From NCBI RefSeq assembly GCF_003350405.1, contig NZ_QQAW01000008.1, positions 62,001 through 126,000 of the forward strand: DNA of 64,000 nt, given 5' to 3'. Position numbers and translations under genes: made by a program. Positions 1 through 64,000 of the stretch are shown here, one piece after another. The notes under the pieces were generated by a model that did no database searches, had not been told where the DNA came from, and saw nothing but the letters and a program-made list of their open reading frames with translations. Position 1 is the stretch's first letter. Each line of letters opens with the position of its first letter. This DNA comes from Gluconacetobacter liquefaciens. GTDB lineage: Bacteria; Pseudomonadota; Alphaproteobacteria; Acetobacterales; Acetobacteraceae.

Positions 1-1
1 C

Positions 2-439
2 TACAGCTTCACCAAGGCCACCTTCACCCGCACCAACCTGATCGCGACCGAGAGCTTCCCCGACGGCAGCAGCGGCGCAGACGTGGCGGAAAAAGGAAAA
101 TACGTCCCGACCGTCCCGCGTAACATGTTTTCCTTTTTCCTGGACTATACCCCGCCCTACCGCCTGTTGCGCGGTTTCGGCCTCAACGGCGGCCTGCGCT
201 ATATCGGCTCCACCTACAACAGCGCCGCAAACAGCTACAAGGTTCCGGCCTACCTGCTGTTCGACATCGGCGCCCATTACGACCTCGGCGCGGCCACCCC
301 CATCCTGCGCGGCCTGAAGGCGCAGCTCGCGGTCTCCAACCTGACGAACAAATACTACATCACGTCCTGCACGGGTGCTTACAGCTGCTATATCGGCCAG
401 GGCCGCCGCCTCTACGGCAACCTCACCTATAGCTGGTAG
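2..439 (+). CDS. TonB-dependent siderophore receptor, C-terminal fragment (cut by window edge)
   Basis: This is the last 145 residues of an outer-membrane TonB-dependent receptor; the reading frame is open to the window edge. The visible part holds the final beta-barrel strands, with the segments NMFSFFLDYT, GLRYIGSTYN and LLFDIGAHYD, and it ends in an aromatic residue (LTYSW) as expected for BamA-dependent barrel insertion. The tail is very like those of the two downstream receptors (2427-4979 and 7044-9698), so it is probably another member of the same tandem family. It lies just upstream of a sigma/FecR pair and probably belongs to the preceding receptor unit. Substrate unknown; a ferric siderophore is the family expectation. 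Confidence 0.9.
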   Translation, partial: YSFTKATFTRTNLIATESFPDGSSGADVAEKGKYVPTVPRNMFSFFLDYTPPYRLLRGFGLNGGLRYIGSTYNSAANSYKVPAYLLFDIGAHYDLGAATPILRGLKAQLAVSNLTNKYYITSCTGAYSCYIGQGRRLYGNLTYSW

Positions 440-548
440 GCACCAGACGACGAACGACAGGTCCATTTTTACAGGGCGGGAACACACCCGTTCGCCATGC
501 CGAAACCGCAAGGCTCCCGCCCCTTTATCCGCCCCACCGCCCTTGATG

Positions 549-565
549 TTGCGATCTATTCTCAA
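549..565. promoter_or_regulatory. Possible Fur-like box upstream of sigma factor gene
   Basis: The 17-bp sequence TTGCGATCTATTCTCAA is an imperfect inverted repeat (TTG..GA and TC..CAA on the opposite strand) about 80 bp before the first sigma-factor start. On the reverse strand it contains TTGAGAAT, a common half of Fur boxes. Iron control of FecI-type sigma genes is established; assignment of this site is inference from the pattern alone. Confidence 0.3.
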
Positions 566-643
566 TAGTGTGGACACACCGATAGCGGGCCGGTTTCCGC
601 CGACTCCACAGACTGCGAGATTGAGCGCCCGGAACGGCATACG

Positions 644-1180
644 GTGGCAAACGACGACACACTTCTCTCGGTCTATCTCGACAACAGGCTCCGCTTCCTC
701 AATCTGGCGGCCAGGATCGTCGGCTCGCGCGCCAAGGCCGAGGACATCGTGCAGGATGCCTTCGTCAACCTCTCCCAGGCCCGGCGCAGCGGCACGCCCG
801 TCGCCAGCCCGCTGGCCTATCTGACGCAGATCGTCCGCCGCCTGGCGCTCGATCACATGCATTCGGGCAAGGTGCGGTTCGAGGAAAGCCACACCGAGCA
901 GGTCCTGGCCGCCCTCTCGACCGAATACCGCACGCCGGAAGATGCCTCCGCGTCCCGCCAGCAGCTCGCCGTCATCGCCTCGGCACTGGACCAGTTGCCC
1001 CCCCGCACCCGCATCGCGTTCGAAATGCAGCGTTTCGGCGGCTACAGACTCCACGAAATCGCGGCAACGCTCGATATCTCCATCACCCGCGCCGCCCAGT
1101 TGATCGCCGAAGCCCTCAAAGCCTGCAAACACGCGATCGACGCGCAGAAACGCGACGGCAAGCCGAGCCCCCGCCCTTGA
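644..1180 (+). CDS. ECF RNA polymerase sigma factor, FecI-like
   Basis: A 178-residue extracytoplasmic-function sigma factor, the usual length for the family. Region 2 spans about residues 5-75, with the conserved AEDIVQDAFVNL (32-43) and the DNA-melting helix before HMHSGKVRF. Region 4 spans about 105-165, with LPPRTRIAFEMQRFGGY and the helix-turn-helix LHEIAATLDISITRAA. It starts at a GTG at 644; the same short leader before a VYL motif is seen in its paralogue at 5224. It sits directly upstream of a FecR gene and a TonB receptor, the order of Fec-type surface-signalling systems in which the siderophore-loaded receptor signals through FecR to release the sigma factor. Regulation by Fur is likely but not proven. 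Confidence 0.9.
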   Translation: MANDDTLLSVYLDNRLRFLNLAARIVGSRAKAEDIVQDAFVNLSQARRSGTPVASPLAYLTQIVRRLALDHMHSGKVRFEESHTEQVLAALSTEYRTPEDASASRQQLAVIASALDQLPPRTRIAFEMQRFGGYRLHEIAATLDISITRAAQLIAEALKACKHAIDAQKRDGKPSPRP

Positions 1181-1250
1181 AAAAACCTTCTCTGCGTCGT
1201 CATCCCAGCAGAAGCCGCCTGGAAAAACCGAGAGCCGCACACCCCGCCAT

Positions 1251-2255
1251 ATGCACGCAATGAACACCCCGCCGCCCCCCGAAGACGATCCACGGGCCGT
1301 ATCCGAAGCGACGGATTTCCTCGTCCGTCTGGCGGACACCCCTGCGGACGCTTCGCTGCATGCGGCCATCCAGTCCTGGCGCCGGCAGCGCCCGGAGAAC
1401 GATGCCGCATGGGCCGCCATGCGCACCGTCTGGCACCTCACCGGAGAACTCGGGCCCGTCCTCCTGCCGCTGGACCCGTCAGGCCCCGTCGCCGGGCAGA
1501 TCCCGGCCCGCCGCCCGCCCACATCCCGGCGGCGCGTCACGCTGGCCGCCACCGCCGCCCTGTCCCTCGGCATCGCTCTCCTGTTCGGCGGCGACATCCG
1601 CCTCGCCCTGCTGGCCGACGCCACGACCCGAACCGCCGAAAACCGCACCATCACCCTGCCCGACGGCAGCACGGCCACCCTGGGCGGGCGCTCAGCCATC
1701 GCCCTGCACTACACCCCCCGGCAGCGACAGGTGGAGGTCCTGGCGGGCGAAGTCTTCTTCACCGTCCGGCACGATGCCGACCACCCCTTTATCGTGACCG
1801 CCGGCCGCCTGACGGCGCGCGACATCGGCACCCGCTTCGATATCGACAGGGCCGACACGCGCATCACGCTGGCCGTCAGCGAGGGCAGCGTCGGCGTCTC
1901 CTGCGGCGACCCGCGCATCCCGGAGAAACGCCTGACCGCCGGCGACGTCATCGCGGTCGATCCCCGCACCGGCCATGCGACGATAAGCCGGGAAGATCCC
2001 TCTGCCATCGGCTCATGGCAACAGGGCCACCTGCTGGTCAGCGACGCCACGGTCGCCTCGGTGGTCCAGACCCTGCGCCGCTATTATCCCGGCATCATCC
2101 TGTCCTACGGTGCGGCCCCCGGCAGAGCCCACGTCGCCGGAAACTACGACCTGTCGGACATTCCCGGCGCGCTTCACGCCGTCGCCGCCCCCGCCCGGAT
2201 CGGCGTCACCCAAATCGGCACACAAATCCTGATATTGGGCGGCACACAGCGCTGA
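1251..2255 (+). CDS. FecR-family anti-sigma / sigma regulator
   Basis: An inner-membrane FecR-type regulator of 334 residues. The N-terminal cytoplasmic part (about 18-65) is a DUF4880-like helix bundle with ATDFLVRLAD and AAWAAMRTVWHLTG. A single membrane helix follows a basic stretch (TSRRR, then about 97-116). The periplasmic FecR domain (about 125-225) contains ITLPDGSTATLGGRSA, VLAGEVFFTVRHD and LTARDIGTRFDI. The C-terminal part (about 260-330, with VVQTLRRYYPGIIL) is the region that contacts the receptor signalling domain. A second ATG at 1260 is an alternative start. It lies 70 bp after the sigma gene and 171 bp before the receptor gene. Confidence 0.9.
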   Translation: MHAMNTPPPPEDDPRAVSEATDFLVRLADTPADASLHAAIQSWRRQRPENDAAWAAMRTVWHLTGELGPVLLPLDPSGPVAGQIPARRPPTSRRRVTLAATAALSLGIALLFGGDIRLALLADATTRTAENRTITLPDGSTATLGGRSAIALHYTPRQRQVEVLAGEVFFTVRHDADHPFIVTAGRLTARDIGTRFDIDRADTRITLAVSEGSVGVSCGDPRIPEKRLTAGDVIAVDPRTGHATISREDPSAIGSWQQGHLLVSDATVASVVQTLRRYYPGIILSYGAAPGRAHVAGNYDLSDIPGALHAVAAPARIGVTQIGTQILILGGTQR

Positions 2256-2367
2256 CGCACTGACAGCGGACATTTTCCGTCCTCCCTCTTCCCTCCATCC
2301 CCTCCGCCTCTTCTTTTTTCGTGCCACCCGCCTGTAAATCCAGCGCCCTCGTTCTTCTCATTATCAG

Positions 2368-2386
2368 GCAAATGCGAGTCATTTGC
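2368..2386. promoter_or_regulatory. Fur-like palindrome upstream of TonB receptor
   Basis: GCAAATGCGAGTCATTTGC is a 19-bp inverted repeat (7-bp arms GCAAATG/CATTTGC, 5-bp centre) about 40 bp before the receptor start at 2427. A near copy occurs at the same place before the next receptor (7004-7022), including the following GCATAT. Size and arm content fit an iron-response operator of the Fur type. It implies the receptor has its own promoter separate from sigma/fecR. Confidence 0.6.
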
Positions 2387-2426
2387 ATATAAACGCGACA
2401 CACGAGAAAACGGAGCGGCTTCCAGA

Positions 2427-4979
2427 ATGATTTCCGGGCAACACGGCACCAGGCGCATCATCAGGCACTGGCGATATTACCTGATGGTCGGCATTGCCCA
2501 GACGGCATTCTCACACGCAGCGCCGACCTTCGCCTCCCCCACCGACATGACCCAGTTGGCCGCCCAGACCCGGGCCTTCAATATTCCTGCCCAGCCTTTG
2601 GCAACGGCGCTGGCTGCCTTCGCCCGGCAATCCGGCCGGCAGATGTCTTACGACCCCGCCATCACCACGGGCGTCACCGCACATGGCGTCTCGGGAACCA
2701 TGGCGCCGGAAGCCGCACTCGCCACGCTGCTCGCTGGCACACCGGTCCATTTCCACCGGCTGAACGCCAGCACGCTGGTGCTCGACCGCACGACGTCTTC
2801 CACCATCACCCTCGGCCCGGTCCGCGTCGGCGGTGCCACCACCCATCAGGACCCGACGGGCCCCGGCATCGGCTACGTCGCCGAAAACACCCTGGCCGGC
2901 ACAAAGACCGATACTCCGATCACCGAAATCCCCAATTCCATCTACGTCGTCACGAAACAGCAGATGATCGACCAGCAGCCGCAGAACGTGCAGGAAGCCC
3001 TGCGCTACGTCGCGGGTGTCCGTACCGAGGGTGCCGGAACCTACGGCGATGCGTCCCCCAATACCGCCGGCTCCATCATGCAGCGCGGTTTCGATACGAA
3101 GCAGTTCGTGGACGGCCTGCTGACGGAATCCACCAGCGCGGGCGAAACCGCCTTTCTCGACCGGATCGAAGTCGTCAACGGCCCCGCCTCCGTCATGTAT
3201 GGTCAGTCCAATCCGGGCGGCCTGCTGGCAACGAGCCTCAAGAAACCCACCGACACGCCCCTGCATCAGGTCTCGCTCGGCTTCGGCAACTGGGGCCGCT
3301 ACGAACTGACGGCCGATGTCAGCGACAAGCTCACGCAATCGGGCAATGTCCGCTACCGCGTGGCCGCCATCGGCGTCACTCAAGGCACGCAGACCGACCA
3401 TATCGATTATCACCGCGTCGGCGTCCTGCCATCGATCACATGGGATATCGACCCCAGGACATCCCTGACCCTGACCGGCATGTACATGTACACCCCCGGA
3501 AACGGCGTCGGTCTGGAATATCCGCTTCTCGGCACAATGCTCCCCCTCGATGGCAGGCGGATTTCCAGAAGCACCTATTTGGGCCTGATCAATGCGAACA
3601 CCCAGTCTTCGAAAGACGCGATGTTCGAATATCAGTTCTCCCACAGATTCAATCGTTTCATCAGCTTCCGGCAGGTCTTCCGCTGGGAAAACAGCAACGA
3701 CAGCAACAACAGTTTCTATTATGATGGCACAGGCTCCCCCGGTCAGGTCTATCTGCAACCATGGTGGACGCAGGACAGAAACACGACCACTGGCCTCGAT
3801 ACCCGCATTTTCGGCAAGTTCGATACCGGCCCGCTCCAGCACACTTGGGTCGTCGGGTCAGATTTCCGGATGTTCGACTGGGATTTCCTGTCAACGTCGG
3901 ACAAATCCGGAAACGAGCCGCTGGTGGACGCCTTCACCAATCCCACGTCACATTATGTTCCCTGCTACAGCGCCCTTTCCGGCTGCACGGTCAGAAATTC
4001 CGTCTCACGCTTCAACTATTTCCAGGAAGGCGTCTATTTCCAGGACCAGATCAAGTGGAGGGGCCTGTCCATCCTGCTCGGTGGCCGACAGGACTGGGTG
4101 AATTATGGAGCGAAATATGAAAACTACTCGACCACCAATGCCGAAGGGATGACGTCTTCACAGTCCGGCGCCAGCCGGGCCGCCCCCCAGCCGCAAAGCG
4201 CCTTCACCTGGCGGGCCGGGCTGGTCTATACACTTCCGTTCGGCCTTTCCCCCTATTTCAGCTACGCCACATCCTTCATTCCCCAGAATTCGACCAACTG
4301 GCAGGGCCAACCCTTCGCGCCCCTGACCGGCCAGCAATTCGAAGCCGGCCTGAAATACAAGGTTCCCCACCGCGACATCCTGCTCACCGCGTCAGCCTTC
4401 CATATCGACGAAAATCATTACCTTATCAGCGACATCACCCACAGCGGCTACCAGTACGACGGTGGCCGGGTCCGCTCCCAGGGTGTCGAGGTCTCCGCCA
4501 ACGCGAACGTGACCCGCGATCTCAGGCTGGTGGCATCCTACACCTTCACCGATCTCCGTTTCGCCAGGACGAACAAGAGCGCGAAACGCTACGATCCCTA
4601 CACCGATTCATCCTATGGCGATGCGCTCTCGCAGCAGGGCATGTCCGTCCCCAACATCCCACGCAACATGTTCTCGCTCTTCGTCGACTACACGTTTCCC
4701 ATCCGTGCCCTGCGCGGCCTGGGCATCAATGGCGGCATGCGCTACACCGGCACCACCTACGGCGACAGCGTCGAATCCTTCAAGACGCCTGCCTATCTCC
4801 TGTTCGACATCGGCGCGCACTACGATCTCGGCCATGCAACGTCCGTCCTGAAAGGGCTGAAAGCCCAGATCGCCATCTCGAACCTGACCAACAAATACTA
4901 CACGGTCTCCTGCACGAGCTGGGCCTGCAACCTTGGTCAGGGCCGCAAGATCTACGGCAATCTGACCTATAACTGGTAA
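2427..4979 (+). CDS. TonB-dependent siderophore receptor with N-terminal signalling domain
   Basis: An 850-residue outer-membrane ferric-siderophore transducer. After a signal region (about 1-36, hydrophobic stretch YYLMVGIAQTAF) comes an STN signalling domain (about 50-118; FNIPAQPLATALAAFARQSG). The plug begins near 160 with ITEIPNSIYVVTKQQM and includes RGFDTKQFVDG and VMYGQSNPGG. The rest is a 22-strand-type barrel ending in LTYNW. The STN domain marks it as the surface-signalling partner of the upstream sigma/FecR pair. The stretch ITLGPVRVGGATTHQDPTGP, a linker between STN and plug, is shared almost exactly with the receptors at 7044 and 35679, pointing to recent duplication. The ligand is not deducible. 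Confidence 0.93.
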   Translation: MISGQHGTRRIIRHWRYYLMVGIAQTAFSHAAPTFASPTDMTQLAAQTRAFNIPAQPLATALAAFARQSGRQMSYDPAITTGVTAHGVSGTMAPEAALATLLAGTPVHFHRLNASTLVLDRTTSSTITLGPVRVGGATTHQDPTGPGIGYVAENTLAGTKTDTPITEIPNSIYVVTKQQMIDQQPQNVQEALRYVAGVRTEGAGTYGDASPNTAGSIMQRGFDTKQFVDGLLTESTSAGETAFLDRIEVVNGPASVMYGQSNPGGLLATSLKKPTDTPLHQVSLGFGNWGRYELTADVSDKLTQSGNVRYRVAAIGVTQGTQTDHIDYHRVGVLPSITWDIDPRTSLTLTGMYMYTPGNGVGLEYPLLGTMLPLDGRRISRSTYLGLINANTQSSKDAMFEYQFSHRFNRFISFRQVFRWENSNDSNNSFYYDGTGSPGQVYLQPWWTQDRNTTTGLDTRIFGKFDTGPLQHTWVVGSDFRMFDWDFLSTSDKSGNEPLVDAFTNPTSHYVPCYSALSGCTVRNSVSRFNYFQEGVYFQDQIKWRGLSILLGGRQDWVNYGAKYENYSTTNAEGMTSSQSGASRAAPQPQSAFTWRAGLVYTLPFGLSPYFSYATSFIPQNSTNWQGQPFAPLTGQQFEAGLKYKVPHRDILLTASAFHIDENHYLISDITHSGYQYDGGRVRSQGVEVSANANVTRDLRLVASYTFTDLRFARTNKSAKRYDPYTDSSYGDALSQQGMSVPNIPRNMFSLFVDYTFPIRALRGLGINGGMRYTGTTYGDSVESFKTPAYLLFDIGAHYDLGHATSVLKGLKAQIAISNLTNKYYTVSCTSWACNLGQGRKIYGNLTYNW

Positions 4980-4987
4980 CCGTACCC

Positions 4988-5014
4988 GGCAGGGACGGCC
5001 TTCTTCTCCCTGCC
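4988..5014 (+). terminator. Hairpin after TonB receptor gene
   Basis: GGCAGGGA and TCCCTGCC form a perfect 8-bp stem with an 11-nt loop, 8 bases after the receptor stop codon. No long T run follows, so it may be a weak or Rho-assisted terminator or an mRNA 3-prime stabiliser. Confidence 0.45.
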
Positions 5015-5223
5015 CTCCGAAAAATGTCCGGCCAGGGGCACTCCATGCAAGACGGCCAGCCCCACCGGTTTTTAAGGGGCCACCTCAAGATTTTTCCACC
5101 ACCACCCACCCGGCCGAATAACGGTTGCAGTTAAGAAAAACTCGCAATACACGAAACCCATCCCGGCATGCGACATCATCGGGAAACCCCAGCGGGTCAC
5201 AAGACGCCAGAAAGCATGGAGCG

Positions 5224-5742
5224 GTGGAAGAGTCACAACAGATCGTGGATGTCTATCTCAGCCACCGCGCCCGGTTCGTCGAGGTCGCCGCCGCCATCGT
5301 CGGCTGCCGCGCCCGCGCCGAAGATATCGTGCAGGACGCCTTCCTCAAGGTCACCACGGCGCAGAGGCAGGGCATCGCGATCCAGCACCCCCTGCCCTAC
5401 CTGTTGCAGGCCATCCGGCGCCTTGCCATCGACCGCCTGCGTTTCGGGCGGGTCCGCAACGAAGAGGATATCTGCAACAGCGCCATCCAGGGCCTGCTCG
5501 CCGATCCCCTTTCCCCCGAATCCCACGCCGAAAGCCGCGAGGCACTGGCCATCGTCGAGCGCGCCCTCGCCACGCTTCCCGCCCGCACCCGGCTGGCCTT
5601 CGAGATGAAGCGCCTCGGCGGCTGCAAACTGCGCGAGATCGCCGAAACCCTGGATATCTCGATCGTCCGGGCCGCGCAGTTGATCAACGATGCGATGGCC
5701 GCATGCCAGCAGGCGCTCGATGACACCGCAGCCGGAAACTGA
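5224..5742 (+). CDS. ECF RNA polymerase sigma factor, FecI-like
   Basis: The second sigma factor of the tandem array, 172 residues from the GTG at 5224. The open frame extends to an ATG at 5125, but the extra 33 residues are low-complexity and have no counterpart in the paralogue at 644, so the GTG is preferred. Region 2 contains ARAEDIVQDAFLKV; region 4 contains LPARTRLAFEMKRLGGCKL and REIAETLDISIVRAAQLI. Alignment by eye shows close similarity to the 644-1180 protein along its whole length. It is followed by fecR (5833) and a receptor (7044), repeating the preceding gene order. Confidence 0.88.
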   Translation: MEESQQIVDVYLSHRARFVEVAAAIVGCRARAEDIVQDAFLKVTTAQRQGIAIQHPLPYLLQAIRRLAIDRLRFGRVRNEEDICNSAIQGLLADPLSPESHAESREALAIVERALATLPARTRLAFEMKRLGGCKLREIAETLDISIVRAAQLINDAMAACQQALDDTAAGN

Positions 5743-5832
5743 ACCGCATACCTTGAAAAACGCCCGCCTTCCCCGTCTCCCTGACAAGACGGCAGCCCGC
5801 CCGCCGCAAACCCATCGGATAGTGAACCGCTC

Positions 5833-6876
5833 GTGGTCCCTATGACAGACACCCCTTCCGACCAGAACGACGGGCCGACCACGGAGGCCAACATGTGGGT
5901 CATCCGCCTGACCGAGGACCCGGACGACCCCGCCACACGCCGCGCATTCGCCGCCTGGCATGGCGATGCGCCCGCGCATGCCCAGGCCTGGGCCAGGGCG
6001 CTCCGCGTCTGGCAACTCACCGGCGCCCTCAGCCCGGCCCTGCTCGCCCTTCCCGTGGTCGAAGCGCCGCCGGCCACCAGTTCCCCCACCGTCACGCCGC
6101 CCGGCAGGCGCCGGCACCCATCCCCTCGCGCTACCCGGCGGCGCCGTCGCACAGCCCTTTCCCTGGCCGCGGCTGCCTGTGTCGCGGGCCTGTTCGTCCT
6201 CCCGGATATGCAAATCGCCCTGCGGGCCGATTACACCGCCCCTACGGGGCACGACCGCACCATCACCCTCGCCGACGGCAGCATCATCACGCTGGGCGCG
6301 AAATCGGCCATCGCGGTGCATGACCGCCCGGAGGGCCGGGACGTGACCCTGCTGGCCGGCGAGGCCTTCTTCCAGGTCCGGCACGACGCCCACCGCCCCT
6401 TCACGGTGCATGCCGGCACCCTGCGCGCGCGCGACATCGGTACGCGCTTCGATATCCGCATGGACCGCGCGGAAATCCGCGTCGGCGTCCAGGATGGCAC
6501 GGTCGGCATCTCCACCGCACCGAACAGCCCGGAAACGCGCCTCGGCAGCGGGGACGAAATCCGGCTGAACCGCGCCACCGGCACTTTGACGCAGGACCAG
6601 GTCGCCCCCGACACGATCGGTTCCTGGACCACAGGCACCCTGGTCGTGGCCGACGACACGGCCGATAACGTCATCGAAACGCTCCGGCGCTATTACCCCG
6701 GCTTCATCGTGACATGGGGCGGCACGCTCCGCTCCCGGCATGTCGGCGGGGTATACGACCTGCACAATATCCCCGCTGCCCTCCGTGCCGCGATCCTCCC
6801 CGCAGGCGGCCATGTGCGCGCAATCGGCCACCAGATCCTCCTGGCCACGACGGCACGCACGCCCACCGACCGATAA
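5833..6876 (+). CDS. FecR-family anti-sigma / sigma regulator
   Basis: A 347-residue FecR protein, paralogous to the one at 1251. The cytoplasmic N-terminus (about 20-70) carries MWVIRLTEDPDDPATRRAFA and WARALRVWQLTG. A basic run (RATRRRRRTA) precedes one membrane helix (about 115-130). The periplasmic FecR domain has ITLADGSIITLGAKSAIAVH, LLAGEAFFQVRHDAHRPF and RARDIGTRFDIRM. The C-terminal signalling-contact part has VIETLRRYYPGFIV. An ATG at 5842 is an alternative start. It is placed between the sigma gene and receptor gene of the second triplet. Confidence 0.9.
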   Translation: MVPMTDTPSDQNDGPTTEANMWVIRLTEDPDDPATRRAFAAWHGDAPAHAQAWARALRVWQLTGALSPALLALPVVEAPPATSSPTVTPPGRRRHPSPRATRRRRRTALSLAAAACVAGLFVLPDMQIALRADYTAPTGHDRTITLADGSIITLGAKSAIAVHDRPEGRDVTLLAGEAFFQVRHDAHRPFTVHAGTLRARDIGTRFDIRMDRAEIRVGVQDGTVGISTAPNSPETRLGSGDEIRLNRATGTLTQDQVAPDTIGSWTTGTLVVADDTADNVIETLRRYYPGFIVTWGGTLRSRHVGGVYDLHNIPAALRAAILPAGGHVRAIGHQILLATTARTPTDR

Positions 6877-7003
6877 CCCGCGCACCTCGAAAAGCACGAT
6901 GACCGGACCCGGAACAAAACCCGGAGACAGAACCCCGAAACACAAACCGGAAAAATCTTCGCACCGTCGCCCTTAAAAAACGAACAGCGTCCCCGTCCTT
7001 CTT

Positions 7004-7022
7004 TCAAATGCGATGCATTTGC
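7004..7022. promoter_or_regulatory. Fur-like palindrome upstream of TonB receptor
   Basis: TCAAATGCGATGCATTTGC contains arms CAAATG/CATTTG around a 5-bp centre and is followed by ATAT, matching the site at 2368-2386 in 16 of 19 positions. It lies about 20 bp before the receptor start at 7044, close enough to block transcription or translation initiation. Inferred to be an iron-response operator. Confidence 0.6.
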
Positions 7023-7043
7023 ATATTGGAGACATGACGCCCC

Positions 7044-9698
7044 ATGGACCACCGCCCGCCAGTCCGCCCGCTTCCTTCGCCGACTCACCCCGTACCTCCG
7101 AGGCAAAACCGCGCCACCTTGCTGGCCGCCTCTTCCGCATTGATCCTCGCCGTCACAACCGCCCAGGCCGCCCCGCACGGTACGGACAGCCTCCCCCTCC
7201 CGGCCGGCACTTCCATCCCCCAGGCGGCTTCCAAGGCCACCGGCCGCGCCTACGCGATCCCGCCGCTGCCGCTCGGCCAGGCTCTCGCCGCCTTCGGCCG
7301 ACAGGCCGGCATCCAGGTGACCTACGCACCCGCGCTGATTGCGGGAAAAGCCGCCCCCGCGCTCTCCGGCACCATGAGCCGCGAAGCCGCCCTGCAACAT
7401 CTTCTCTCACCGTCAGGTCTGTCGTTCCGCTACGCAGGCACCGACACGATCGTCGTCCAGAACGCCTCGTCCTCCAACATCACGCTCGGCCCGGTCCGCG
7501 TCGGCGGCGCCACCACCCATCAGAACCCAACCGGGCCCGGCATCGGCTACGTGGCCGAAAACACCCTGGCAGGAACGAAAACCGACACCCCTCTGACCGA
7601 AATTCCCAACTCCATCTATGTCATCACCAAACAGCAGATGATCGACCAGCAACCCCAGAACGTCATGGAAGCCCTGCGCTACGCACCGGGCATCTCGACC
7701 GAAGTTCTGGGCGGCTATACCAACGGCGCGGCAACGGACAATAATAACGGCGGCATTCTCCAGCGCGGCTTCACAACATCCCAGTTCGTCGACGGCATCC
7801 GTTCATATTCCAACAGCGCGGCCGAAACCGCCTTTCTCGATCGTGTCGAAGTGTTCAACGGCCCGGCATCCGTCATGTACGGCCAGACGACACCGGGCGG
7901 CATGATCGGCATGAGTCTCAAAAAACCCACGGATACCCCCCTGCGTCAGGTATCGGTGGGCTTCGGCAACTGGGGGCGATACGAGGCAACCCTCGATGTC
8001 AGCGACAAGGTGACCCGATCAGGCAACGTGCGCTATCGCATCGCCGCAATCGGCGTCACACAGGGCACGCAGACAAACCATATCGATTATCATCGCGTGG
8101 GCGTCCTGCCATCCATCGCCTGGGATATCGACCCCAGGACATCGCTCACCCTTGTCGGCAGCTATCTCTATACGCCCGGAACAGGAACAAACAACATACA
8201 GCTCCCCCCCTCCGTGCTGCTGAACACGCAGGGACTCGGACGGATTCCACGCAGTCGCTTTTTCGGCGATGCAAGCTGGAATACATCAGGCGCGAAAGAC
8301 GCGATGTTCGAATATCTGTTTCGGCATGATTTCAACCGCTACATCCAGTTCAGTCAGACGCTGCGTTGGGAACAATCCCGAACCAACGACAAATATCTGT
8401 CGAGCGGCGGCGGAATGATCGATTCCGAACTTCTGTCACGCGGCGCCTATGACGCACAATCTGTCGATTCGACGATCGGGCTGGACAGCCGCATCGGCGG
8501 AAAATTCGATATCATAAACATAAAGAACACATGGATCGTTGGCTCAGACTTCCGGCAATACACAAGCAACGGCGGGAACCATTGGGATGATACCCCTGGC
8601 AGCAATGGATATCCGGGCGTCGACGAAGAAACCATCGTCAATGTCTACAACCCCATAAGCGATTATATCCCCTGCATGAACCCACGGTCTGCGGAATGCC
8701 TCAACGGCGGATACCACAGCAACACCACCCTCTTTCAGGAGGGCGTCTATTTCCAGGACCAGATCAAATACAAACGCCTCAGCATCACACTGGGCGGCCG
8801 GCAGGACTGGGTCAATTATCACGGAAAGACACAATACTGGAACAACGAGAACGCAAGCCACCAAAGCACCGTCACCAGTTCAAGCAATGACGTCCCACGT
8901 CCCCAGAACGCCTTCACATGGCGCGCGGGCCTGACCTATACCTTCGATTTCGGCCTGACGCCCTATTTCAGCTATTCGACATCCTTCGTCCCCCAATCGC
9001 TCGGTGGTTCGGGCAGAGGATGGGACGGAAAACTGTTCGATCCCCTGACCGGCAAACAACTTGAAGCCGGACTGAAATACCAGACACCAGACCACAATGT
9101 CATGCTCACCGCCGCAGCCTTCCACATCGACGAGGACCATTATCTGGTCACCGACCCCGTCCACACGAATTACTCCGCCGATGCCGGCCGGGTAAGATCG
9201 GAAGGATTCGAACTCTCCGCCAACGCCAACGTCACCCACGATCTGAAACTTGTCGCGTCCTATACATACGACAACGCCACATATCTCGACACAAACGAAT
9301 CCAGCGAACAGAATTTCGCCGACGGCACAAATGGCGCCCTGGTTTCCCAGAAAGGGAAATACATAGAATCCGTACCAAGAAACATGGTTTCAGCCTTCGC
9401 CGATTACACGCTACCAGGCAAAGTGTTCAGAGGCTTCGGCATCAATGGCGGTTTGAGATATGTCGGCTCCACCTATTCCGATGCCGTAAACAGCTTCAAG
9501 ATACCCGATCGTGTTCTGTTTGATATCGGCGCCCATTACGATTTCGGCCAGGGCATCCCCATGCTGAAAGGTCTTCGTGCCCAGGTTGCAATATCGAATC
9601 TCACGAACAAATATTACATCACGTCCTGCGGCGGAACCTATTCCTGCTATCTGGGACAGGGCCGAAAAATTTACGGAAACCTGACTTATAACTGGTGA
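7044..9698 (+). CDS. TonB-dependent siderophore receptor with N-terminal signalling domain
   Basis: An 884-residue outer-membrane transducer. A basic N-terminus and a hydrophobic segment (about 24-42, LLAASSALILAVTTAQAA) form the signal peptide. The STN domain lies at about 72-140 (IPPLPLGQALAAFGRQAG). The plug starts near 175 (TEIPNSIYVITKQQMIDQQP) with QRGFTTSQFVDGI and VMYGQTTPGGMIG. The barrel ends LTYNW. It is closely related to the 2427 receptor, especially in the plug and at the end of the barrel; extracellular loop regions differ, as expected if ligand range diverged after duplication. RBS GGAG lies 12 bases before the ATG. Third gene of the second sigma/FecR/receptor triplet. Confidence 0.93.
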   Translation: MDHRPPVRPLPSPTHPVPPRQNRATLLAASSALILAVTTAQAAPHGTDSLPLPAGTSIPQAASKATGRAYAIPPLPLGQALAAFGRQAGIQVTYAPALIAGKAAPALSGTMSREAALQHLLSPSGLSFRYAGTDTIVVQNASSSNITLGPVRVGGATTHQNPTGPGIGYVAENTLAGTKTDTPLTEIPNSIYVITKQQMIDQQPQNVMEALRYAPGISTEVLGGYTNGAATDNNNGGILQRGFTTSQFVDGIRSYSNSAAETAFLDRVEVFNGPASVMYGQTTPGGMIGMSLKKPTDTPLRQVSVGFGNWGRYEATLDVSDKVTRSGNVRYRIAAIGVTQGTQTNHIDYHRVGVLPSIAWDIDPRTSLTLVGSYLYTPGTGTNNIQLPPSVLLNTQGLGRIPRSRFFGDASWNTSGAKDAMFEYLFRHDFNRYIQFSQTLRWEQSRTNDKYLSSGGGMIDSELLSRGAYDAQSVDSTIGLDSRIGGKFDIINIKNTWIVGSDFRQYTSNGGNHWDDTPGSNGYPGVDEETIVNVYNPISDYIPCMNPRSAECLNGGYHSNTTLFQEGVYFQDQIKYKRLSITLGGRQDWVNYHGKTQYWNNENASHQSTVTSSSNDVPRPQNAFTWRAGLTYTFDFGLTPYFSYSTSFVPQSLGGSGRGWDGKLFDPLTGKQLEAGLKYQTPDHNVMLTAAAFHIDEDHYLVTDPVHTNYSADAGRVRSEGFELSANANVTHDLKLVASYTYDNATYLDTNESSEQNFADGTNGALVSQKGKYIESVPRNMVSAFADYTLPGKVFRGFGINGGLRYVGSTYSDAVNSFKIPDRVLFDIGAHYDFGQGIPMLKGLRAQVAISNLTNKYYITSCGGTYSCYLGQGRKIYGNLTYNW

Positions 9699-9929
9699 TA
9701 TTTCCGGATTTTCAATAAAAACCCGGCTCCATCTCCCCCCGGCTCCTCATGCCCAGCCAACATTAAACGCAGCCATTCCCGACATATGGCACCGGGGGAT
9801 GAACAGGCAAGATGCACACTATCAGGCGCCATCCAGACCATCCCTCCGCAACCACTTGGCGATCCGCGCTTTTCATTCCGACCGGCTCCGCTTACCGTTC
9901 ACGGAGCCACAGAATGCAAGGCCGCCCTC

Positions 9930-11279
9930 ATGACCCGTTCCCAGATCAGGCTTCTCGTCGCGACCACCGCCGTCACCGCGCTGCTGGTGGCAGCCGGCTA
10001 CCGCGCGGTCGTCTCGCCCGAGGAAGCCCGGCAGACGGTCGCGGCCGGAACCGGCCCCCACCCCGTCCTGCCGCCGCCCAACCCCACCTTCATGCCCACG
10101 GTCAACATCGCCACGCCCGTCGGCTGGCAGGGCACGCAGGCCCCGACCCCGGCGGCGGGGCTGGCGGTGCATGCCTTCGCCACCGGCCTGGACCACCCCC
10201 GCTGGCTGTACAAGCTGCCCAACGGCGATATCCTGGTGGCGGAATCCGAGTCCCCCGGCACCGACATCAAGACGGTGAAGAACCGCATCGCCGGCCTGGT
10301 CATGGGCCAGGTCGGCGCGGGCGGAAAAAGCCCCGACCGCATCATCCTGCTGCGCGATACCGACGGCGACGGCATCGCCGACCAGCGCAGCGTGTTCCTC
10401 GACCACCTCTACTCGCCCTTCGGCATGGCGCTGGTCGGCGACACGCTCTACGTGGCCAACGCCAACGCGCTGGTCCGCTTCCCCTATCACGAGGGCGAAA
10501 CCCACATCGACGCACCGGGCGAGAAAGCCGTCGACCTCCCGGCCGGCTACAACCACCACTGGACCAAGAACATCCTGGCCAGCCCGGACGGCAGCACCCT
10601 CTACGTGACCGTCGGCTCCAACAGCAACGTCGCCGACAACGGCATGGAGGTCGAGGAAGGCCGCGCCCGGATCGACCGGTTCGACATCGCCACCGGCAAG
10701 CTCACCCCCTACGCCACCGGCCTGCGCAACCCCAACGGGCTGGCGTGGGAGCCCAAGACCGGCGCCCTGTGGGTCGCAGTGAACGAACGCGACGAAATCG
10801 GCAGCGACCTGGTGCCCGACTACATCACGGCGGTGAAGGAGGGCGCGTTCTACGGCTGGCCCTACAGCTATTACGGCCAGCATGTCGATGTCCGCGTCAA
10901 GCCGCAGCGGCCCGACCTGGTGGCCAGCGCCATCGCCCCCGACTACGCGCTCGGCCCGCACACCGCCTCGCTCGGCATCGCCTTCTCGCAGGACAGCAGC
11001 CTGCCCGCGGCCTGGCGCAATGGCCTGTTCGTCGCCCAGCACGGCTCATGGAACCGCAAGCCCAAGAGCGGCTACCGCGTCATCTACGTCCCCTTCACCG
11101 ACGGCCACCCCGACGGCACCCCCCGCGACGTGCTGACCGGCTTCCTCACACAGGACGAAGACCACGCCCACGGCCGCCCGGTCGGCCTGGCGCTGGACAA
11201 ATCCGGCGCCCTCCTGGTCGCCGACGATGTCGGCAACACCGTGTGGCGCGTCACCGGCACGGACCAGAAGACCGACTGA
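9930..11279 (+). CDS. Sorbosone dehydrogenase family protein (PQQ-type sugar dehydrogenase fold)
   Basis: A 449-residue exported or membrane-anchored protein of the L-sorbosone/glucose dehydrogenase beta-propeller family. An N-terminal hydrophobic helix (about 8-24) follows MTRSQIR. Family segments include [30 protein letters not shown] (a calcium-binding-like DxDGDG), [41 protein letters not shown] and GRPVGLALD. The frame is open back to an ATG at 9786, but those 48 residues lack a signal or domain features; the ATG at 9930 places the signal helix at the N-terminus. Such proteins oxidise sugars or aldoses in the periplasm of acetic acid bacteria; the actual substrate here is not shown. It is monocistronic and convergent with the next gene. 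Confidence 0.8.
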
Positions 11280-11288
11280 CGCGCCCTT

Positions 11289-12920
11289 TCAGGCCCAGTA
11301 CCACGACCGGATATTCCAGCAGTTCGACCGCACGTTGATATTGCTTTTATATCCGACCAGCGCGGATTTGACCCCTTCGATCGAACTGCGCTGGTAAAGC
11401 GGCAGAACCGGCAGGTCATGCCGGATGACGGCCTGGATCTTCCGGTAGATCTCGCGCCGCTTCATCCGGTCCTGCTCATGCATCCCCGCAACCATTAGTT
11501 CGTCGGCGACGGTGGACGCGTACTGGAAGACATTGCTGCCCACGCCCCCTCGCGCCACCGACTGGTGGCTGTCGAAATGCAGCGAGCATTCCGGATCGGA
11601 CCCGACCATGAAGTCGATCTCCACCAGCGCGCTATCGAACTGCGAATGGGTCCAGCGACTGCCCCACGTAATGGCGGGCGGCGCGTCATGCAGCGTCATG
11701 GCGGCACCGATCGTCTTCCATTGCGCCTGCATCACCTGCTGGATCTGCTGGCGCAGCGGATCGCCCGAGGTCGAGGAATTGCCGAATTCCAGCCGCACAC
11801 CATCTCGACTGCGGATTCCGTCCCGGCCCGCCACCCAGCCCGCCGCATCCAGCACCGCCCGTGCCTGCGCCGGGTCATGTCGGTGCGCCGGCAGGTCCGG
11901 ATTGAACCAGAAGGATTCGCGCGGCACGTACGATTCACTCACATGCGGCAGCCCTTCAAGCAGGATCGAAATGATCTCCTCCTTGTCGAGCGCCAGATAC
12001 AGCGCCTGCCGCACCGCCAGATCCTGAAATTGCGGCCGGCCGAGATTAAGCGCGACGACACCGGCGGCGGCGGCAGGCGCAATCTCGATGCGGCGCCCGG
12101 CCGGCAGCGCCAGGGCCTCCCGGTATCGGTCCGGCGCAATACCCTGCATTCCCAGATAATCGATCGCACCGACCTCAAACTGGGTAAAAAGTGCGGTCTG
12201 ATCGGGGATGTATTTAAAGATCAGCGTCTCGACATGCGGCTCCTCGGGCCGGTAGTAACGCGCATTGGCCAACAGTGTGATCTGGTCGCCAGGCACCCGG
12301 CTCCCCCAGCGGAACGGCCCGGTGCCCACCGGCTGCTGCGAGAATGCCGAGGCGCTCCAATTATGCTCACGTGCTAGAAGATGCGCCGGCACGACGAACA
12401 TGTTCGCAAGCTGCGACAGATACGACGCCGAGCTTTCCTTCATCCGCCAGGTGATTTCCGTCGGACTCACCACCGTCACATCCGCGACCAGTTCATGCCC
12501 GGCGCGCGAATAGGCCGGAAAATCCGGATCGTGCAGCAGTCCGAGCGTAAAGCGCACATCCTCGGCCGAAAAGGGCGCCCCGTCATGCCACGCCACATCC
12601 GCCCGCAGCCGGATCCGCCAGAAGGTTCCGTCTTCCGAAATGCCGCCATTGTCGGGCGTCGGAATATCGGCCGCAAGCTCCGGCACGAACTGGCCCGTCT
12701 CGTCAATCGACCAGAGCGGACTGAACAGATTCATAAGAAGGCCGTCATCAACCTCGATATGCGGAAACAATGGATTGAAGACGGTCGGCTCCTGTGACAG
12801 CCCGACGACGATCCCGCCGCGCCGCCCACGCGGGGCCGCCCGCGCCCGCCCCGCCAACCCCGGCAGCGCCACCGCGGCACCCAACCCGCCCACGAATGCC
12901 CTGCGGCCCAGAGGATGCAT
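11289..12920 (-). CDS. ABC transporter periplasmic substrate-binding protein (Opp/Dpp/Nik type, SBP family 5)
   Basis: A 543-residue family-5 solute-binding protein. The start at 12920 is chosen because GGAGAG lies 7 bases upstream and a Tat-type leader follows (GRRAFVGGLGAAVALPGLAG). Typical segments are FNPLFPHIEVDDGLLMNLFS, DGTFWRIRLRADVAWHDG, FSAEDVRFTLGLL, GTGPFRW and FGNSSTSGDPLRQQIQQVMQ. It is the last gene of a leftward operon that begins with a TonB receptor and contains both permeases, both ATPases and an FAD oxidoreductase; having the binding protein last is unusual. Family members bind peptides, nickel chelates, opines or aminopolycarboxylates; the cluster context suggests an amine-containing chelate rather than a plain peptide (inference). 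Confidence 0.9.
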   Translation of the reverse strand: MHPLGRRAFVGGLGAAVALPGLAGRARAAPRGRRGGIVVGLSQEPTVFNPLFPHIEVDDGLLMNLFSPLWSIDETGQFVPELAADIPTPDNGGISEDGTFWRIRLRADVAWHDGAPFSAEDVRFTLGLLHDPDFPAYSRAGHELVADVTVVSPTEITWRMKESSASYLSQLANMFVVPAHLLAREHNWSASAFSQQPVGTGPFRWGSRVPGDQITLLANARYYRPEEPHVETLIFKYIPDQTALFTQFEVGAIDYLGMQGIAPDRYREALALPAGRRIEIAPAAAAGVVALNLGRPQFQDLAVRQALYLALDKEEIISILLEGLPHVSESYVPRESFWFNPDLPAHRHDPAQARAVLDAAGWVAGRDGIRSRDGVRLEFGNSSTSGDPLRQQIQQVMQAQWKTIGAAMTLHDAPPAITWGSRWTHSQFDSALVEIDFMVGSDPECSLHFDSHQSVARGGVGSNVFQYASTVADELMVAGMHEQDRMKRREIYRKIQAVIRHDLPVLPLYQRSSIEGVKSALVGYKSNINVRSNCWNIRSWYWA

Positions 12921-12945
12921 CAACGCTCTCCGCACGGAGCCGGCC

Positions 12946-14274
12946 CTAGAACCCGACATCGATCTGAAGTTTCGAGCCATCGGTAAAGCGCGACCAGCGG
13001 AAAGGCACCGGATCAACAACCGGGTCCGCCCCCGTCGCCAGATCGGCGGCCAACTGCCCTGCACCCGGCCCGATCCCGAAACCATGGCCCGAGAACCCGG
13101 TCGCCACGATCAGCCCTTCCACACCCGGAACCGGGCTGATCGTGGGCACGGCATCGGGCATCACGTCGATCATACCGCCCCATGTCTGCACCACCTTCAT
13201 CCCCGCTGCCTTGGGAAACAGGCTCAGGAACGCTTCCTCGGCCTGTTTCAGCAATGCAGCAACCGGCTTGGGGTCCAGCGTGCGCACCTGCTCGAAGACG
13301 GTCGCCTGATCCATCGCCCAATGCCGCTTCTGCCGCAGCGCCTCGATGAAGCGATGATCCAGCCGGGGTTTGAGCGCCCGCCGTTCGGCGCGCAACGCAG
13401 GCAGAAATTTCGGCAGGAACCGGATCGTATCGGGCACGATCGGCGCCACGACGGTACCCGACTGCGCGAAATTATACCCCCCGTCATCGCGTTTGCGAAA
13501 CGCGACCTTCCCCGTATAGGCACTCACGTCCGGAAGCCCCGCGATTGGCGAAGTCCGTGCCACCGAGGCCAGTACCTTAAGCTGCGGCAAAGTCAGGTCA
13601 TGATTGCCCAGCAGCAGCCGCGACCACGCCCCACCGGCAACGACCACGGCATTGCAGGCAATACGCCCTTTTTCCGTAAACACCCCCCGCACCTGCCCGC
13701 CCGCGATATCCAGCCCCCGCACGGCGGTCGATTGCAGGATATGCGCGCCACGCGCCCGCGCTGCCGCCGCAATGGCCGGCGCAGCCTTCTGCGGCTCGGC
13801 GCGGGCATCGGTCGCGTTATACAGCGCGGAACGGAAGCTGCGCGTCGCCCCCGGCAGCAGCGCCGCGATTTCCGACGAACCGATCACGCGCGACCCGGTC
13901 TGCCAGATCCGCGCATTCTCCGCCCAGCGTTCATGCCGCGCCTGATCGGCTTCGGTCAGCGCCACCGACAGCACGCCAGTCACCTTGAAGCCGGTATCAG
14001 CCTGTTCGAGCGGCCCCAGACCATGCCAGATCCGCATGCTCTCCAGCATCAGCGGAATCTCGCGCGCATCGCGACCGTTCTTGCGCACCCACCCCCAGTT
14101 GCGGCTGGACTGCTCGGCGCCGATCACGCCTTTTTCGCACAGGGCGACGGCAATGCCCTTGCGGCTCAGCGCCAACGCCGTGCTGGCCCCGACAATCCCT
14201 CCCCCGATGACGACGACATCGGTAGAGGCCGGCAGGGTCGTATCGCTCTCGATGGTGACGACTTCAGGTCCCAT
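12946..14274 (-). CDS. FAD-dependent oxidoreductase, DAO family
   Basis: A 442-residue flavoprotein of the D-amino-acid / glycine / iminodiacetate oxidase (DAO) superfamily. The Rossmann FAD motif is near the N-terminus (DVVVIGGGIVGASTALALS, about residues 18-36). A conserved EQSSRNWGWVRKNGRD follows, and the C-terminal FAD-contact region reads VATGFSGHGFGIGPGAGQLA. It oxidises a C-N bond of an amine or amino acid, giving imine that hydrolyses to a keto acid or glyoxylate plus amine. The ATG at 14274 is preferred over a TTG at 14328. A paralogue with the same EQSSRNWGW motif is at 22086. It sits between the transporter ATPases and the binding protein in one operon, suggesting it acts on the imported compound. 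Confidence 0.85.
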   Translation of the reverse strand: MGPEVVTIESDTTLPASTDVVVIGGGIVGASTALALSRKGIAVALCEKGVIGAEQSSRNWGWVRKNGRDAREIPLMLESMRIWHGLGPLEQADTGFKVTGVLSVALTEADQARHERWAENARIWQTGSRVIGSSEIAALLPGATRSFRSALYNATDARAEPQKAAPAIAAAARARGAHILQSTAVRGLDIAGGQVRGVFTEKGRIACNAVVVAGGAWSRLLLGNHDLTLPQLKVLASVARTSPIAGLPDVSAYTGKVAFRKRDDGGYNFAQSGTVVAPIVPDTIRFLPKFLPALRAERRALKPRLDHRFIEALRQKRHWAMDQATVFEQVRTLDPKPVAALLKQAEEAFLSLFPKAAGMKVVQTWGGMIDVMPDAVPTISPVPGVEGLIVATGFSGHGFGIGPGAGQLAADLATGADPVVDPVPFRWSRFTDGSKLQIDVGF

Positions 14275-14305
14275 GTTCACTGTTCCGATTGCAGAGGGTG
14301 AGAGA

Positions 14306-15316
14306 TCAGCAGCAGGATTGCCCCGCAAGCGGCCCGTCGATCACCAGGTCGTCGCGCAGGCAGGCGGTCATGTGCCCCCCTTGCAGCGTGCGGACGGGCG
14401 GCTTTTCCACGGCACAGGCCGGCATGGCGAATGTGCAGCGCGGGCGGAAGGCACAGCCCCCCGCCATACCGGCATCCTCCGCCACCGGCTGGACCGCGAG
14501 CAGCGACGCCGCCGAACTGTCCGGGGCCGGGGCGGCGTTCAGCAGCATGGCGGTATAGGGGTGGCGCGGCCGGGTAAACATCGCCACCGTCTCGCCCAGC
14601 TCGACGATCCGCCCGCGATACATCACGGCGATCCGGTCGGAAATAATGCCGACGACGGGCAGGTCATGGGCGATGAACACGATCGCGATGCCCAACTGCT
14701 CGCGCAGGTCCATGAACAGATTCACCACCTGCGCCTGCACCGACACATCCAGCGCCGACACCGCCTCGTCCGCCACGACCAGCGCCGGATCGAGCATCAG
14801 CGCACGGGCGATATTGATCCGCTGCCGCTGCCCGCCGGAGAATTCATGCGGATACCGGTTCAGCAGCGTGGCGGGCAGGCCCACGAGGTCCAGCGCCGCC
14901 ACCAGCTTCCGCCGATCCTCGGCCGGCGTCCCGGTCAATCCGTGCAGCGCCAGCGGCGTGCGCAGAAGCTGCTCCACCGTCATGCGCGGGTTCAGCGACG
15001 CATAAGGGTCCTGGAAGATCATCTGCGCCCGCCGCCGGAATCCCCGGCGCTGCACGCGGTCCATGGTCAGCGGATCGACCCCGTCGAACAGCACCTGTCC
15101 GAACGAGCGCGTCAGGATATCCATGGCAATCCGCCCGGCCGTACTCTTGCCCGATCCGGATTCCCCGACAATCCCCAGCACCTCGCCCCTGCCGACAGTG
15201 AACGATATCCCGTCAAGCGCGACGAAAGCCTCTCCCTTGCCGAACAATCCTTTCCTGCGCGGATAGATTTTCGTCAGGTTGCGCACATCCAGCAGCGGCG
15301 CGGTCGGGTCAGCCAC
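14306..15316 (-). CDS. Opp/Dpp-type ABC transporter ATP-binding protein (DppF/OppF-like)
   Basis: A 336-residue ATPase of a peptide/chelate importer. Walker A is GESGSGKST, the signature is FSGGQRQRINIARAL and Walker B is LVVADEAVSALD. The C-terminal oligopeptide-ABC extension contains CAFRPRCTFAMPAC, a Cys-rich motif in this subfamily that can hold an Fe-S cluster. The GTG start at 15316 is chosen: it has a GGAGGAG ribosome site and overlaps the previous stop by 8 bases, a sign of translational coupling. The longer open frame upstream to 15517 reads through the preceding gene in another frame and is rejected. Confidence 0.93.
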   Translation of the reverse strand: MADPTAPLLDVRNLTKIYPRRKGLFGKGEAFVALDGISFTVGRGEVLGIVGESGSGKSTAGRIAMDILTRSFGQVLFDGVDPLTMDRVQRRGFRRRAQMIFQDPYASLNPRMTVEQLLRTPLALHGLTGTPAEDRRKLVAALDLVGLPATLLNRYPHEFSGGQRQRINIARALMLDPALVVADEAVSALDVSVQAQVVNLFMDLREQLGIAIVFIAHDLPVVGIISDRIAVMYRGRIVELGETVAMFTRPRHPYTAMLLNAAPAPDSSAASLLAVQPVAEDAGMAGGCAFRPRCTFAMPACAVEKPPVRTLQGGHMTACLRDDLVIDGPLAGQSCC

Positions 15317-16322
15317 GGGCGATCTCCTCCCAGCGCACGCAGCGCACCTCATGCCCGCTCCGCGCACTCTCCAGCGACGGGCGAAAACCGTCGCACACCC
15401 CCGGCCGGAAATGTGCGCAACGCGGATGAAAGGTGCAGCCCTGCGGCCGGTGCCTCGGGTCGGGCACATGCCCCGGAATGGTCGGCAGCCTCTGGCGCCG
15501 GGCCAGCACGGCGTCATAGGTCGGCACGGTGCGGAACAGCACGCGGCTATAGGGCATCAGCGGGCTGTCCAACGCATCGCGCACCGGCGCGTTCTCGACC
15601 ACCTGCCCGGAATACATCACCACGATCCGGTCCGCGACCTGCGCCACAACCCCGATATTATGGGTAATGAAAATGATCGCCATGCCCATTTCCGCCTGAA
15701 GCCCCCGCAGCAAGGCCAGGATCTGCGCCTGCACGGTCACGTCCAACGCGGTGGTAGGCTCGTCGGCGATCAGCAGCCGGGGCCGGCAGGCCAGCGCGAT
15801 GGCGATCATGACGCGCTGGCGCATGCCGCCGGAAAGCTGGCCGGGATAATGCGCGACGATCTGCCCCGGATCGCGCAGCCCCACCCGCGCCAGCATCTCG
15901 ATCGCCATCGCCTGCGCCTGCCGGCGGGTCAGCCCGTCATGGGTCATCAGCACTTCGGCAATCTGCTCGCCGATGGTCAGCACCGGGTTCAGGCTGGTCA
16001 TGGGGTCCTGGAAGACCATGCTGATATCGCGCCCCCGTATGGCACGCATGGCCCGGTCGGGCAGCGCCAGCAGATCGACGGCATTCTCCCCGTCCCGGCG
16101 AAACAGTGCCTGCCCCGAGACCACCGTACCCGCCCCGGCCGGCAGCAATCCCAGCAACGCCATGGCGGTGACGCTCTTGCCGGAACTGCTCTCGCCGACG
16201 ATGGCCACGGTCTCCCCCGCGCCCACATCGAAGCTCGCCCCCTCCACCGCCGGAATGTCCGGGCCGCCCCCCTGCGCGAACGTCACCGCCAGCTTGCGTA
16301 CCGAAAGAATGGGCCCGCTCAT
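15309..16322 (-). CDS. Opp/Dpp-type ABC transporter ATP-binding protein (DppD/OppD-like)
   Basis: A 337-residue ATPase, partner of the 14306 gene product. Walker [10 protein letters not shown], signature [15 protein letters not shown] and Walker [13 protein letters not shown] are all present. The C-terminal domain carries [15 protein letters not shown]. The serine pair in Walker A is a minor variant and keeps the catalytic Gly-Lys-Ser. Its start overlaps the stop of the upstream permease (ATGA, 16319-16322), so the genes are coupled. Confidence 0.94.
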
Positions 16323-17155
16323 GCCCGGCGCCCCTGCCTGGGGTCCACCGCGACGCGCAACCCGTCACCGATGAAATTCAGCCCGATCACGGCGACGGCA
16401 ATCACCAGTCCGGGCAGAATGGCCAGCCACGGGTCCGGCCGCAGATATTCCTGCGCGTCGTTCAGCATCGCCCCCAGGCTGGGCTGCGGCGGCTGGATGC
16501 CGTTGCCCAGATAGCTGACATACGCCTCCATCAGGATCGCCCGCGCCACATTCAGCGTCGAAACGACGATGATGGCACCAGTAATGTTCGGTAGCAGTTC
16601 GCGCAGCAGCATATGCGCGGCCGACGCCCCCATCGCTTCCACCGCAACGACGAACTCCCGCCCCCGCAACGCCCGCACCTGCCCGTCCACCACCCGCGAC
16701 ACCTCCATCCAGGCCACCAGCGAAACGATCCCCACGATGGTCAGCGCCCCCGGCTGCCCGAAGGAGGCCAGCGTCAGCAGCAGGAAGATGGTCGGAAAAC
16801 ACAGCACGGAATCGACAATCCGCATCAGCACCCGCCGCGTCCACCCACCATAGAACCCGGTCAGCCCGCCCGTCAGGCACCCGGTCAGGGTACTCAGCGC
16901 CATAGCCGACAGCCCGATCAGCAGCGAGGTCCTGGCCCCCACCAGCAGCCGCACCAGCGTATCCCGCCCGATCTCGTCAGTCCCCAGCACATGGCTGCCC
17001 GACAGAGGGGGCAGAAAACGATGATGCAGGTCGATCTCCAGCGGATCGAAGGGCAGCAGCAGCGGCAGCACCACGCAGGCAAAGGCCAGCACCACGACCA
17101 TGACCATCCCGGTCGAGGCGGTGCGGATCTTCATGAGGCGACGAAGCGTATTCAC
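16319..17155 (-). CDS. Opp/Dpp-type ABC transporter permease (DppC-like)
   Basis: A 278-residue inner-membrane permease with about six hydrophobic helices (first at 16-36, VMVVVLAFACVVLPLLLPF). The family HVLGTDEIGRDTLVRLLVGA follows the first helix. The ATPase-contact EAA-like loop reads VVAVEAMGASAAHMLLRELL. It pairs with the 17193 permease to form the membrane pore. Located 37 bp after that gene on the same strand. Confidence 0.93.
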   Translation of the reverse strand: MNTLRRLMKIRTASTGMVMVVVLAFACVVLPLLLPFDPLEIDLHHRFLPPLSGSHVLGTDEIGRDTLVRLLVGARTSLLIGLSAMALSTLTGCLTGGLTGFYGGWTRRVLMRIVDSVLCFPTIFLLLTLASFGQPGALTIVGIVSLVAWMEVSRVVDGQVRALRGREFVVAVEAMGASAAHMLLRELLPNITGAIIVVSTLNVARAILMEAYVSYLGNGIQPPQPSLGAMLNDAQEYLRPDPWLAILPGLVIAVAVIGLNFIGDGLRVAVDPRQGRRA

Positions 17156-17192
17156 ATCACGACCCCTTCAGAGACGTCTCGCATCATCCCCC

Positions 17193-18152
17193 TCACTGGC
17201 GCGACACGCGCAGACGGGGGTCGGCGACGGCATAGAGCGCGTCGGTCAGGATGCTGCCGAAGGTCGCCAGTACGGCGGAGAACATGAGAATCCCCATGGC
17301 CACCGGATAGTCGCGATATTCGAGCGAATCGAGAAACAGCCGGCCGATCCCCGGCCAGGTAAACACCGTCTCCGTCACCAGCGCCCCGCTCAGCAGGGTC
17401 GGAAACTGCAACCCCGCCAGCGTGATCATCGGCAGCAGCGCATTGCGCAGCACATGCCGGTAGCGAATACGCCGGGGCGACAACCCCTTGGCCCGCGCGG
17501 TGCGGATGTAATCCTGCCCCAGCACCTCCGCCACCGCATTGCGCGTATAACGCGACCATATCGCGGTAGAGCCAAGCGCCAGCACGATCGCCGGCAGAAA
17601 CAGATGCCGCAGATAATCACCCGGCGAAAAAGCCCCGCCCACCGTATGGATGTTTCCCGACGGCAGCCATCCCAACCGGACGGAAAACAGCGAAATGAAT
17701 ACAAGCCCAAACCAGAACGTCGGGATCGACAGCAGCACGACGGACAGTATCGTCATCATCGTGTCGCCTCGCGATCCCTGGCGAAAGGCACCATACACCC
17801 CCATCGACGCCCCGGCCCACGTCGCCAGCAGGCTGGCAGTGCCGGCAAGTTCCAGCGTCGCTCCCAGATGCCCGAAGATGATGGTCAGCACCGGCTGATG
17901 GTCACGGAACGAGCGCCCCCAGTCCCCGAACAGCAACCCCTTCACCCAGACAAGATATTGCACGGGCAACGGCACATCGAGCCCCATCTGGTGCCGGATC
18001 ATCCCCAACTGGGTCTCCGTCATCCCCGGCGAGAGCGCGAACTGCGCAAGCGGATCGCCGGGGGCAAGATGAAGCAGCAGAAAACCGGTGACAGAGACGA
18101 TCGCCAGGGTAACGACCATGCGGGCGAGCCGGGAGACGAACGTATCTGTCAT
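17193..18152 (-). CDS. Opp/Dpp-type ABC transporter permease (DppB-like)
   Basis: A 319-residue permease. The N-terminus has the typical leader and first helix (LARMVVTLAIVSVTGFLLLH), then LAPGDPLAQFALSPGMTE and GLDVPLPVQYLVWV, which mark the DppB/NikB/OppB family. The EAA loop reads RTARAKGLSPRRIRYRHVLR, and LLSGALVTETVFTWPGIGRL is the conserved periplasmic loop. It lies 25 bp after the TonB receptor gene, so outer- and inner-membrane importers are probably transcribed together. Confidence 0.93.
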   Translation of the reverse strand: MTDTFVSRLARMVVTLAIVSVTGFLLLHLAPGDPLAQFALSPGMTETQLGMIRHQMGLDVPLPVQYLVWVKGLLFGDWGRSFRDHQPVLTIIFGHLGATLELAGTASLLATWAGASMGVYGAFRQGSRGDTMMTILSVVLLSIPTFWFGLVFISLFSVRLGWLPSGNIHTVGGAFSPGDYLRHLFLPAIVLALGSTAIWSRYTRNAVAEVLGQDYIRTARAKGLSPRRIRYRHVLRNALLPMITLAGLQFPTLLSGALVTETVFTWPGIGRLFLDSLEYRDYPVAMGILMFSAVLATFGSILTDALYAVADPRLRVSRQ

Positions 18153-18177
18153 CGCATGACCTCGGAACCTGCCACCT

Positions 18178-20556
18178 TCAGAGTTTCAGATTGACCTGAA
18201 AATAGTAATATCCACCGTTGAAGCCGATCTGCTGGATATCATAATCATACATCGCCGTTCCGATATAGCGGAAATCCTTCGGTATTTTCCTCTGCTTTTC
18301 GTTTCCGACATTATTCGCCCCCAACGCCACCCGCCATTGCGGGTTGATCTGGTAGGCAATCATCAGGTTGGTCTGGAAACGCGGGCTGTCGACATAGCGC
18401 ATGAACTGCGTGTTCGAGTAAGCCAGCGGGCCGACATAATATTCCAGTTGCGACGTCGCGCGGCCGTAGCGGATCTCATGCGCGGTGAAATCCCATTTTC
18501 CTACATGCCAGTTGCCGCCGAAGATCAGCTTGTTCCGTGGGGTGTAGGACGTGATATAGCCCTGCGTCTGGGCGTTGATCAGGTCCTTGCCTGTACCGTC
18601 CTTGTTGATCTTGAGAATATCGGTCTGGTTGAAATTCGCCGCAAGATCCCAATCCACCGCCCCATACCGCCCCAGATCGGTGCGATAGGACGCCGTGATA
18701 TCCATGCCCCGCGTCCGCGTATTGGCGACATTGGAAAAATACTGCGCCTTCACCGCCGAAGCCACGAGGCCCGGCGGCAGGCCGAAACCGCCGGCATTCA
18801 GCGCATCGATCGCCGTCTGTCCGTTATAGACGCCACCGACCATGATCCGGTCCTTCAGGGTGATCTGGTAGGCATCGAACGTGATATGCAGGTTACGGAT
18901 CGGGTTCAGCACGAAACCGGCACTGAAACTGGTCGAGCGTTCGGGCTTCAGCGGTCGCGCGCCCAACTGGCGGGCAGCGACGGAATTCACGGGCAGGAAG
19001 CCGCTGGCACCGGTAGGCGAAACCGCCAGGCTGGACCAGTTCTCTTCCGCCAGCGTCGGCGCACGGAATCCGTTGCTGATCGTACCACGCAGGCTGAAAT
19101 ATTTGTTGAAATCGTAGCGCGAGGACACTTTCCCGGTCTTGGTGTCCCCGGCATCGGTGTAATGCTCGAACCGCCCCGCCAGATCGATCTGCCATTTCGG
19201 CAGAAGCTGCGTCGACAGGTCGATATAACCCGCCGTCACGTCGCGATTGCTGTCCGAGGCATTCTGCGGGCTCAACCCATGGTCGGCCGCAGGCCCCGCA
19301 CCATACCACGCACCGAATTCACCGGCACCGATATGGTAGCTGTCATAACGATATTGCGCGCCGATCGCGAAATTCAGCGGCGCTGCCAGCAACGGCACAT
19401 GGAAAGCGTGGCGCAGCCCCGCATCCGTCGTCCACTGGGTGTTGCTCAGCGTCATCATCTTGTTGAAGCGGGCAGGCGACGAACCGAAATCGGCGATCAG
19501 CGACGGGTTTTCGGTATTCAGCATCCCGATTGTCGCCGAATCCCCTCCATAGGTCATACTCACGTCCCAGTCCCAGTCGAACTTCGTACCGCGAAAACCC
19601 ACCGTCACGCTGTAATCATTCTCGCCAAGCGTGATCTGCGGACTGAATCCGTAAGGGTACATCGACGGCATGACGGTCGATGGCCGGTAATACTGCATGC
19701 TCTCGCCATCGCGATGCCCGAAGGTCGAGAACGAATACAGCTCTATGCCGGGCGTGATGTGATAGCCCATGTTGTAGCCGATGGTCTCGCGCATCTGGCG
19801 CGGATTGCCCAGCACGAAATTGTCCTTCACGCCCGTGCGGTTATCCACCCCGTCGCGCGCCGTATGGTCCATATATTTGAATTCGGCATTGAGATCGAAG
19901 AACCCGCGATCAGCCAGCGACGTCCCCCAGTTGATGGACTCGCCCGAGGTAAAGCCATCTCCCGCATAATACCCGCCATTGATGGCCTGCGCCTGAATCC
20001 CCCTGGTATCATGCTTGAGGATGATGTTGACGACACCTGCAATGGCATCGGATCCATATTGGGCGGCCGCGCCGTCCTGAAGAATCTCGACATGGTCGAC
20101 GGCAGAGACCGGAATCAGGTCGATATCGACCGGACTCGTACCCTGCTGTGGCCCCTGGAAGGTCGAAAGCACCGCCGTCGTATGCCGGCGCTTGCCATTG
20201 ACCAGGATCAGCGTCTGGTTCGGTGTCAGTCCGCGCAGGCTGATCGCGTCCGTCATGTTCGAATTGCCGATATTCATGTCTGAACGGGTCATCGACGGCG
20301 CAAGCTGGATCAGCGCATCGCGAATATCGCTCTGGCCGGTGGCGGCAAGCTGCTTCGCGGTCACCACCTGAATGGGGCTGACGCTGCTCCGCGCCGTCTG
20401 GTGCGGGTCGCGCGTGCCGGTCACGATCACCTGCTCGTCGGCAGCCGGCAGGTCGGCGGCATGCGCCGCCTGGGCCAACGCACGGCCTTCCGGATAAAAC
20501 TGGTTCACGCCGAGAAGAATCGTAGTTCCGAGCACGTAATGTCTTAGGCGAGGCAT
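18178..20556 (-). CDS. TonB-dependent outer-membrane receptor, first gene of ABC/oxidoreductase operon
   Basis: A 792-residue receptor without an STN domain. The start at 20556 has GGAGA 7 bases upstream and gives a signal peptide (MPRLRHYVLGTTILLGVN, then ALAQA). A TonB-box-like EQVIVTGTRDPHQTARSS precedes the plug. Plug motifs are SLRGLTPNQTLILVNGKRRH, DLIPVSAVDHVEILQDGAAA and QYGSDAIAGVVNIILK. The barrel ends YYFQVNLKL. This subfamily (RRHTTA, DGAAAQYGSDAIAGV) is distinct from the siderophore receptors elsewhere in the window. Two copies of a TTCAGTATRCC motif lie 65 and 118 bp upstream. It should carry the compound that the ABC system then moves across the inner membrane. Confidence 0.92.
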   Translation of the reverse strand: MPRLRHYVLGTTILLGVNQFYPEGRALAQAAHAADLPAADEQVIVTGTRDPHQTARSSVSPIQVVTAKQLAATGQSDIRDALIQLAPSMTRSDMNIGNSNMTDAISLRGLTPNQTLILVNGKRRHTTAVLSTFQGPQQGTSPVDIDLIPVSAVDHVEILQDGAAAQYGSDAIAGVVNIILKHDTRGIQAQAINGGYYAGDGFTSGESINWGTSLADRGFFDLNAEFKYMDHTARDGVDNRTGVKDNFVLGNPRQMRETIGYNMGYHITPGIELYSFSTFGHRDGESMQYYRPSTVMPSMYPYGFSPQITLGENDYSVTVGFRGTKFDWDWDVSMTYGGDSATIGMLNTENPSLIADFGSSPARFNKMMTLSNTQWTTDAGLRHAFHVPLLAAPLNFAIGAQYRYDSYHIGAGEFGAWYGAGPAADHGLSPQNASDSNRDVTAGYIDLSTQLLPKWQIDLAGRFEHYTDAGDTKTGKVSSRYDFNKYFSLRGTISNGFRAPTLAEENWSSLAVSPTGASGFLPVNSVAARQLGARPLKPERSTSFSAGFVLNPIRNLHITFDAYQITLKDRIMVGGVYNGQTAIDALNAGGFGLPPGLVASAVKAQYFSNVANTRTRGMDITASYRTDLGRYGAVDWDLAANFNQTDILKINKDGTGKDLINAQTQGYITSYTPRNKLIFGGNWHVGKWDFTAHEIRYGRATSQLEYYVGPLAYSNTQFMRYVDSPRFQTNLMIAYQINPQWRVALGANNVGNEKQRKIPKDFRYIGTAMYDYDIQQIGFNGGYYYFQVNLKL

Positions 20557-20620
20557 AGACGTATCTCCGATACAGGGAGGCGGCGCGGAAACGACCTGCC
20601 GTGAAAAGGGGACTGACGAG

Positions 20621-20635
20621 TTCTGTATGCCGGAT
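20621..20635. promoter_or_regulatory. Putative GntR operator copy 1
   Basis: TTCTGTATGCCGGAT, 65 bp upstream of the TonB receptor start. It matches the family TTCAGTATRCCRGAA at 13 of 15 positions. The GTATRC core resembles operators of FCD-type GntR regulators, and such a regulator gene lies in the cluster (23524). Confidence 0.5.
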
Positions 20636-20673
20636 AAAGGGAACACCCCTCAGATCCACCATCGATTTCGCTT

Positions 20674-20688
20674 TTCAGTATGCCCAGA
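20674..20688. promoter_or_regulatory. Putative GntR operator copy 2
   Basis: TTCAGTATGCCCAGA, about 118 bp upstream of the TonB receptor start and 53 bp from copy 1 (five helical turns, same face). The left half matches perfectly; the right half is degenerate. Confidence 0.5.
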
Positions 20689-20815
20689 TTAGGAAGCACA
20701 CCCCCAGCTGTCTATCTATTTTTTTATCGAAATGATCAGAAACCCTCATCTGATCGTCATGAAATTATCTATCTTCCTGAAATCCCGACAGAATCAGCCC
20801 GTCCGGAATATCAGA

Positions 20816-20830
20816 TTCAGTATGCCGGAA
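20816..20830. promoter_or_regulatory. Putative GntR operator copy 3
   Basis: TTCAGTATGCCGGAA matches the consensus fully. It lies about 260 bp upstream of the TonB receptor and 100 bp past the end of the hydroxyacid reductase gene, so it may be a distal operator for the TonB operon. Confidence 0.5.
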
Positions 20831-20930
20831 TAGCTGTCCGGGCACGCGCCGCATGAAATCCGGCGACAAAAAAATTCCGGTCAAGAAACGTTCAAGCCGC
20901 CGCGCATGCAGGCTGCGGAAAATCGGCAGA

Positions 20931-21872
20931 TCAATAACCCCGCTCAGGCCGATAGCGCAGCTTCGCCTCCTCACCCCGCAGCACGGCTCGAATCACCTCC
21001 ACGGCATGGACGGCCTTGGCGGGCCGCGATGCCTCGGCGGCAGCATGCGGCGTAATGATGATTTTCGGATGCGCCCACAAAGGGTTCTCCGGCGCCAACG
21101 GTTCGGGCGCGAACACATCCAGCACCGCTCCATCGACCTGCCCTGCATCAAGGGCTGCAATCAGGTCCGCCTCGGCCAGATGACTGCCCCGGCCCGCATT
21201 GATCACACAGGCCCCGCGCGGCAGGGCCGCAAACGTGCGGGCTCCCAGAATGCCCCGCGTCTCCGGGGTCGAGGGCAGCAGACAGACGAGGATATCGAGC
21301 CCGCCCAGAAACGGCAGAAACCCGTCCTCCCCTGCATGGCAGGCCACACCGGGCACATCATGCCGCGACCGCGCCCAGCCCGCGACCCCGAACCCGGCCC
21401 CGACCAGCCGGGTCGCCACTTCACGTCCCAGATTGCCCAGCCCCATGATGCCGACCGTCATGTCCCCGGCCAGCCGGTTGCCGGCGAACGGCAGCCATTC
21501 ATGGTTCGCCTGGGCATTCCGCCAGGTCCACGCACGCCGCAGGCAGCACAGGCTGGCCCAGAGTACATACTCCGCCATCTGCGGGCCAAGTTCCGCATCG
21601 CCCATGCGATAAAGCGGCACGTGCCGGGGCCACTCCGGGTCGCGGGTAATATGGTCGACTCCCGCCCCGCTGCTGATGATAGCTCGCAGCCCCGTCATGC
21701 GCCGCAGCACCGCCCCTTCGGGTTCCCAGGCCAGCACGAAATCGACCCGCTCGGGCGCGGCACAGGCATCCGCCCACCCCACCACCTCCAACTCCGGCAT
21801 CAGGCGGGCAAACGCCGCCTGCCAGTCCGGCAGCACCGCAGCCCCACCAGACTTGACGGCAAGACATGTCAT
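20931..21872 (-). CDS. D-2-hydroxyacid dehydrogenase, glyoxylate/hydroxypyruvate reductase A type
   Basis: A 313-residue NAD(P)H-dependent 2-hydroxyacid dehydrogenase of the GhrA subfamily. The N-terminal catalytic half contains GAGVDHI. The Rossmann motif is VGIMGLGNLGREVATRLVGA. Active-site residues are visible as Arg in NAGRGSHLAEADL, Glu in VFAPEPLAPENPLW and His in ITPHAAAEA. It reduces glyoxylate or hydroxypyruvate to the 2-hydroxyacid. The start at 21872 is preferred because a conserved operator copy (21899-21913) would otherwise lie inside the coding region; the frame is open to 21917. Divergent from the FAD oxidoreductase at 22086, whose reaction could yield glyoxylate; that link is inference. 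Confidence 0.88.
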   Translation of the reverse strand: MTCLAVKSGGAAVLPDWQAAFARLMPELEVVGWADACAAPERVDFVLAWEPEGAVLRRMTGLRAIISSGAGVDHITRDPEWPRHVPLYRMGDAELGPQMAEYVLWASLCCLRRAWTWRNAQANHEWLPFAGNRLAGDMTVGIMGLGNLGREVATRLVGAGFGVAGWARSRHDVPGVACHAGEDGFLPFLGGLDILVCLLPSTPETRGILGARTFAALPRGACVINAGRGSHLAEADLIAALDAGQVDGAVLDVFAPEPLAPENPLWAHPKIIITPHAAAEASRPAKAVHAVEVIRAVLRGEEAKLRYRPERGY

Positions 21873-21898
21873 GAGAGCCCCCGCGTCATCTTTCACCG

Positions 21899-21913
21899 AT
21901 ACGGTATACTGAA
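21899..21913. promoter_or_regulatory. Putative GntR operator copy 4
   Basis: ATACGGTATACTGAA; on the reverse strand TTCAGTATACCGTAT. It lies 27 bp before the chosen start of the reductase gene, where it could cover the promoter. It contains the GGTATAC core. Confidence 0.5.
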
Positions 21914-22026
21914 ACACAGACAGGCGTCGAGTCCATTCCGGAAGCGAATCCTTGAATCTACCTTTTCTTTTATATCACTGAGAAAGATTCCATACCGGAT
22001 TTGCAAAACCCGCATCGCCCCCCCTT

Positions 22027-22041
22027 TTCAGTATACCAGAA
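22027..22041. promoter_or_regulatory. Putative GntR operator copy 5
   Basis: TTCAGTATACCAGAA, an imperfect palindrome (TTC.G.....C.GAA), 45 bp before the FAD oxidoreductase start at 22086. It is the most symmetric copy. Copies 4 and 5 flank the divergent promoter region. Confidence 0.55.
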
Positions 22042-22085
22042 TGCGGTCTAAACAGGTCGGACAACGGCAACCGGTCCCACATGAC

Positions 22086-23366
22086 ATGACATCGCCCCAG
22101 ACTACCGGCCAGCATTACGATGTCGCCATCGCCGGCGCGGGCATCATCGGCCTGGCCACTGCCCTTTTCCTGCGCGAACAGGGCCTGTCGGTCGTGGTCT
22201 TCGACAAGGGCGCGGCTGCATACGAGCAATCCAGCCGCAACTGGGGCTGGATGCGCACCATCAGCCAGGACATGGCGGAACTCTCCCTGGCCCTCGAAAG
22301 CCGCCCCCTCTGGCGCCAATGGGCACAGGAAGCCGATTTCGGCTTCCGGCCATGCGGCCTGCTGTCCCTGGCCACCGATGGCGGGGAGTGGTCCGGCCTG
22401 CGCTCGTGGCTGGACCACGCGGCCGGTCGTGGCCTCGATGCAAGAATCGCACAGTCTGAAGAAGTCGCGCGCCTTCTGCCGCAATTCCGCCGCCCCTGGG
22501 CCGGTGCCGTGTTCGCGCCCGGCGATGCTGGCATCGAGCCAGACCAGGCCATGCATTTTCTCGAACGAAAGGCCCGTGCTGCCGGCGTCGCGATCGTCAC
22601 CGGCAACGCCGTCAAGCGCATCGACATCAGCGGCGGCAGGGCAGTCGGCGTGCAGACCGAAACCGGCTTCGTGGCGGCGGAAAAAATCGTGATCGCGGCC
22701 GGCATCTGGTCCCGCTGGCTGTGCGCCACGCTGGGGATCGTGCTTCCGCAATTGCGGGTCACGGCTTCGGTCCTGCGCACCACGCCCGTCGAAGGCGGCC
22801 CCGAGGTCAACGTTGCCTCAAGCCGCTACTGCCTTCGCCGCCGCAGCGACGGCGGCTACACGGTCGCCCGCCGCAACTCCTCCCTCACCCACGTCACGCC
22901 GGACTCGCTGCGCTTCATGCGCCAGTATCTGCCCAACTACCTCAGGCAGAAACAACTCCTGCGTGTCCGCATGGGGATGAATTTCTTTCACGAATGGCGG
23001 CAGGAACGGCGCTTCGGCCCCGGCCGTCCCAATCCGTTCGAGGATTTCCGCACCTGCGACCCGACACCGGACATCGACACGCTGAAGGAAACATTCGACC
23101 ACCTCAAGGAAGATGCTCCCATCTTCCGTTCCGCGCGGATCGCGGGCACCTGGGCCGGTACCATCGACGTCCTGCCCGACGCCCTGCCGGTTCTCTCTTC
23201 CGTCGCGCGCTATCCCGGCCTGTTCCTGGCCACCGGTTTCTCGGCGCACGGGTTCGGCATCGGCCCGGCTTCCGGCCGCCTGATGGCGAATATCATCACC
23301 GGCACGGCCTCGGCCACCGCCGCCGCCCCGTTCCGGTTGGACCGTTTCCACCTCAATGGCGACTGA
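22086..23366 (+). CDS. FAD-dependent oxidoreductase, DAO family (paralogue of 12946 gene)
   Basis: A 426-residue flavoprotein. The N-terminal dinucleotide motif is DVAIAGAGIIGLATALFLRE. The block EQSSRNWGWMRTISQDMAEL is shared with the other DAO protein in the cluster (EQSSRNWGWVRKNGRD), and the C-terminal FATGFSAHGFGIGPASGRLM-like region is also common (here LATGFSAHGFGIGPASGRLM). The two proteins are thus paralogues but clearly diverged. Expected to oxidise a primary or secondary amine or amino acid. An open frame extends upstream to 20853, but this overlaps the reductase gene and operators and is rejected. Followed after 157 bp by the cluster regulator. Confidence 0.87.
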   Translation: MTSPQTTGQHYDVAIAGAGIIGLATALFLREQGLSVVVFDKGAAAYEQSSRNWGWMRTISQDMAELSLALESRPLWRQWAQEADFGFRPCGLLSLATDGGEWSGLRSWLDHAAGRGLDARIAQSEEVARLLPQFRRPWAGAVFAPGDAGIEPDQAMHFLERKARAAGVAIVTGNAVKRIDISGGRAVGVQTETGFVAAEKIVIAAGIWSRWLCATLGIVLPQLRVTASVLRTTPVEGGPEVNVASSRYCLRRRSDGGYTVARRNSSLTHVTPDSLRFMRQYLPNYLRQKQLLRVRMGMNFFHEWRQERRFGPGRPNPFEDFRTCDPTPDIDTLKETFDHLKEDAPIFRSARIAGTWAGTIDVLPDALPVLSSVARYPGLFLATGFSAHGFGIGPASGRLMANIITGTASATAAAPFRLDRFHLNGD

Positions 23367-23523
23367 AAGGCTGTCCGCCGACAGCCTCCGAAGCCGCACG
23401 CTCCTGCCCACGGCGCTTTGTTGTTCCCACCGCGCGTCTGTGGCAAAGCCGAAAGGGCGACGGACGGGGGAGACGCAACGCATGACAAGGGCCGAACGGT
23501 GCGCAGAGCCGGCGGAGAACGGC

Positions 23524-24198
23524 ATGAACCGCCATTATACGGGCGAGGAACTCTATCTCATCCTCCGGCAGGACCTGATCAATGACCGCACCCCCGGCGG
23601 CACGGTCCTGCAGGAAAACGAGATCGCCACCCGGTACGGCGTCAGCCGCACCCCGGTGCGCGAGGCGCTGCAAAGGCTGCACCAGGACAATCTGATCGGC
23701 CGCAAGGGCCGCTTCTACACGGTCGCCCAGCCACCGCTGGAACGCATCCGCGAACTCTATGAGTTTCGTGAGGCGATCGAAGCCAGCACCATCGTCCTGT
23801 GCTGCCGCCGGGCCGGCGACGAGGTCCTGCGACAGATCCACGACATCGTGGAGCAGCAGCAGCAGGCCGCCGACCAGCGCCGCTACTACGATTACGAACG
23901 TCTCGATGCCCTGTTCCACGTCGCCATTGCCAACGGCGCGGAAAACCGTCTCCTGGCACACCAGCTCGAAGTCAGCTACGACCAGATCTGGTTTTCCAGG
24001 GTCGGCAACCTGGTCTCGCTCCAGACATATTCGGTCGACGGCACGATCGCCGAACACCGCCGCATCGTCGACGCCCTGATCCGCAGGAAGGAAGACGTCG
24101 CAAAGGCCGAAATGATCAGCCACCTGCGTGCGGCCATCGATATCAGCGAACGCTCCGTGAGCAGCCGCGCGAAGCGCCCGAAGAAAACGCCGGCCTGA
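23524..24198 (+). CDS. GntR-family transcriptional regulator, FCD type
   Basis: A 224-residue regulator. The winged helix-turn-helix occupies about 5-70 (LYLILRQDLINDRTPGGTVL, then ENEIATRYGVSRTPVREALQ). The helical effector domain (about 80-205) contains YEFREAIEASTIVLCCRRA, LDALFHVAIANGAENRLL and the late His in GTIAEHRRIVDALIRRKEDV, consistent with the FCD fold that often binds a metal plus a carboxylic acid. The ATG at 23524 has GGAG 6 bases upstream; longer starts at 23482 and 23356 lack this. Likely controls the transport and oxidoreductase genes next to it through the repeated TTCAGTATRCC sites (inference). Confidence 0.88.
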   Translation: MNRHYTGEELYLILRQDLINDRTPGGTVLQENEIATRYGVSRTPVREALQRLHQDNLIGRKGRFYTVAQPPLERIRELYEFREAIEASTIVLCCRRAGDEVLRQIHDIVEQQQQAADQRRYYDYERLDALFHVAIANGAENRLLAHQLEVSYDQIWFSRVGNLVSLQTYSVDGTIAEHRRIVDALIRRKEDVAKAEMISHLRAAIDISERSVSSRAKRPKKTPA

Positions 24199-24266
24199 CC
24201 ATCGCCGCCCTGCCGACACGATCCTCCGCCCCCTTGTCGTCGGTCGGCCGGGTTCCGACCTTGCCA

Positions 24267-24300
24267 TCGTCGGGGATTGAAGGCACCAGTCCCCCGACGA
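24267..24300 (+). terminator. Hairpin between GntR gene and cysG
   Basis: TCGTCGGGG and CCCCGACGA form a 9-bp perfect stem with a 16-nt loop. It could end the GntR transcript or act in the cysG leader. No U run follows. Confidence 0.35.
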
Positions 24301-24358
24301 ACACACAGGACACGGGCAGGACGGCACCGGCAATCCGTCCCCCCACAGGAAGCACGCC

Positions 24359-25786
24359 ATGACCGCATCGGACGAACCGGGCTGGTTCCCCATCGCCCTG
24401 CGCCTGCGCGACGCCAGGGTCCTGGTGGTCGGCGGCGGCGGGATCGCCCTCAACAAGGTCCGCCTGCTGCTGGCCCACGCCGCGCGGATCGAAGTCCTTG
24501 CCCCTACGCTGGACGATGCGCTGACGGCCCTGCGCGACACCGGAGACATCCACCACATCCCCGCCGAAGCCGCCCCCGACCGGCTCGATGCCCTGCTCCC
24601 CGGCTGCCGGCTGGTCTACGCCGCGACCGACGACCGCACCGTCAACCGCGCCGTCGCCGCCCGTGCCGACGCACTGAACATCCCGGTCTGCGCGGTGGAC
24701 GACCCCACGCCCTCCAGCTTCATCACCCCCGCCCAGATCCATCGCGGCCCGGTGCGGATCGCCATCTCCACCGGCGGTGCCGCCCCGGTCCTCGCTCGCC
24801 GCCTGCGCGAGCGCATCGAGGCCGCCATGCCCGCCGGGCTCGACGGACTGGCCCGCTTCCTGCGCGACGCCCGTGGCCACGTCGTCACACGCTGCCCCGA
24901 CATCGACCGCCGCCGCCGCGTGTGGGAAGCCTTCCTGGACGGCAGAGGGGCCGAAGCCGCCCAGCGCGGCGACACCGAAACCGCCCGCCAGATCCTCGAC
25001 CACCTGCTGGACGACACCCCCGTCACCGGCGAGGTCTGGCTGGTCGGCGCCGGCCCCGGCGACCCGGACCTGCTGACGCTGCGCGCATTGCACCTGATGC
25101 AGAACGCCGATTCCGTGCTCTACGACCAGCTTCTCCCCCCCGACCTGCTGGACCGCGTGCGGCGCGACGCCACGCGGGTTTTCGTCGGCAAACAGCGCGA
25201 CCGCCACACCATGCCGCAGGAGCAGATCAACGCCGAACTGATCCGCCGCGCCCGCGGGGGCGAGCGCGTGCTGCGCCTCAAGGGCGGCGACCCGTTCATC
25301 TTTGGCCGGGGCGGCGAGGAAATCGAAGCCCTGATGCAAGCCGGCATCCCTTTCCAGGTCGTACCCGGCATCACGGCGGCCAGCGGCTGCGCCGCCTATG
25401 CCGGCATTCCGCTCACCCACCGCGACTGCGCGCAATCCTGCCTGTTCGTCACCGGCCACGCCCGCAAGGACGGCACGCTGGACCTGCCGTGGGCGCGCAT
25501 GGCCGACAGCGGCCAGACCATCGCCATCTATATGGGCGTCAGCGCCCTGCCCGACCTCTGCGCGATGCTCGTCCGCCACGGCCTGCCGCCGGACTGGCCC
25601 GCCGCGATCATCGAACGCGGCACCCGCCCCGACCAGCGCGTGCTCACCGGCACGCTAGACACCCTGCCCACCCTTGCCCGCGCCAACAGCGTCGGCAGCC
25701 CGGCGCTGATCCTGGTCGGCGAAGTCGTACGTCACCGGGTCATCTCTTCTTCTTTTTCTGAAGAAAAAGAAGCAAAAAGACTTTGA
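24359..25786 (+). CDS. cysG: Siroheme synthase (uroporphyrinogen-III methyltransferase / precorrin-2 dehydrogenase / ferrochelatase)
   Basis: A 475-residue trifunctional CysG. The N-terminal NAD-dependent dehydrogenase/chelatase half (about 1-215) has RVLVVGGGGIALNKVRLLL and FITPAQIHRGPVRIAISTGG. The C-terminal SAM-dependent methyltransferase half (about 220-465) has VWLVGAGPGDPDLLTLRALH, RLKGGDPFIFGRGGEE and VVPGITAASGCAAYAGIPLT. It makes siroheme for sulfite and nitrite reductases. The last residues (about from SSSFSEEKEAKRL) are encoded by an A/T-rich palindrome and are likely neutral extension. Stands alone, upstream of the convergent metR gene, which fits a sulfur/methionine theme. Confidence 0.93.
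   Translation: MTASDEPGWFPIALRLRDARVLVVGGGGIALNKVRLLLAHAARIEVLAPTLDDALTALRDTGDIHHIPAEAAPDRLDALLPGCRLVYAATDDRTVNRAVAARADALNIPVCAVDDPTPSSFITPAQIHRGPVRIAISTGGAAPVLARRLRERIEAAMPAGLDGLARFLRDARGHVVTRCPDIDRRRRVWEAFLDGRGAEAAQRGDTETARQILDHLLDDTPVTGEVWLVGAGPGDPDLLTLRALHLMQNADSVLYDQLLPPDLLDRVRRDATRVFVGKQRDRHTMPQEQINAELIRRARGGERVLRLKGGDPFIFGRGGEEIEALMQAGIPFQVVPGITAASGCAAYAGIPLTHRDCAQSCLFVTGHARKDGTLDLPWARMADSGQTIAIYMGVSALPDLCAMLVRHGLPPDWPAAIIERGTRPDQRVLTGTLDTLPTLARANSVGSPALILVGEVVRHRVISSSFSEEKEAKRL
25749..25772. terminator. A/T-rich palindrome at 3-prime end of cysG
   Basis: CTTCTTTTTC and GAAAAAGAAG pair over 10 bp with a 4-nt loop, followed by CAAAAAG and two AAAGACTTT direct repeats (to about 25801). 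It lies between convergent cysG and metR and overlaps the cysG stop region. Likely a bidirectional terminator; the position inside the reading frame is unusual. Confidence 0.5.
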
Positions 25787-25867
25787 TTCGTTCAAAGACT
25801 TTTCCAGAAATGGATACTCATCTTCCGAACGGAACAGACCAGACGCACCGCCTCGTCCCCAGGCGCC

Positions 25868-26761
25868 TCATCCCTGGGGATCAGCGGCAAAGCTGATGAA
25901 ATCGGTAAGATATTGCAGATCCTCATCTGCCTCACGGCGGCCAAGAAAAATCTGCTTCGCAATGCCGTTTTTACCGATCCTTATCGCCCGCAGATCAAAC
26001 CGTGATGCATATTCCTCCACCAGCCAGCGCGGCAGAACCGCAACGCCGCGACCATGCGCGACCATCACCAGCATGATGTCCGTCGTCTCAATATGCTTAT
26101 GCTGGCGTGGGGCGATCCCGGCAGGCTGAAGAAACTGGGTATAGATATCCAGCCTCTCCGCAGGAACAGGGTAGGTAATAAGCGTCTCGTCCGCCAGTTG
26201 TTCAGGCGTGATACATTTAACGTCGCACAGCCGATGGGTGCTTCCAACGACAAGCACGAGTTCATAATCAAAAACCGGTGTAAAAATCAGGCCGGGTTTG
26301 TAAAGCGGATCAGGCGTCACAAGAATGTCGATCTCATTGCCCAGAAGCGCCCCGATCCCGCCAAACTGAAACTTCTGGCGCACATCAACATCCACCTTCG
26401 GCCAGCGTTCGAGATAAGGTGAGACGACGTTAAGCAGCCATTGATAGCAGGGATGGCACTCCATCCCGATCTTCAGGGTGCCACGTTCGCCATTGGCAAA
26501 CTGCTCCAGCCTTTCTTCAGCCAGCGAGAACTGCGGCAGCAACCGGTTGGCCAGCGAGAGCAGCCACTGACCGGCCTGCGTCAGAACCAGAGACCGCCCT
26601 TCACGCCGCCAAATCTTCACGCCAAGCTGGATCTCGATCTTGCGAACCGCATGGCTGAGCGCGGGCTGGGTCAGATTCAGCCGCGCCCCCGCCGCCGTGA
26701 GCGACCCCTCCCTGGCGACTTCCTGTATGATCATCAGATGGTTACGTTCAAGAATGGCCAT
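25868..26761 (-). CDS. metR: LysR-family transcriptional regulator, MetR-like
   Basis: A 297-residue LysR-type regulator. The helix-turn-helix is at about 15-45 (EGSLTAAGARLNLTQPALSH, then KIEIQLGVKIWRREGR). The effector domain contains LITYPVPAERLDIYTQFLQP, AGIAPRQHKHIETTDIMLVM and GRGVAVLPRWLVEEY, which match the MetR pattern (TYPV..ERLD....FLQPAGI) by recognition. MetR senses homocysteine and activates methionine genes. It is divergent from metF and close to the mesX-mesD operon, supporting the assignment. Its own gene and metF share a 231-bp intergenic region with an A/T-rich part at 26790-26820. Confidence 0.87.
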   Translation of the reverse strand: MAILERNHLMIIQEVAREGSLTAAGARLNLTQPALSHAVRKIEIQLGVKIWRREGRSLVLTQAGQWLLSLANRLLPQFSLAEERLEQFANGERGTLKIGMECHPCYQWLLNVVSPYLERWPKVDVDVRQKFQFGGIGALLGNEIDILVTPDPLYKPGLIFTPVFDYELVLVVGSTHRLCDVKCITPEQLADETLITYPVPAERLDIYTQFLQPAGIAPRQHKHIETTDIMLVMVAHGRGVAVLPRWLVEEYASRFDLRAIRIGKNGIAKQIFLGRREADEDLQYLTDFISFAADPQG

Positions 26762-26992
26762 GTCTTACCAGGAAATATGCACCAAATTCATACAACCATA
26801 AACAATTATCATTTATATATATTGGCGAAAACCCTTATCTGAAACCACATATCGGCCCATCCGGCTCTCAATTATGGCCATGCCGCCGCCTTCAGGCAGG
26901 ACTCCTCTGGTCCCGCTTATGACGGTTTCGGCAATTCAGCCCGATTCTGGCGAACAGTCCCCGTCCCACTCTCATATTTTCATATCGTCGAG

Positions 26993-27952
26993 ATGAACAA
27001 CACCGTGGAACACCGGCCAGCCCAAGCCCTCCCAGGCGCGTTCCCCCCTCATGCTCTCGACATGCCGGCCCCTGCTCTCTCTTTCGAATTTGTCCCCCCG
27101 AGAACCGACGCGCAAGCGCACCGCCTGTGGCAATGCATCCGGCGCCTTGCACCGCTTTCGCCACGTTTTGTCTCCGTCACCTGCGGCGCTGGCGGAAGCA
27201 CGCAGGCCAGCACCCGCGCAACGGTGCTGCGCCTGAAGCGGGAAACCGCTCTCGTGCCCGCCGCTCACCTGACCTGCGTGGGTGCGAGCCGCGAGGACAT
27301 CGACGAAATCGCACGCAGTTACTGGGAAGCCGGCGTCAGACACATCGTGGCGCTGCGCGGCGATCCGCCAGCAGGCGCGGCTGATTACACCCCGCATCCC
27401 GGCGGGTATACCCACGCCAGCGACCTCGTAGCCGGACTGCGCCGCATCGCGGATTTCGAGATCTCCGTCGCCGCCTACCCCGAAACCCATCCCGCAGCCC
27501 CAAGCCCGGACGCCGATCTCGACAATCTCAAGCGCAAACTCGACGCCGGGGCGACACGCGCCATCACCCAGTATTTCTTTGACGCTGAAACCTATCTCCG
27601 TTTCCTCGACCGATGCATGGCGGCCGGCATCACCGCGCCGATCGTGCCCGGCATCATGCCCGTCTCGAACTACGATCAAGTGGCACGTTTCTCGGCGCTC
27701 TGTGGCGTGACGGTACCAGCCTGGCTCACCCACCTGTTTGAAGAAACCTCAAAAAATCCTGAACTGCGTCGTATCGTCGCCAGCGTCGTAGCCGTAGAGC
27801 AGGTTCGGGCCTTGCAGGCCAATGGAATCAACGCATTTCATCTCTCGACATTGAATCATGCTGACCTGACCTTCGCCATCGCGCATATTCTTGGGCTCCG
27901 CCCGACGGAGCCCTCTGCACCGACTGAAAGCCTGGCCGAGAAGGGGGTCTGA
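26993..27952 (+). CDS. metF: 5,10-methylenetetrahydrofolate reductase
   Basis: A 319-residue FAD-dependent MTHFR of bacterial length. Key segments are LSFEFVPPRTDAQAHRLW (substrate/NADH Glu near the N-terminus), PRFVSVTCGAGGST, HLTCVGASREDIDEIARSYW, HIVALRGDPP, FEISVAAYPETHP, GATRAITQYFFDAE and PIVPGIMPVSNYDQ. It converts methylene-THF to 5-methyl-THF, the methyl donor of folate-dependent methionine synthases. The first 25 residues before ALSFEFVPP are non-conserved, and the ATG for residue 24 (MPAPAL, 27062) is an alternative start. Divergent from metR, consistent with MetR control. Confidence 0.93.
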   Translation: MNNTVEHRPAQALPGAFPPHALDMPAPALSFEFVPPRTDAQAHRLWQCIRRLAPLSPRFVSVTCGAGGSTQASTRATVLRLKRETALVPAAHLTCVGASREDIDEIARSYWEAGVRHIVALRGDPPAGAADYTPHPGGYTHASDLVAGLRRIADFEISVAAYPETHPAAPSPDADLDNLKRKLDAGATRAITQYFFDAETYLRFLDRCMAAGITAPIVPGIMPVSNYDQVARFSALCGVTVPAWLTHLFEETSKNPELRRIVASVVAVEQVRALQANGINAFHLSTLNHADLTFAIAHILGLRPTEPSAPTESLAEKGV

Positions 27953-28061
27953 TGACCGAGAACCATCCTGAAAGCCCGCGCACACCGAAATGCGCGTCCG
28001 ATCGCCACCAGCGCGCATGTTCGGTCAAGCTATGAAAAGCAGAAACGCAAGGACATCACCC

Positions 28062-28721
28062 ATGACTGAACGCCCCCGCCCCCTGCTCACACCACCCGAT
28101 GGACACAGGAAGGTGCTGCTCCATTCCTGTTGCGCGCCCTGTTCCGGCGAGGTGATGGAGGCGATGTCAGCGTCCGGCATTGATTATACGATCTTCTTCT
28201 ATAATCCGAACATTCACCCGGAACGGGAATATCGTCTCCGCAAGGATGAGAACATCCGCTTTGCGGAAAAACACAATGTTCCCTTCATCGACGCCGACTA
28301 TGACCGCGACAACTGGTTCGCCCGCGCCAAAGGCATGGAATGGGAGCCGGAACGCGGCGTGCGCTGCACCATGTGCTTCGACATGCGTTTCGAACGCACG
28401 GCGCTCTATGCGCACGAACATGCCTTCCCCGTCATGACTAGCTCGCTCGGAATTTCACGATGGAAAAACATGGCGCAGATCAATGATTGCGGGCAACGCG
28501 CCGTCTCACCCTATGACGGGTTATCCTACTGGGACTTCAACTGGCGCAAGGGCGGAGGTGCCGCACGCATGATCGAGATCAGCAAACAGGAGCAGTTCTA
28601 CCAGCAGGAATATTGCGGCTGCGCCTACTCGCTCAGAGACACCAACCTGCATCGCCGCAACACGGGCCGTCCAGCCATTGAAATCGGCAAGCTCTATTAC
28701 GGAACGGACAGCAATGACTGA
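28062..28721 (+). CDS. queH: Epoxyqueuosine reductase QueH
   Basis: A 219-residue QueH-family (former DUF208) protein, the non-homologous replacement of QueG in the last step of queuosine synthesis in tRNA. Diagnostic cysteines are visible: [10 protein letters not shown] (Cys23, 24, 27), [14 protein letters not shown] (Cys102, 105) and EYCGCAYSL (Cys185, 187); in the family these bind Fe-S and metal. The ATG at 28062 has AAGGA 8 bases upstream; the open frame goes back to 27990 without support. It lies about 110 bp after metF and overlaps the following small ORF by 8 bases. The tie to methionine genes may be through SAM-dependent tRNA modification or simply a shared transcript. Confidence 0.9.
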
Positions 28722-28899
28722 CAAGCCGCAAAACACGCAATCTTCCGCCGGCACTGTAACGGACGCATCGCCCCAGACGGACGCAGACCGGCATCAGCAG
28801 GGCAACGTCCTCCTGATCTGTGACGACCAGGAGGGAAACGCTTCCGAAGAGGAAAACCCGTTCGACTGTCCATGCTGCATCCTGCCCTGGTCGCGCTGA
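28714..28899 (+). CDS. Small Cys-containing hypothetical protein
   Basis: A 61-residue ORF starting at an ATG that overlaps the queH stop by 8 bases (ATGACTGA), which suggests translational coupling. The N-terminal 50 residues are polar and acidic ([26 protein letters not shown]); the C-terminus has [11 protein letters not shown] with three cysteines, plus one at residue 36. No family recognised. A metal-binding or Fe-S accessory role to QueH can be imagined but is speculative. It may be a non-functional ORF. Confidence 0.4.
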
Positions 28900-28955
28900 A
28901 CGACATCCAGAACATGCGCATATCGCCGGGAATCCCGATCTTCGGCAATCAGAAC

Positions 28956-28982
28956 GCGTGGAGACGGTTTCAGTCTCCACGC
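28956..28982. terminator. Strong bidirectional terminator hairpin between queH unit and mesD
   Basis: GCGTGGAGAC and GTCTCCACGC form a perfect 10-bp stem with a 7-nt loop (GGTTTCA) between converging transcripts. Confidence 0.7.
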
Positions 28983-29032
28983 TGGGCCAGACTCACGAGC
29001 GCGTCATTCTCACACTCGAAAGCCCCCGAGGC

Positions 29033-30061
29033 TCAGACCGACAGTTCTTTCCGAACGATTTCCGCACCCGCCCCCAGAGCATTCAGCTTTCCCGTGGCAA
29101 CATGCCGGGGAAGAGGGGCCATGCCGCAATTGGTCGACGGATAAAGCTTGTCCGCGTCCACGAACTGGAGCGCCTTTCGCAGCGTGCTGGCGACCTCCTC
29201 CGGTGTCTCGATGATGTTGGTTGCCACGTCAATGGCGCCGACCATCACCTTTTTACCGCGAATGAGTTCGATAAGATCCATCGGAACGCGCGAATTCTGG
29301 CATTCCAGCGAGATCAGGTCGATGTTCGATCTCTGGAGTTTGGGGAAGATCTCTTCATACTGCCGCCACTCCGCACCCAGGGCGTTTTTCCAGTCGATAT
29401 TCGCCTGGATGCCATACCCGTAGCAGATATGAACGGCCGTTTCGCATTTCAGACCTTCGATCGCCCTTTCCAGCGTCGCAATGCCCCAGTCATTCACTTC
29501 GTCAAAGAAAACGTTGAATGCAGGCTCATCGAACTGAATGATATCGATGCCGGCAGCCTCCAGTTCCCTGGCTTCCTGATTGAGAATCTTGGCAAATTCC
29601 CAGGCCAGCTTTTCGCGGCTTTTATAATGCGCGTCATGCAGCGTATCGATCATGGTCATCGGGCCGGGCAGAGCCCATTTGATCCGCTTTTTCGTGAGCG
29701 TGCGCAGAAACCGGGCATCCTCGACAAACACCGGCTTTTCGCGCGTCACGGCCCCCACGACGGAAGGCACACTCGCGTCATAACGATTACGGATTCTGAC
29801 GGTCTGGCGGTTCTCGAAATCGACTCCGCTGAGATGCTCGATAAAGGTCGTGACGAAATGCTGCCGCGTCTGTTCGCCATCGCTGACGATATCGATGCCG
29901 GCACGATCCTGATCGTCCAGCGTCAGGCGCAGCGCATCCTGCTTGCCTTCCTTCAATTCCTCACCCTGCAATTTCCAGGGGGACCAGAGTGTTTCCGGCT
30001 TCGCAAGCCAGGACGGCTTGGGCAGGCTTCCGGCGGTCGAGGTCGGGAGTAAAGTCTTCAT
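29033..30061 (-). CDS. mesD: Core methionine synthase, MesD-like (MetE C-terminal catalytic domain only)
   Basis: A 342-residue protein equal to the catalytic barrel of cobalamin-independent methionine synthase, without the N-terminal folate-binding half of MetE (which is about 750 residues). Zinc ligands can be read: His211 and Cys213 in AVHICYG, Glu253 in DLISLEC, Cys312 in STNCGMAPLP. The N-terminus LLPTSTAGSLPKPSWLAK and the internal DIIQFDEPAFNVF are typical. Directly upstream and cotranscribed (27-bp gap) is a DUF1852/MesX protein, which identifies it as MesD, a family found in aerobes that is reported to need MesX and oxygen rather than methyl-folate or cobalamin. It transfers a methyl group to homocysteine; the methyl donor is unknown. 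Confidence 0.88.
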   Translation of the reverse strand: MKTLLPTSTAGSLPKPSWLAKPETLWSPWKLQGEELKEGKQDALRLTLDDQDRAGIDIVSDGEQTRQHFVTTFIEHLSGVDFENRQTVRIRNRYDASVPSVVGAVTREKPVFVEDARFLRTLTKKRIKWALPGPMTMIDTLHDAHYKSREKLAWEFAKILNQEARELEAAGIDIIQFDEPAFNVFFDEVNDWGIATLERAIEGLKCETAVHICYGYGIQANIDWKNALGAEWRQYEEIFPKLQRSNIDLISLECQNSRVPMDLIELIRGKKVMVGAIDVATNIIETPEEVASTLRKALQFVDADKLYPSTNCGMAPLPRHVATGKLNALGAGAEIVRKELSV

Positions 30062-30088
30062 GGTTGCGGCCTTGATGTGTATGATTGA

Positions 30089-31072
30089 TCAGACAGGAAA
30101 ACGAGCAGACCACTGCTCAAGACGATCCTGATACGGCTCGATAAAGCGCTCTTCGGTAAACTCGCCCTGCGCGACAGCCAGCCTGCTGCGTTCCTCGCGA
30201 TCGTACACAATGCGGGTCAGCGAATAATCCTGATGGTTCAGGCTCGGCTGATAGCATGCGGCCGCCGGGGCATTGGCATTGTAGATTTCAGGCCGGTAGA
30301 CCTTCTGGAAACACTCCATCGTGCTGATCGTGCTGATCAGTTCCAGATTGGAATAATCCGACAGAAGGTCGCCAAAGAAATAGAACGCCAGCGGCGCGGT
30401 GGCATAGGGAGGCATGAAATACCGCACCTTCATGCCCATCTTGCCGAAATACTGGTCGGTCAGGGAAAATTCTCTCTGCTCATACTCAGAACCCAGAACC
30501 GGATGATAGTTTCCGGTTTTATGATAGGTCCTGTTACTGGAAACGCTCAGGCAGATGACGGGCATCTTGCCGAAGCTATTCCTGTAAGTGTCCGAATATA
30601 TGAACGACTTGAACAGATTCCCATGAAGATCGCCGAAGCCATCGGGAATGCGGAATTCCGGCAGGTCACGGTTGTGCTTCAGCAGAAGCACGCTGAAATC
30701 ATAATCCCGGACATAGGAAGAAAAGTTGTTCCCGGTCATTCCAGCGACACGCCGATTGTCAATCCTGTCAACAATCGAGGTATTGAGAATCTCAATTAAC
30801 GGAAAGACCTTATCCTGCCCGTTGAAAACGAAATTCATCTCGACGGAAACGATCTCGATCTCGACGGAATAGCGATCTCCGTTCGGATTATCCCAGTGCG
30901 CGAGAGAATTGAAACGGCTATCGATCATCCGCAGGACGTTTTGCAGATTTTCCCGACGATGCGCCCCTCTGGCCAGATTGGCGAAATTGGTCGTCAGGCG
31001 CGTGTCATCCGAAGGGCTGTAATCGTCATCAAATCTCGTCTTCTTGATAGCGAACGTAAATTCGACAGACAT
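30089..31072 (-). CDS. mesX: DUF1852 family protein MesX, partner of MesD
   Basis: A 327-residue DUF1852 protein. Its opening MSVEFTFAIKKTRFDDDYSP and TRLTTNFANLARGAHRRENL, then MIDSRFNSLAHWDNPNGDRY, are recognised family signatures. MesX is reported to be required with oxygen for the MesD methionine synthase to work in vivo; its own chemistry is not known. There are no membrane segments or signal peptide, so it is cytoplasmic. It is the first gene of the mesX-mesD operon. Possible MetR operators lie 150-190 bp upstream. Confidence 0.88.
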   Translation of the reverse strand: MSVEFTFAIKKTRFDDDYSPSDDTRLTTNFANLARGAHRRENLQNVLRMIDSRFNSLAHWDNPNGDRYSVEIEIVSVEMNFVFNGQDKVFPLIEILNTSIVDRIDNRRVAGMTGNNFSSYVRDYDFSVLLLKHNRDLPEFRIPDGFGDLHGNLFKSFIYSDTYRNSFGKMPVICLSVSSNRTYHKTGNYHPVLGSEYEQREFSLTDQYFGKMGMKVRYFMPPYATAPLAFYFFGDLLSDYSNLELISTISTMECFQKVYRPEIYNANAPAAACYQPSLNHQDYSLTRIVYDREERSRLAVAQGEFTEERFIEPYQDRLEQWSARFPV

Positions 31073-31226
31073 TCCTGTTTTACCTCATTTTGGCAGAATC
31101 CCCCAGATCACTATTTTGACCTGTAGAGGATTTGACTTGTTCACAGTTCCCAATCGGCAATTTTCAGGCCGGAAGTGCCGAGACGCATTGGACGCTGTTA
31201 TGCCTGAGAGGCTCATTGAGCAAAAA

Positions 31227-31239
31227 TGATTTTATTTCA
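31227..31239. promoter_or_regulatory. MetR-like binding site upstream of mesX
   Basis: On the minus strand TGAAATAAAATCA fits the enterobacterial MetR consensus TGAANNANNTTCA at all but one defined position. A weaker second match, TGAATGGAATTTA, lies next to it (31248-31260 region). MetR usually binds two such sites. About 155 bp before the mesX start. Confidence 0.4.
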
Positions 31240-31240
31240 T

Positions 31241-31267
31241 TTATCCATAAATTCCATTCATGGATAA
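31241..31267. promoter_or_regulatory. 27-bp inverted repeat upstream of mesX
   Basis: TTATCCAT and ATGGATAA form perfect 8-bp arms separated by 11 bp. The T-N11-A type spacing inside the palindrome is compatible with a LysR-family operator, which would fit the neighbouring metR; the function is inferred. Confidence 0.4.
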
Positions 31268-31328
31268 TGACCATCAAAGAGCGTCCCGCCCTTAGAGCCT
31301 GACCGGGGATGGCCCGCTGCCCTGATGT

Positions 31329-31436
31329 CCAGAGCAGATCCTGTTTGAATGCACGCATTCAAACAGGTGAAGATGCTGGTAAAAACAATAAACTGGAGCA
31401 TCTCCACCGAACCGGTTTTCGGTGGAGATGCTCCAG
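31329..31436 (-). repeat. Structured dispersed repeat, copy R1
   Basis: A 108-bp element made of two hairpins joined by a conserved linker. The B hairpin (31340-31367) is a perfect 13-bp stem, CCTGTTTGAATGC with GCATTCAAACAGG, closed by 2 nt. The A hairpin (31393-31436) is a perfect 19-bp stem with a 6-nt CCGGTT loop. The whole element matches the reverse complement of R2 at 38504-38611. Confidence 0.9.
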
Positions 31437-31714
31437 TCTTGATACGGTCGGTCTATAAACCGGGCATTCCGGTATCCGCGCGCGAACCGGCGTGCCGGGA
31501 GAGCCCTTCGGGCTCGGGCGCATCATCGCGACGACTGCAGACAGCAGCACAGGTCAGCCGGCTGCGCGGCAGGCTCGGGGGTTCCGGCCGCGCACGCCCA
31601 TCGGTAAAGGCCCGGTCGCGGAACGGAACCAGACTACCGTTTCAAAGGCTCCGATGCGGAGCGGGAAGCACGGCGTGAGAAAACGGCTCTGGGGCACGAA
31701 CGCGGCGCGCGGAG

Positions 31715-31749
<35 letters not shown>

Positions 31750-31781
31750 CCGGGCGACCACACGCCGCCCCGAATGAACCG

Positions 31782-32168
31782 TCAGGACCCATCCGCCATC
31801 AGCGAGACATGCGCGCAGGTAATCTTCCACCCCTCATCGGTGCGGATCCATGTCTGGCTCTGCCGTCCGATGCGCGTCGCCCCCTCGCGCTGGAATTCCA
31901 GATTGACGGTCGCCAGATCCGTGCCGAAGGTCGTCACCACCCGGCGCAGCACCCGCCGCTGCGGCGACCCGCCGACACGACCCTGACGAAAGGCCGCAAT
32001 CTCGGCAAAGCCGTACAACACCTCACCCACGCCATAACGGATCGTCTCGGGCGCATTGCGAAACAGCGCATCCAGAACATCCAGGTCATTGGCCATCAGC
32101 GCCGCCTCGTACTGGTCGGACATGGCGGTCACTTCGGCCATGATGGCAGGGTCATCGATCAGAAGCAT
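31782..32168 (-). CDS. HpxZ/AtzH-like small protein (SnoaL-like, DUF3225)
   Basis: A 128-residue SnoaL/NTF2-fold protein of the AtzH/HpxZ group. Recognised segments are MSDQYEAALMANDLDVLDAL, RNAPETIRYGVGEVLYGFAE and IGRQSQTWIRTDEGWKITCA. Relatives accompany amidases in oxalurate, cyanurate or ureide catabolism and some hydrolyse small amide links. Here it stands alone: no amidase is next to it, and its 3-prime flank is the C34 tract, so a partner may have been lost. Single gene on the minus strand; weak AAGG ribosome site. Confidence 0.75.
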   Translation of the reverse strand: MLLIDDPAIMAEVTAMSDQYEAALMANDLDVLDALFRNAPETIRYGVGEVLYGFAEIAAFRQGRVGGSPQRRVLRRVVTTFGTDLATVNLEFQREGATRIGRQSQTWIRTDEGWKITCAHVSLMADGS

Positions 32169-32308
32169 GGCACGGCACCTTACATAAAACAGCGTATCTG
32201 TAGCAGATCACCCAGCGGTCATCATGCGCGAGTCACCGCTTTCCAGCACGCTCCTCAGCGTGCACCGTATTGCGGCCCCCGTGATAAATATAATAAATCA
32301 TACGCACC

Positions 32309-32767
32309 ATGACTTCCAGAATACCGGCTTCAGACGACCTCTCCCGAAAAACCGTCGCCGACACCAGTGCCAGGGCGACCCGATCGTCGCACCGGGGCCG
32401 CCGCCCCCTCGCCGCCCTGCTCTGCATGGTCCTGCTGAACGAGACGGTGCCGGCATCCCCGGCCGACGCCGCCGGCTTCACATTGTCCACCCTGGGCATC
32501 ATGCAGCCGTTCCTGCCCTCGGCCGCCGCGCCCCAACCATCGTCGCAGCCGCCGTCACAGCCAGCGTCACACCCATCCCCGGCGCCGTCACTGCCGTCAT
32601 CGCCCCACCCGTCATCCCACCACGCGTCCCGGCCCGCCCCGACCGCGCCAACGTCGCCCACCGGCATTGAAAGCGCGGACGAACGCCCGAAACTCGCCCC
32701 GCCCCCATGCCGCCGGACAACCAGCTTCCGGGCTTTCCATCCCAGTGGAAAATCCAGAGTGCCCTGA
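32309..32767 (+). CDS. Hypothetical secreted protein, N-terminal part (possible frameshift with next ORF)
   Basis: A 152-residue frame with a basic N-terminus, a signal-peptide-like stretch (RRPLAALLCMVLLNETVPAS then ADA) and a long Pro/Ser/Ala/His-rich linker (about 73-118). After about residue 128 the sequence looks out of frame. The next ORF (32707), one frame over, starts within this one and continues with a folded-domain sequence. A single extra base near the CCCC/CCCCC runs at about 32697-32706 would fuse the two into one secreted protein. No family recognised for this part. Confidence 0.45.
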   Translation: MTSRIPASDDLSRKTVADTSARATRSSHRGRRPLAALLCMVLLNETVPASPADAAGFTLSTLGIMQPFLPSAAAPQPSSQPPSQPASHPSPAPSLPSSPHPSSHHASRPAPTAPTSPTGIESADERPKLAPPPCRRTTSFRAFHPSGKSRVP

Positions 32768-33243
32768 AGCAGCTCGGTTTCTACCACGGCCCGTTGGATG
32801 GCGGCTACGCGACCCCCCAATTCCGCGCCGACCTCGAAGTCTATCTGGAAGCCATCCCCGACTACCTGACCAGATATGTCAGGCTGCCGTTCGAGGAGAT
32901 CGTCCTGATGGGGCTGAACGACACCGTCCGGCTGTCTCTGCCCGCAGACCGCACCCTGGCCGCCCCCATGAGCAACCTGGCGCGCGCCAACCTCAACAGC
33001 AACGACCTGGCAAGACTGAGGGCGGCCACCGAACGCGCCAACGCCCACCCCGACCAGGAGCAGCAATGGCGCAGCACCGACGGGCGCCGGGGCGGCACGG
33101 TCGTCATGTCCGGCGCCCCCAACGGCCCCTGCGGCACATTTTCCCTGCGCGTCGACATCAACGATGCGACGGAAACCGCCGGCCCCCTGGAAGGCTGCCG
33201 CCGGCACGGACAATGGGAGGTCATCACCGGCTCCCCCCGCTAG
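32707..33243 (+). CDS. Peptidoglycan-binding-like domain protein (possible C-terminal part of frameshifted gene)
   Basis: A 178-residue frame. The first part, WKIQSALKQLGFYHGPLDGG, resembles the helical PG_binding_1 repeat (IQ..L..LGFY.GP.DG..). The rest contains LPFEEIVLMGLNDTVRLSLP and, near the C-terminus, a Gly/Cys region (GAPNGPCGTFSLRVDIND) with two cysteines able to form a disulfide, fitting an exported protein. No signal peptide of its own, which supports fusion to the 32309 frame. Function unknown; cell-envelope attachment is a guess. Confidence 0.5.
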   Translation: MPPDNQLPGFPSQWKIQSALKQLGFYHGPLDGGYATPQFRADLEVYLEAIPDYLTRYVRLPFEEIVLMGLNDTVRLSLPADRTLAAPMSNLARANLNSNDLARLRAATERANAHPDQEQQWRSTDGRRGGTVVMSGAPNGPCGTFSLRVDINDATETAGPLEGCRRHGQWEVITGSPR

Positions 33244-33336
33244 AAGCGGTTCAAAACCCCGCTGGCAACAACTTCCCCCGTACCCCGCCCATCGCGCCGG
33301 CAATGCAGGGCAATCACCGCGACGGAACGCGCCCCT

Positions 33337-35673
33337 TCACTGCCGCAGTTCCTCGATCGCAAAAGACGGGTCCTGACTGATCGCGCTTTCTTCAAACGGA
33401 AGCCTGACCATCCGCCCCATCGAGAAAAGATCGGTCTGATCCGCGTAAGCCGGCAAGAGCGGATCGTCCGACTGTCCATAGGTCAACAAGGCATCGGCCA
33501 CGGGTCGCCCCTTTTTCCAGGTTACGGCCAGCAGATAGCTCGTTCCCATGATGTTCTCATTGGCGTAGCCGGTCCCGCCGAGCGCCCCGAACCCGACGAC
33601 ATTGAGAATCCCTTCCATGCCCGAACCACCTGGCACCGGAATAGCCCCAGCCCCGGTTGCACGATACTGCACGCGGGACAGGGGCGCAGAGAGCGGAATA
33701 TGGAACCGCGTCAACTCTTCCACCGCGCCCTCAAGCGCCTGTTGCAGGGCCGTATGCACGGATGCACGCGCGAAAGCGATCCTGCATGGCGTATCGGCCG
33801 GAGCGTCCGGATCGAACGGAACACTCCATAAATCCGGAATCTCATGCGCTCTTGTCCAGAACGCCCGGAACAGCACGGCTCCACGACTGTCCGGCCGATC
33901 CGTCCGATCCCATGCCTGAAGCACACGGCAGGCTTCGGCGGAAACCGGCCTATCATACGGCTCCGTTCCGCAAAGTGCCGCCAAAGCGGGAGCCGCCAGT
34001 TCCGCCGCATAGTTCCGACTATCCAGAATCATATGCTCGGCCCGATCAAGGGTGACCGGACCCGCCGACGTCAGCCGACGCAACGAGACGAGACTCATCC
34101 GCGCACGCAAACCCAACGGCGCCCCCTCGCCACCCACGATTGCCGGAACGGAGGAAGAACCAGGCTCCGCCCCCGTTATCCAGGGGGAATTATTGCTGTT
34201 GAAGACATAGCGCGTCGTCCGCGCCACCGGCATGTCGCGGGCTGGCAGCGCGCCGCGCCGGGTCCAGTCGCACGCGCTGCGGGCACCGTCCATCACGGGC
34301 ACCCCCTTTGGCAAACGCCCGCCGACGAAGCATGAGGGATCGGCATCGTCGGGCAGATCCGGCACGATCGATTCATCCGCATACAATGCCTGCCCCAGGC
34401 GATCGGCCGCGATGGTGTTGACCCATGGCAACCCACGCACCGCCTTCAGGCCGGCAAGCAGGTCGGCGGCGGAAACGGCGCGATCGATCCGCAGCCATTG
34501 CGCGATCATGCGGGTGTTCCGCCGCTCGCTGTCGGCAAGGGCATACGCTTCCGTGCCGGTCCACCGCATGCCCCGCCTTTCGATCGAGACCAGCGGACCA
34601 TAGCGCGATTCATAGATCACCTGCCGGCGAATCTCCGTCGCTCCCCCCGGCGTCAATACCGGAATCTCCACGACACGCCGCGTCATGGCTTCGGGCCTGC
34701 CATCGACGACATACCGGTCCGGATGGCCGGGAACGAGCGCAAGACGGAAAAAGGTAAAACGTCGATCGGTAGAAACCGTATGCGACCACGCCACATCCCT
34801 GTTGAAGCCGATATTGATCATCGGCAGCCTCCCGAGCGCCGCGCCCATGACGTCCAACCGGCCCGGTATCGTCAGGTGCATCTCGAAGAAGCGGTTCGGC
34901 CCATCCCACGGAAAATGAGGATTGCCGACCAGCAACCCGGTCTTCCCTTCCGTTACCGCCGCCCCCAGGGCGTAGGCATTGCTTCCCTCCTTCTCCCCGT
35001 GGGCCGCCGGAGCGGGCAGAACCGGGTCAGGCACCGCCCCCTTTACCGTGGCCGCCCCCGGCGGAGCAGCACGAACCATCTGTGGATAAAGCGGCAAAGC
35101 GGTGTCGAAGACCGCCTTCTGCGCAATCATTCTGATCACATCATCAACCGTGACCGGCCCCGCCAGCCGCGCACCACCGCAGGGGCGCGACGCCGCCGGC
35201 TTCGACAGGGCCAGATCGACACCGGCCGCATACCCGCTCAAAAGCCGCCACACATCCTTCTGCCGCCGATAACCGTCCCCAAGACGGTCCATATCGAAAT
35301 AAAACCTGAAAAATATATCGCTTTCCAGGTTTGACCCCGCGCGTCCGCCCGGCCCGGCGGGACTGTCCGGCCCGATGAAACGCGACCGCTCCCCCCGCAC
35401 CGTCATGACCGTCTCCATGAGCAGACAGCGGTTCAGACGGGCATAGGCATAGCCCGCCCCGAAACCCAGCCCCGCGAAATCGTCCGCCCTGACATGGGGA
35501 ATATCGTGCGCGGTCCAGCGCACCACCGCGCGGTACGTCACCGGACGAGCCGAAGCGGTGGAACAAAAGGCCGCGCCGCACAGGCAGAAAAAGCCGGCCA
35601 GCCCCACCCTCCACCGTGAAGATCGATCCGAAACCGCGCGCCGGGGGCCAGCCACGCCCACTCGCTCCATCAC
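33337..35673 (-). CDS. Penicillin acylase family Ntn-hydrolase (PvdQ / AHL-acylase-like)
   Basis: A 778-residue periplasmic N-terminal-nucleophile amidase precursor. A signal peptide (about 22-43, WRVGLAGFFCLCGAAFCSTA) precedes the alpha chain, which includes YRAVVRWTAHDIPHVRADDF. Autocleavage is predicted before Ser231 in EKEGSNAYALG, followed by LVGNPHFPWDGPNRFFEMHL and NIGFNRDVAWSHTVSTDRRF, conserved in the beta chain. Family members remove acyl chains from homoserine lactones, acyl-peptide siderophore precursors (PvdQ) or beta-lactams. Its start is 5 bp from the stop of the siderophore receptor 35679, so both are cotranscribed in a sigma/FecR locus. That favours a siderophore-linked role. 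Confidence 0.88.
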   Translation of the reverse strand: MMERVGVAGPRRAVSDRSSRWRVGLAGFFCLCGAAFCSTASARPVTYRAVVRWTAHDIPHVRADDFAGLGFGAGYAYARLNRCLLMETVMTVRGERSRFIGPDSPAGPGGRAGSNLESDIFFRFYFDMDRLGDGYRRQKDVWRLLSGYAAGVDLALSKPAASRPCGGARLAGPVTVDDVIRMIAQKAVFDTALPLYPQMVRAAPPGAATVKGAVPDPVLPAPAAHGEKEGSNAYALGAAVTEGKTGLLVGNPHFPWDGPNRFFEMHLTIPGRLDVMGAALGRLPMINIGFNRDVAWSHTVSTDRRFTFFRLALVPGHPDRYVVDGRPEAMTRRVVEIPVLTPGGATEIRRQVIYESRYGPLVSIERRGMRWTGTEAYALADSERRNTRMIAQWLRIDRAVSAADLLAGLKAVRGLPWVNTIAADRLGQALYADESIVPDLPDDADPSCFVGGRLPKGVPVMDGARSACDWTRRGALPARDMPVARTTRYVFNSNNSPWITGAEPGSSSVPAIVGGEGAPLGLRARMSLVSLRRLTSAGPVTLDRAEHMILDSRNYAAELAAPALAALCGTEPYDRPVSAEACRVLQAWDRTDRPDSRGAVLFRAFWTRAHEIPDLWSVPFDPDAPADTPCRIAFARASVHTALQQALEGAVEELTRFHIPLSAPLSRVQYRATGAGAIPVPGGSGMEGILNVVGFGALGGTGYANENIMGTSYLLAVTWKKGRPVADALLTYGQSDDPLLPAYADQTDLFSMGRMVRLPFEESAISQDPSFAIEELRQ

Positions 35674-35678
35674 GCCCG

Positions 35679-38210
35679 TTACCAGTTATACATCAGGTTG
35701 CCGTACACCCTGCGCCCCTGTCCCAGGTAACATTGGTACGTGCCACAGGTCGTCACATAATATTTATTGGTCAGGTTCGAAATCGCCACCTGCGCCCGCA
35801 ATCCTTTCAGCACCGGTGTCAACCCGCCGAAATCGTAATGCGCTCCTATATCGAACAGAAGATAAGCTGGCATTTTATAGGAATTTGCCGGATCGTCATA
35901 AGTGAAGCCCGTATATCTTACCCCCCAATTGATACCCAATCCCTTTGCGACAGTCCGGGGCAACGTATAGTCGAAGAAGACCGACATCATGTTGCGCGGC
36001 ACACCTTCCACATATTTTCCCTGCTGCGGCACCGCCGCGCCGAACGTTCCCGTCCGGGGGTAAAAAATATTGGTCTTCAGGTTGGATTTCGCAAAGCGCA
36101 TGTCGGTATAGGTATAGGAACCGACGACCCGCAGATCCGGCGTGATATTGGCGCTGGCCGACAGTTCCACCCCCTGCGACCGCACCCGCCCCACATCGGC
36201 GCTGAAGTTCGGATGGAGCGGGTCCGTGACGAGGTAATGGTTTTCGTCGATATGGAAGACGGAACCGGTCAGCAGGATATCCCGCTCCGGCACCTTGTAT
36301 TTCAAGCCGGCCTCGAACTGCTTTCCGGTCAGCGGCGCGAACGGGCGGTTCAGGTAATCCGTCGTGCCGAACTGCGGGTTGAAGGAGGATGAATAGCTGA
36401 AATAGGGCGCCAGCCCGAAGTCGAAATTATAAACCAGCCCGGCACGCCAGGTAAACGCGGATTGCGAGACGGTATTGGGCGCGTTCAGTGTCGCCGTGCT
36501 GCCGCCGCCAGCCTGATAGGTCCGCTGCCCGCCGACAAAGGTACGGTTATACCAGTCCTGGCGGCCGCCAAGCAGAATCGAGAACCTGTTCCATTTTATC
36601 TGATCCTGGAAGTAAACGCCTTCCTGAAAATAGGAAAAATTCTGGATATAAGCCGGGTTAGGACATGTCCAGGGCGTCGCCAGACAGGGCGTGAAATCGT
36701 AGGCGCGCGGATTATAGACGTCCACGACGTTGTACGATCCTGCGGTCTGATACTGCCCGGTGCTATTGATCTGCCGGAAATCGGACCCCACAATCCAGGT
36801 ATGCGACACCGGTCCCGTATCGACATGCCCCATCAATCGCGAATCGAGGCCCACAGTTCGGTTTGCACCGCCGGACGCCCATGGATTCCTGCGGATTTCC
36901 GACATTGAAATCGGCTGGTTCAAAACCATGTACTGGGTAGAGTGCCAGGAATCCTCCCAGCGAAAATTCTGCACGAATGTTATATATTTATTAAACTCGT
37001 GTTTGAACTGATATTCAAACATCGCATCCGTGGCGCGATTGTCGTTGAAAGAAGGCGTACCCAGAAAGGTGCTGCGCGACAGATAGCCTTTCGTGCCCGG
37101 AAAGGCGGTGCCGTAGAGCGAATAGGCCGTCTGCGCCACGCCGATCTCGGGGGTGTACATATATTCCCCGATAAGAGAAAGCGATGTCCTCGGATCGATA
37201 TCCCACGTAAGGGAGGGCAGAACGCCGACACGCCTGTAATTCACGTTGTTCATCTGCGTACCCTGCGTCACGCCTATGGCCGCGATCCGGTAGCGCACAT
37301 TCCCCGATTTCGTGATCCTGTCGCTGACATCGAGCGTCGCTTCGTATCGTCCCCAGTTTCCGAAGCCGAGCGTCGCCTGGTGCAGCGGGGTCGCCGTCGG
37401 CTTCTTCAGGCTCACGCCGATCATGCCGCCGGGCGTGGTCTGGCCATACATGACGGAAGACGGGCCATTGACCACATCGATCCGGTCCAGAAAAGCCGTT
37501 TCCGTGGCCGACTGGGATTTCGTCATCAAACCATCGACGAATTCAGTGGTATTGAAACCACGTTGCGTGATTCCGGACCCGGAAGCGCCGGCATTGTAAG
37601 TCCCTTCCGGCTCGGCGAAGATCCCCGGACTGTAGCGCAGGGCGTCGGTCAGGCGCTGCGCCTGCTGGTCCACCATCTGCTGCTTGGTCACGACATAGAT
37701 CGAATTCGGTATTTCCGTGATCGGCGTATCGGTTTTCGTCGCCGCGAGGGTGTTTCCGGCAACATAGCCGATACCCGGCCCGGTCGGGTCCTGATGCGCG
37801 AGCGTCCCCCCCACCCGCACCGGCCCCAGCGTAATCGTGGAAGAGGCCCTGCGCAGGATCACACTGTGCCTGCCGGTCATCTCATAGCTCAGGCCGCTGC
37901 CATTCAGAAGCCTGACCAGGCCGGAAGCCGGGGATTGCATCCCCTGCAAGCCCGGGCTTCTCAACCCCGCCAGAAGTTCATGCGGAACCGATACCGCCCA
38001 GCCGCTCTGCGTGCCGAATGTCGTCAGCGCGGTAGCGAGAGACTGGGGCGGAATATGAAAATTGACGCTCTCCACCTCGTTGGCGGACGCCGCCCGCAAC
38101 GCGACCGGATATAATGCGATGCCGCCGAGAACGGTGGATGAGGTCAGGATAACGGCCCGCTGCGCCATGCTCCTGAAGGAGAAGAAATCCCTCCCGCATA
38201 CTCGTGACAT
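35679..38210 (-). CDS. TonB-dependent siderophore receptor with N-terminal signalling domain
   Basis: An 843-residue outer-membrane transducer. Signal region about 14-44 (AQRAVILTSSTVLGGIALYP), STN domain about 50-118 (FHIPPQSLATALTTFGTQSG), then the shared linker ITLGPVRVGGTLAHQDPTGP, and a plug from about 160 with ITEIPNSIYVVTKQQMVDQQ, QRGFNTTEFVDGL and VMYGQTTPGGMIG. The barrel ends NLMYNW. It is a paralogue of the 2427 and 7044 receptors. Upstream on the same strand are fecR (38608) and a sigma gene (39704), and downstream the acylase. A Fur-like box is at 38319. A 400-bp repeat-filled gap separates it from fecR. Confidence 0.93.
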   Translation of the reverse strand: MSRVCGRDFFSFRSMAQRAVILTSSTVLGGIALYPVALRAASANEVESVNFHIPPQSLATALTTFGTQSGWAVSVPHELLAGLRSPGLQGMQSPASGLVRLLNGSGLSYEMTGRHSVILRRASSTITLGPVRVGGTLAHQDPTGPGIGYVAGNTLAATKTDTPITEIPNSIYVVTKQQMVDQQAQRLTDALRYSPGIFAEPEGTYNAGASGSGITQRGFNTTEFVDGLMTKSQSATETAFLDRIDVVNGPSSVMYGQTTPGGMIGVSLKKPTATPLHQATLGFGNWGRYEATLDVSDRITKSGNVRYRIAAIGVTQGTQMNNVNYRRVGVLPSLTWDIDPRTSLSLIGEYMYTPEIGVAQTAYSLYGTAFPGTKGYLSRSTFLGTPSFNDNRATDAMFEYQFKHEFNKYITFVQNFRWEDSWHSTQYMVLNQPISMSEIRRNPWASGGANRTVGLDSRLMGHVDTGPVSHTWIVGSDFRQINSTGQYQTAGSYNVVDVYNPRAYDFTPCLATPWTCPNPAYIQNFSYFQEGVYFQDQIKWNRFSILLGGRQDWYNRTFVGGQRTYQAGGGSTATLNAPNTVSQSAFTWRAGLVYNFDFGLAPYFSYSSSFNPQFGTTDYLNRPFAPLTGKQFEAGLKYKVPERDILLTGSVFHIDENHYLVTDPLHPNFSADVGRVRSQGVELSASANITPDLRVVGSYTYTDMRFAKSNLKTNIFYPRTGTFGAAVPQQGKYVEGVPRNMMSVFFDYTLPRTVAKGLGINWGVRYTGFTYDDPANSYKMPAYLLFDIGAHYDFGGLTPVLKGLRAQVAISNLTNKYYVTTCGTYQCYLGQGRRVYGNLMYNW

Positions 38211-38318
38211 GCTGTCTTCGCCCCTTTCGGCTGTCGTGCGTCAGAGGCTGCCTGCAAAGTCACCCAGCCTGCGATCCGGCGCGACTTTTCAACAGCCTCT
38301 CAGGTTCATGCTGAATGA

Positions 38319-38333
38319 TGAGAATGCCTCTCA
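38319..38333. promoter_or_regulatory. Fur-like palindrome upstream of receptor 35679
   Basis: TGAGAATGCCTCTCA is a 15-bp inverted repeat (TGAGA/TCTCA), preceded by GAATGA, about 110 bp before the receptor start. ATGAGAAT is a common Fur-box half site and also appears in the box at 40248. Confidence 0.5.
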
Positions 38334-38400
38334 CTTTCTATCAGCCCTAACCTTCAACACGTCCGAACAGGGTGGTTTTTCCGCATTTCTCAGAAAAAAA

Positions 38401-38503
38401 ACGACAGCAATTCATCGAAAACCGGTTCGGTGAACTGCTGTCGTTTATTATTTTTACAGGCCTCTGCCCCTATTTGAATGCACGCATTCCAACGGGGGCG
38501 GCT
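38401..38503 (+). repeat. Structured dispersed repeat, divergent copy R3
   Basis: The A-type hairpin (38401-38444) keeps the 19-6-19 layout and AACCGG loop but has a largely different stem, ACGACAGCAATTCATCGAA with TTCGGTGAACTGCTGTCGT; 18 of 19 positions pair (one wobble, one mismatch). A B-type hairpin follows with the TTTGAATGCACGCATTC core (38472-38489). It abuts R2. Confidence 0.85.
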
Positions 38504-38611
38504 CTAGAGCATTTCCACCGAAAACCGGTTCGGTGGAAATGCTCTAGTTTATTGTTTTCACGAGCATCTTCACCTGCTTGAATGCATGCATTCAAACAGG
38601 ATCTGCTCTAG
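38504..38611 (+). repeat. Structured dispersed repeat, copy R2
   Basis: 108 bp, in inverted orientation to R1. The A hairpin (38504-38547) has a perfect 19-bp stem, CTAGAGCATTTCCACCGAA with its complement, around an AACCGG loop. The B hairpin (38573-38600) has a 13-bp stem with one mismatch. It starts and ends in CTCTAG; the right end supplies the TAG stop codon of the fecR gene at 38608. Confidence 0.9.
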
Positions 38612-39600
38612 CGGCTCATGACCGCCAGCCACGGCGTCACATGCATGACATGGGCTTTCTGGCCGCGTGCCATCGTTTCGAATGCCTGATCGGGCTCATT
38701 GAGCGGATACGTTCCAGTCACCCGTTCCCCCCGCAGTTTCGCGCCGTACACGAACAGCCTGCCACGCGGCACATAGGCCTGAAGCGCCGCCGCGATCTCG
38801 GCCACCGGCAGATCATGCGCCACGAAGATGCCGGTGGACCACGATCCGACCTCGTCGGGGTCAACTGCCTGCGTGGCGAGATGGATGCCGTGCAGCGTCG
38901 CCGCCTGCCCGGCATCGAGAAAGACGGGCGGTTCCCGCAGGCCGCTCTCCTGCACCGAAACCCGCCCCTCCCGCACAGCCACCGTCGCCTCATGCCCCCC
39001 GCCCAGTCGCACATCGAACACCGTGCCGACATCCGTAACCGTCAGGCGCCCGGCAAGCACGGAGAACGGCCGCGCCGCATCATGGCGCACCGTAAAAAGG
39101 GCCTCTCCCTTGAGAAGCCGCACATGGCGATGCCCGTCCAGAAAATCGAGCGCCACCGCGCTCTCGGGCGCGAGAACCGCCCGGCTGCCGTCAGCCAGTT
39201 CCAGCGTGCGCGTTTCCTGCCGTCCCGTCGCATAATCGGCCTGCCAGCGCACCATCATCTCAGGCCCGATCAGGATCGCAACGGCCGCGGCCGCCACCGA
39301 TGCGAGAGCGGAGAGGCCGATCCCAGGCAGGCGGCGCCTCCAGCGCCTGCTGCGATAGGTCCGCATCGTCGGCACCGCAACAGGCAGGGCATCGTCCGGT
39401 ATCGCCCTGAGCAGGCCCATGGTTCGGACAACCTGCCGCCATTCCGCGTCACGCGCCGGATCGGCGGCCCGCCACATCTCGAAATGCTTCACGACCTCGG
39501 GATCGTCATCCTCTTCGCGAAGCAGAATATGCCAATCCACGGCACGCCGCGGCCAGGCCGACAGGTCATCCCTGCCATCGTCCCTGCCATCGCCACTCAT
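38608..39600 (-). CDS. FecR-family anti-sigma / sigma regulator
   Basis: A 330-residue FecR protein. Cytoplasmic part about 1-80 (WPRRAVDWHILLREEDDDPE, DAEWRQVVRTMGLL), basic run RSRRWRRR, one membrane helix about 92-112 (LSALASVAAAAVAILIG), then the periplasmic FecR domain (LELADGSRAVLAPESAVALD, LLKGEALFTVRHDAARPF, TVTDVGTVFDVRL). The C-terminal part (about 245-330) has STGIFVAHDLPVAEIAAALQ. The ATG at 39600 has GGGGGAAG upstream. The stop codon falls in the end of repeat R2, so repeat insertion may have trimmed the C-terminus. It follows the sigma gene by 103 bp. Confidence 0.9.
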   Translation of the reverse strand: MSGDGRDDGRDDLSAWPRRAVDWHILLREEDDDPEVVKHFEMWRAADPARDAEWRQVVRTMGLLRAIPDDALPVAVPTMRTYRSRRWRRRLPGIGLSALASVAAAAVAILIGPEMMVRWQADYATGRQETRTLELADGSRAVLAPESAVALDFLDGHRHVRLLKGEALFTVRHDAARPFSVLAGRLTVTDVGTVFDVRLGGGHEATVAVREGRVSVQESGLREPPVFLDAGQAATLHGIHLATQAVDPDEVGSWSTGIFVAHDLPVAEIAAALQAYVPRGRLFVYGAKLRGERVTGTYPLNEPDQAFETMARGQKAHVMHVTPWLAVMSR

Positions 39601-39703
39601 GCGTTCTTCCCCCCGAAGGCCAGACGCCGGCTTCGCATGGCAAAACCGACCCCCTCGATACTGCACACGTTCGGGGCATGTGTTTTTTCACCGTGACGCG
39701 ACA

Positions 39704-40204
39704 TTATTCCGTCGAATCGAACGCCTGGCGGCAGCGTTCCATCCCGTCAGCGACCAGCCCATGCACGCGCGTAATCGACATATCGAGTATCCTGGCGATC
39801 TCGCGCAGTTTCAGCCCGTCGAAACGATACAGGATGATCGCCTGCTGCGTCATGTCCGGCAGCCCCCGAAGGCATGCCATCACCCGTTCGAGTTCCAGGC
39901 GGGCCGCCAGTTCGGTTTCCAGGCCGGGAACGTCCGCCGCGATCGCCTCCATCGCCCTGCCTTCGATCCGCACGAAACGCTGGTCCTCGCGAACCGCCCG
40001 GCGACGCCTGTCCAGTGCAAGATTGCGGATGACACGATAGAGGAAATTCAGCGGATTATCGGGGTGCGTCCCATGGCAACGCAGCCACGCCTCCTGGACC
40101 AGATCCTCGGCCAGCGAGGTGTCCCCCATGATCCGTCCGGCATAATGAAGAAGCTGCCCGCGATTGGAGAGATAGCAGGCCAGCAATTCAGGCTTTCCCC
40201 CCAA
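39704..40204 (-). CDS. ECF RNA polymerase sigma factor, FecI-like
   Basis: A 166-residue sigma factor. Region 2 has LAEDLVQEAWLRCHGTHPDN and LYRVIRNLALDRRRRAV; region 4 has LPDMTQQAIILYRFDGLKLR and EIARILDMSITRVHGLV. The TTG at 40204 is chosen because GGGAGAGG lies upstream and because it gives the same N-terminal spacing as the sigma genes at 644 and 5224; a TTG at 40249 (in the Fur-like box) and a GTG at 40225 are alternatives. It is more diverged from the other two sigma factors than they are from each other. First gene of the sigma/fecR/receptor/acylase locus. Confidence 0.88.
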   Translation of the reverse strand: MGGKPELLACYLSNRGQLLHYAGRIMGDTSLAEDLVQEAWLRCHGTHPDNPLNFLYRVIRNLALDRRRRAVREDQRFVRIEGRAMEAIAADVPGLETELAARLELERVMACLRGLPDMTQQAIILYRFDGLKLREIARILDMSITRVHGLVADGMERCRQAFDSTE

Positions 40205-40247
40205 GGGACACCTCTCCCGCCGCACCGTTTGGTCGGACGGCCCACGC

Positions 40248-40268
40248 AAATGATAACAATTCTCATTT
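40248..40268. promoter_or_regulatory. Fur box upstream of sigma gene
   Basis: AAATGATAACAATTCTCATTT is a near-perfect palindrome of the 9-3-9 type (reverse strand AAATGAGAATTGTTATC...). It is the best Fur-box match in the window, about 45 bp before the chosen sigma start, and suggests iron repression of the locus. Confidence 0.65.
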
Positions 40269-40412
40269 TGTTACGCGAGGGGGCCAGGAAAGGCAAGGGG
40301 AGCGGACCCCGCATCCCTCCTTCCCCGGCCGCGAACATGAACACCCATGCCCGCGCCGGCCTCCACGGCTACGACCAGACCGACCGTTACGGCCGAATGG
40401 CCTACACCCGCG

Positions 40413-41216
40413 TCACTGCCCCTCCCACTGCGCCGGCGCCCCGGTCCCGAACGCCGCGACCCCCCGATGAAAATCCGCGCTGCCGTAGCACCGCCGGATC
40501 AGGTCGGCCATCTCCGGCACCTCGCTCTCTCCCAGCCGACGCAACGCCTCGCGCGTCACCGCGATCGTGATCGGCGCATGCCCGCAGATCCGCCGGCAGA
40601 GCTTGACGACGGCCGCCTCCAGCTCTTCGGCCGGCACGATGGCATGCAGATACCCGATACCCGCCAGATCCTCGGCCGCCGGCATCTCGGCCAGCAGCGT
40701 CATGCGCTTCACCCAGCTGACCCCCAGCGTGCGCTCCAGCCGGGCGAGATTGGCACCCGAGAGACAGTTGCCCAACGTGCGGGCGATCGGCACGCCGAAC
40801 CGCGCCCCCGCCGCCGCGATGCGAAAATCACAGGCATTGGCAATCGCCAGCCCCCCGCCGACCGCCCAGCCCTCGACTACCGCAAGCGTCGGCACCGCAA
40901 TCCGGTCCAGCCGCGCAATGCACTGGTCGATCCCCCGCTCATAGTCCACGCCATCCTCGCCCGAGCGGAAATCGCGAAACTGCGCAATATCGGTCCCGGC
41001 GACAAAAGCCTGTCCTCCCGCCCCCCGCAGCACCGCCACCCGCAGGCCCGGCGTCGTATCGATCCGCTCGATCGCCTCGCCAAGGTCGCGATACATCTGC
41101 CACGTCATGGCATTGCGTGCCTGCGGCCGGTCGAAAACGATCGTGGCCACCTCACCGTCGATCGTCAGCCGCACCCGGCCGGCAACGGGCTCCTCCCGCT
41201 CCGCCACACCGCTCAT
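40413..41216 (-). CDS. Crotonase-fold (enoyl-CoA hydratase/isomerase family) protein lacking usual catalytic glutamates
   Basis: A 267-residue crotonase-superfamily protein. CoA/oxyanion-hole segments are VFDRPQARNAMTWQMYRDL, VLRGAGGQAFVAGTDIAQF and VEGWAVGGGLAIANACDFRI. At the two positions that carry catalytic Glu in hydratases, it has Ala in GGGLAIANACD (usual GGGLELALACD) and Ile in FGVPIARTLG (usual FGLPE). It may therefore be an isomerase, decarboxylase, thioesterase or other non-hydratase. It overlaps the CoA-transferase stop by 4 bases (ATGA), so the two probably act on one CoA ester. Confidence 0.85.
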   Translation of the reverse strand: MSGVAEREEPVAGRVRLTIDGEVATIVFDRPQARNAMTWQMYRDLGEAIERIDTTPGLRVAVLRGAGGQAFVAGTDIAQFRDFRSGEDGVDYERGIDQCIARLDRIAVPTLAVVEGWAVGGGLAIANACDFRIAAAGARFGVPIARTLGNCLSGANLARLERTLGVSWVKRMTLLAEMPAAEDLAGIGYLHAIVPAEELEAAVVKLCRRICGHAPITIAVTREALRRLGESEVPEMADLIRRCYGSADFHRGVAAFGTGAPAQWEGQ

Positions 41217-42508
41217 GACGCAAACGCTCCCGCATCCGTCAGGCCGGCAATCGCCTCGTCCGACAGGCCGCGCTCGGCCAGAATCTCGCGCGTATGCTCC
41301 CCCAGCAGCGGCGGCGGCCGGCGCACGGTCGGCGGGGTGCCGCGCAGCTTCACCGGAAAGCCGATATTGGGAATCGTCCCTTCCACCGGGTGCGGAATTT
41401 CCATCTTCATCTCACGGAATTTCCCATGATCGCTCTCGAACGCCTCGGGGTAGGTATTCATCCGCCCGGCCGGAATCCCCTTGGCCAGCAGCGTCTCCAC
41501 CCATTCTTCCGAGGGCCGGGTCATGAAAGTCTTTTCCAGTTCCTCGATCAGCACCACCCGGTTGGCCAGCCGGTCGGAAATGGTGGCAAAGCGCGGATCG
41601 TCCAGCAGTTCCGCCCGCCCCAGTTCATTGCAGAGCTGCACCCACAATTTCTGGTTGGTCGCCCCCATCACGAAATACCCGTCCGACGCCCGCACCGCCT
41701 GATAGGGAGCGCTCATGCGGTTGGCAGTCCCCAGCGGCTCGGGAATCGTGCCCTTTCCCCAATATTCCGAGATATCCCATATCGAAAACGCCATCGCCGA
41801 GTCGAAAAGCGAGGCATCGATAAACTGCCCCTGCCCGCTCTTCTCGCAGCCGATATAGGCCGCCAGGATCGCATAGGTCGCAAACAGCGCGCAGCCGATA
41901 TCCGCCACCGGCACGCCCGCCTTCACCGGCGGCCCGCCGGGGTGCCCGGTCACGCTCATCACGCCCGACATCGCCTGCGCCATCAGGTCGAATCCCGGCC
42001 GCATGGCCCACGGCCCGGTCTGGCCGAAACCCGAGATGCTGGCATAGACGAGTCGCGGATTGATCTTCGACAGCGTCTCGTAGTCGATGCCCAGCTTGCG
42101 CACCACGCCGGGGCGATAATTCTCCACGACGATATCGGCCGTCTTCACAAGATCGAGAAAAACCTTCCGGCCGGCCGGATTCTTCAGGTTCAGCGCGATG
42201 CTGCGCTTGTTCCTGTTCATGTTCAGGAACCCCATGCTGTCATCGCCCTTCATGCGAAACCCCATGGCCCCGCGCGTCTGGTCGCCCGTCCCCGGCGGCT
42301 CGATCTTGATGATGTCGGCCCCCAGGTCGCCCAGCAGCATGGTGCAGACCGGCCCGGCCATCACCTGGGTCACGTCCAGTACCCGGATGCCGGCCAGCGG
42401 CAGCGCGCGGCCGCCCGCCGCGCCCGGCCGCGCGTCATGGCCGCCTGCCGGATCGTCCCTATGGTCCTGCGTCGCCGACGTGTCGTGAGAGTGGAGCGTG
42501 CTGTCCAT
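41213..42508 (-). CDS. CaiB/BaiF (family III) CoA transferase
   Basis: A 431-residue formyl-CoA-transferase-type enzyme. Segments LAGIRVLDVTQVMAGPVCTM, LGDLGADIIKIEPPGTGDQT, NMNRNKRSIALNLKNPAGRK and VYASISGFGQTGPWAMRPGF are classic; the catalytic Asp is in RPGFDLMAQAMSG. It moves CoA between two carboxylic acids through an aspartyl anhydride. The ATG at 42508 has GGAGG 8 bases upstream; about 40 residues before LAGIRVLD are His/Asp-rich and non-conserved. Cotranscribed with the crotonase-like gene and divergent from an MFS importer, so it may activate the imported acid. Confidence 0.92.
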   Translation of the reverse strand: MDSTLHSHDTSATQDHRDDPAGGHDARPGAAGGRALPLAGIRVLDVTQVMAGPVCTMLLGDLGADIIKIEPPGTGDQTRGAMGFRMKGDDSMGFLNMNRNKRSIALNLKNPAGRKVFLDLVKTADIVVENYRPGVVRKLGIDYETLSKINPRLVYASISGFGQTGPWAMRPGFDLMAQAMSGVMSVTGHPGGPPVKAGVPVADIGCALFATYAILAAYIGCEKSGQGQFIDASLFDSAMAFSIWDISEYWGKGTIPEPLGTANRMSAPYQAVRASDGYFVMGATNQKLWVQLCNELGRAELLDDPRFATISDRLANRVVLIEELEKTFMTRPSEEWVETLLAKGIPAGRMNTYPEAFESDHGKFREMKMEIPHPVEGTIPNIGFPVKLRGTPPTVRRPPPLLGEHTREILAERGLSDEAIAGLTDAGAFAS

Positions 42509-42721
42509 GGATGGGCCCTCCGTCTTTATCCCGTCTTCGTGATCGAACGGGTGTTGGTATTTTGAATTCATAATTCATAATGCCGGTGTGCTACAAGCAT
42601 TCCGGCAGGACAGGGGGGACAGTACTCCGTTCTGTGAGAGGCCAGGAAACGCCGCGTCGGCCATGCTCCCCAGCAGGACCGGCGACGGCGCACTCAAAAA
42701 AAACAAGAAACGAGGCCGACC

Positions 42722-44122
42722 ATGTTCCACGGCAAGACAATGACGCCGACCGCCTATATCCGTCACACCCTCACCACCGCGCCGGGCCGCATCTTCGGGC
42801 TGGTGTGCGTGATGTATTTCATCACCTATGTCGATCGCGTGAACATCTCGACGCTGGCGCCCCTGATGGCGCAAGACCTGCACCTGTCGAATGTTCAGTT
42901 GGGGCTGGCCCTGTCCGCGTTCGGCTATCCATACGCCCTGCTGCAAATCGCGGGCGGCAGCCTGGCCGACAGCCTCGGCCCACGTCGCACGCTGGTCATC
43001 AGCGGCCTCATATGGGGTGCCGCCACCATCCTCACCGGTCTGGTGGGCGGCCTGTTCTCGCTGATCGCCATCCGCGTCCTGCTGGGCATCGGCGAGGGCG
43101 CCACCTTCCCCGCCGCCACACGCGCGGTGGCCGCATGGGTCCCGTCTACCCGGCGCGGCTACGCCCAGGGCATGATGCATTCCTCATCGCGCCTGGCCAA
43201 CGCGCTCACCCCGCCGCTGACGGTCATGATCGCCCTGTGGCTGGGCTGGCGCGGCGCCTTCATGGCGCTGGGCTGCGTCAGCCTGGGCTGGACGCTGGCC
43301 TGGGCCTTCATGTTCCGCGACCGCCCGGCCAGCCATCCGGGCGTCACCGCCGCCGAACTGGCCGAACTCCCGGTCATCGACACGCCCCGCACCGGCGCCG
43401 CCAGACCGTCCATCCCATGGCGGGCGCTGATCCGCGCCATGATGCCGGCCACGCTGATCTATTTCTGCTACAACTGGACGCTGTGGCTCTACATCACCTG
43501 GCTGCCGTCCTTCTTCGTGCAGGCTTACGGGCTGAACCTGAAGCACACCGCCATCTTCTCGTTCGGCGTCTTCACCGCCGGCGTGGTGGGCGATACCTGC
43601 GGCGGCCTGTTCACCGACTACCTGTACCGCCGCCACGGCAACCTGCCGCAGGCACGGCGCCAGGTCATCATCGCCAGCATGATCGGCTCCATGCTCTGCC
43701 TGCTGCCGGCGCTGTTCGTGCATAATCTCACCGCCATCGGCATCGCGCTGTCGGCGGCCTTCTTCTTCCTGGAATTGACTGTCGGCCCGATCTGGGCGAT
43801 CCCGATGGACATGGCGCCCCGATATGCCGGTACCAGCAGCGGAATCATGAACACGGGCTCGGCCATCGCCGGCATCCTGTCGCCGTTCGCCTTCGGCCTG
43901 ATCATCGACCTGTCGCACAGCTACAGCCTGCCGTTCTACGGCCCGGTCGTCCTGCTGATCGTCGGCGCAGCCCTGGCCTTCCACTACCTGCCGTCGCGCC
44001 CCGACGCCGCCCCCGGATCATCGCTCCCGGATGCGCCGAACCTGGGCGCGTCGAACCTTGGCACACCGAACCCTGGCGCCCCCCTGCCGGGCCGCCCGCT
44101 CGGCAACGCCCATGGTCATTGA
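42722..44122 (+). CDS. MFS transporter, anion:cation symporter (ACS) type
   Basis: A 466-residue, 12-helix transporter. Helix 1 region RIFGLVCVMYFITYVDRVNI and the motif NVQLGLALSAFGYPYALLQI, then GGSLADSLGPRRTL (motif A variant) and LGIGEGATFPAATRAVAAWV, match the ACS family of hexuronate, galactonate and tartrate importers. The last 35 residues are a Pro/Gly/Asn-rich tail with three 15-bp repeats. Upstream gene is divergent caiB-like; downstream are GntR and the gamma-CA-like gene with short gaps, so it is the first gene of an operon. The substrate is probably an organic acid. Confidence 0.9.
   Translation: MFHGKTMTPTAYIRHTLTTAPGRIFGLVCVMYFITYVDRVNISTLAPLMAQDLHLSNVQLGLALSAFGYPYALLQIAGGSLADSLGPRRTLVISGLIWGAATILTGLVGGLFSLIAIRVLLGIGEGATFPAATRAVAAWVPSTRRGYAQGMMHSSSRLANALTPPLTVMIALWLGWRGAFMALGCVSLGWTLAWAFMFRDRPASHPGVTAAELAELPVIDTPRTGAARPSIPWRALIRAMMPATLIYFCYNWTLWLYITWLPSFFVQAYGLNLKHTAIFSFGVFTAGVVGDTCGGLFTDYLYRRHGNLPQARRQVIIASMIGSMLCLLPALFVHNLTAIGIALSAAFFFLELTVGPIWAIPMDMAPRYAGTSSGIMNTGSAIAGILSPFAFGLIIDLSHSYSLPFYGPVVLLIVGAALAFHYLPSRPDAAPGSSLPDAPNLGASNLGTPNPGAPLPGRPLGNAHGH
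44039..44083 (+). repeat. Three tandem 15-bp repeats in MFS C-terminus
   Basis: Units AACCTGGGCGCGTCG, AACCTTGGCACACCG and AACCCTGGCGCCCCC encode NLGAS, NLGTP and NPGAP. In-frame low-complexity tail. Confidence 0.75.
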
Positions 44123-44143
44123 CCACCGGAGACCCAGCCCGCC

Positions 44144-44827
44144 ATGACCGAGCCCACGATCGTCCCGCGCCTCAACCTTCACGACACGCTCATCACCGCC
44201 CTGCGCGGCATGATTCTCGACGGCGTGCTGGTGCCGGGCGAGAAGATCGCCGAGCGCGCGCTATGCGACCGGTTCGGCATCTCCCGAACCCCGCTGCGCG
44301 AGGCGCTGAAGGTCCTGGCGTCGGAAGGGCTGGTCGAACTGCTGCCCCGGCGCGGCGCGGTCGTGGCACAGATCACCGAGGCCGATATTCACAATCTGTT
44401 CCCGATCATGGGCGCGCTGGAAGGCGTGGCCGGCCAACTGGCCTGCGCCCGCGCCAGCACGCAGGACATCGCCCAGGTCCGCAAGCTGCACGACGAGATG
44501 ATGGAAAGCTACGCGCGGCGCGACGAACAACGCTACCTGCGCCAGAACCGGCAGGTCCACGAGGCCATCTTCGCCCTGGCCCGCAATCCGGCCCTGTCGG
44601 AGATGTACCAGCAGATCCTGGCGCGCATCCATGTCTGCCGCTTCATCCGGCGCAAGGACGATCACGACTGGGCCACCGCCATCGCGGAACATGCCGCCTT
44701 CATGGACGCCCTGGAACAGCGCGACGGGGCGCGCCTGTCACAACTCATGCGCGACCATATCGCGGGGACCAGCGCGCGCATCGCCCTGGCCTCGCTGGAT
44801 GGGAGTGAGGAACGAGATGCTGTTTGA
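44144..44827 (+). CDS. GntR-family transcriptional regulator, FCD type
   Basis: A 227-residue regulator. The winged helix-turn-helix is about 10-75 (GMILDGVLVPGEKIAERALC, FGISRTPLREALKVLASEGL, VELLPRRGAVV). The FCD effector domain is about 85-215 (MGALEGVAGQLACARAS, NRQVHEAIFALARNPALSEM, DDHDWATAIAEHAAFMDAL), with Asp/His residues that bind metal in the family. It starts 21 bp after the MFS stop and overlaps the next gene by 11 bp. Probably a local repressor responding to the transported acid or its product. Confidence 0.92.
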   Translation: MTEPTIVPRLNLHDTLITALRGMILDGVLVPGEKIAERALCDRFGISRTPLREALKVLASEGLVELLPRRGAVVAQITEADIHNLFPIMGALEGVAGQLACARASTQDIAQVRKLHDEMMESYARRDEQRYLRQNRQVHEAIFALARNPALSEMYQQILARIHVCRFIRRKDDHDWATAIAEHAAFMDALEQRDGARLSQLMRDHIAGTSARIALASLDGSEERDAV

Positions 44828-45338
44828 ATATGACGGCCAGACCCCCGACCTGTCGGCCGAAAATACCTACGTGGCACCGACCGCCACGCTGATCGGCGCC
44901 ATCACGGTGCAGGCGGCGGCCAGCATCTGGTTCGGCGCCGTGCTGCGCGGCGACTCCGAGCGCATCGTCATCGGCGCCGGCAGCAACGTGCAGGACAATG
45001 CCGTCCTGCACACCGATCCCGGATTTCCCCTGGAAATCGCCGAGGACGTCACGATCGGCCACATGGTCATCCTGCATGGCTGCCGCATCGGCGCCGGCTC
45101 GCTGATCGGCATGGGCTCGGTCATCATGAACGGCGCACGGATCGGCCGAAACTGCCTGGTGGCCGCCGGCAGCCTGGTCCCGGAAGGCAAGGTCTTCCCC
45201 GACGGCTCGGTCATTCGCGGCCGCCCGGCCACGCTCGTCGGCCCCGTCACCCCGGCGCACGAGGCGATGATGAAGGGCGCCAGCCAGGCCTACCGCGACC
45301 GCGCACACCAGTATCGCGAGAAGCTGCGCCCGACATAG
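44817..45338 (+). CDS. Gamma-carbonic anhydrase-like hexapeptide-repeat protein (CaiE/PaaY-like)
   Basis: A 173-residue left-handed beta-helix protein. Hexapeptide repeats run from about 20 to 140 (VAPTATLIGAITVQAAASIW, IGAGSNVQDNAVLHTD, IGAGSLIGMGSVIMNGARIG). The three metal-ligand histidines are His65 (AVLHTD), His82 and His87 (IGHMVILHGC). The C-terminal helix has AHEAMMKGASQAYRDRAHQY. The frame extends upstream, but the ATG at 44817 has GAGGA 5 bases before it and overlaps the GntR stop. Relatives next to CaiB/crotonase genes include CaiE and thioesterase PaaY, which fits the CoA-chemistry neighbours. Confidence 0.9.
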   Translation: MLFEYDGQTPDLSAENTYVAPTATLIGAITVQAAASIWFGAVLRGDSERIVIGAGSNVQDNAVLHTDPGFPLEIAEDVTIGHMVILHGCRIGAGSLIGMGSVIMNGARIGRNCLVAAGSLVPEGKVFPDGSVIRGRPATLVGPVTPAHEAMMKGASQAYRDRAHQYREKLRPT

Positions 45339-45371
45339 GGCAATAAAAACACTACAAAAACAGTAAAACCC

Positions 45372-45405
45372 GCCCGCCACGCCAAAAAGAGACAGCGCGG
45401 CGGGC
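45372..45405. other. GC-rich hairpin downstream of gamma-CA-like gene
   Basis: GCCCGCCACGC and GCGCGGCGGGC form an 11-bp stem with one mismatch and a 12-nt loop, 33 bases after the stop codon. Possible terminator on the + strand though no T run follows; the other strand has GTTTTACTGTTTTT after it. Confidence 0.4.
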
Positions 45406-45493
45406 AACAGAACGACCCGTACAAAGGCGCCGCCATCGCAATGACGCCCTGGCGAACACGCGTACCCAAAAAACAAGAAACAAGAAAAAACAA

Positions 45494-45515
45494 GGTCACC
45501 GGAAAAAAGGTGACC
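45494..45515. other. Hairpin in porin leader
   Basis: GGTCACC and GGTGACC form a 7-bp stem with an A-rich 8-nt loop, 36 bases before the porin GTG start, just after an A-rich CAAGAAACAAG direct-repeat stretch (45475-45494). Could be an operator or a leader structure. Confidence 0.35.
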
Positions 45516-45550
45516 ACACCCCGGACATCTCAAAGAACAGGAAAACTGTC

Positions 45551-47005
45551 GTGTCCATATCATCCTTTCTTTCCCATAGCGGGAACAGGAAGATGCCCCT
45601 CGCCGTCGCGAGCCTCTTCCTTGCCGTCGGTCCTGGTCCGCTCTCGGCGGCGACAGCGCCGCCTTACACGGGCCTGACCTCCCCCAGCGGGCCATCCGTC
45701 TTTCTCGACAGCCCGACGGCGTACGACAACACGCCCTTCACGCCCAATACCGAACATGCCTACAGCGCCTGGAACAAGCTGCGCGGCAGCCTGGCCAATA
45801 AAGGCATTGGCCTGGGCGTCGATTATATCGGCGAGAGCGGAATCATCCTGAATGGCGGCCGCACCGACGTCAGCGGTTCGGCCGGCTACACGCATCAGAT
45901 CGCGGTCCAGGTCAACCTGAACTGGCAGAAGCTGGTCGGCTGGAAAGGGTTCAACACCCATTTCGCCTTCGTCAACCGCGCCGGCCACAATCTCTCGACC
46001 GATGCCGGCGACCGCTCGGTGGTCAACGTGCAGGAAATCTACGGCGGCGGCGGCAATGTCATCGTCCATCTCGTATCCGCTTACGGCACGCAGGATTTCC
46101 TGAACCAGCGCCTGCAACTCGCGCTGGGCTACATGTCGGTGAATCTCGATTTCTCGACCTCGCCGCTCTATTGCACGTTCATGAACAATGCCATATGCGG
46201 CAACCCGAAAACCGAAACCAAGGGCTCGATCGGCTTCTCGAACACGCCCAACGGCGTCCTGGGCGGCCGGCTGCGGTTCTGGCCCCTGCATGGCCTGTAT
46301 GTGCAGGGCGGCGCCTATGGCGTCAATTCCGGCCTGGGCCAGCCAAAATACACCCGCACCGGGTTCGAGTTCGATACCAGCGCCTATACGGGCGTGTATG
46401 TTCCATTTGAAATCGGGGCTATTCCCGTTTTCGGCCCCCACGCGCTGGTCGGCCATTACAAGATCGCCGCCGCCTACGATTCCTCGCCCTATCCCTCGTA
46501 CTACACGGATATCAACGGCAACCCCATCCCCCTGACCGGCCTGCCCGCCCGCACCGGTCGCGGCAAGATTCAGGTCTGGACCACGATGGACCAGATGCTC
46601 TTCCGCCACGGCCGCGGCATCTACGAGGGCCTCTATGTCATGGCGGGCTATATCCACAACACCCCGCGCGCCTCGCCCTACGAGCATCAATATTATCTCG
46701 GCCTGTCGGATCGCGGTATGATTCCGGGGCGGCCGAACGACGTGGTCGGCATCATGGTCAACCACGTCACCGCCAGTTCCACGCTCGTCGCGGCCCAGAA
46801 ACTCTATTACAGGCGCGGAAAGAAACTGCCCGCCAACGCGCTTACGCCCCAAAGCTCCGCCACGGTGGTCGAAGCCACCTACAACATCCATATCCGCCAG
46901 GGCGTCTGGGTCCAGCCGGACTTCCAGTACGTCATCAACCCCAACCTCGAACGGAAGGTCAAAAACCTCAGCGTCCTCGGCCTGCGCCTGCGCGTCATCT
47001 TCTGA
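45551..47005 (+). CDS. Carbohydrate-selective porin, OprB family
   Basis: A 484-residue outer-membrane porin. A signal peptide (about 14-34, KMPLAVASLFLAVGPGPLSA) precedes a barrel whose early part reads AYSAWNKLRGSLANKGIGLG and VDYIGESGIILNGG, typical of OprB in acetic acid bacteria. Barrel strands continue to the C-terminal aromatic residue (LRLRVIF). There are two cysteines (YCTFMNNAICGN) in a loop. It would let sugars or sugar acids diffuse into the periplasm. GTG start. It stands alone, with a terminator hairpin between it and the convergent LacI gene. Confidence 0.88.
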   Translation: MSISSFLSHSGNRKMPLAVASLFLAVGPGPLSAATAPPYTGLTSPSGPSVFLDSPTAYDNTPFTPNTEHAYSAWNKLRGSLANKGIGLGVDYIGESGIILNGGRTDVSGSAGYTHQIAVQVNLNWQKLVGWKGFNTHFAFVNRAGHNLSTDAGDRSVVNVQEIYGGGGNVIVHLVSAYGTQDFLNQRLQLALGYMSVNLDFSTSPLYCTFMNNAICGNPKTETKGSIGFSNTPNGVLGGRLRFWPLHGLYVQGGAYGVNSGLGQPKYTRTGFEFDTSAYTGVYVPFEIGAIPVFGPHALVGHYKIAAAYDSSPYPSYYTDINGNPIPLTGLPARTGRGKIQVWTTMDQMLFRHGRGIYEGLYVMAGYIHNTPRASPYEHQYYLGLSDRGMIPGRPNDVVGIMVNHVTASSTLVAAQKLYYRRGKKLPANALTPQSSATVVEATYNIHIRQGVWVQPDFQYVINPNLERKVKNLSVLGLRLRVIF

Positions 47006-47015
47006 AATGGAGGCA

Positions 47016-47036
47016 GCGTTCCGGACACCGGAACGC
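47016..47036. terminator. Bidirectional terminator hairpin between porin and LacI genes
   Basis: GCGTTCCGG and CCGGAACGC form a perfect 9-bp stem with a 3-nt loop in the 38-bp gap between convergent genes. Confidence 0.65.
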
Positions 47037-47043
47037 ACGCCCG

Positions 47044-48075
47044 TCACCCGCCAGTCCAGCAGGCCGCCGTCGATCGGCGAATCCGCAATTCCGGATCTAC
47101 CGTGCAGACGGAAGAAACATCCTGGGCAATGGCATCCAGAAGAACATGCGCGGCCTGAAGACCCAGTTGATGGGCCCTCAGATCAACCGTGGTCAAAGCA
47201 GGAGAAACCAGGGCAGAAAACGGAATATCGTTGAACGACGCGACACTCAGCCTATCCGGGATCGCCATGCCCATTTCCTGGGCGCGCTTCATGATGCCAT
47301 AGGCCAGGATATCATCCGCCGCCACCACCGCCGTCACGCCGGCGGCCTCCCATAGCGCCCACGACCGGGAAAAAGCGGCTTCTCCCTGCTCGATATCGAG
47401 ATACTCCGCGGGCGCCGGGGCATTGTGCAAAGCGCCGCCCGCCTGCCGGACGATTTTCCCAAGCGCCTCCCGCCGGCATGAAAACGTCGCCTTGTCGGGC
47501 AGGAAATCCAGATAACCAACGCTCCGATGCCCCAGTTCGACCAGATGCCGGCCAAGCTGATGCCCGGCGGCGGCGACATTCAACTCGATGCGCGAGACAT
47601 CCATGGCGGTATAGGCGTCCAGGATGACGGTCGGACAGGTCTGGCGAAACAAATCCAGCGTCGTCTGCGGCGGGGTGGCAAGGATCAGGCCCGCGATATT
47701 ATCTTCCTGCGCCGCCCGGACGATGTCGATCCCATAATCCATATCTTCCGAGGGCACATGAAGCTGGATCGTAAAGCGCGTGCCGATCACCTGAAGGATG
47801 CCCTCCAGCATCTCGCCGAAGAACGGATTCCTGATGCTCGGCACGACGACCGATATACTGGACGGCAACTGACTGACCAGTGACCGCGCAAAGCTGTTCG
47901 GGCGATAATCGAGATCGGAAACCGCTTTCTGGATGCGCGCCTTCAGATCGCCGTTGATGCGTCCGCCATCCCGGTTCCGAACCACCAGGGACACGGCGGA
48001 CACCGAACATCCTGCCAGTTTCGCAACGTCTTTCGCCGTGGCACGCCGTATCTTCAAGAAATCCTCGTAACCCAT
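47044..48075 (-). CDS. LacI-family transcriptional regulator
   Basis: A 343-residue regulator. The helix-turn-helix and hinge lie at about 10-60 (ATAKDVAKLAGCSVSAVSLV, INGDLKARIQKAVSDLDYRP). The periplasmic-binding-like effector domain follows (SSISVVVPSIRNPFFGEMLE, VVAADDILAYGIMKRAQEMG, LSVASFNDIPFSALVSPALT). The start at 48075 (MGYEDFLKIRRATAKDV) removes a 47-residue basic/Trp-rich extension that has no family match. It is divergent from the TonB/PhoD operon and convergent with the porin, and could control either; sugars or sugar phosphates are the usual effectors. Confidence 0.9.
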   Translation of the reverse strand: MGYEDFLKIRRATAKDVAKLAGCSVSAVSLVVRNRDGGRINGDLKARIQKAVSDLDYRPNSFARSLVSQLPSSISVVVPSIRNPFFGEMLEGILQVIGTRFTIQLHVPSEDMDYGIDIVRAAQEDNIAGLILATPPQTTLDLFRQTCPTVILDAYTAMDVSRIELNVAAAGHQLGRHLVELGHRSVGYLDFLPDKATFSCRREALGKIVRQAGGALHNAPAPAEYLDIEQGEAAFSRSWALWEAAGVTAVVAADDILAYGIMKRAQEMGMAIPDRLSVASFNDIPFSALVSPALTTVDLRAHQLGLQAAHVLLDAIAQDVSSVCTVDPELRIRRSTAACWTGG

Positions 48076-48395
48076 ATCGCCTGATGTCCATCGAACGGCA
48101 ACCGCCGTCCGCAAGGCCGAACCACCGGGCCAACACCCCGCGCACCAGCCCCACCGCCGGACCGGTCCCCCTCCGGCGCACGCTCGAAAAACCTGACTGC
48201 CACCTGCCGGCCCCATGGTCCACCGCAGACGTGCCCGGCACCCGGTTTATGACATATTCATGATAGCCGAAAAAAATCTTGAAATGAAAATCCGCTCACG
48301 TCAAACGTGTGACGCAACACCATTTCGTTAATTTCTCCTGCGCGCGGCCACCCCTGGCCCGCCCCGCCATCCTTGCTCACAGGACGACCCGGACC
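48076..48395. promoter_or_regulatory. Divergent promoter region between LacI and TonB/PhoD genes
   Basis: No gene seen in this 320-bp region. It contains an A-rich segment around 48265-48295 and an inverted repeat CGTCA-N6-TGACG (48299-48314), and an ATGACATATTCAT stretch near 48249 with ATGA/TCAT symmetry that could be a LacI-family operator. Functional roles are guesses. Confidence 0.4.
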
Positions 48396-50840
48396 ATGCG
48401 ACGCTCTCGACGCACCCTTCTTTATTCGGCCGTATTCGCAGCGTTCGGCGCCCAGGATGGCCGGGCCGATACCGGTGCGGCGCACGCACGGGGCCACAAA
48501 CCGACCCATCGCCCGGCGGCACGCCCGCACCCCCAGGCGCGACCCGCCCCGCCCGAAATGCGGACTTCGTTACAAACCGGCCAGCAGCCCGCCGCCGCGA
48601 GCGATCCGCGACCGGCCGTTCCCGAAGCCATTCTCGTATCCGGCCGCAGCGGACGAACGCAGGAGCCCGGAGGCGGCCTGATGCGGGTGGAAAAAAGCCC
48701 CAGGGCCATCCAGACGGTCACGCGCGATTATATCGCCAAGCAGGCTCCCACCTCGAACCTGCAACAGATGCTGCGCATGCTTCCCAGCGTGAATATCGCC
48801 GATCAGGACCCGTTCGGCCTTTATGCCGGGCAGGTCAACGTGCGCGGCTTCGACCAGACGGAAGTTGGCTGGCTGCTGGACGGCGCCCCGCTGAACGACA
48901 CCGGCAACGCGGCTTTCTATGCCAACGAGGCCGTCGAGGCCGAGGATCTGGAAACGGTTTCCCTGCAACCGGGCTCGGTGGACATCTCCAGCCCCGTGAT
49001 CAATGCATCTGCAGGCCTCTCCAAGGCGACGATGATGAACCCGACATCAAAATTCGGCGGGCTGATCGATACGTCGTTCGGCTCCTACGACACGTTTCGC
49101 CAATATATCCGCCTGAATTCGGGCTATCTCGGACAGAGCGGCATCAAGGCCATGTTCGCCTTCAGCCACACCAAGGGCAACCAGTGGCGCGGCAGCGGAC
49201 AGGCCGAGAAATATCATTACGATTTCAAGGCCGTGAAGGAATTCGACAATGGAAGCCACACCGGCCTGACCGTATCCTACAACGATCAGATCAACAGCAA
49301 TTATCTGAACCCGACATTGTCGCAATACCGGACCACCGGATACAGCACCAGTTTCCCCGCCTATTTCAGTGGTGGAAACTGGTATAAATCCAGCAACAAC
49401 CCGTTCCGCAACGTCATCGCGGTCGTACCCACCCACATCCATATCACGCCGCGCCTGAGCCTCGATGACAGCCTGTATTTCTGGTACGGAACCGGCGGCG
49501 GAAGCGGGGCAATGACCGTGCCCGCCAACGCCTATATGGGCACGCAACCCGTCACGCTCGATCTCGACGGCGCCAGCAAGGCCCTGGTTCTGGGTTCATC
49601 CAATCAGACGCAATTCCGTCCGGGCAACACCCTGTCCATGACATATGACGTCGATGCCCATAATACCACCGTCGTCGGATGGTGGTACGAGTACGACAAT
49701 GAATACATGAACTACACCCTCGGCAGGATGGACCAGGCGACAGGAAGGGTCTTCGACATCTGGGGGCAGAAAGACCTGATCACCCAGACGGACGGCCAGC
49801 CCTATTCCATGCGCGATTTCCTCACCCTCACCCAGACGAACATGCTGTTCGTCGAAAACCATTCCCATTATTTCGACGATCGCCTGATCGTGGACCTAGG
49901 CTTCAAGGAAGCCATGACGACACGCCGGACATATAATTACACGCCAGGCACACGCTATAATCAGAATCTTCACAACGCTGAACCGCTTCCCCAGATCGGC
50001 ATGTCCTGGCGCTTCAATCCGCATCATCAGATATACATCTCGGGAACGACGAGCGTGAAAATGCCGTCCAACCTGTCCATTGTCGACTACTACAATACAT
50101 CCGGCACACAAACGCAGTCCGGTGGCAGCAGCAGCCCCGAATATTCGATCCATGAAGAGATCGGATACCGGTATAATGGCCGCTTCTTCGTCGGATCGAT
50201 ATCCTTCTTCAATTACAATCTGACCAATCGCCAACAGCAGCTCAGCTATTATCTCGGCACCACGCCCATCACCTCGACGACCAACGCCGGCGGCCAGACC
50301 ACCCGCGGCGTCGATATCCAGCTCGCGATGAAACCGGTGTGGAGCCATCTGCGGCCTTACGTGACGTTCGAATATCTCCATTCGACGATCGACAGCGATA
50401 TCAAAACGACGGGCACGCTCGACGGGCAACGGGTCACGGACTACCTGCCGACCGCCGGCAAAATCGCCGTACGCTCCCCCAAGGTCCAGGCCGGCCTCGG
50501 GCTCGACTATGACGACGGGAATTTCTGGATGTCGGGGCAGATCAAATATGTCGGAAAACAATATGCAACATTCATGAACGACAGCGCGATACCGCAATAC
50601 ATCACGAACAACATAGCAATCGGGTATCGGTTGAAGACCAGCGGCGTCATCAAGTCACCGGAGATCCAGCTCAACCTGCAGAACCTGACCGGCGCAAAGT
50701 TCAGAAGCGGCATCTACGGCATTGCCAACGCTCTCCAGACGACGCGCGGCGTGTATGGCAGCACGATCGCCGGCTCTCAGCCCAGCTACTATCTGCAGAC
50801 GCCCTTCTCCGCCATGGTGACCATATCGGCAGGATTCTGA
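48396..50840 (+). CDS. TonB-dependent receptor paired with PhoD
   Basis: An 814-residue outer-membrane receptor. MRRSRRTLLYSAVFAAFGAQ is the signal peptide; a His/Pro/Ala-rich region (about 25-75) follows. The plug includes SPRAIQTVTRDYIAKQAPTS, LQQMLRMLPSVNIADQDPFG, YAGQVNVRGFDQTEVGWLLD and VEAEDLETVSLQPGSVDISS. The barrel ends VTISAGF. It lacks an STN domain and is not closely related to the siderophore receptors. The ATG at 48396 is preferred over 48309. Five bases after its stop begins a PhoD gene, an arrangement that suggests import of a phosphate-containing or phosphate-releasing substrate. Confidence 0.9.
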   Translation: MRRSRRTLLYSAVFAAFGAQDGRADTGAAHARGHKPTHRPAARPHPQARPAPPEMRTSLQTGQQPAAASDPRPAVPEAILVSGRSGRTQEPGGGLMRVEKSPRAIQTVTRDYIAKQAPTSNLQQMLRMLPSVNIADQDPFGLYAGQVNVRGFDQTEVGWLLDGAPLNDTGNAAFYANEAVEAEDLETVSLQPGSVDISSPVINASAGLSKATMMNPTSKFGGLIDTSFGSYDTFRQYIRLNSGYLGQSGIKAMFAFSHTKGNQWRGSGQAEKYHYDFKAVKEFDNGSHTGLTVSYNDQINSNYLNPTLSQYRTTGYSTSFPAYFSGGNWYKSSNNPFRNVIAVVPTHIHITPRLSLDDSLYFWYGTGGGSGAMTVPANAYMGTQPVTLDLDGASKALVLGSSNQTQFRPGNTLSMTYDVDAHNTTVVGWWYEYDNEYMNYTLGRMDQATGRVFDIWGQKDLITQTDGQPYSMRDFLTLTQTNMLFVENHSHYFDDRLIVDLGFKEAMTTRRTYNYTPGTRYNQNLHNAEPLPQIGMSWRFNPHHQIYISGTTSVKMPSNLSIVDYYNTSGTQTQSGGSSSPEYSIHEEIGYRYNGRFFVGSISFFNYNLTNRQQQLSYYLGTTPITSTTNAGGQTTRGVDIQLAMKPVWSHLRPYVTFEYLHSTIDSDIKTTGTLDGQRVTDYLPTAGKIAVRSPKVQAGLGLDYDDGNFWMSGQIKYVGKQYATFMNDSAIPQYITNNIAIGYRLKTSGVIKSPEIQLNLQNLTGAKFRSGIYGIANALQTTRGVYGSTIAGSQPSYYLQTPFSAMVTISAGF

Positions 50841-50845
50841 AAACC

Positions 50846-52393
50846 ATGCTCTTTCGCCCGAAGCACGGCCTGAGCCGCAGGACATTCTCCAAGATTCTCC
50901 TCTCTTCTCCGGCTATTTCCTGTAACATTGCCCGCGCGCAGGGTCATGTCGCGGCGTCATTCCCATTCTCCGTCGCGTCGGGCGACCCTCTCTCCGATCG
51001 TGTCATCCTGTGGACCAGGCTGGCCCGTTCCGCCATCGACCCCGAGCCGCTTTCCCGGACGGCGCTCGCCGTCAGGTGGCTGGTCGCCGAAGATGCGGCG
51101 CTGGCATGGCCCGTGCGCTCCGGGATGGCGCACGCCAGCCCGGATGCCGGCTTCAGCGTCCATGTCGACGTCACCGGGCTTCTTCCCGACCGCGTCTATT
51201 ATTATGCATTCTTCTTCAATGGAGAGCGCAGCCCCGTGGGGCGCACCAGAACGCTGCCCGCGGCCGGGGCCATTCTGTCCGATGCCCGGTTCGCCGTCGT
51301 CAGCTGCCAGAACTGGGAAAATGGATATTTCGACGCCTACAGGGACATCGTCGATCAGGATCTGCAATTCGTCCTGCATCTTGGCGATTACATCTATGAC
51401 GTGACCAGGGGCGGCGGCGTCCGCCAGCACGACCGCACGGCGCTGCCGATGACGCTCGACGACTACCGGGCACGCCACGCCCTCTACCGCACCGACCCGG
51501 CGCTGCTCGCCGCGCATGAGGCGCATCCCTTCATCCTGCTCCCCGACAATCACGACGCCCTGGAAAGTGCCGCGCGTACCCCCCAGGAGAATCAGCGGCG
51601 TGCCGCTGCCTATCAGGCATGGTATGAATTCCTCCCGGTCAGGGCCGCCTACCGTCGCGACACGGGCAGGATGCAGATTCACCGGGGCGTCGCACTCGGC
51701 TCCCTCGCGCGTCTCAACCTGCTCGACACCCGCCAGTATCGCGACGTCGAAACCATATGCCAGCACGAATCCGATGGAAATTTCGCCTATGGCGTCTACG
51801 AACGAGCATGCTCCGACCTATCCGCCGATCCCGCGCGCAGCATGCTCGGGCAGGAGCAGGAGGCATGGCTGACCGGGCATCTGCGCACGACGACCGCCCG
51901 CTGGAACATCCTTGTCTCGACGGTAATGATGTCGCCCCTGCACATGAGCCATGCCGGTGAGCCTTACCGTTATCTCGGCAGTTGGGACGGCTACGGCGAG
52001 AACAGGAAAAGAATTCTCGACACGATCCAAGCCAGCGGAACGCCCAATCCGCTCTGTCTTTCGGGCGACCTGCATTCCAACCTGATCGCGCAGGTCGTGC
52101 GCAATCCCGGCGACGGGCCCGATTCAGGCATTCTGCCGGAATTTCTCGGCACATCGATCAGCTCGCTCTGGCCCGCTCCGCTGGCCGCGCCCATCGTGCA
52201 GGCTCTTCCGAAGAACCCTCACATTCTTCACTACGATTACCAGCACAGGGGATATCTTCTGGTCGGCATGACGCCCCGCCGGTTGACAGTCACGACCCGC
52301 CTCATGTCCTTCGTCGACCGCAGCGGCGGCAAGACATATACCGGCCAGACCTTCGCCCTGGTCAACGGCGATCGGACGATCCACACCCTGTAG
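50846..52393 (+). CDS. phoD: PhoD-family alkaline phosphatase/phosphodiesterase
   Basis: A 515-residue exported metalloenzyme. A Tat leader is visible (LSRRTFSKILLSSP). The N-terminal PhoD_N domain reads FPFSVASGDPLSDRVILWTR. Metal-site motifs are SCQNWENGYFDAYRDI, HLGDYIYD, LLPDNHD (usual form W/PDDHE/D) and LSGDLHSN. The enzyme class needs Ca and Fe and hydrolyses phosphomono- and diesters. It begins 5 bp after the TonB receptor stop, so receptor and enzyme are cotranscribed. The substrate may be a phosphodiester or teichoic-acid-like polymer. Confidence 0.88.
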   Translation: MLFRPKHGLSRRTFSKILLSSPAISCNIARAQGHVAASFPFSVASGDPLSDRVILWTRLARSAIDPEPLSRTALAVRWLVAEDAALAWPVRSGMAHASPDAGFSVHVDVTGLLPDRVYYYAFFFNGERSPVGRTRTLPAAGAILSDARFAVVSCQNWENGYFDAYRDIVDQDLQFVLHLGDYIYDVTRGGGVRQHDRTALPMTLDDYRARHALYRTDPALLAAHEAHPFILLPDNHDALESAARTPQENQRRAAAYQAWYEFLPVRAAYRRDTGRMQIHRGVALGSLARLNLLDTRQYRDVETICQHESDGNFAYGVYERACSDLSADPARSMLGQEQEAWLTGHLRTTTARWNILVSTVMMSPLHMSHAGEPYRYLGSWDGYGENRKRILDTIQASGTPNPLCLSGDLHSNLIAQVVRNPGDGPDSGILPEFLGTSISSLWPAPLAAPIVQALPKNPHILHYDYQHRGYLLVGMTPRRLTVTTRLMSFVDRSGGKTYTGQTFALVNGDRTIHTL

Positions 52394-52452
52394 GTCGCGA
52401 CCGTCTCATTGCATGGTTGCAAGCCGGGCAGGAAACGCCGATCCTCGGGCGC

Positions 52453-52668
52453 ATGTGGAGCGAACCCTATCTGGAAACCTGCTGCCGGTCGGCGCTGCAC
52501 CGGCTGATGCTCAGCGGCGCGGCCGGCCGCCCGCCGGGCATGAAGGATCAGCCATGCCTGGAACGGCTGGAGCGGATGGGCCTGGCCAGCCAGGACGCCA
52601 ACGGCCGCTACCACCCCACGCCGCAGGGCGCGGCCCGGCATGAATCGGAAATCCTGTCGCCTTCATGA
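52453..52668 (+). CDS. Small winged-helix-like hypothetical protein
   Basis: A 71-residue ORF. The text CRSALHRLMLSGAAGRPPGM then CLERLERMGLASQDANGRYH and PTPQGAARHESEIL resembles a short winged-helix (helix, helix, wing with a marR-like GRYHPTPQG). The same frame upstream reads RDRLIAWLQAGQETPILG, which also looks genuine, so the real start may be earlier, near the phoD stop, at a non-standard codon. Its stop overlaps the next start (ATGA, 52665-52668). No named family. Confidence 0.55.
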   Translation: MWSEPYLETCCRSALHRLMLSGAAGRPPGMKDQPCLERLERMGLASQDANGRYHPTPQGAARHESEILSPS

Positions 52669-53321
52669 TCCGGCATGACGATCTGTGGCGCGCGCTGGAC
52701 ACGCTGGCCGCCGAACGCGGCCTCACGCCCTCCGGCCTGGCCCGCGCGGCGGGGCTGGACCCGACCAGCTTCAATCCCTCCAAACGCACCACCGCCGCCG
52801 GCCGCCCCCGCTGGCCCGGCACCGAAAGCCTGGCCCGCGTGCTGGACGTCACCGGCCTGAGCCTGGAGGCATTCGCCCGCCTCGCAGCCGGCCAACATCC
52901 CCTCTCCCCCGCACCCCGCGCCACGGCCCGGTCGCGCCTCCGCCTGTCCCCCTTCTCCCATCTCGAACACCCCGGCATGTTCGACGGCACCGGCCTGCCC
53001 AGCGGCCGCCACTGGGACCAGTGGGACGTGCCCGGCACCGCCGAGGCCGATTTCTATGCCGTGTCGCTGGATACCGCCCTGTTCGAACCCGTCTTCCGCG
53101 CCGGCACCATCCTGATGGTCGCCCCCGGCATCCCGATCCGCCGGCAGGACCGCGTGCTGGTCCTGCGCCCTGATGGCGCCCTGTGCGCGGTAGTGCTCGA
53201 CGCCCGCGCCGGCGCGACATCCGGCCCCCTGCTGGCCATGATCGGCGCCTCGGCCGGCGGCGGCCCGTTCGAGGCAGACCCCGCCGACCACCTGCACCGC
53301 ATCATGATGGCCTTCCTGTAG
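52665..53321 (+). CDS. XRE/S24-type regulator without catalytic residues
   Basis: A 218-residue protein with an N-terminal helix-turn-helix (about 5-75; LAAERGLTPSGLARAAGLDP) and a C-terminal LexA/S24-like domain (about 110-218; HWDQWDVPGTAEADFYAVSL, FEPVFRAGTILMVAPGIPIR). In active members the stretch is GDSMEP with a Lys further on; here it is LDTALFEP, and the position of the Lys reads CAVVLD. Self-cleavage is therefore unlikely, and the domain is probably a dimerisation or sensing module. Translationally coupled to the small winged-helix protein. Its 3-prime end overlaps the convergent histidine kinase gene by 20 bp. Confidence 0.8.
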   Translation: MIRHDDLWRALDTLAAERGLTPSGLARAAGLDPTSFNPSKRTTAAGRPRWPGTESLARVLDVTGLSLEAFARLAAGQHPLSPAPRATARSRLRLSPFSHLEHPGMFDGTGLPSGRHWDQWDVPGTAEADFYAVSLDTALFEPVFRAGTILMVAPGIPIRRQDRVLVLRPDGALCAVVLDARAGATSGPLLAMIGASAGGGPFEADPADHLHRIMMAFL

Positions 53322-54684
53322 CCTCCACGCCGGGCAGCGCGCGCACCGCCTCGCACCCCGCCAGCACCACCCGCGCCCGAAACCCCCGATCCGTCCCCGG
53401 CAGCGGCGAGGCAATCTCCAGCCGCGCGCCCATCTGCCCGGCAATGCTGGCGGCAATCGCCAGCCCCAGCCCGCTGCCGTCGGCGGCGCTCCCGCCGCGC
53501 ACGAAGGGCTCTGTCAGCCCCGGCAGGATCGCTTCCGGCAAAGCACTGCAATCATTGACGATATCCACCACCCCATTCCGCGAAACCGTCACCGCGATCA
53601 CGGCATCAGGCGTGCCATGATGGGCCGCATTCTCGATCAGGTTCCGAAACAGGATGCCCGCCGCGTCGATATCCCCGCGCGCGAAGAGCGCCTCCATCCC
53701 GTCGCAATCCACCGTGACGACGGGAAAGACCGGCGGCATGTCGGCAAATTCCTCCGCGAGGATCTGCAACACCGCAATCAGGTCGAACCGGTCGTCCCCC
53801 ATCGCCGCTCCCGACGACGCGCGCGACAATTGCAGCAATTTCTCCGTCATCCGCCCCAGCCGGCGGATCTGCCCGATCATGGCCGCCACCCGCCCCGGCG
53901 CCTCGGGTTCATGCAACTGCTCGCGCAGCATCTGCGCCTGCGCCAGCAGCGCGCCGATCGGGTTGCGCAGTTCATGCGCCGCATTGGCCGCAAAGGCCCG
54001 TTCGGATGAAAGCGCCTTTTTCAGCCGGTCCAGCAGAAGATTCACCGCCATATGGATGGCCGCCAGTTCCTCGGGCAGGTCCAGCGCGGGAATCGGCGTC
54101 AGATTCCCGCCCCCGCGCGCGCGAATTTCCGCCTGCAACGCCGTCAGCGGCCGCAACGCCCGCCGCACGACCCAACGCACCAGCAGCCACACCGCCGGCA
54201 GAAACACGATCATCGGCAGGATCGAGATCAGCGTCGCCCGCCGCACCGCCTCGCGCCGATGAAAGGTCGGCTCTCCGACCAGAATATAATGCCCGCCATC
54301 CTGTGCCTTGACGACATAGACGCGAAAGCGCGGCCGATCGTAAAACCCGCCCCGCACCACCGGCACGAAGGTTTCGACGGGCGCGTTCTGCGAACGCAAC
54401 AGCAATGTCCCGTCCGGCATCGCGATCTGATAGGCCAGCGTGCGCGGCCCCACTTCCGGCAGCAGCGCGACCGTCCCCCCGGCGGGGCGCACGGCGTGGG
54501 CCGCAATCACGAATTCAAGCCGCTCGGCTACTTCCTGCAACGAATTATCCAGCCGCTCCGTCACCTCGTAGCGCGTAAACCCCGCCACCAGCACACTCAG
54601 CAGCGCCAGACAGCCCACCACCACCACCAGCACCCCGGCCATGATCCGGGTGGCCAGGCTCCATCGCCCGTCGCCGCGCCTCAT
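53302..54684 (-). CDS. Sensor histidine kinase of two-component system
   Basis: A 460-residue membrane kinase. Helix 1 about 13-34 (IMAGVLVVVVGCLALLSVLV), periplasmic sensor about 36-165, helix 2 about 166-188 (ILPMIVFLPAVWLLVRWVV) and a HAMP-like stretch. The phospho-acceptor box is FAANAAHELRNPIGALLAQ; N box LIENAAHH; ATP lid GSGLGLAIAASIAGQMG. It resembles QseC/PmrB-type sensors. It overlaps the response regulator gene by 4 bases. Beside a CzcCBA-like exporter, metal sensing is likely. Confidence 0.93.
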   Translation of the reverse strand: MRRGDGRWSLATRIMAGVLVVVVGCLALLSVLVAGFTRYEVTERLDNSLQEVAERLEFVIAAHAVRPAGGTVALLPEVGPRTLAYQIAMPDGTLLLRSQNAPVETFVPVVRGGFYDRPRFRVYVVKAQDGGHYILVGEPTFHRREAVRRATLISILPMIVFLPAVWLLVRWVVRRALRPLTALQAEIRARGGGNLTPIPALDLPEELAAIHMAVNLLLDRLKKALSSERAFAANAAHELRNPIGALLAQAQMLREQLHEPEAPGRVAAMIGQIRRLGRMTEKLLQLSRASSGAAMGDDRFDLIAVLQILAEEFADMPPVFPVVTVDCDGMEALFARGDIDAAGILFRNLIENAAHHGTPDAVIAVTVSRNGVVDIVNDCSALPEAILPGLTEPFVRGGSAADGSGLGLAIAASIAGQMGARLEIASPLPGTDRGFRARVVLAGCEAVRALPGVEATGRPS

Positions 54685-55349
54685 GCCCCGCCCTCGCGCG
54701 CCAGCCGATAGCCGCGCCCGCGCACGGTCAGGATCAGCCCCGCCCCCACCTTCTTGCGCACGCGGCTGATAAAGACCTCAATCGCATTGCTCTCGATCTC
54801 CTCGCCCAGCCCGTAAAGCGCGTCCTCGATCTGCTCGCGCGAGCAGATCGCCCCGGCCCGGCGGGCCAGCAGCGCGATCACCGCCCATTCCCGCGCCGTC
54901 AGGTCCACGTCCTGCCCCTGCCGACGCAGGCTGCGCTGGCCCAGATCGATCTCGACCTCCCCCAGCACCAGCCGGTTGCTGGCCAACGCGCCATAGCGGC
55001 GCGACACGGCATCAAGCCGCGCCAGCAATTCATCGAAATCATAGGGTTTGACGATGTAATCGTCCGCCCCGTCCGAAAGGCCGGCAATGCGGTCGCTGAT
55101 CTGGTCCTGCGCGGTCGCGATCATCACCGCCATCACCGACCCACCCCGCCGGATCTCCCGCAGCAGGTCCCGCCCGCTGCCATCCGGCAACCCCAGATCC
55201 AGCAGCAGGAAATCATAGGCAATGGCCCCCAGCGCGGCCCGCGCGTCAGCCAGCGTGGTAAACCAGTCGGCGGCATGCCCGGCGCGGCGCAACCGCTCCT
55301 GCACCGCCGACCCCAGCGGCCTCTCATCCTCGACAACCAGGATCCGCAC
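54681..55349 (-). CDS. OmpR-family response regulator
   Basis: A 222-residue regulator. Receiver domain 1-115 has acidic pocket VVEDER, phospho-acceptor Asp51 in LLLDLGLPDGSGRD, Lys in DDYIVKPYDFDELLARLDA. Winged-helix effector about 125-220 (DLTAREWAVIALLARRAGA, RVRKKVGAGLILTVRGRGYR). The GTG at 55349 (VRILVVEDE) has AGGGG 6 bases upstream; the frame is open to 55385. Pairs with the kinase at 53302 and follows the RND exporter gene by 81 bp. Confidence 0.92.
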   Translation of the reverse strand: MRILVVEDERPLGSAVQERLRRAGHAADWFTTLADARAALGAIAYDFLLLDLGLPDGSGRDLLREIRRGGSVMAVMIATAQDQISDRIAGLSDGADDYIVKPYDFDELLARLDAVSRRYGALASNRLVLGEVEIDLGQRSLRRQGQDVDLTAREWAVIALLARRAGAICSREQIEDALYGLGEEIESNAIEVFISRVRKKVGAGLILTVRGRGYRLAREGGA

Positions 55350-55430
55350 AGCATCCCCTTCCGACACAAACGAACGGGTTTCCAAAGGGCGACTGCCCTG
55401 TGGCGGGGTTCGGGGCAGCGCCCCGAGAGC

Positions 55431-58499
<3,069 letters not shown>

Positions 58500-58500
58500 G

Positions 58501-59667
58501 TCAGTCGTCCCCGCCCATCCCGGCCAGCAGAACCATGGATTTCAGGGCAAAGCTGCCATGGGCAGCCACATCCTGCCCCGCCGAAAGGCCGGAAAGAACG
58601 ACCACCCGCCCCTCACTCTCCACACCGACCGTCACCGGCACCGGCCGATAGCTGTCCGCCCCCTCGCGCACGAACACCACGTCCCGGCCCGCGATCTGCT
58701 GCACCGCTTCGGCCGGCACCAGCATCCCACTCCGGCTGTCGGCAATCTCCAGTTCCGCATCCAGCATCATGCCCGGCCGCAAAGCGCCATCCGGATTGGG
58801 CACGACGCTGATCACGCGCACCAGCCCCGTGGCAGGCGACGCCGCACCGCTGACCGAACTGATCCGGGATTCGATCCGCCGCCCATCCAGCAGCACGCTC
58901 TGCCGCCCGCCCACCACCAGCCGCGCGGCATCCTGCGGCGACACGTCGGACACGATCCAGACCGACGACAGGTCGATCAGCGTCACCGCCATCTGCCCGG
59001 CCTCGATATCGCCACCGGCCGACACCCCCACATCCTGCACCATGCCGTCGATCGGGGCGAGCAACCACGAGGTCTCGTCCTCGCCGGTGGTCGTCCGCTC
59101 GCTGACGGAATTGAATTCCTCCTCGAAGCGATGCGCCATGGTGCCCACATCCGCCTGTCGGGCCGCCACGGTGCTGCGGGCCTCCTGCAACACCGCAAGC
59201 CGGCGCCGGACCTCACCCTGCGACACGGTACTGCCCGCCAGCACCTGGGCCCGCTTCCACGCCGCCTCGGCCTCGGCCCGCGCCGCCAGCGCACCCGCCA
59301 GTGCCGCCTGCATCTGCACCGCCTGCAAGCGCGCGACATGCAGTGAATGATCCAGGTAATCGACCAGCACGCTATCGCGCGCCACATGCTGCCCGGCCAT
59401 GACATGCACCCGCAGCACCTTGCCCGCCCCCACGGGCCGCACGCGCACGATCCGCGTCTCGTCCGCCATCACGCTGGCCAGCACCGGCAGCATCCGCGAC
59501 AGGCTCCCCGGCCGCGCCACGCTGTCGGTCAGCCCCTCGGCCCGCCGCGCCTCAGCCCCGATCGTCACCGGCTCAGGCCGCGCCGGCACGTCGGCTCGGA
59601 CGGCGGAAGACAGGAGGAGGCACCCCGTCCCGACCACGCACGCCAGGCGTGCCCGCACATCCCTCAT
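58501..59667 (-). CDS. RND efflux periplasmic adaptor (CzcB/CusB-like)
   Basis: A 388-residue membrane-fusion protein. Signal peptide about 1-25 (CVVGTGCLLLSSAVRADVPA). Lipoyl-like half motifs are VRPVGAGKVLRVHVMAGQHV and LLAPIDGMVQDVGVSAGGDI. Between them is a helical hairpin (about 110-190, Ala/Arg/Gln rich). Beta-barrel and membrane-proximal domains follow (RRIESRISSVSGAASPATGL, LVPAEAVQQIAGRDVVFV). It links the inner-membrane pump to the outer-membrane channel. Overlaps the channel gene by 4 bases. Confidence 0.92.
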   Translation of the reverse strand: MRDVRARLACVVGTGCLLLSSAVRADVPARPEPVTIGAEARRAEGLTDSVARPGSLSRMLPVLASVMADETRIVRVRPVGAGKVLRVHVMAGQHVARDSVLVDYLDHSLHVARLQAVQMQAALAGALAARAEAEAAWKRAQVLAGSTVSQGEVRRRLAVLQEARSTVAARQADVGTMAHRFEEEFNSVSERTTTGEDETSWLLAPIDGMVQDVGVSAGGDIEAGQMAVTLIDLSSVWIVSDVSPQDAARLVVGGRQSVLLDGRRIESRISSVSGAASPATGLVRVISVVPNPDGALRPGMMLDAELEIADSRSGMLVPAEAVQQIAGRDVVFVREGADSYRPVPVTVGVESEGRVVVLSGLSAGQDVAAHGSFALKSMVLLAGMGGDD

Positions 59668-60959
59668 GGCGTCATCCCGGTCGCGATGGCAGCGCGCAAG
59701 ATGGCCGCATGCCAGCCGATTTCGGCTGAATTCAGCGCCAGAATGGCATTATAGGCCCCCAGCCGCGCCCGCAACGCCTCGATCAGCGCCGTTTCCCCCA
59801 CCTGCCAGGACTGTTCCAGTTCGTCGGCACGCCGGTTCAGCGCGGCGGCCGATGTGCGGGCGCTCTCCAGCGTGGTCCGCGCGGCATCCAGCCGGGCGCG
59901 CACCTGCGCCAGTTCCACCCGCACCATGCGCCGCGCCTGCACTTCCTGGCTGCCGGCCGCCGCCAGCCGGTTGCGGGCTTCGGCCATCATCGGCACGTTG
60001 CGCGCCTCGCTGGGCAGAGGCACCGAGATCTGCACCCCCACCCGGTTGTCCCACGGGCTGCCATACGACCCTTCATGGATCGCCCCAACCCCAACCTCCG
60101 GATTGGGCATGAACGAGGCCCTGGCCAGCCGCACCGCCTCCTGCGCGGCCACCACGTCACGATGGGCGGCCCGCACGCGCGGATCGTTATCCTCCACCAC
60201 CTGCGGGGTATCGAGCCGCGTACGCGCCAGAAACCGCGCATCGTAAGAAAGGATATCGGGCAGACCGGGCCGGCCGAGCAGCACCGCAAGCGCCGCACCG
60301 CTGGTCTCCACCTGCTCGCGCGCCAGTCCGGCCTCAGTCCGCGCCGCAGCCAGCTCGGCCGCCGCCGCCTGCTGGTCCGCAGCGGTCGATTCCCCCGCCC
60401 GCCCGGCGCGGTCGATCGCGGTACCGACGCGCTGCATCGCCTGCACCAGCGACAATGCCACCGCCAGCCGGCGCTGGGCGATCACCTGGGCCGAGGCCGC
60501 CTCCAGCACCCGCACGGCAACAGCCATATGCGCGACATTCAGCTTTTCCTGCACGCTGGCCGATTCCGCCTGCGCCACCCGTCGCGTCGCCGTACCCTGC
60601 CCCGGCAGCCACAGCGGCACCGAAACCGTGCCCTGATAGGTCGTGTAACCGATATTGGTGCCGATGAAATGGTCGTCGAAATACTGCGCCGACACCACGG
60701 GTCCACCGGGAAACCACGATTTCGCGGCATCCGCCCGCGCATCGGCCGACTGCCGGTTGGTCGTCAGTTCCGCCCGCGTCGGATCGACTGCCCATGCAGC
60801 ACTGACCGCCTCGTGAAAGGACAGATCAGCCGCCCGCGCCCCACCGGCCGTCCCGACAACCAATCCGACACCGAGAATCCCGACGCCCAGAATCATGGCC
60901 GGCATGGCACCCCGGCCCGGCTTTCCGACATCATGCCGACGCAACAGGCCCCCTGGCAT
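59664..60959 (-). CDS. RND efflux outer-membrane channel, TolC family (CzcC/CusC-like)
   Basis: A 431-residue outer-membrane efflux protein. The start at 60959 gives a positively charged n-region (LLRRHDVGKPGRG) before the hydrophobic core AMILGVGILGVGLVV; an ATG at 60905 is an alternative and the frame is open to 60995. The two repeated OEP domains are visible as DLSFHEAVSAAWAVDPTRAE, AVRVLEAASAQVIAQRRLAV and DPRVRAAHRDVVAAQEAVRL, GVGAIHEGSYGSPWDNRVGV. First gene of the czcCBA-like operon on the minus strand; divergent from lepA. Confidence 0.9.
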   Translation of the reverse strand: MPGGLLRRHDVGKPGRGAMPAMILGVGILGVGLVVGTAGGARAADLSFHEAVSAAWAVDPTRAELTTNRQSADARADAAKSWFPGGPVVSAQYFDDHFIGTNIGYTTYQGTVSVPLWLPGQGTATRRVAQAESASVQEKLNVAHMAVAVRVLEAASAQVIAQRRLAVALSLVQAMQRVGTAIDRAGRAGESTAADQQAAAAELAAARTEAGLAREQVETSGAALAVLLGRPGLPDILSYDARFLARTRLDTPQVVEDNDPRVRAAHRDVVAAQEAVRLARASFMPNPEVGVGAIHEGSYGSPWDNRVGVQISVPLPSEARNVPMMAEARNRLAAAGSQEVQARRMVRVELAQVRARLDAARTTLESARTSAAALNRRADELEQSWQVGETALIEALRARLGAYNAILALNSAEIGWHAAILRAAIATGMTP

Positions 60960-61125
60960 CCATCCGTCCCCGCGCTCCGGATGGCCCGCTGCCATCCCTG
61001 CCGAAAGCGCGCTCTAACACACCAAGCTGACAGGACCCTGAACGCGCGGCGGGGGCGCCGAAGCCACGGGAGAATTTACGCGCGACCCGCTGACTTTCGT
61101 GGGGTTTTGGCCTATGTCTGCGCCC

Positions 61126-62931
61126 ATGACCGACACACCGCTCTCGCTGATCCGCAATTTCTCGATCATCGCCCATATCGACCACGGCAAGTCGACGCTG
61201 GCCGACCGGCTGATTCAGGCCTGCGGCGCGCTGACGGCGCGCGAAATGACCAACCAGGTCCTGGACAATATGGAGCTGGAGCGCGAGCGCGGCATCACCA
61301 TCAAGGCGCAGACGGTGCGCCTGACCTACCCGGCCAAGGACGGCAAGACCTACGTCCTCAACCTCATGGACACCCCGGGCCATGTCGATTTTGCCTACGA
61401 AGTCAGCCGCTCGCTGGCGGCCTGCGAGGGCTCGCTGCTGGTGGTCGACGCCTCACAGGGCGTGGAAGCCCAGACGCTGGCCAACGTCTACCAGGCCATC
61501 GACGCCCATCACGAGATCGTGCCGATCCTGAACAAGGTGGACCTGCCCGCCGCCGAGCCCGAGCGCGTCAAGGCGCAGATCGAGGAAGTCATCGGCATCC
61601 CGGCCGACGACGCGGTCCAAATCTCGGCCAAGACCGGGCTGAACATCGAAGGCGTGCTGGAAGCCCTGGTCACGCGCCTGCCCCCGCCGGTCGGCGACGA
61701 CACCAAGCCGTTGCAGGCCCTGCTGGTCGATAGCTGGTACGACCCGTATCTCGGCGTCATCATCCTGGTGCGCGTCAAGGAAGGCCGGCTGAAGCGCGGC
61801 ATGCGCATCCGCATGATGTCGAACGGCTCGGTCTACAACGTCGATCAGGTCGGCGTCTTCGCCCCGCGCATGACGCAGGTCGACGATCTGGGGCCGGGCG
61901 AGATGGGCTACGTCAACGCCGCGATCAAGACGGTGGCCGACTGCAATGTCGGCGACACGCTGACCGACGACCGCCGGCCGGCCGAAACCCCGCTGGCGGG
62001 CTTCAAGCCGTCGATCCCGGTGGTCTGGTGCGGCCTGTATCCCGTCGATGCCGACGATTTCGAGAAGCTGCGCGACAGCCTGGCCAAGCTGCGGCTGAAC
62101 GACGCCTCGTTCCATTACGAGGCCGAGACCTCGGCAGCGCTGGGCTTCGGCTTCCGCTGCGGCTTCCTGGGCCTGCTGCACCTGGAGATCATCCAGGAGC
62201 GCCTGAGCCGCGAATTCAACCTGGACCTGATCGCAACCGCGCCGTCCGTGGTCTATCGCCTCTACCGCACGAACGGCGAGATAGAGGAACTCCACAACCC
62301 CGCCGACATGCCCGACGGCTCGGTGATCGAGAAGATGGAGGAACCCTGGATCGTCGCCACCATCATGGTGCCCGACGAGTATCTGGGCGCCGTGCTGACC
62401 CTGTGCACCGAGCGGCGCGGCATCCAGAAGGACCTCACCTATGTCGGCAACCGGGCGATGGCGGTCTACCGCCTGCCGCTGAACGAGGTGGTGTTCGATT
62501 TCTACGACCGCCTCAAATCGGTGTCGCGCGGCTATGCCAGCTTCGACTACCAGATGGACGGCTACGAAGAGAGCGACCTGGTGCGGATCTCGATCCTGGT
62601 CAATCTGGAGCCGGTGGACGCCCTGTCCTTCGTCGCCCACCGCTCGGCGGCCGAAAGCCGCGGCCGTTCGATCTGTGCGAAGCTGAAGGAACTGATTCCC
62701 CGCCAGCTCTTCAAGATCGCGATCCAGGCCGCCATCGGCAGCCGCGTGATCGCCCGCGAGACGATCGGCGCGATGTCCAAGGACGTGACGGCCAAATGCT
62801 ATGGCGGCGACATCTCGCGCAAGCGCAAGCTTCTGGAAAAGCAGAAGGAAGGCAAGAAGCGCATGCGCCAGTTCGGCAAGGTCGAAATCCCCCAGAGCGC
62901 CTTCCTGGCCGCCCTGAAGATGGACCACTGA
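61126..62931 (+). CDS. lepA: Elongation factor 4 (LepA)
   Basis: A 601-residue translational GTPase. G1 is [14 protein letters not shown]2 region [14 protein letters not shown]3 DTPGHVDF, G4 NKVDLP, G5 [11 protein letters not shown]. The C-terminal domain unique to LepA ends with [20 protein letters not shown] and [17 protein letters not shown]. It acts on the ribosome, promoting back-translocation or subunit biogenesis. Start [20 protein letters not shown] at 61126 fits the family; upstream ATG 61114 and GTG 61099 are possible. Housekeeping gene marking the end of the accessory region. Confidence 0.96.
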
Positions 62932-62992
62932 CGGAACAACTGACGCACTACAGCCCCGACCAGGGCCCCCATCACAGCCCACTCCACCCCCC

Positions 62993-63017
62993 GTGCGCCG
63001 CCGCAGAATCGGCGCAC
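62993..63017 (+). terminator. Terminator hairpin after lepA
   Basis: GTGCGCCG and CGGCGCAC form a perfect 8-bp stem with a 9-nt loop, followed by CTTTACCCCCTT. It separates lepA from the tRNA promoter. Confidence 0.6.
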
Positions 63018-63027
63018 CTTTACCCCC

Positions 63028-63055
63028 TTGCGCCGGCCGGAATTATTGCTATGTT
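63028..63055 (+). promoter_or_regulatory. Probable sigma-70 promoter of tRNA-Ser
   Basis: TTGCGC and TATGTT are 16 bp apart, about 50 bp before the mature tRNA 5-prime end. Confidence 0.45.
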
Positions 63056-63105
63056 CCCGCCCCATACCGACGGGCTGGCCGACAAGGCAGTCCCGCCAGT
63101 GCGCC

Positions 63106-63196
63106 GGAGAGATGGCCGAGCGGCTTAAGGCGCACGCTTGGAAAGCGTGTGTGCGTTAATAGCGTACCGTGGGTTCGAATCCCACTCTCTCCGCCA
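63106..63196 (+). tRNA. tRNA-Ser (anticodon GGA)
   Basis: Acceptor arms GGAGAGA and TCTCTCC pair over 7 bp, with discriminator G and an encoded CCA. D-loop region TGGCCGAGCGGCTTAAGGC, anticodon stem CACGC/GCGTG with loop TTGGAAA (anticodon GGA at 63140-63142), a long variable arm typical of tRNA-Ser, and T arm GTGGGTTCGAATCCCAC. A 3-prime end of this kind is a frequent integration site for mobile DNA. Confidence 0.96.
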
Positions 63197-63247
63197 TGCC
63201 GTCTAAGGCATTGATTTTACAGCGAAAAATTTATGGGTTCCCGCCTT

Positions 63248-63270
63248 GTGTCACATGTCAGTGTCACATG
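63248..63270. repeat. Direct repeat GTGTCACATG x2
   Basis: Two copies of GTGTCACATG, 13 bp apart start to start, about 50 bp after the tRNA-Ser. Could be a recombinase arm-site remnant. No integrase gene is seen in the window. Confidence 0.5.
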
Positions 63271-63388
63271 AGGGACGCCAGATTTGCAGACGCCTTCCAT
63301 GCTCAGACGGCATCACACGTGGAGGGATCGAAGAACCGTTGATTGATGTGTCTGGCTTATGATTTCAGCCTTTTTTCGTTCTGATTGA

Positions 63389-64000
63389 CGGTTCCCCGGG
63401 GTGACCTTCGATCTGTGTTTTGCGCAGATCGGGCGCTGTTGCCATTGGGAATGGCTGAGGATCTGCCACTGATCCGGATTTCGTGCCCTTGTCCACCGTT
63501 CGTGCTCTTGATCTCCCCTCGTCCTTGTCGTCTGGTCGTGCGGTCATTGTAGCCGACAGTATGCAGGTCGAGACGAAATCCCGTTCTCATGGAGCAGCCT
63601 GTCTGGATTGTGGCACGCTATCGCATCGGCTTCACAGTCATTACGTTCGCAAGCTCGCCGATATGCCGGCGCATGGACGTCGTGTTTCCCTGTCGATGAC
63701 GGTGCGGCGTTTCCGTTGCACCGATAAAGGATGTCGGCGCCGCACTTTCGTCGAACCATTGGGGGATTCGCGGCTCCCCACGCGCGGCAGACGTCCCGGC
63801 TGACAGACCTCCACTTCGACGTGGCCTGCGCACCGGGCGGGAGCGCGGGCGCCCGTATGGCGATGCGCCTGTGCTGCCCGGTCAGCGCCGACACGCTGAT
63901 ACGGCGTATCGTCAGGATGGCCCCGATTACCGAACGGCATGAAACGCCCCGTGTTCTCGGCGTCGACGACTGGGCCTGGCGGCGTGGTCATCATTATGGC
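63389..64000 (+). mobile_element. ISL3-family insertion sequence, left part, truncated by window edge
   Basis: The transposase pseudogene from 63483 belongs to the ISL3 family. The left end is not defined; a GC-rich GGTTCCCCGGGG near 63389 may be near the terminal repeat. The right end is outside the window. Confidence 0.55.
63483..64000 (+). pseudogene. ISL3-family transposase, frameshifted and truncated
   Basis: The first frame (GTG 63483 to stop 63803) holds the N-terminal zinc-finger part: CLDCGTLSHRLHSHYVRKLA, DMPAHGRRVSLSMTVRRFRC and TDKGCRRRTFVEPLG. From about 63765 the coding moves to another frame and continues to the edge: FAAPHARQTSRLTDLHFDVA, MRLCCPVSADTLIRRIVRMA and RVLGVDDWAWRRGHHYG, the last containing the first catalytic Asp of the DDE domain. 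One extra G in the GGGGG run at 63761-63765 would join them. It is an inactive copy, a sequencing error, or (less likely) programmed frameshifting. Confidence 0.8.

Follow-up and report, generated by a model that had tools for sequence, protein, structure and literature searches.

A GntR-associated TonB receptor, ABC importer and flavoprotein cluster in Gluconacetobacter liquefaciens, a candidate system for catabolism of opine- or Amadori-class amines

Genes and operator-like sites of the cluster

The window analysed here is a stretch of 64,000 nucleotides from Gluconacetobacter liquefaciens (contig NZ_QQAW01000008.1). It carries, at positions 11289-24198, a cluster whose open reading frames and Pfam domains match the first description of the locus. 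The gene layout given there was borne out: a leftward operon encodes a TonB receptor, an Opp/Dpp-type ABC importer, a first flavoprotein (DAO1) and a binding protein, with intergenic gaps of -4 to +37 bp, and is followed by a GhrA-type gene, a second flavoprotein gene (DAO2) and an FCD-type GntR gene. The ten genes are as follows.

11289-12920, minus strand: solute-binding protein, SBP_bac_5 (PF00496), with a twin-arginine (RR) motif at the N-terminus
12946-14274, minus strand: DAO1, FAD-dependent amine oxidase/deaminase of the AgaE/LAAD clade with a 55-residue INS (DAO, PF01266)
14306-15312, minus strand: DppF-type ATPase, start uncertain (about 15312) (ABC_tran + oligo_HPY, PF00005 + PF08352)
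15309-16322, minus strand: DppD/OppD-type ATPase (ABC_tran + oligo_HPY, PF00005 + PF08352)
16319-17155, minus strand: DppC-type permease (BPD_transp_1, PF00528, + PF12911)
17193-18152, minus strand: DppB-type permease (BPD_transp_1, PF00528, + PF19300)
18178-20556, minus strand: TonB-dependent receptor of module 1 (plug + barrel, PF07715 + PF00593)
20931-21872, minus strand: GhrA-type D-2-hydroxyacid dehydrogenase (2-Hacid_dh_C, PF02826; GhrA-type matches in the PDB)
22086-23366, plus strand: DAO2, second AgaE/LAAD-clade flavoprotein (DAO, PF01266; best PDB match LAAD)
23524-24198, plus strand: GntR-family regulator, FCD subfamily (GntR + FCD, PF00392 + PF07729)

No NCBIfam match listed for the ten proteins exceeded its cut-off (the DppF-type ATPase scored 334 bits against NF008453, cut-off 408, and the GhrA-type dehydrogenase 214 bits against NF012013 GhrA, cut-off 403), and DppB, GhrA and similar names are therefore used at family level only. 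Pfam reported no STN domain in the TonB receptor, whose N-terminus contains EQVIVTGTR, presumably a TonB-box-like sequence. The adjoining GSDH and FecA-like genes (window 7044-11279) lie on the opposite strand, have no operator site and were not included in the cluster.

The motif TTCNGTATRCCRKA has five perfect matches in the 4.17-Mb genome, four of which are located in the cluster (window 20621, 20816, 21900 and 22027). When one mismatch was allowed the genome gave 24 matches against 14 for a reversed-pattern control, so that only the perfect matches are informative. A fifth, degenerate copy in the cluster has a counterpart in G. tumulicola.

20621-20634, plus strand: operator-like site TTCTGTATGCCGGA, TonB promoter, perfect match
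20674-20687, plus strand: degenerate operator-like site TTCAGTATGCCCAG, fifth copy
20816-20829, plus strand: operator-like site TTCAGTATGCCGGA, perfect match
21900-21913, minus strand: operator-like site TTCAGTATACCGTA, GhrA side of the divergent promoter, perfect match
22027-22040, plus strand: operator-like site TTCAGTATACCAGA, DAO2 side of the divergent promoter, perfect match

The earlier note had all these genes sharing one promoter motif. The repeat is real and occupies two promoter regions, that of the TonB operon and the divergent GhrA/DAO2 promoter; the GntR gene, in contrast, lies downstream of DAO2 and lacks a separate site. ATG starts at 20556 (TonB) and 21872 (GhrA) place the sites upstream of the genes, whereas the longer listed ORFs would put sites 20621 and 21900 within reading frames. 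The operator-like sites are conserved at matching positions in G. tumulicola, and GntR, DAO2 and operator-family sites (zero to two mismatches) occur together in G. tumulicola, Kozakia, Acetobacter musti and genomes G008 and G043. Judged from sequence, this near-confinement of the candidate operators to the cluster and their conservation in relatives support the proposed co-regulation.

Relatives of the flavoproteins and of the binding protein

DAO1 and DAO2 belong to one INS-bearing L-amino acid deaminase clade that also contains the Ti-plasmid flavoprotein and L-amino acid deaminase (LAAD) itself (39 of 51 tree rows, support 95/99), in a tree where LAAD placement is weak (91/85), LAAD composition is flagged and some long branches meet. 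We take AgaE to be the name of the Ti-plasmid flavoprotein beside the AgaA importer. The INS of LAAD is present in all 39 clade rows. It measures 55 residues in 36 rows, among them those of DAO1, DAO2, LAAD and the Ti proteins, and 56-58 residues in the remaining three; the 12 rows outside the clade have at most 19 residues at this position. The best PDB match of DAO1 is Proteus LAAD (5fjm; also solved as 5hxw), and the DAO1 model (pLDDT 93.3), the only one compared, superposes on 5fjm with a TM score of 0.93 at 31% identity. Both DAOs have a short N-terminus before the FAD motif and lack the N-terminal Tat/membrane anchor of LAAD. Their pockets, read from a sequence alignment, also differ from that of LAAD: the carboxylate-binding Arg315, present in the Ti proteins as well, is Arg in DAO2 and Ser in DAO1, and Tyr97 and Gln99 are both replaced by Trp in both DAOs. 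Each DAO matches the Ti flavoprotein at six of eight pocket positions. Relatives of DAO2 with 72-73% identity are encoded on Kozakia and Gluconobacter plasmids. The DAO3 protein of other acetic acid bacteria was rejected as a DAO2 orthologue because it has no INS and falls outside the clade, and G008 carries both.

On Ti plasmids (agropinic acid region, NC_002377 and NZ_CP066275) the flavoprotein gene is divergent from an SBP_bac_5 importer. The binding protein of this importer is matched by AgaA (PDB 6hlx, 1097 bits), solved with agropinic acid according to the structure title. The Ti flavoprotein is 49% identical to DAO1 and 40% to DAO2, sequence relationships that support the opine-like substrate class put forward previously. 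The region differs from our cluster in its regulators, in the absence of a TonB receptor from the part that was read and in a hydantoinase pair beside the flavoprotein, of which there is none among the ten cluster genes. The binding protein is moreover not orthologous to AgaA (20% identity) or to the second, 6tfq-type Ti binding protein (23%).

All 35 aligned relatives of the binding protein keep its RR motif. Among solved structures the protein is closest to AppA (oligopeptide; 150 bits), then to the nickel proteins NikZ and NikA, with CntA lower in the list. In an alignment at about 23% identity, the column of DppA Arg383 holds Thr in all 35 family members and that of Asp436 holds Ser (12), Pro (12), Ala (9) or Asn (2); these DppA residues are the ones altered in PDB 8z1z. 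DppA-type dipeptide import was rejected because both anchor residues are missing. Nickel import was likewise rejected, since the column of NikA His416 contains Lys (24), Gln (6), Arg (4) or Thr (1).

A profile scan of genomes with the binding protein identified at least 544 relatives, and the best 80 by this profile, which are not a random sample, were taken as named loci. In 71 of these 80 a DAO1-like flavoprotein gene is located no more than 10 kb from the binding-protein gene, which supports the claimed link between Opp-type importers and DAO-type flavoproteins, and 16, G. tumulicola included, have a GhrA-type gene within the same distance; both counts have no random baseline and include genes outside the same operon.

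Two modules and the TonB receptor

The importer and DAO1 constitute a widespread alphaproteobacterial cassette (SBP-DppBC(DF)-DAO1-DAO3/rz-SDR-MarR), in which the binding protein is 46-54% identical to ours and adjoins the same importer, and the DAO1-like flavoprotein is 37-60% identical outside the two closest species. The SDR, MarR and DAO3 genes of this cassette are missing from the window cluster. A second module, GhrA-MFS-TonB' with DAO2-Fe-ADH-GntR, is found on Kozakia baliensis and Gluconobacter thailandicus plasmids and in A. musti, with DAO2 at 72-81%, GntR at 81-88% and GhrA at 61-71% identity; Kozakia and A. musti also have sites of the operator family. Its MFS, TonB' and Fe-ADH genes are absent from the window, which adds the module-1 TonB receptor and the ABC importer. 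The neighbour labels were taken from the top BLAST hit against a reference set of limited size, and unlabelled neighbouring ORFs are therefore mostly without identity. Both modules lie side by side in A. musti and apart in other relatives. The window cluster looks like a condensed fusion of the two and may have arisen by loss from such a composite arrangement.

Among acetic acid bacteria, relatives of the module-1 TonB receptor (66-95% identity) likewise stand first in this operon. A TonB receptor was found beside the importer only in this group, in five of the 80 loci as well as in this genome and one congener. Scanning all ORFs of at least 350 aa across the 80 loci with a profile built from five diverse TonB receptors gave matches in the same five loci only (L159 with two), in a scan that may miss a very divergent receptor and with some flanks ending at a contig edge; in the flanks that were read, those of the 80 loci that lie outside acetic acid bacteria showed no TonB receptor next to the importer. 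Because relatives of the receptor also adjoin unlike catabolic genes, it leaves the substrate class unfixed. The earlier note knew of no TonB receptor for such a pathway. This does not hold for opine metallophores, for which the available text of PMC5719457 describes CntO of P. aeruginosa; within openly licensed PMC papers, only a TonB receptor serving opine catabolism would be new.

Candidate substrates and a proposed route

We tentatively favour, at a little below even chances, a GntR-controlled system that scavenges and catabolises a small amine derived from an amino acid and belonging to the opine/Amadori class; a conjugate of a sugar and an amino acid is the likeliest candidate. Arguing for this are the clade and INS that both DAOs share with the Ti flavoprotein and LAAD, the divergent arrangement of the Ti flavoprotein and the AgaA-type importer, the recurrence of DAO1-like and GhrA-type genes near the importer, the conserved operators, nearly confined to the cluster, and the apparent lack of both DppA dipeptide-anchor residues. 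Against it, the binding protein is not an AgaA orthologue and is nearest to AppA and NikZ/NikA, DAO1 has Ser for the carboxylate-binding Arg, the Ti hydantoinase pair is absent and the substrate class cannot be read from the receptor.

A second reading is the use of amino acids or N-substituted amino acids, in which the importer would take small peptides or derivatives, the DAOs would be L-amino acid deaminases and GhrA would make a D-2-hydroxy acid from the 2-oxo acid. True deaminases are the closest solved relatives of both DAOs, DAO2 keeps the carboxylate Arg, 2-oxo acids suit GhrA and AppA binds oligopeptides. We nevertheless consider this reading unlikely, given the Ser of DAO1 and the two Trp replacements, the DAOs without LAAD-like anchor, the missing DppA anchor residues and the lack of a peptidase among the ten cluster genes. 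The proposal that GhrA and the flavoproteins produce alpha-keto or alpha-hydroxy acids, which would serve as siderophores regained through the TonB receptor, draws on the same relatedness to LAAD and on Proteus, whose keto acids are proposed as siderophores in a role that is disputed (both in the available text of PMC5651824). A complete dedicated importer within the operon favours catabolism and the regulator is of GntR type, and we give this proposal scarcely any credence.

TonB receptors commonly transport metal complexes. Import of a complex between a metal and an opine or chelator, followed by breakdown of the ligand in the cell by the flavoproteins, would agree with this, with CntO serving an opine metallophore (PMC5719457, in its available text) and with the place of NikZ, NikA and, lower, CntA among the binding-protein relatives. 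It is improbable in that NikA His416 is not conserved, the operators track the GntR regulator, importer relatives outside acetic acid bacteria lack a TonB receptor in the flanks read and no metallophore synthesis genes (CntL/CntM-type) are among the ten cluster genes; none of the evidence obtained bears on a metal ligand. The N-carboxymethyl/EDTA chemistry suggested earlier fared worse. Degradation of iminodiacetate, NTA or EDTA as in Chelativorans BNC1 (available text of PMC7312458) would employ the same gene classes, an Opp importer and a DAO flavoprotein, and A. musti has between its two modules an NtaA/DmoA-family monooxygenase whose best solved match (3sdo, 345 bits) was deposited as 'Nitrilotriacetate monooxygenase'. 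The likeness ends at gene classes: IdaA has 29 bits to DAO2, is not among the DAO1 matches listed and gives a TM score of 0.67 at 19% identity with the DAO1 model, EppA (PDB 6wm6) scores 61 bits against 150 for AppA, and the ten genes of the cluster include none of EmoA/NtaA or NtaA/DmoA type. With IdaA and EppA this distant we rejected the reading as very improbable. The monooxygenase was also rejected as chelator evidence, as YtnJ/MoxC (330 bits) is near the 3sdo score and the EDTA monooxygenase 5dqp (224 bits) much lower.

In the opine/Amadori route that we propose, from substrate and direction of flow to membrane coupling, the role of GhrA and repression, the TonB receptor would carry the compound over the outer membrane, and the Tat-type binding protein and DppBCDF importer would deliver it to the cytoplasm. 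DAO1 and DAO2, paralogous LAAD/AgaE-clade flavoproteins with different pockets, would oxidise the amine and cleave C-N bonds; the reaction would probably take place at the membrane and pass electrons to the respiratory chain, as with Proteus LAAD. The GhrA-type enzyme would reduce the 2-oxo acid product, and GntR would sense substrate or product and repress both promoters.

Sugar-amino acid conjugates are made in plant galls and in heated sugar. A wider proposal, which we regard as rather doubtful, is that acetic acid bacteria evolved a dedicated TonB route for catabolism, and not metal gain, of opine/Amadori sugar-amino acid conjugates, through addition of a TonB receptor to a widespread rhizobial-type importer-flavoprotein cassette and fusion with another TonB module, all controlled by a single GntR. 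At least 544 relatives of the binding protein were counted, and the cluster gives a lead to what this importer does, as well as a simple test system with one regulator, two promoters and clear candidate operators. If the substrate class is true, opine/Amadori catabolism would extend past plant-gall bacteria to sugar-rich niches and TonB receptors would have a new kind of cargo.

Gene layout and candidate operator sites

The ten-gene description of the cluster in the earlier note was borne out by open reading frames and domain annotation. Genes of the leftward seven-gene operon (TonB receptor, DppBCDF, the FAD-dependent flavoprotein DAO1 and a binding protein) are separated by gaps of -4 to +37 bp; the GhrA gene also points left, and those of a second flavoprotein, DAO2, and of the GntR regulator point right. 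In the cluster region the nearest named relative is Gluconacetobacter tumulicola LMG 27725 (binding protein 90%). The window features concerned are as follows.

7044-11279 (+): FecA-like TonB-dependent receptor whose N-terminus carries a long extension and gave no STN hit, then a glucose/sorbosone dehydrogenase-type gene, the pair convergent with the cluster
11289-24198: the ten-gene cluster
20621, 20816, 21900 and 22027: copies of the candidate GntR operator motif
48309-50840 (+): a further TonB-dependent receptor, with 34% identity to the receptor (TonB') of the Kozakia DAO2 module described below

The dehydrogenase-type gene of the 7044-11279 pair has no operator site, and its product could in principle oxidise osones.

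The operator motif matches the palindrome TTCNGTATACNGAA. Five perfect copies of TTCNGTATRCCRKA were found in the 4.17-Mb genome, and about 1.4 kb of the cluster accounts for four; the sole perfect copy outside lies at G000:C2:532794-532807 (G000, the source genome). A rough chance estimate for this clustering, about 1e-9, overstates the case because the motif, drawn from these very sites, was treated as fixed beforehand. With one mismatch allowed the genome holds 24 matches, not far above the 14 of a reversed control. Independent support for the operator sites comes from conservation of the motif in relatives. In G. tumulicola, sites with 0-2 mismatches precede the genes that they precede in the window. 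With 0-2 mismatches they also lie upstream of TonB' and of DAO2 in the same-genus genome G008, and between TonB' and DAO2 in Kozakia, Acetobacter musti and genome G043; A. musti also has sites upstream of its TonB receptor gene, one of them perfect. No perfect or one-mismatch site was found at the loci with an IclR-type regulator upstream (L040, L143, L159 and L168).

Two modules and the spread of the importer cassette

On plasmids of Kozakia baliensis and Gluconobacter thailandicus, GhrA-MFS-TonB' and DAO2-Fe-ADH-GntR diverge from each other, and the stretch read there contains no ABC importer. The divergent layout recurs in genome G043, lacking Fe-ADH, and G008 has the same genes, again without Fe-ADH, all on one strand. 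In A. musti this module adjoins TonB-DppBCDF-DAO1-binding protein, with an NtaA/DmoA-family monooxygenase in between (L218:4041-5360, -). In the window and in G. tumulicola the arrangement looks like this composite minus the monooxygenase, MFS, TonB' and Fe-ADH, and we infer that the direction of change was loss and not stepwise gain.

A contig scan with a profile of the binding protein led to the identification of at least 544 relatives, and in the best 80 loci, taken with flanks of at most 10 kb, genes were named by comparison with reference proteins. Among these best 80 of at least 544 loci, matches above 90 bits were obtained for the binding protein (80/80), DppB (78/80), DppC (65/80), a DAO1-like flavoprotein (71/80), a DAO-type flavoprotein of the DAO3 or rz type (64/80), SDR (46/80), MarR (40/80), a GhrA-type protein (16/80) and a TonB receptor (5/80). 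A separate TonB profile scan of open reading frames of at least 350 aa in the 80 loci confined receptors to the same five, all from acetic acid bacteria: G. tumulicola, A. musti and three Gluconobacter. G008 (locus L040) is a further congener with a receptor by the importer. The importer cassette is widespread; the TonB receptor beside it is not. DAO1 was found at 60% or more in three of the 14 same-genus genomes searched (its own, G007 and G008), so the distribution of the cluster is patchy; nine of the 14 hold some DAO1 relative at E <= 1e-60.

A rhizobial and rhodobacterial operon, DppDF-MarR-SDR-DAO1-binding protein-DppB-DppC-DAO(rz), is widespread (L079, L080, L081, L083, L126 and others), and literature searches not specific to it returned no paper on it. 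Two records titled Mycobacterium sp. KBS0706 (L132) and Bacillus subtilis SK6B4 (L176) carry the alphaproteobacterial cassette in arrangements like those of Inquilinus and Limoniibacter, and look mislabelled or contaminated.

The flavoproteins and their relatives on Ti plasmids

For both flavoproteins the top PDB match by phmmer is Proteus L-amino acid deaminase (LAAD; 212 and 192 bits), other amine oxidases scoring far lower. The predicted DAO1 model (pLDDT 93.3) gave a TM of 0.93 on LAAD structure 5fjm and 0.70-0.71 against flavin-containing opine dehydrogenase. In the alignment, exactly 55 residues are inserted in DAO1 and in DAO2 at the position of the LAAD insertion (Val321-Met375), which, according to an excerpt of PMC5651824, binds the membrane in the P. 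vulgaris enzyme and is required for activity. A tree placed DAO1, DAO2, Ti-plasmid proteins and LAAD in one supported clade of 39 rows (95/99), all of which have the insertion (55 residues in 36, 56-58 in three); it is absent from the 12 other aligned DAO proteins. Branching within the clade has lower support: a group of 15 rows that takes in DAO2, LAAD and the Ti proteins and leaves out DAO1 received 82/96. The composition of LAAD was flagged. At Tyr97 and Gln99, pocket residues of LAAD named in the same excerpt, both flavoproteins have Trp. Arg315, which there holds the substrate carboxylate, aligns with Arg in DAO2 and Ser in DAO1; because the pockets differ at this position, it seems unlikely that the two act on the same substrate.

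A tblastn search found DAO1 relatives in 516 plasmid records, all below 60% identity. On Ti plasmids, the gene of a flavoprotein 49% identical to DAO1 is divergent from an ABC importer whose binding protein matches PDB 6hlx, the AgaA-agropinic acid complex, along its mature length (1097 bits). This flavoprotein gene is reportedly agaE (Lyi, Jafri and Winans 1999). The binding protein of a second importer on Ti plasmids is that of PDB 6tfq.

Candidate substrate and pathway

Sequence does not settle what the substrate is. Among solved proteins the cluster binding protein is nearest to AppA and NikZ; it shares only 20-23% identity with the two binding proteins from Ti plasmids, and the alignment shows neither of the DppA residues that anchor dipeptides. 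Relatives of the cluster TonB receptor adjoin other catabolic genes. The neighbours of a 55% paralogue in the source genome (L104, G000:C1:696000-715999) are a monooxygenase of the NtaA/DmoA family, an MFS transporter, a flavin monooxygenase-like protein and a pair of DAO flavoproteins. Those of a 72% relative (L099, G050:C5:70000-89999) are DAO genes, an M20 peptidase, a dehydrogenase of the isocitrate/isopropylmalate type and a peptide-type importer other than that of the cluster.

The earlier note had likened the cluster to the degradation of aminopolycarboxylates in Chelativorans BNC1, where, according to part of PMC7312458, EDTA enters through EppABCD and IdaA acts on iminodiacetate to give glyoxylate. 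We consider such a function very improbable here, and the likeness did not hold up. EppA (6wm6) matches the cluster binding protein at 61 bits, well below AppA (150), NikZ (149) and NikA (113), and IdaA is distant from the DAO1 model (TM 0.67-0.68, against 0.93 for LAAD). The sole point in favour of such a function comes from A. musti: its monooxygenase finds its best solved match in 3sdo, named nitrilotriacetate monooxygenase (345 bits), but also scores 330 bits against YtnJ/MoxC, with EDTA monooxygenase at 224.

Searches of the openly licensed literature turned up no paper that links TonB receptors with the catabolism of opines or Amadori compounds. An opine metallophore already has a known TonB receptor, CntO (PMC5719457, in part). 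Since, in the flanks of the best 80 of at least 544 loci, no TonB receptor lay near the cassette in hosts other than acetic acid bacteria, the size of the compound probably lets it pass through porins there. Uptake followed by oxidative C-N cleavage is the simplest reading of the operon: the substrate would enter through the TonB receptor and then the importer, its C-N bond would be cleaved oxidatively, and GhrA would deal with a 2-oxo acid.
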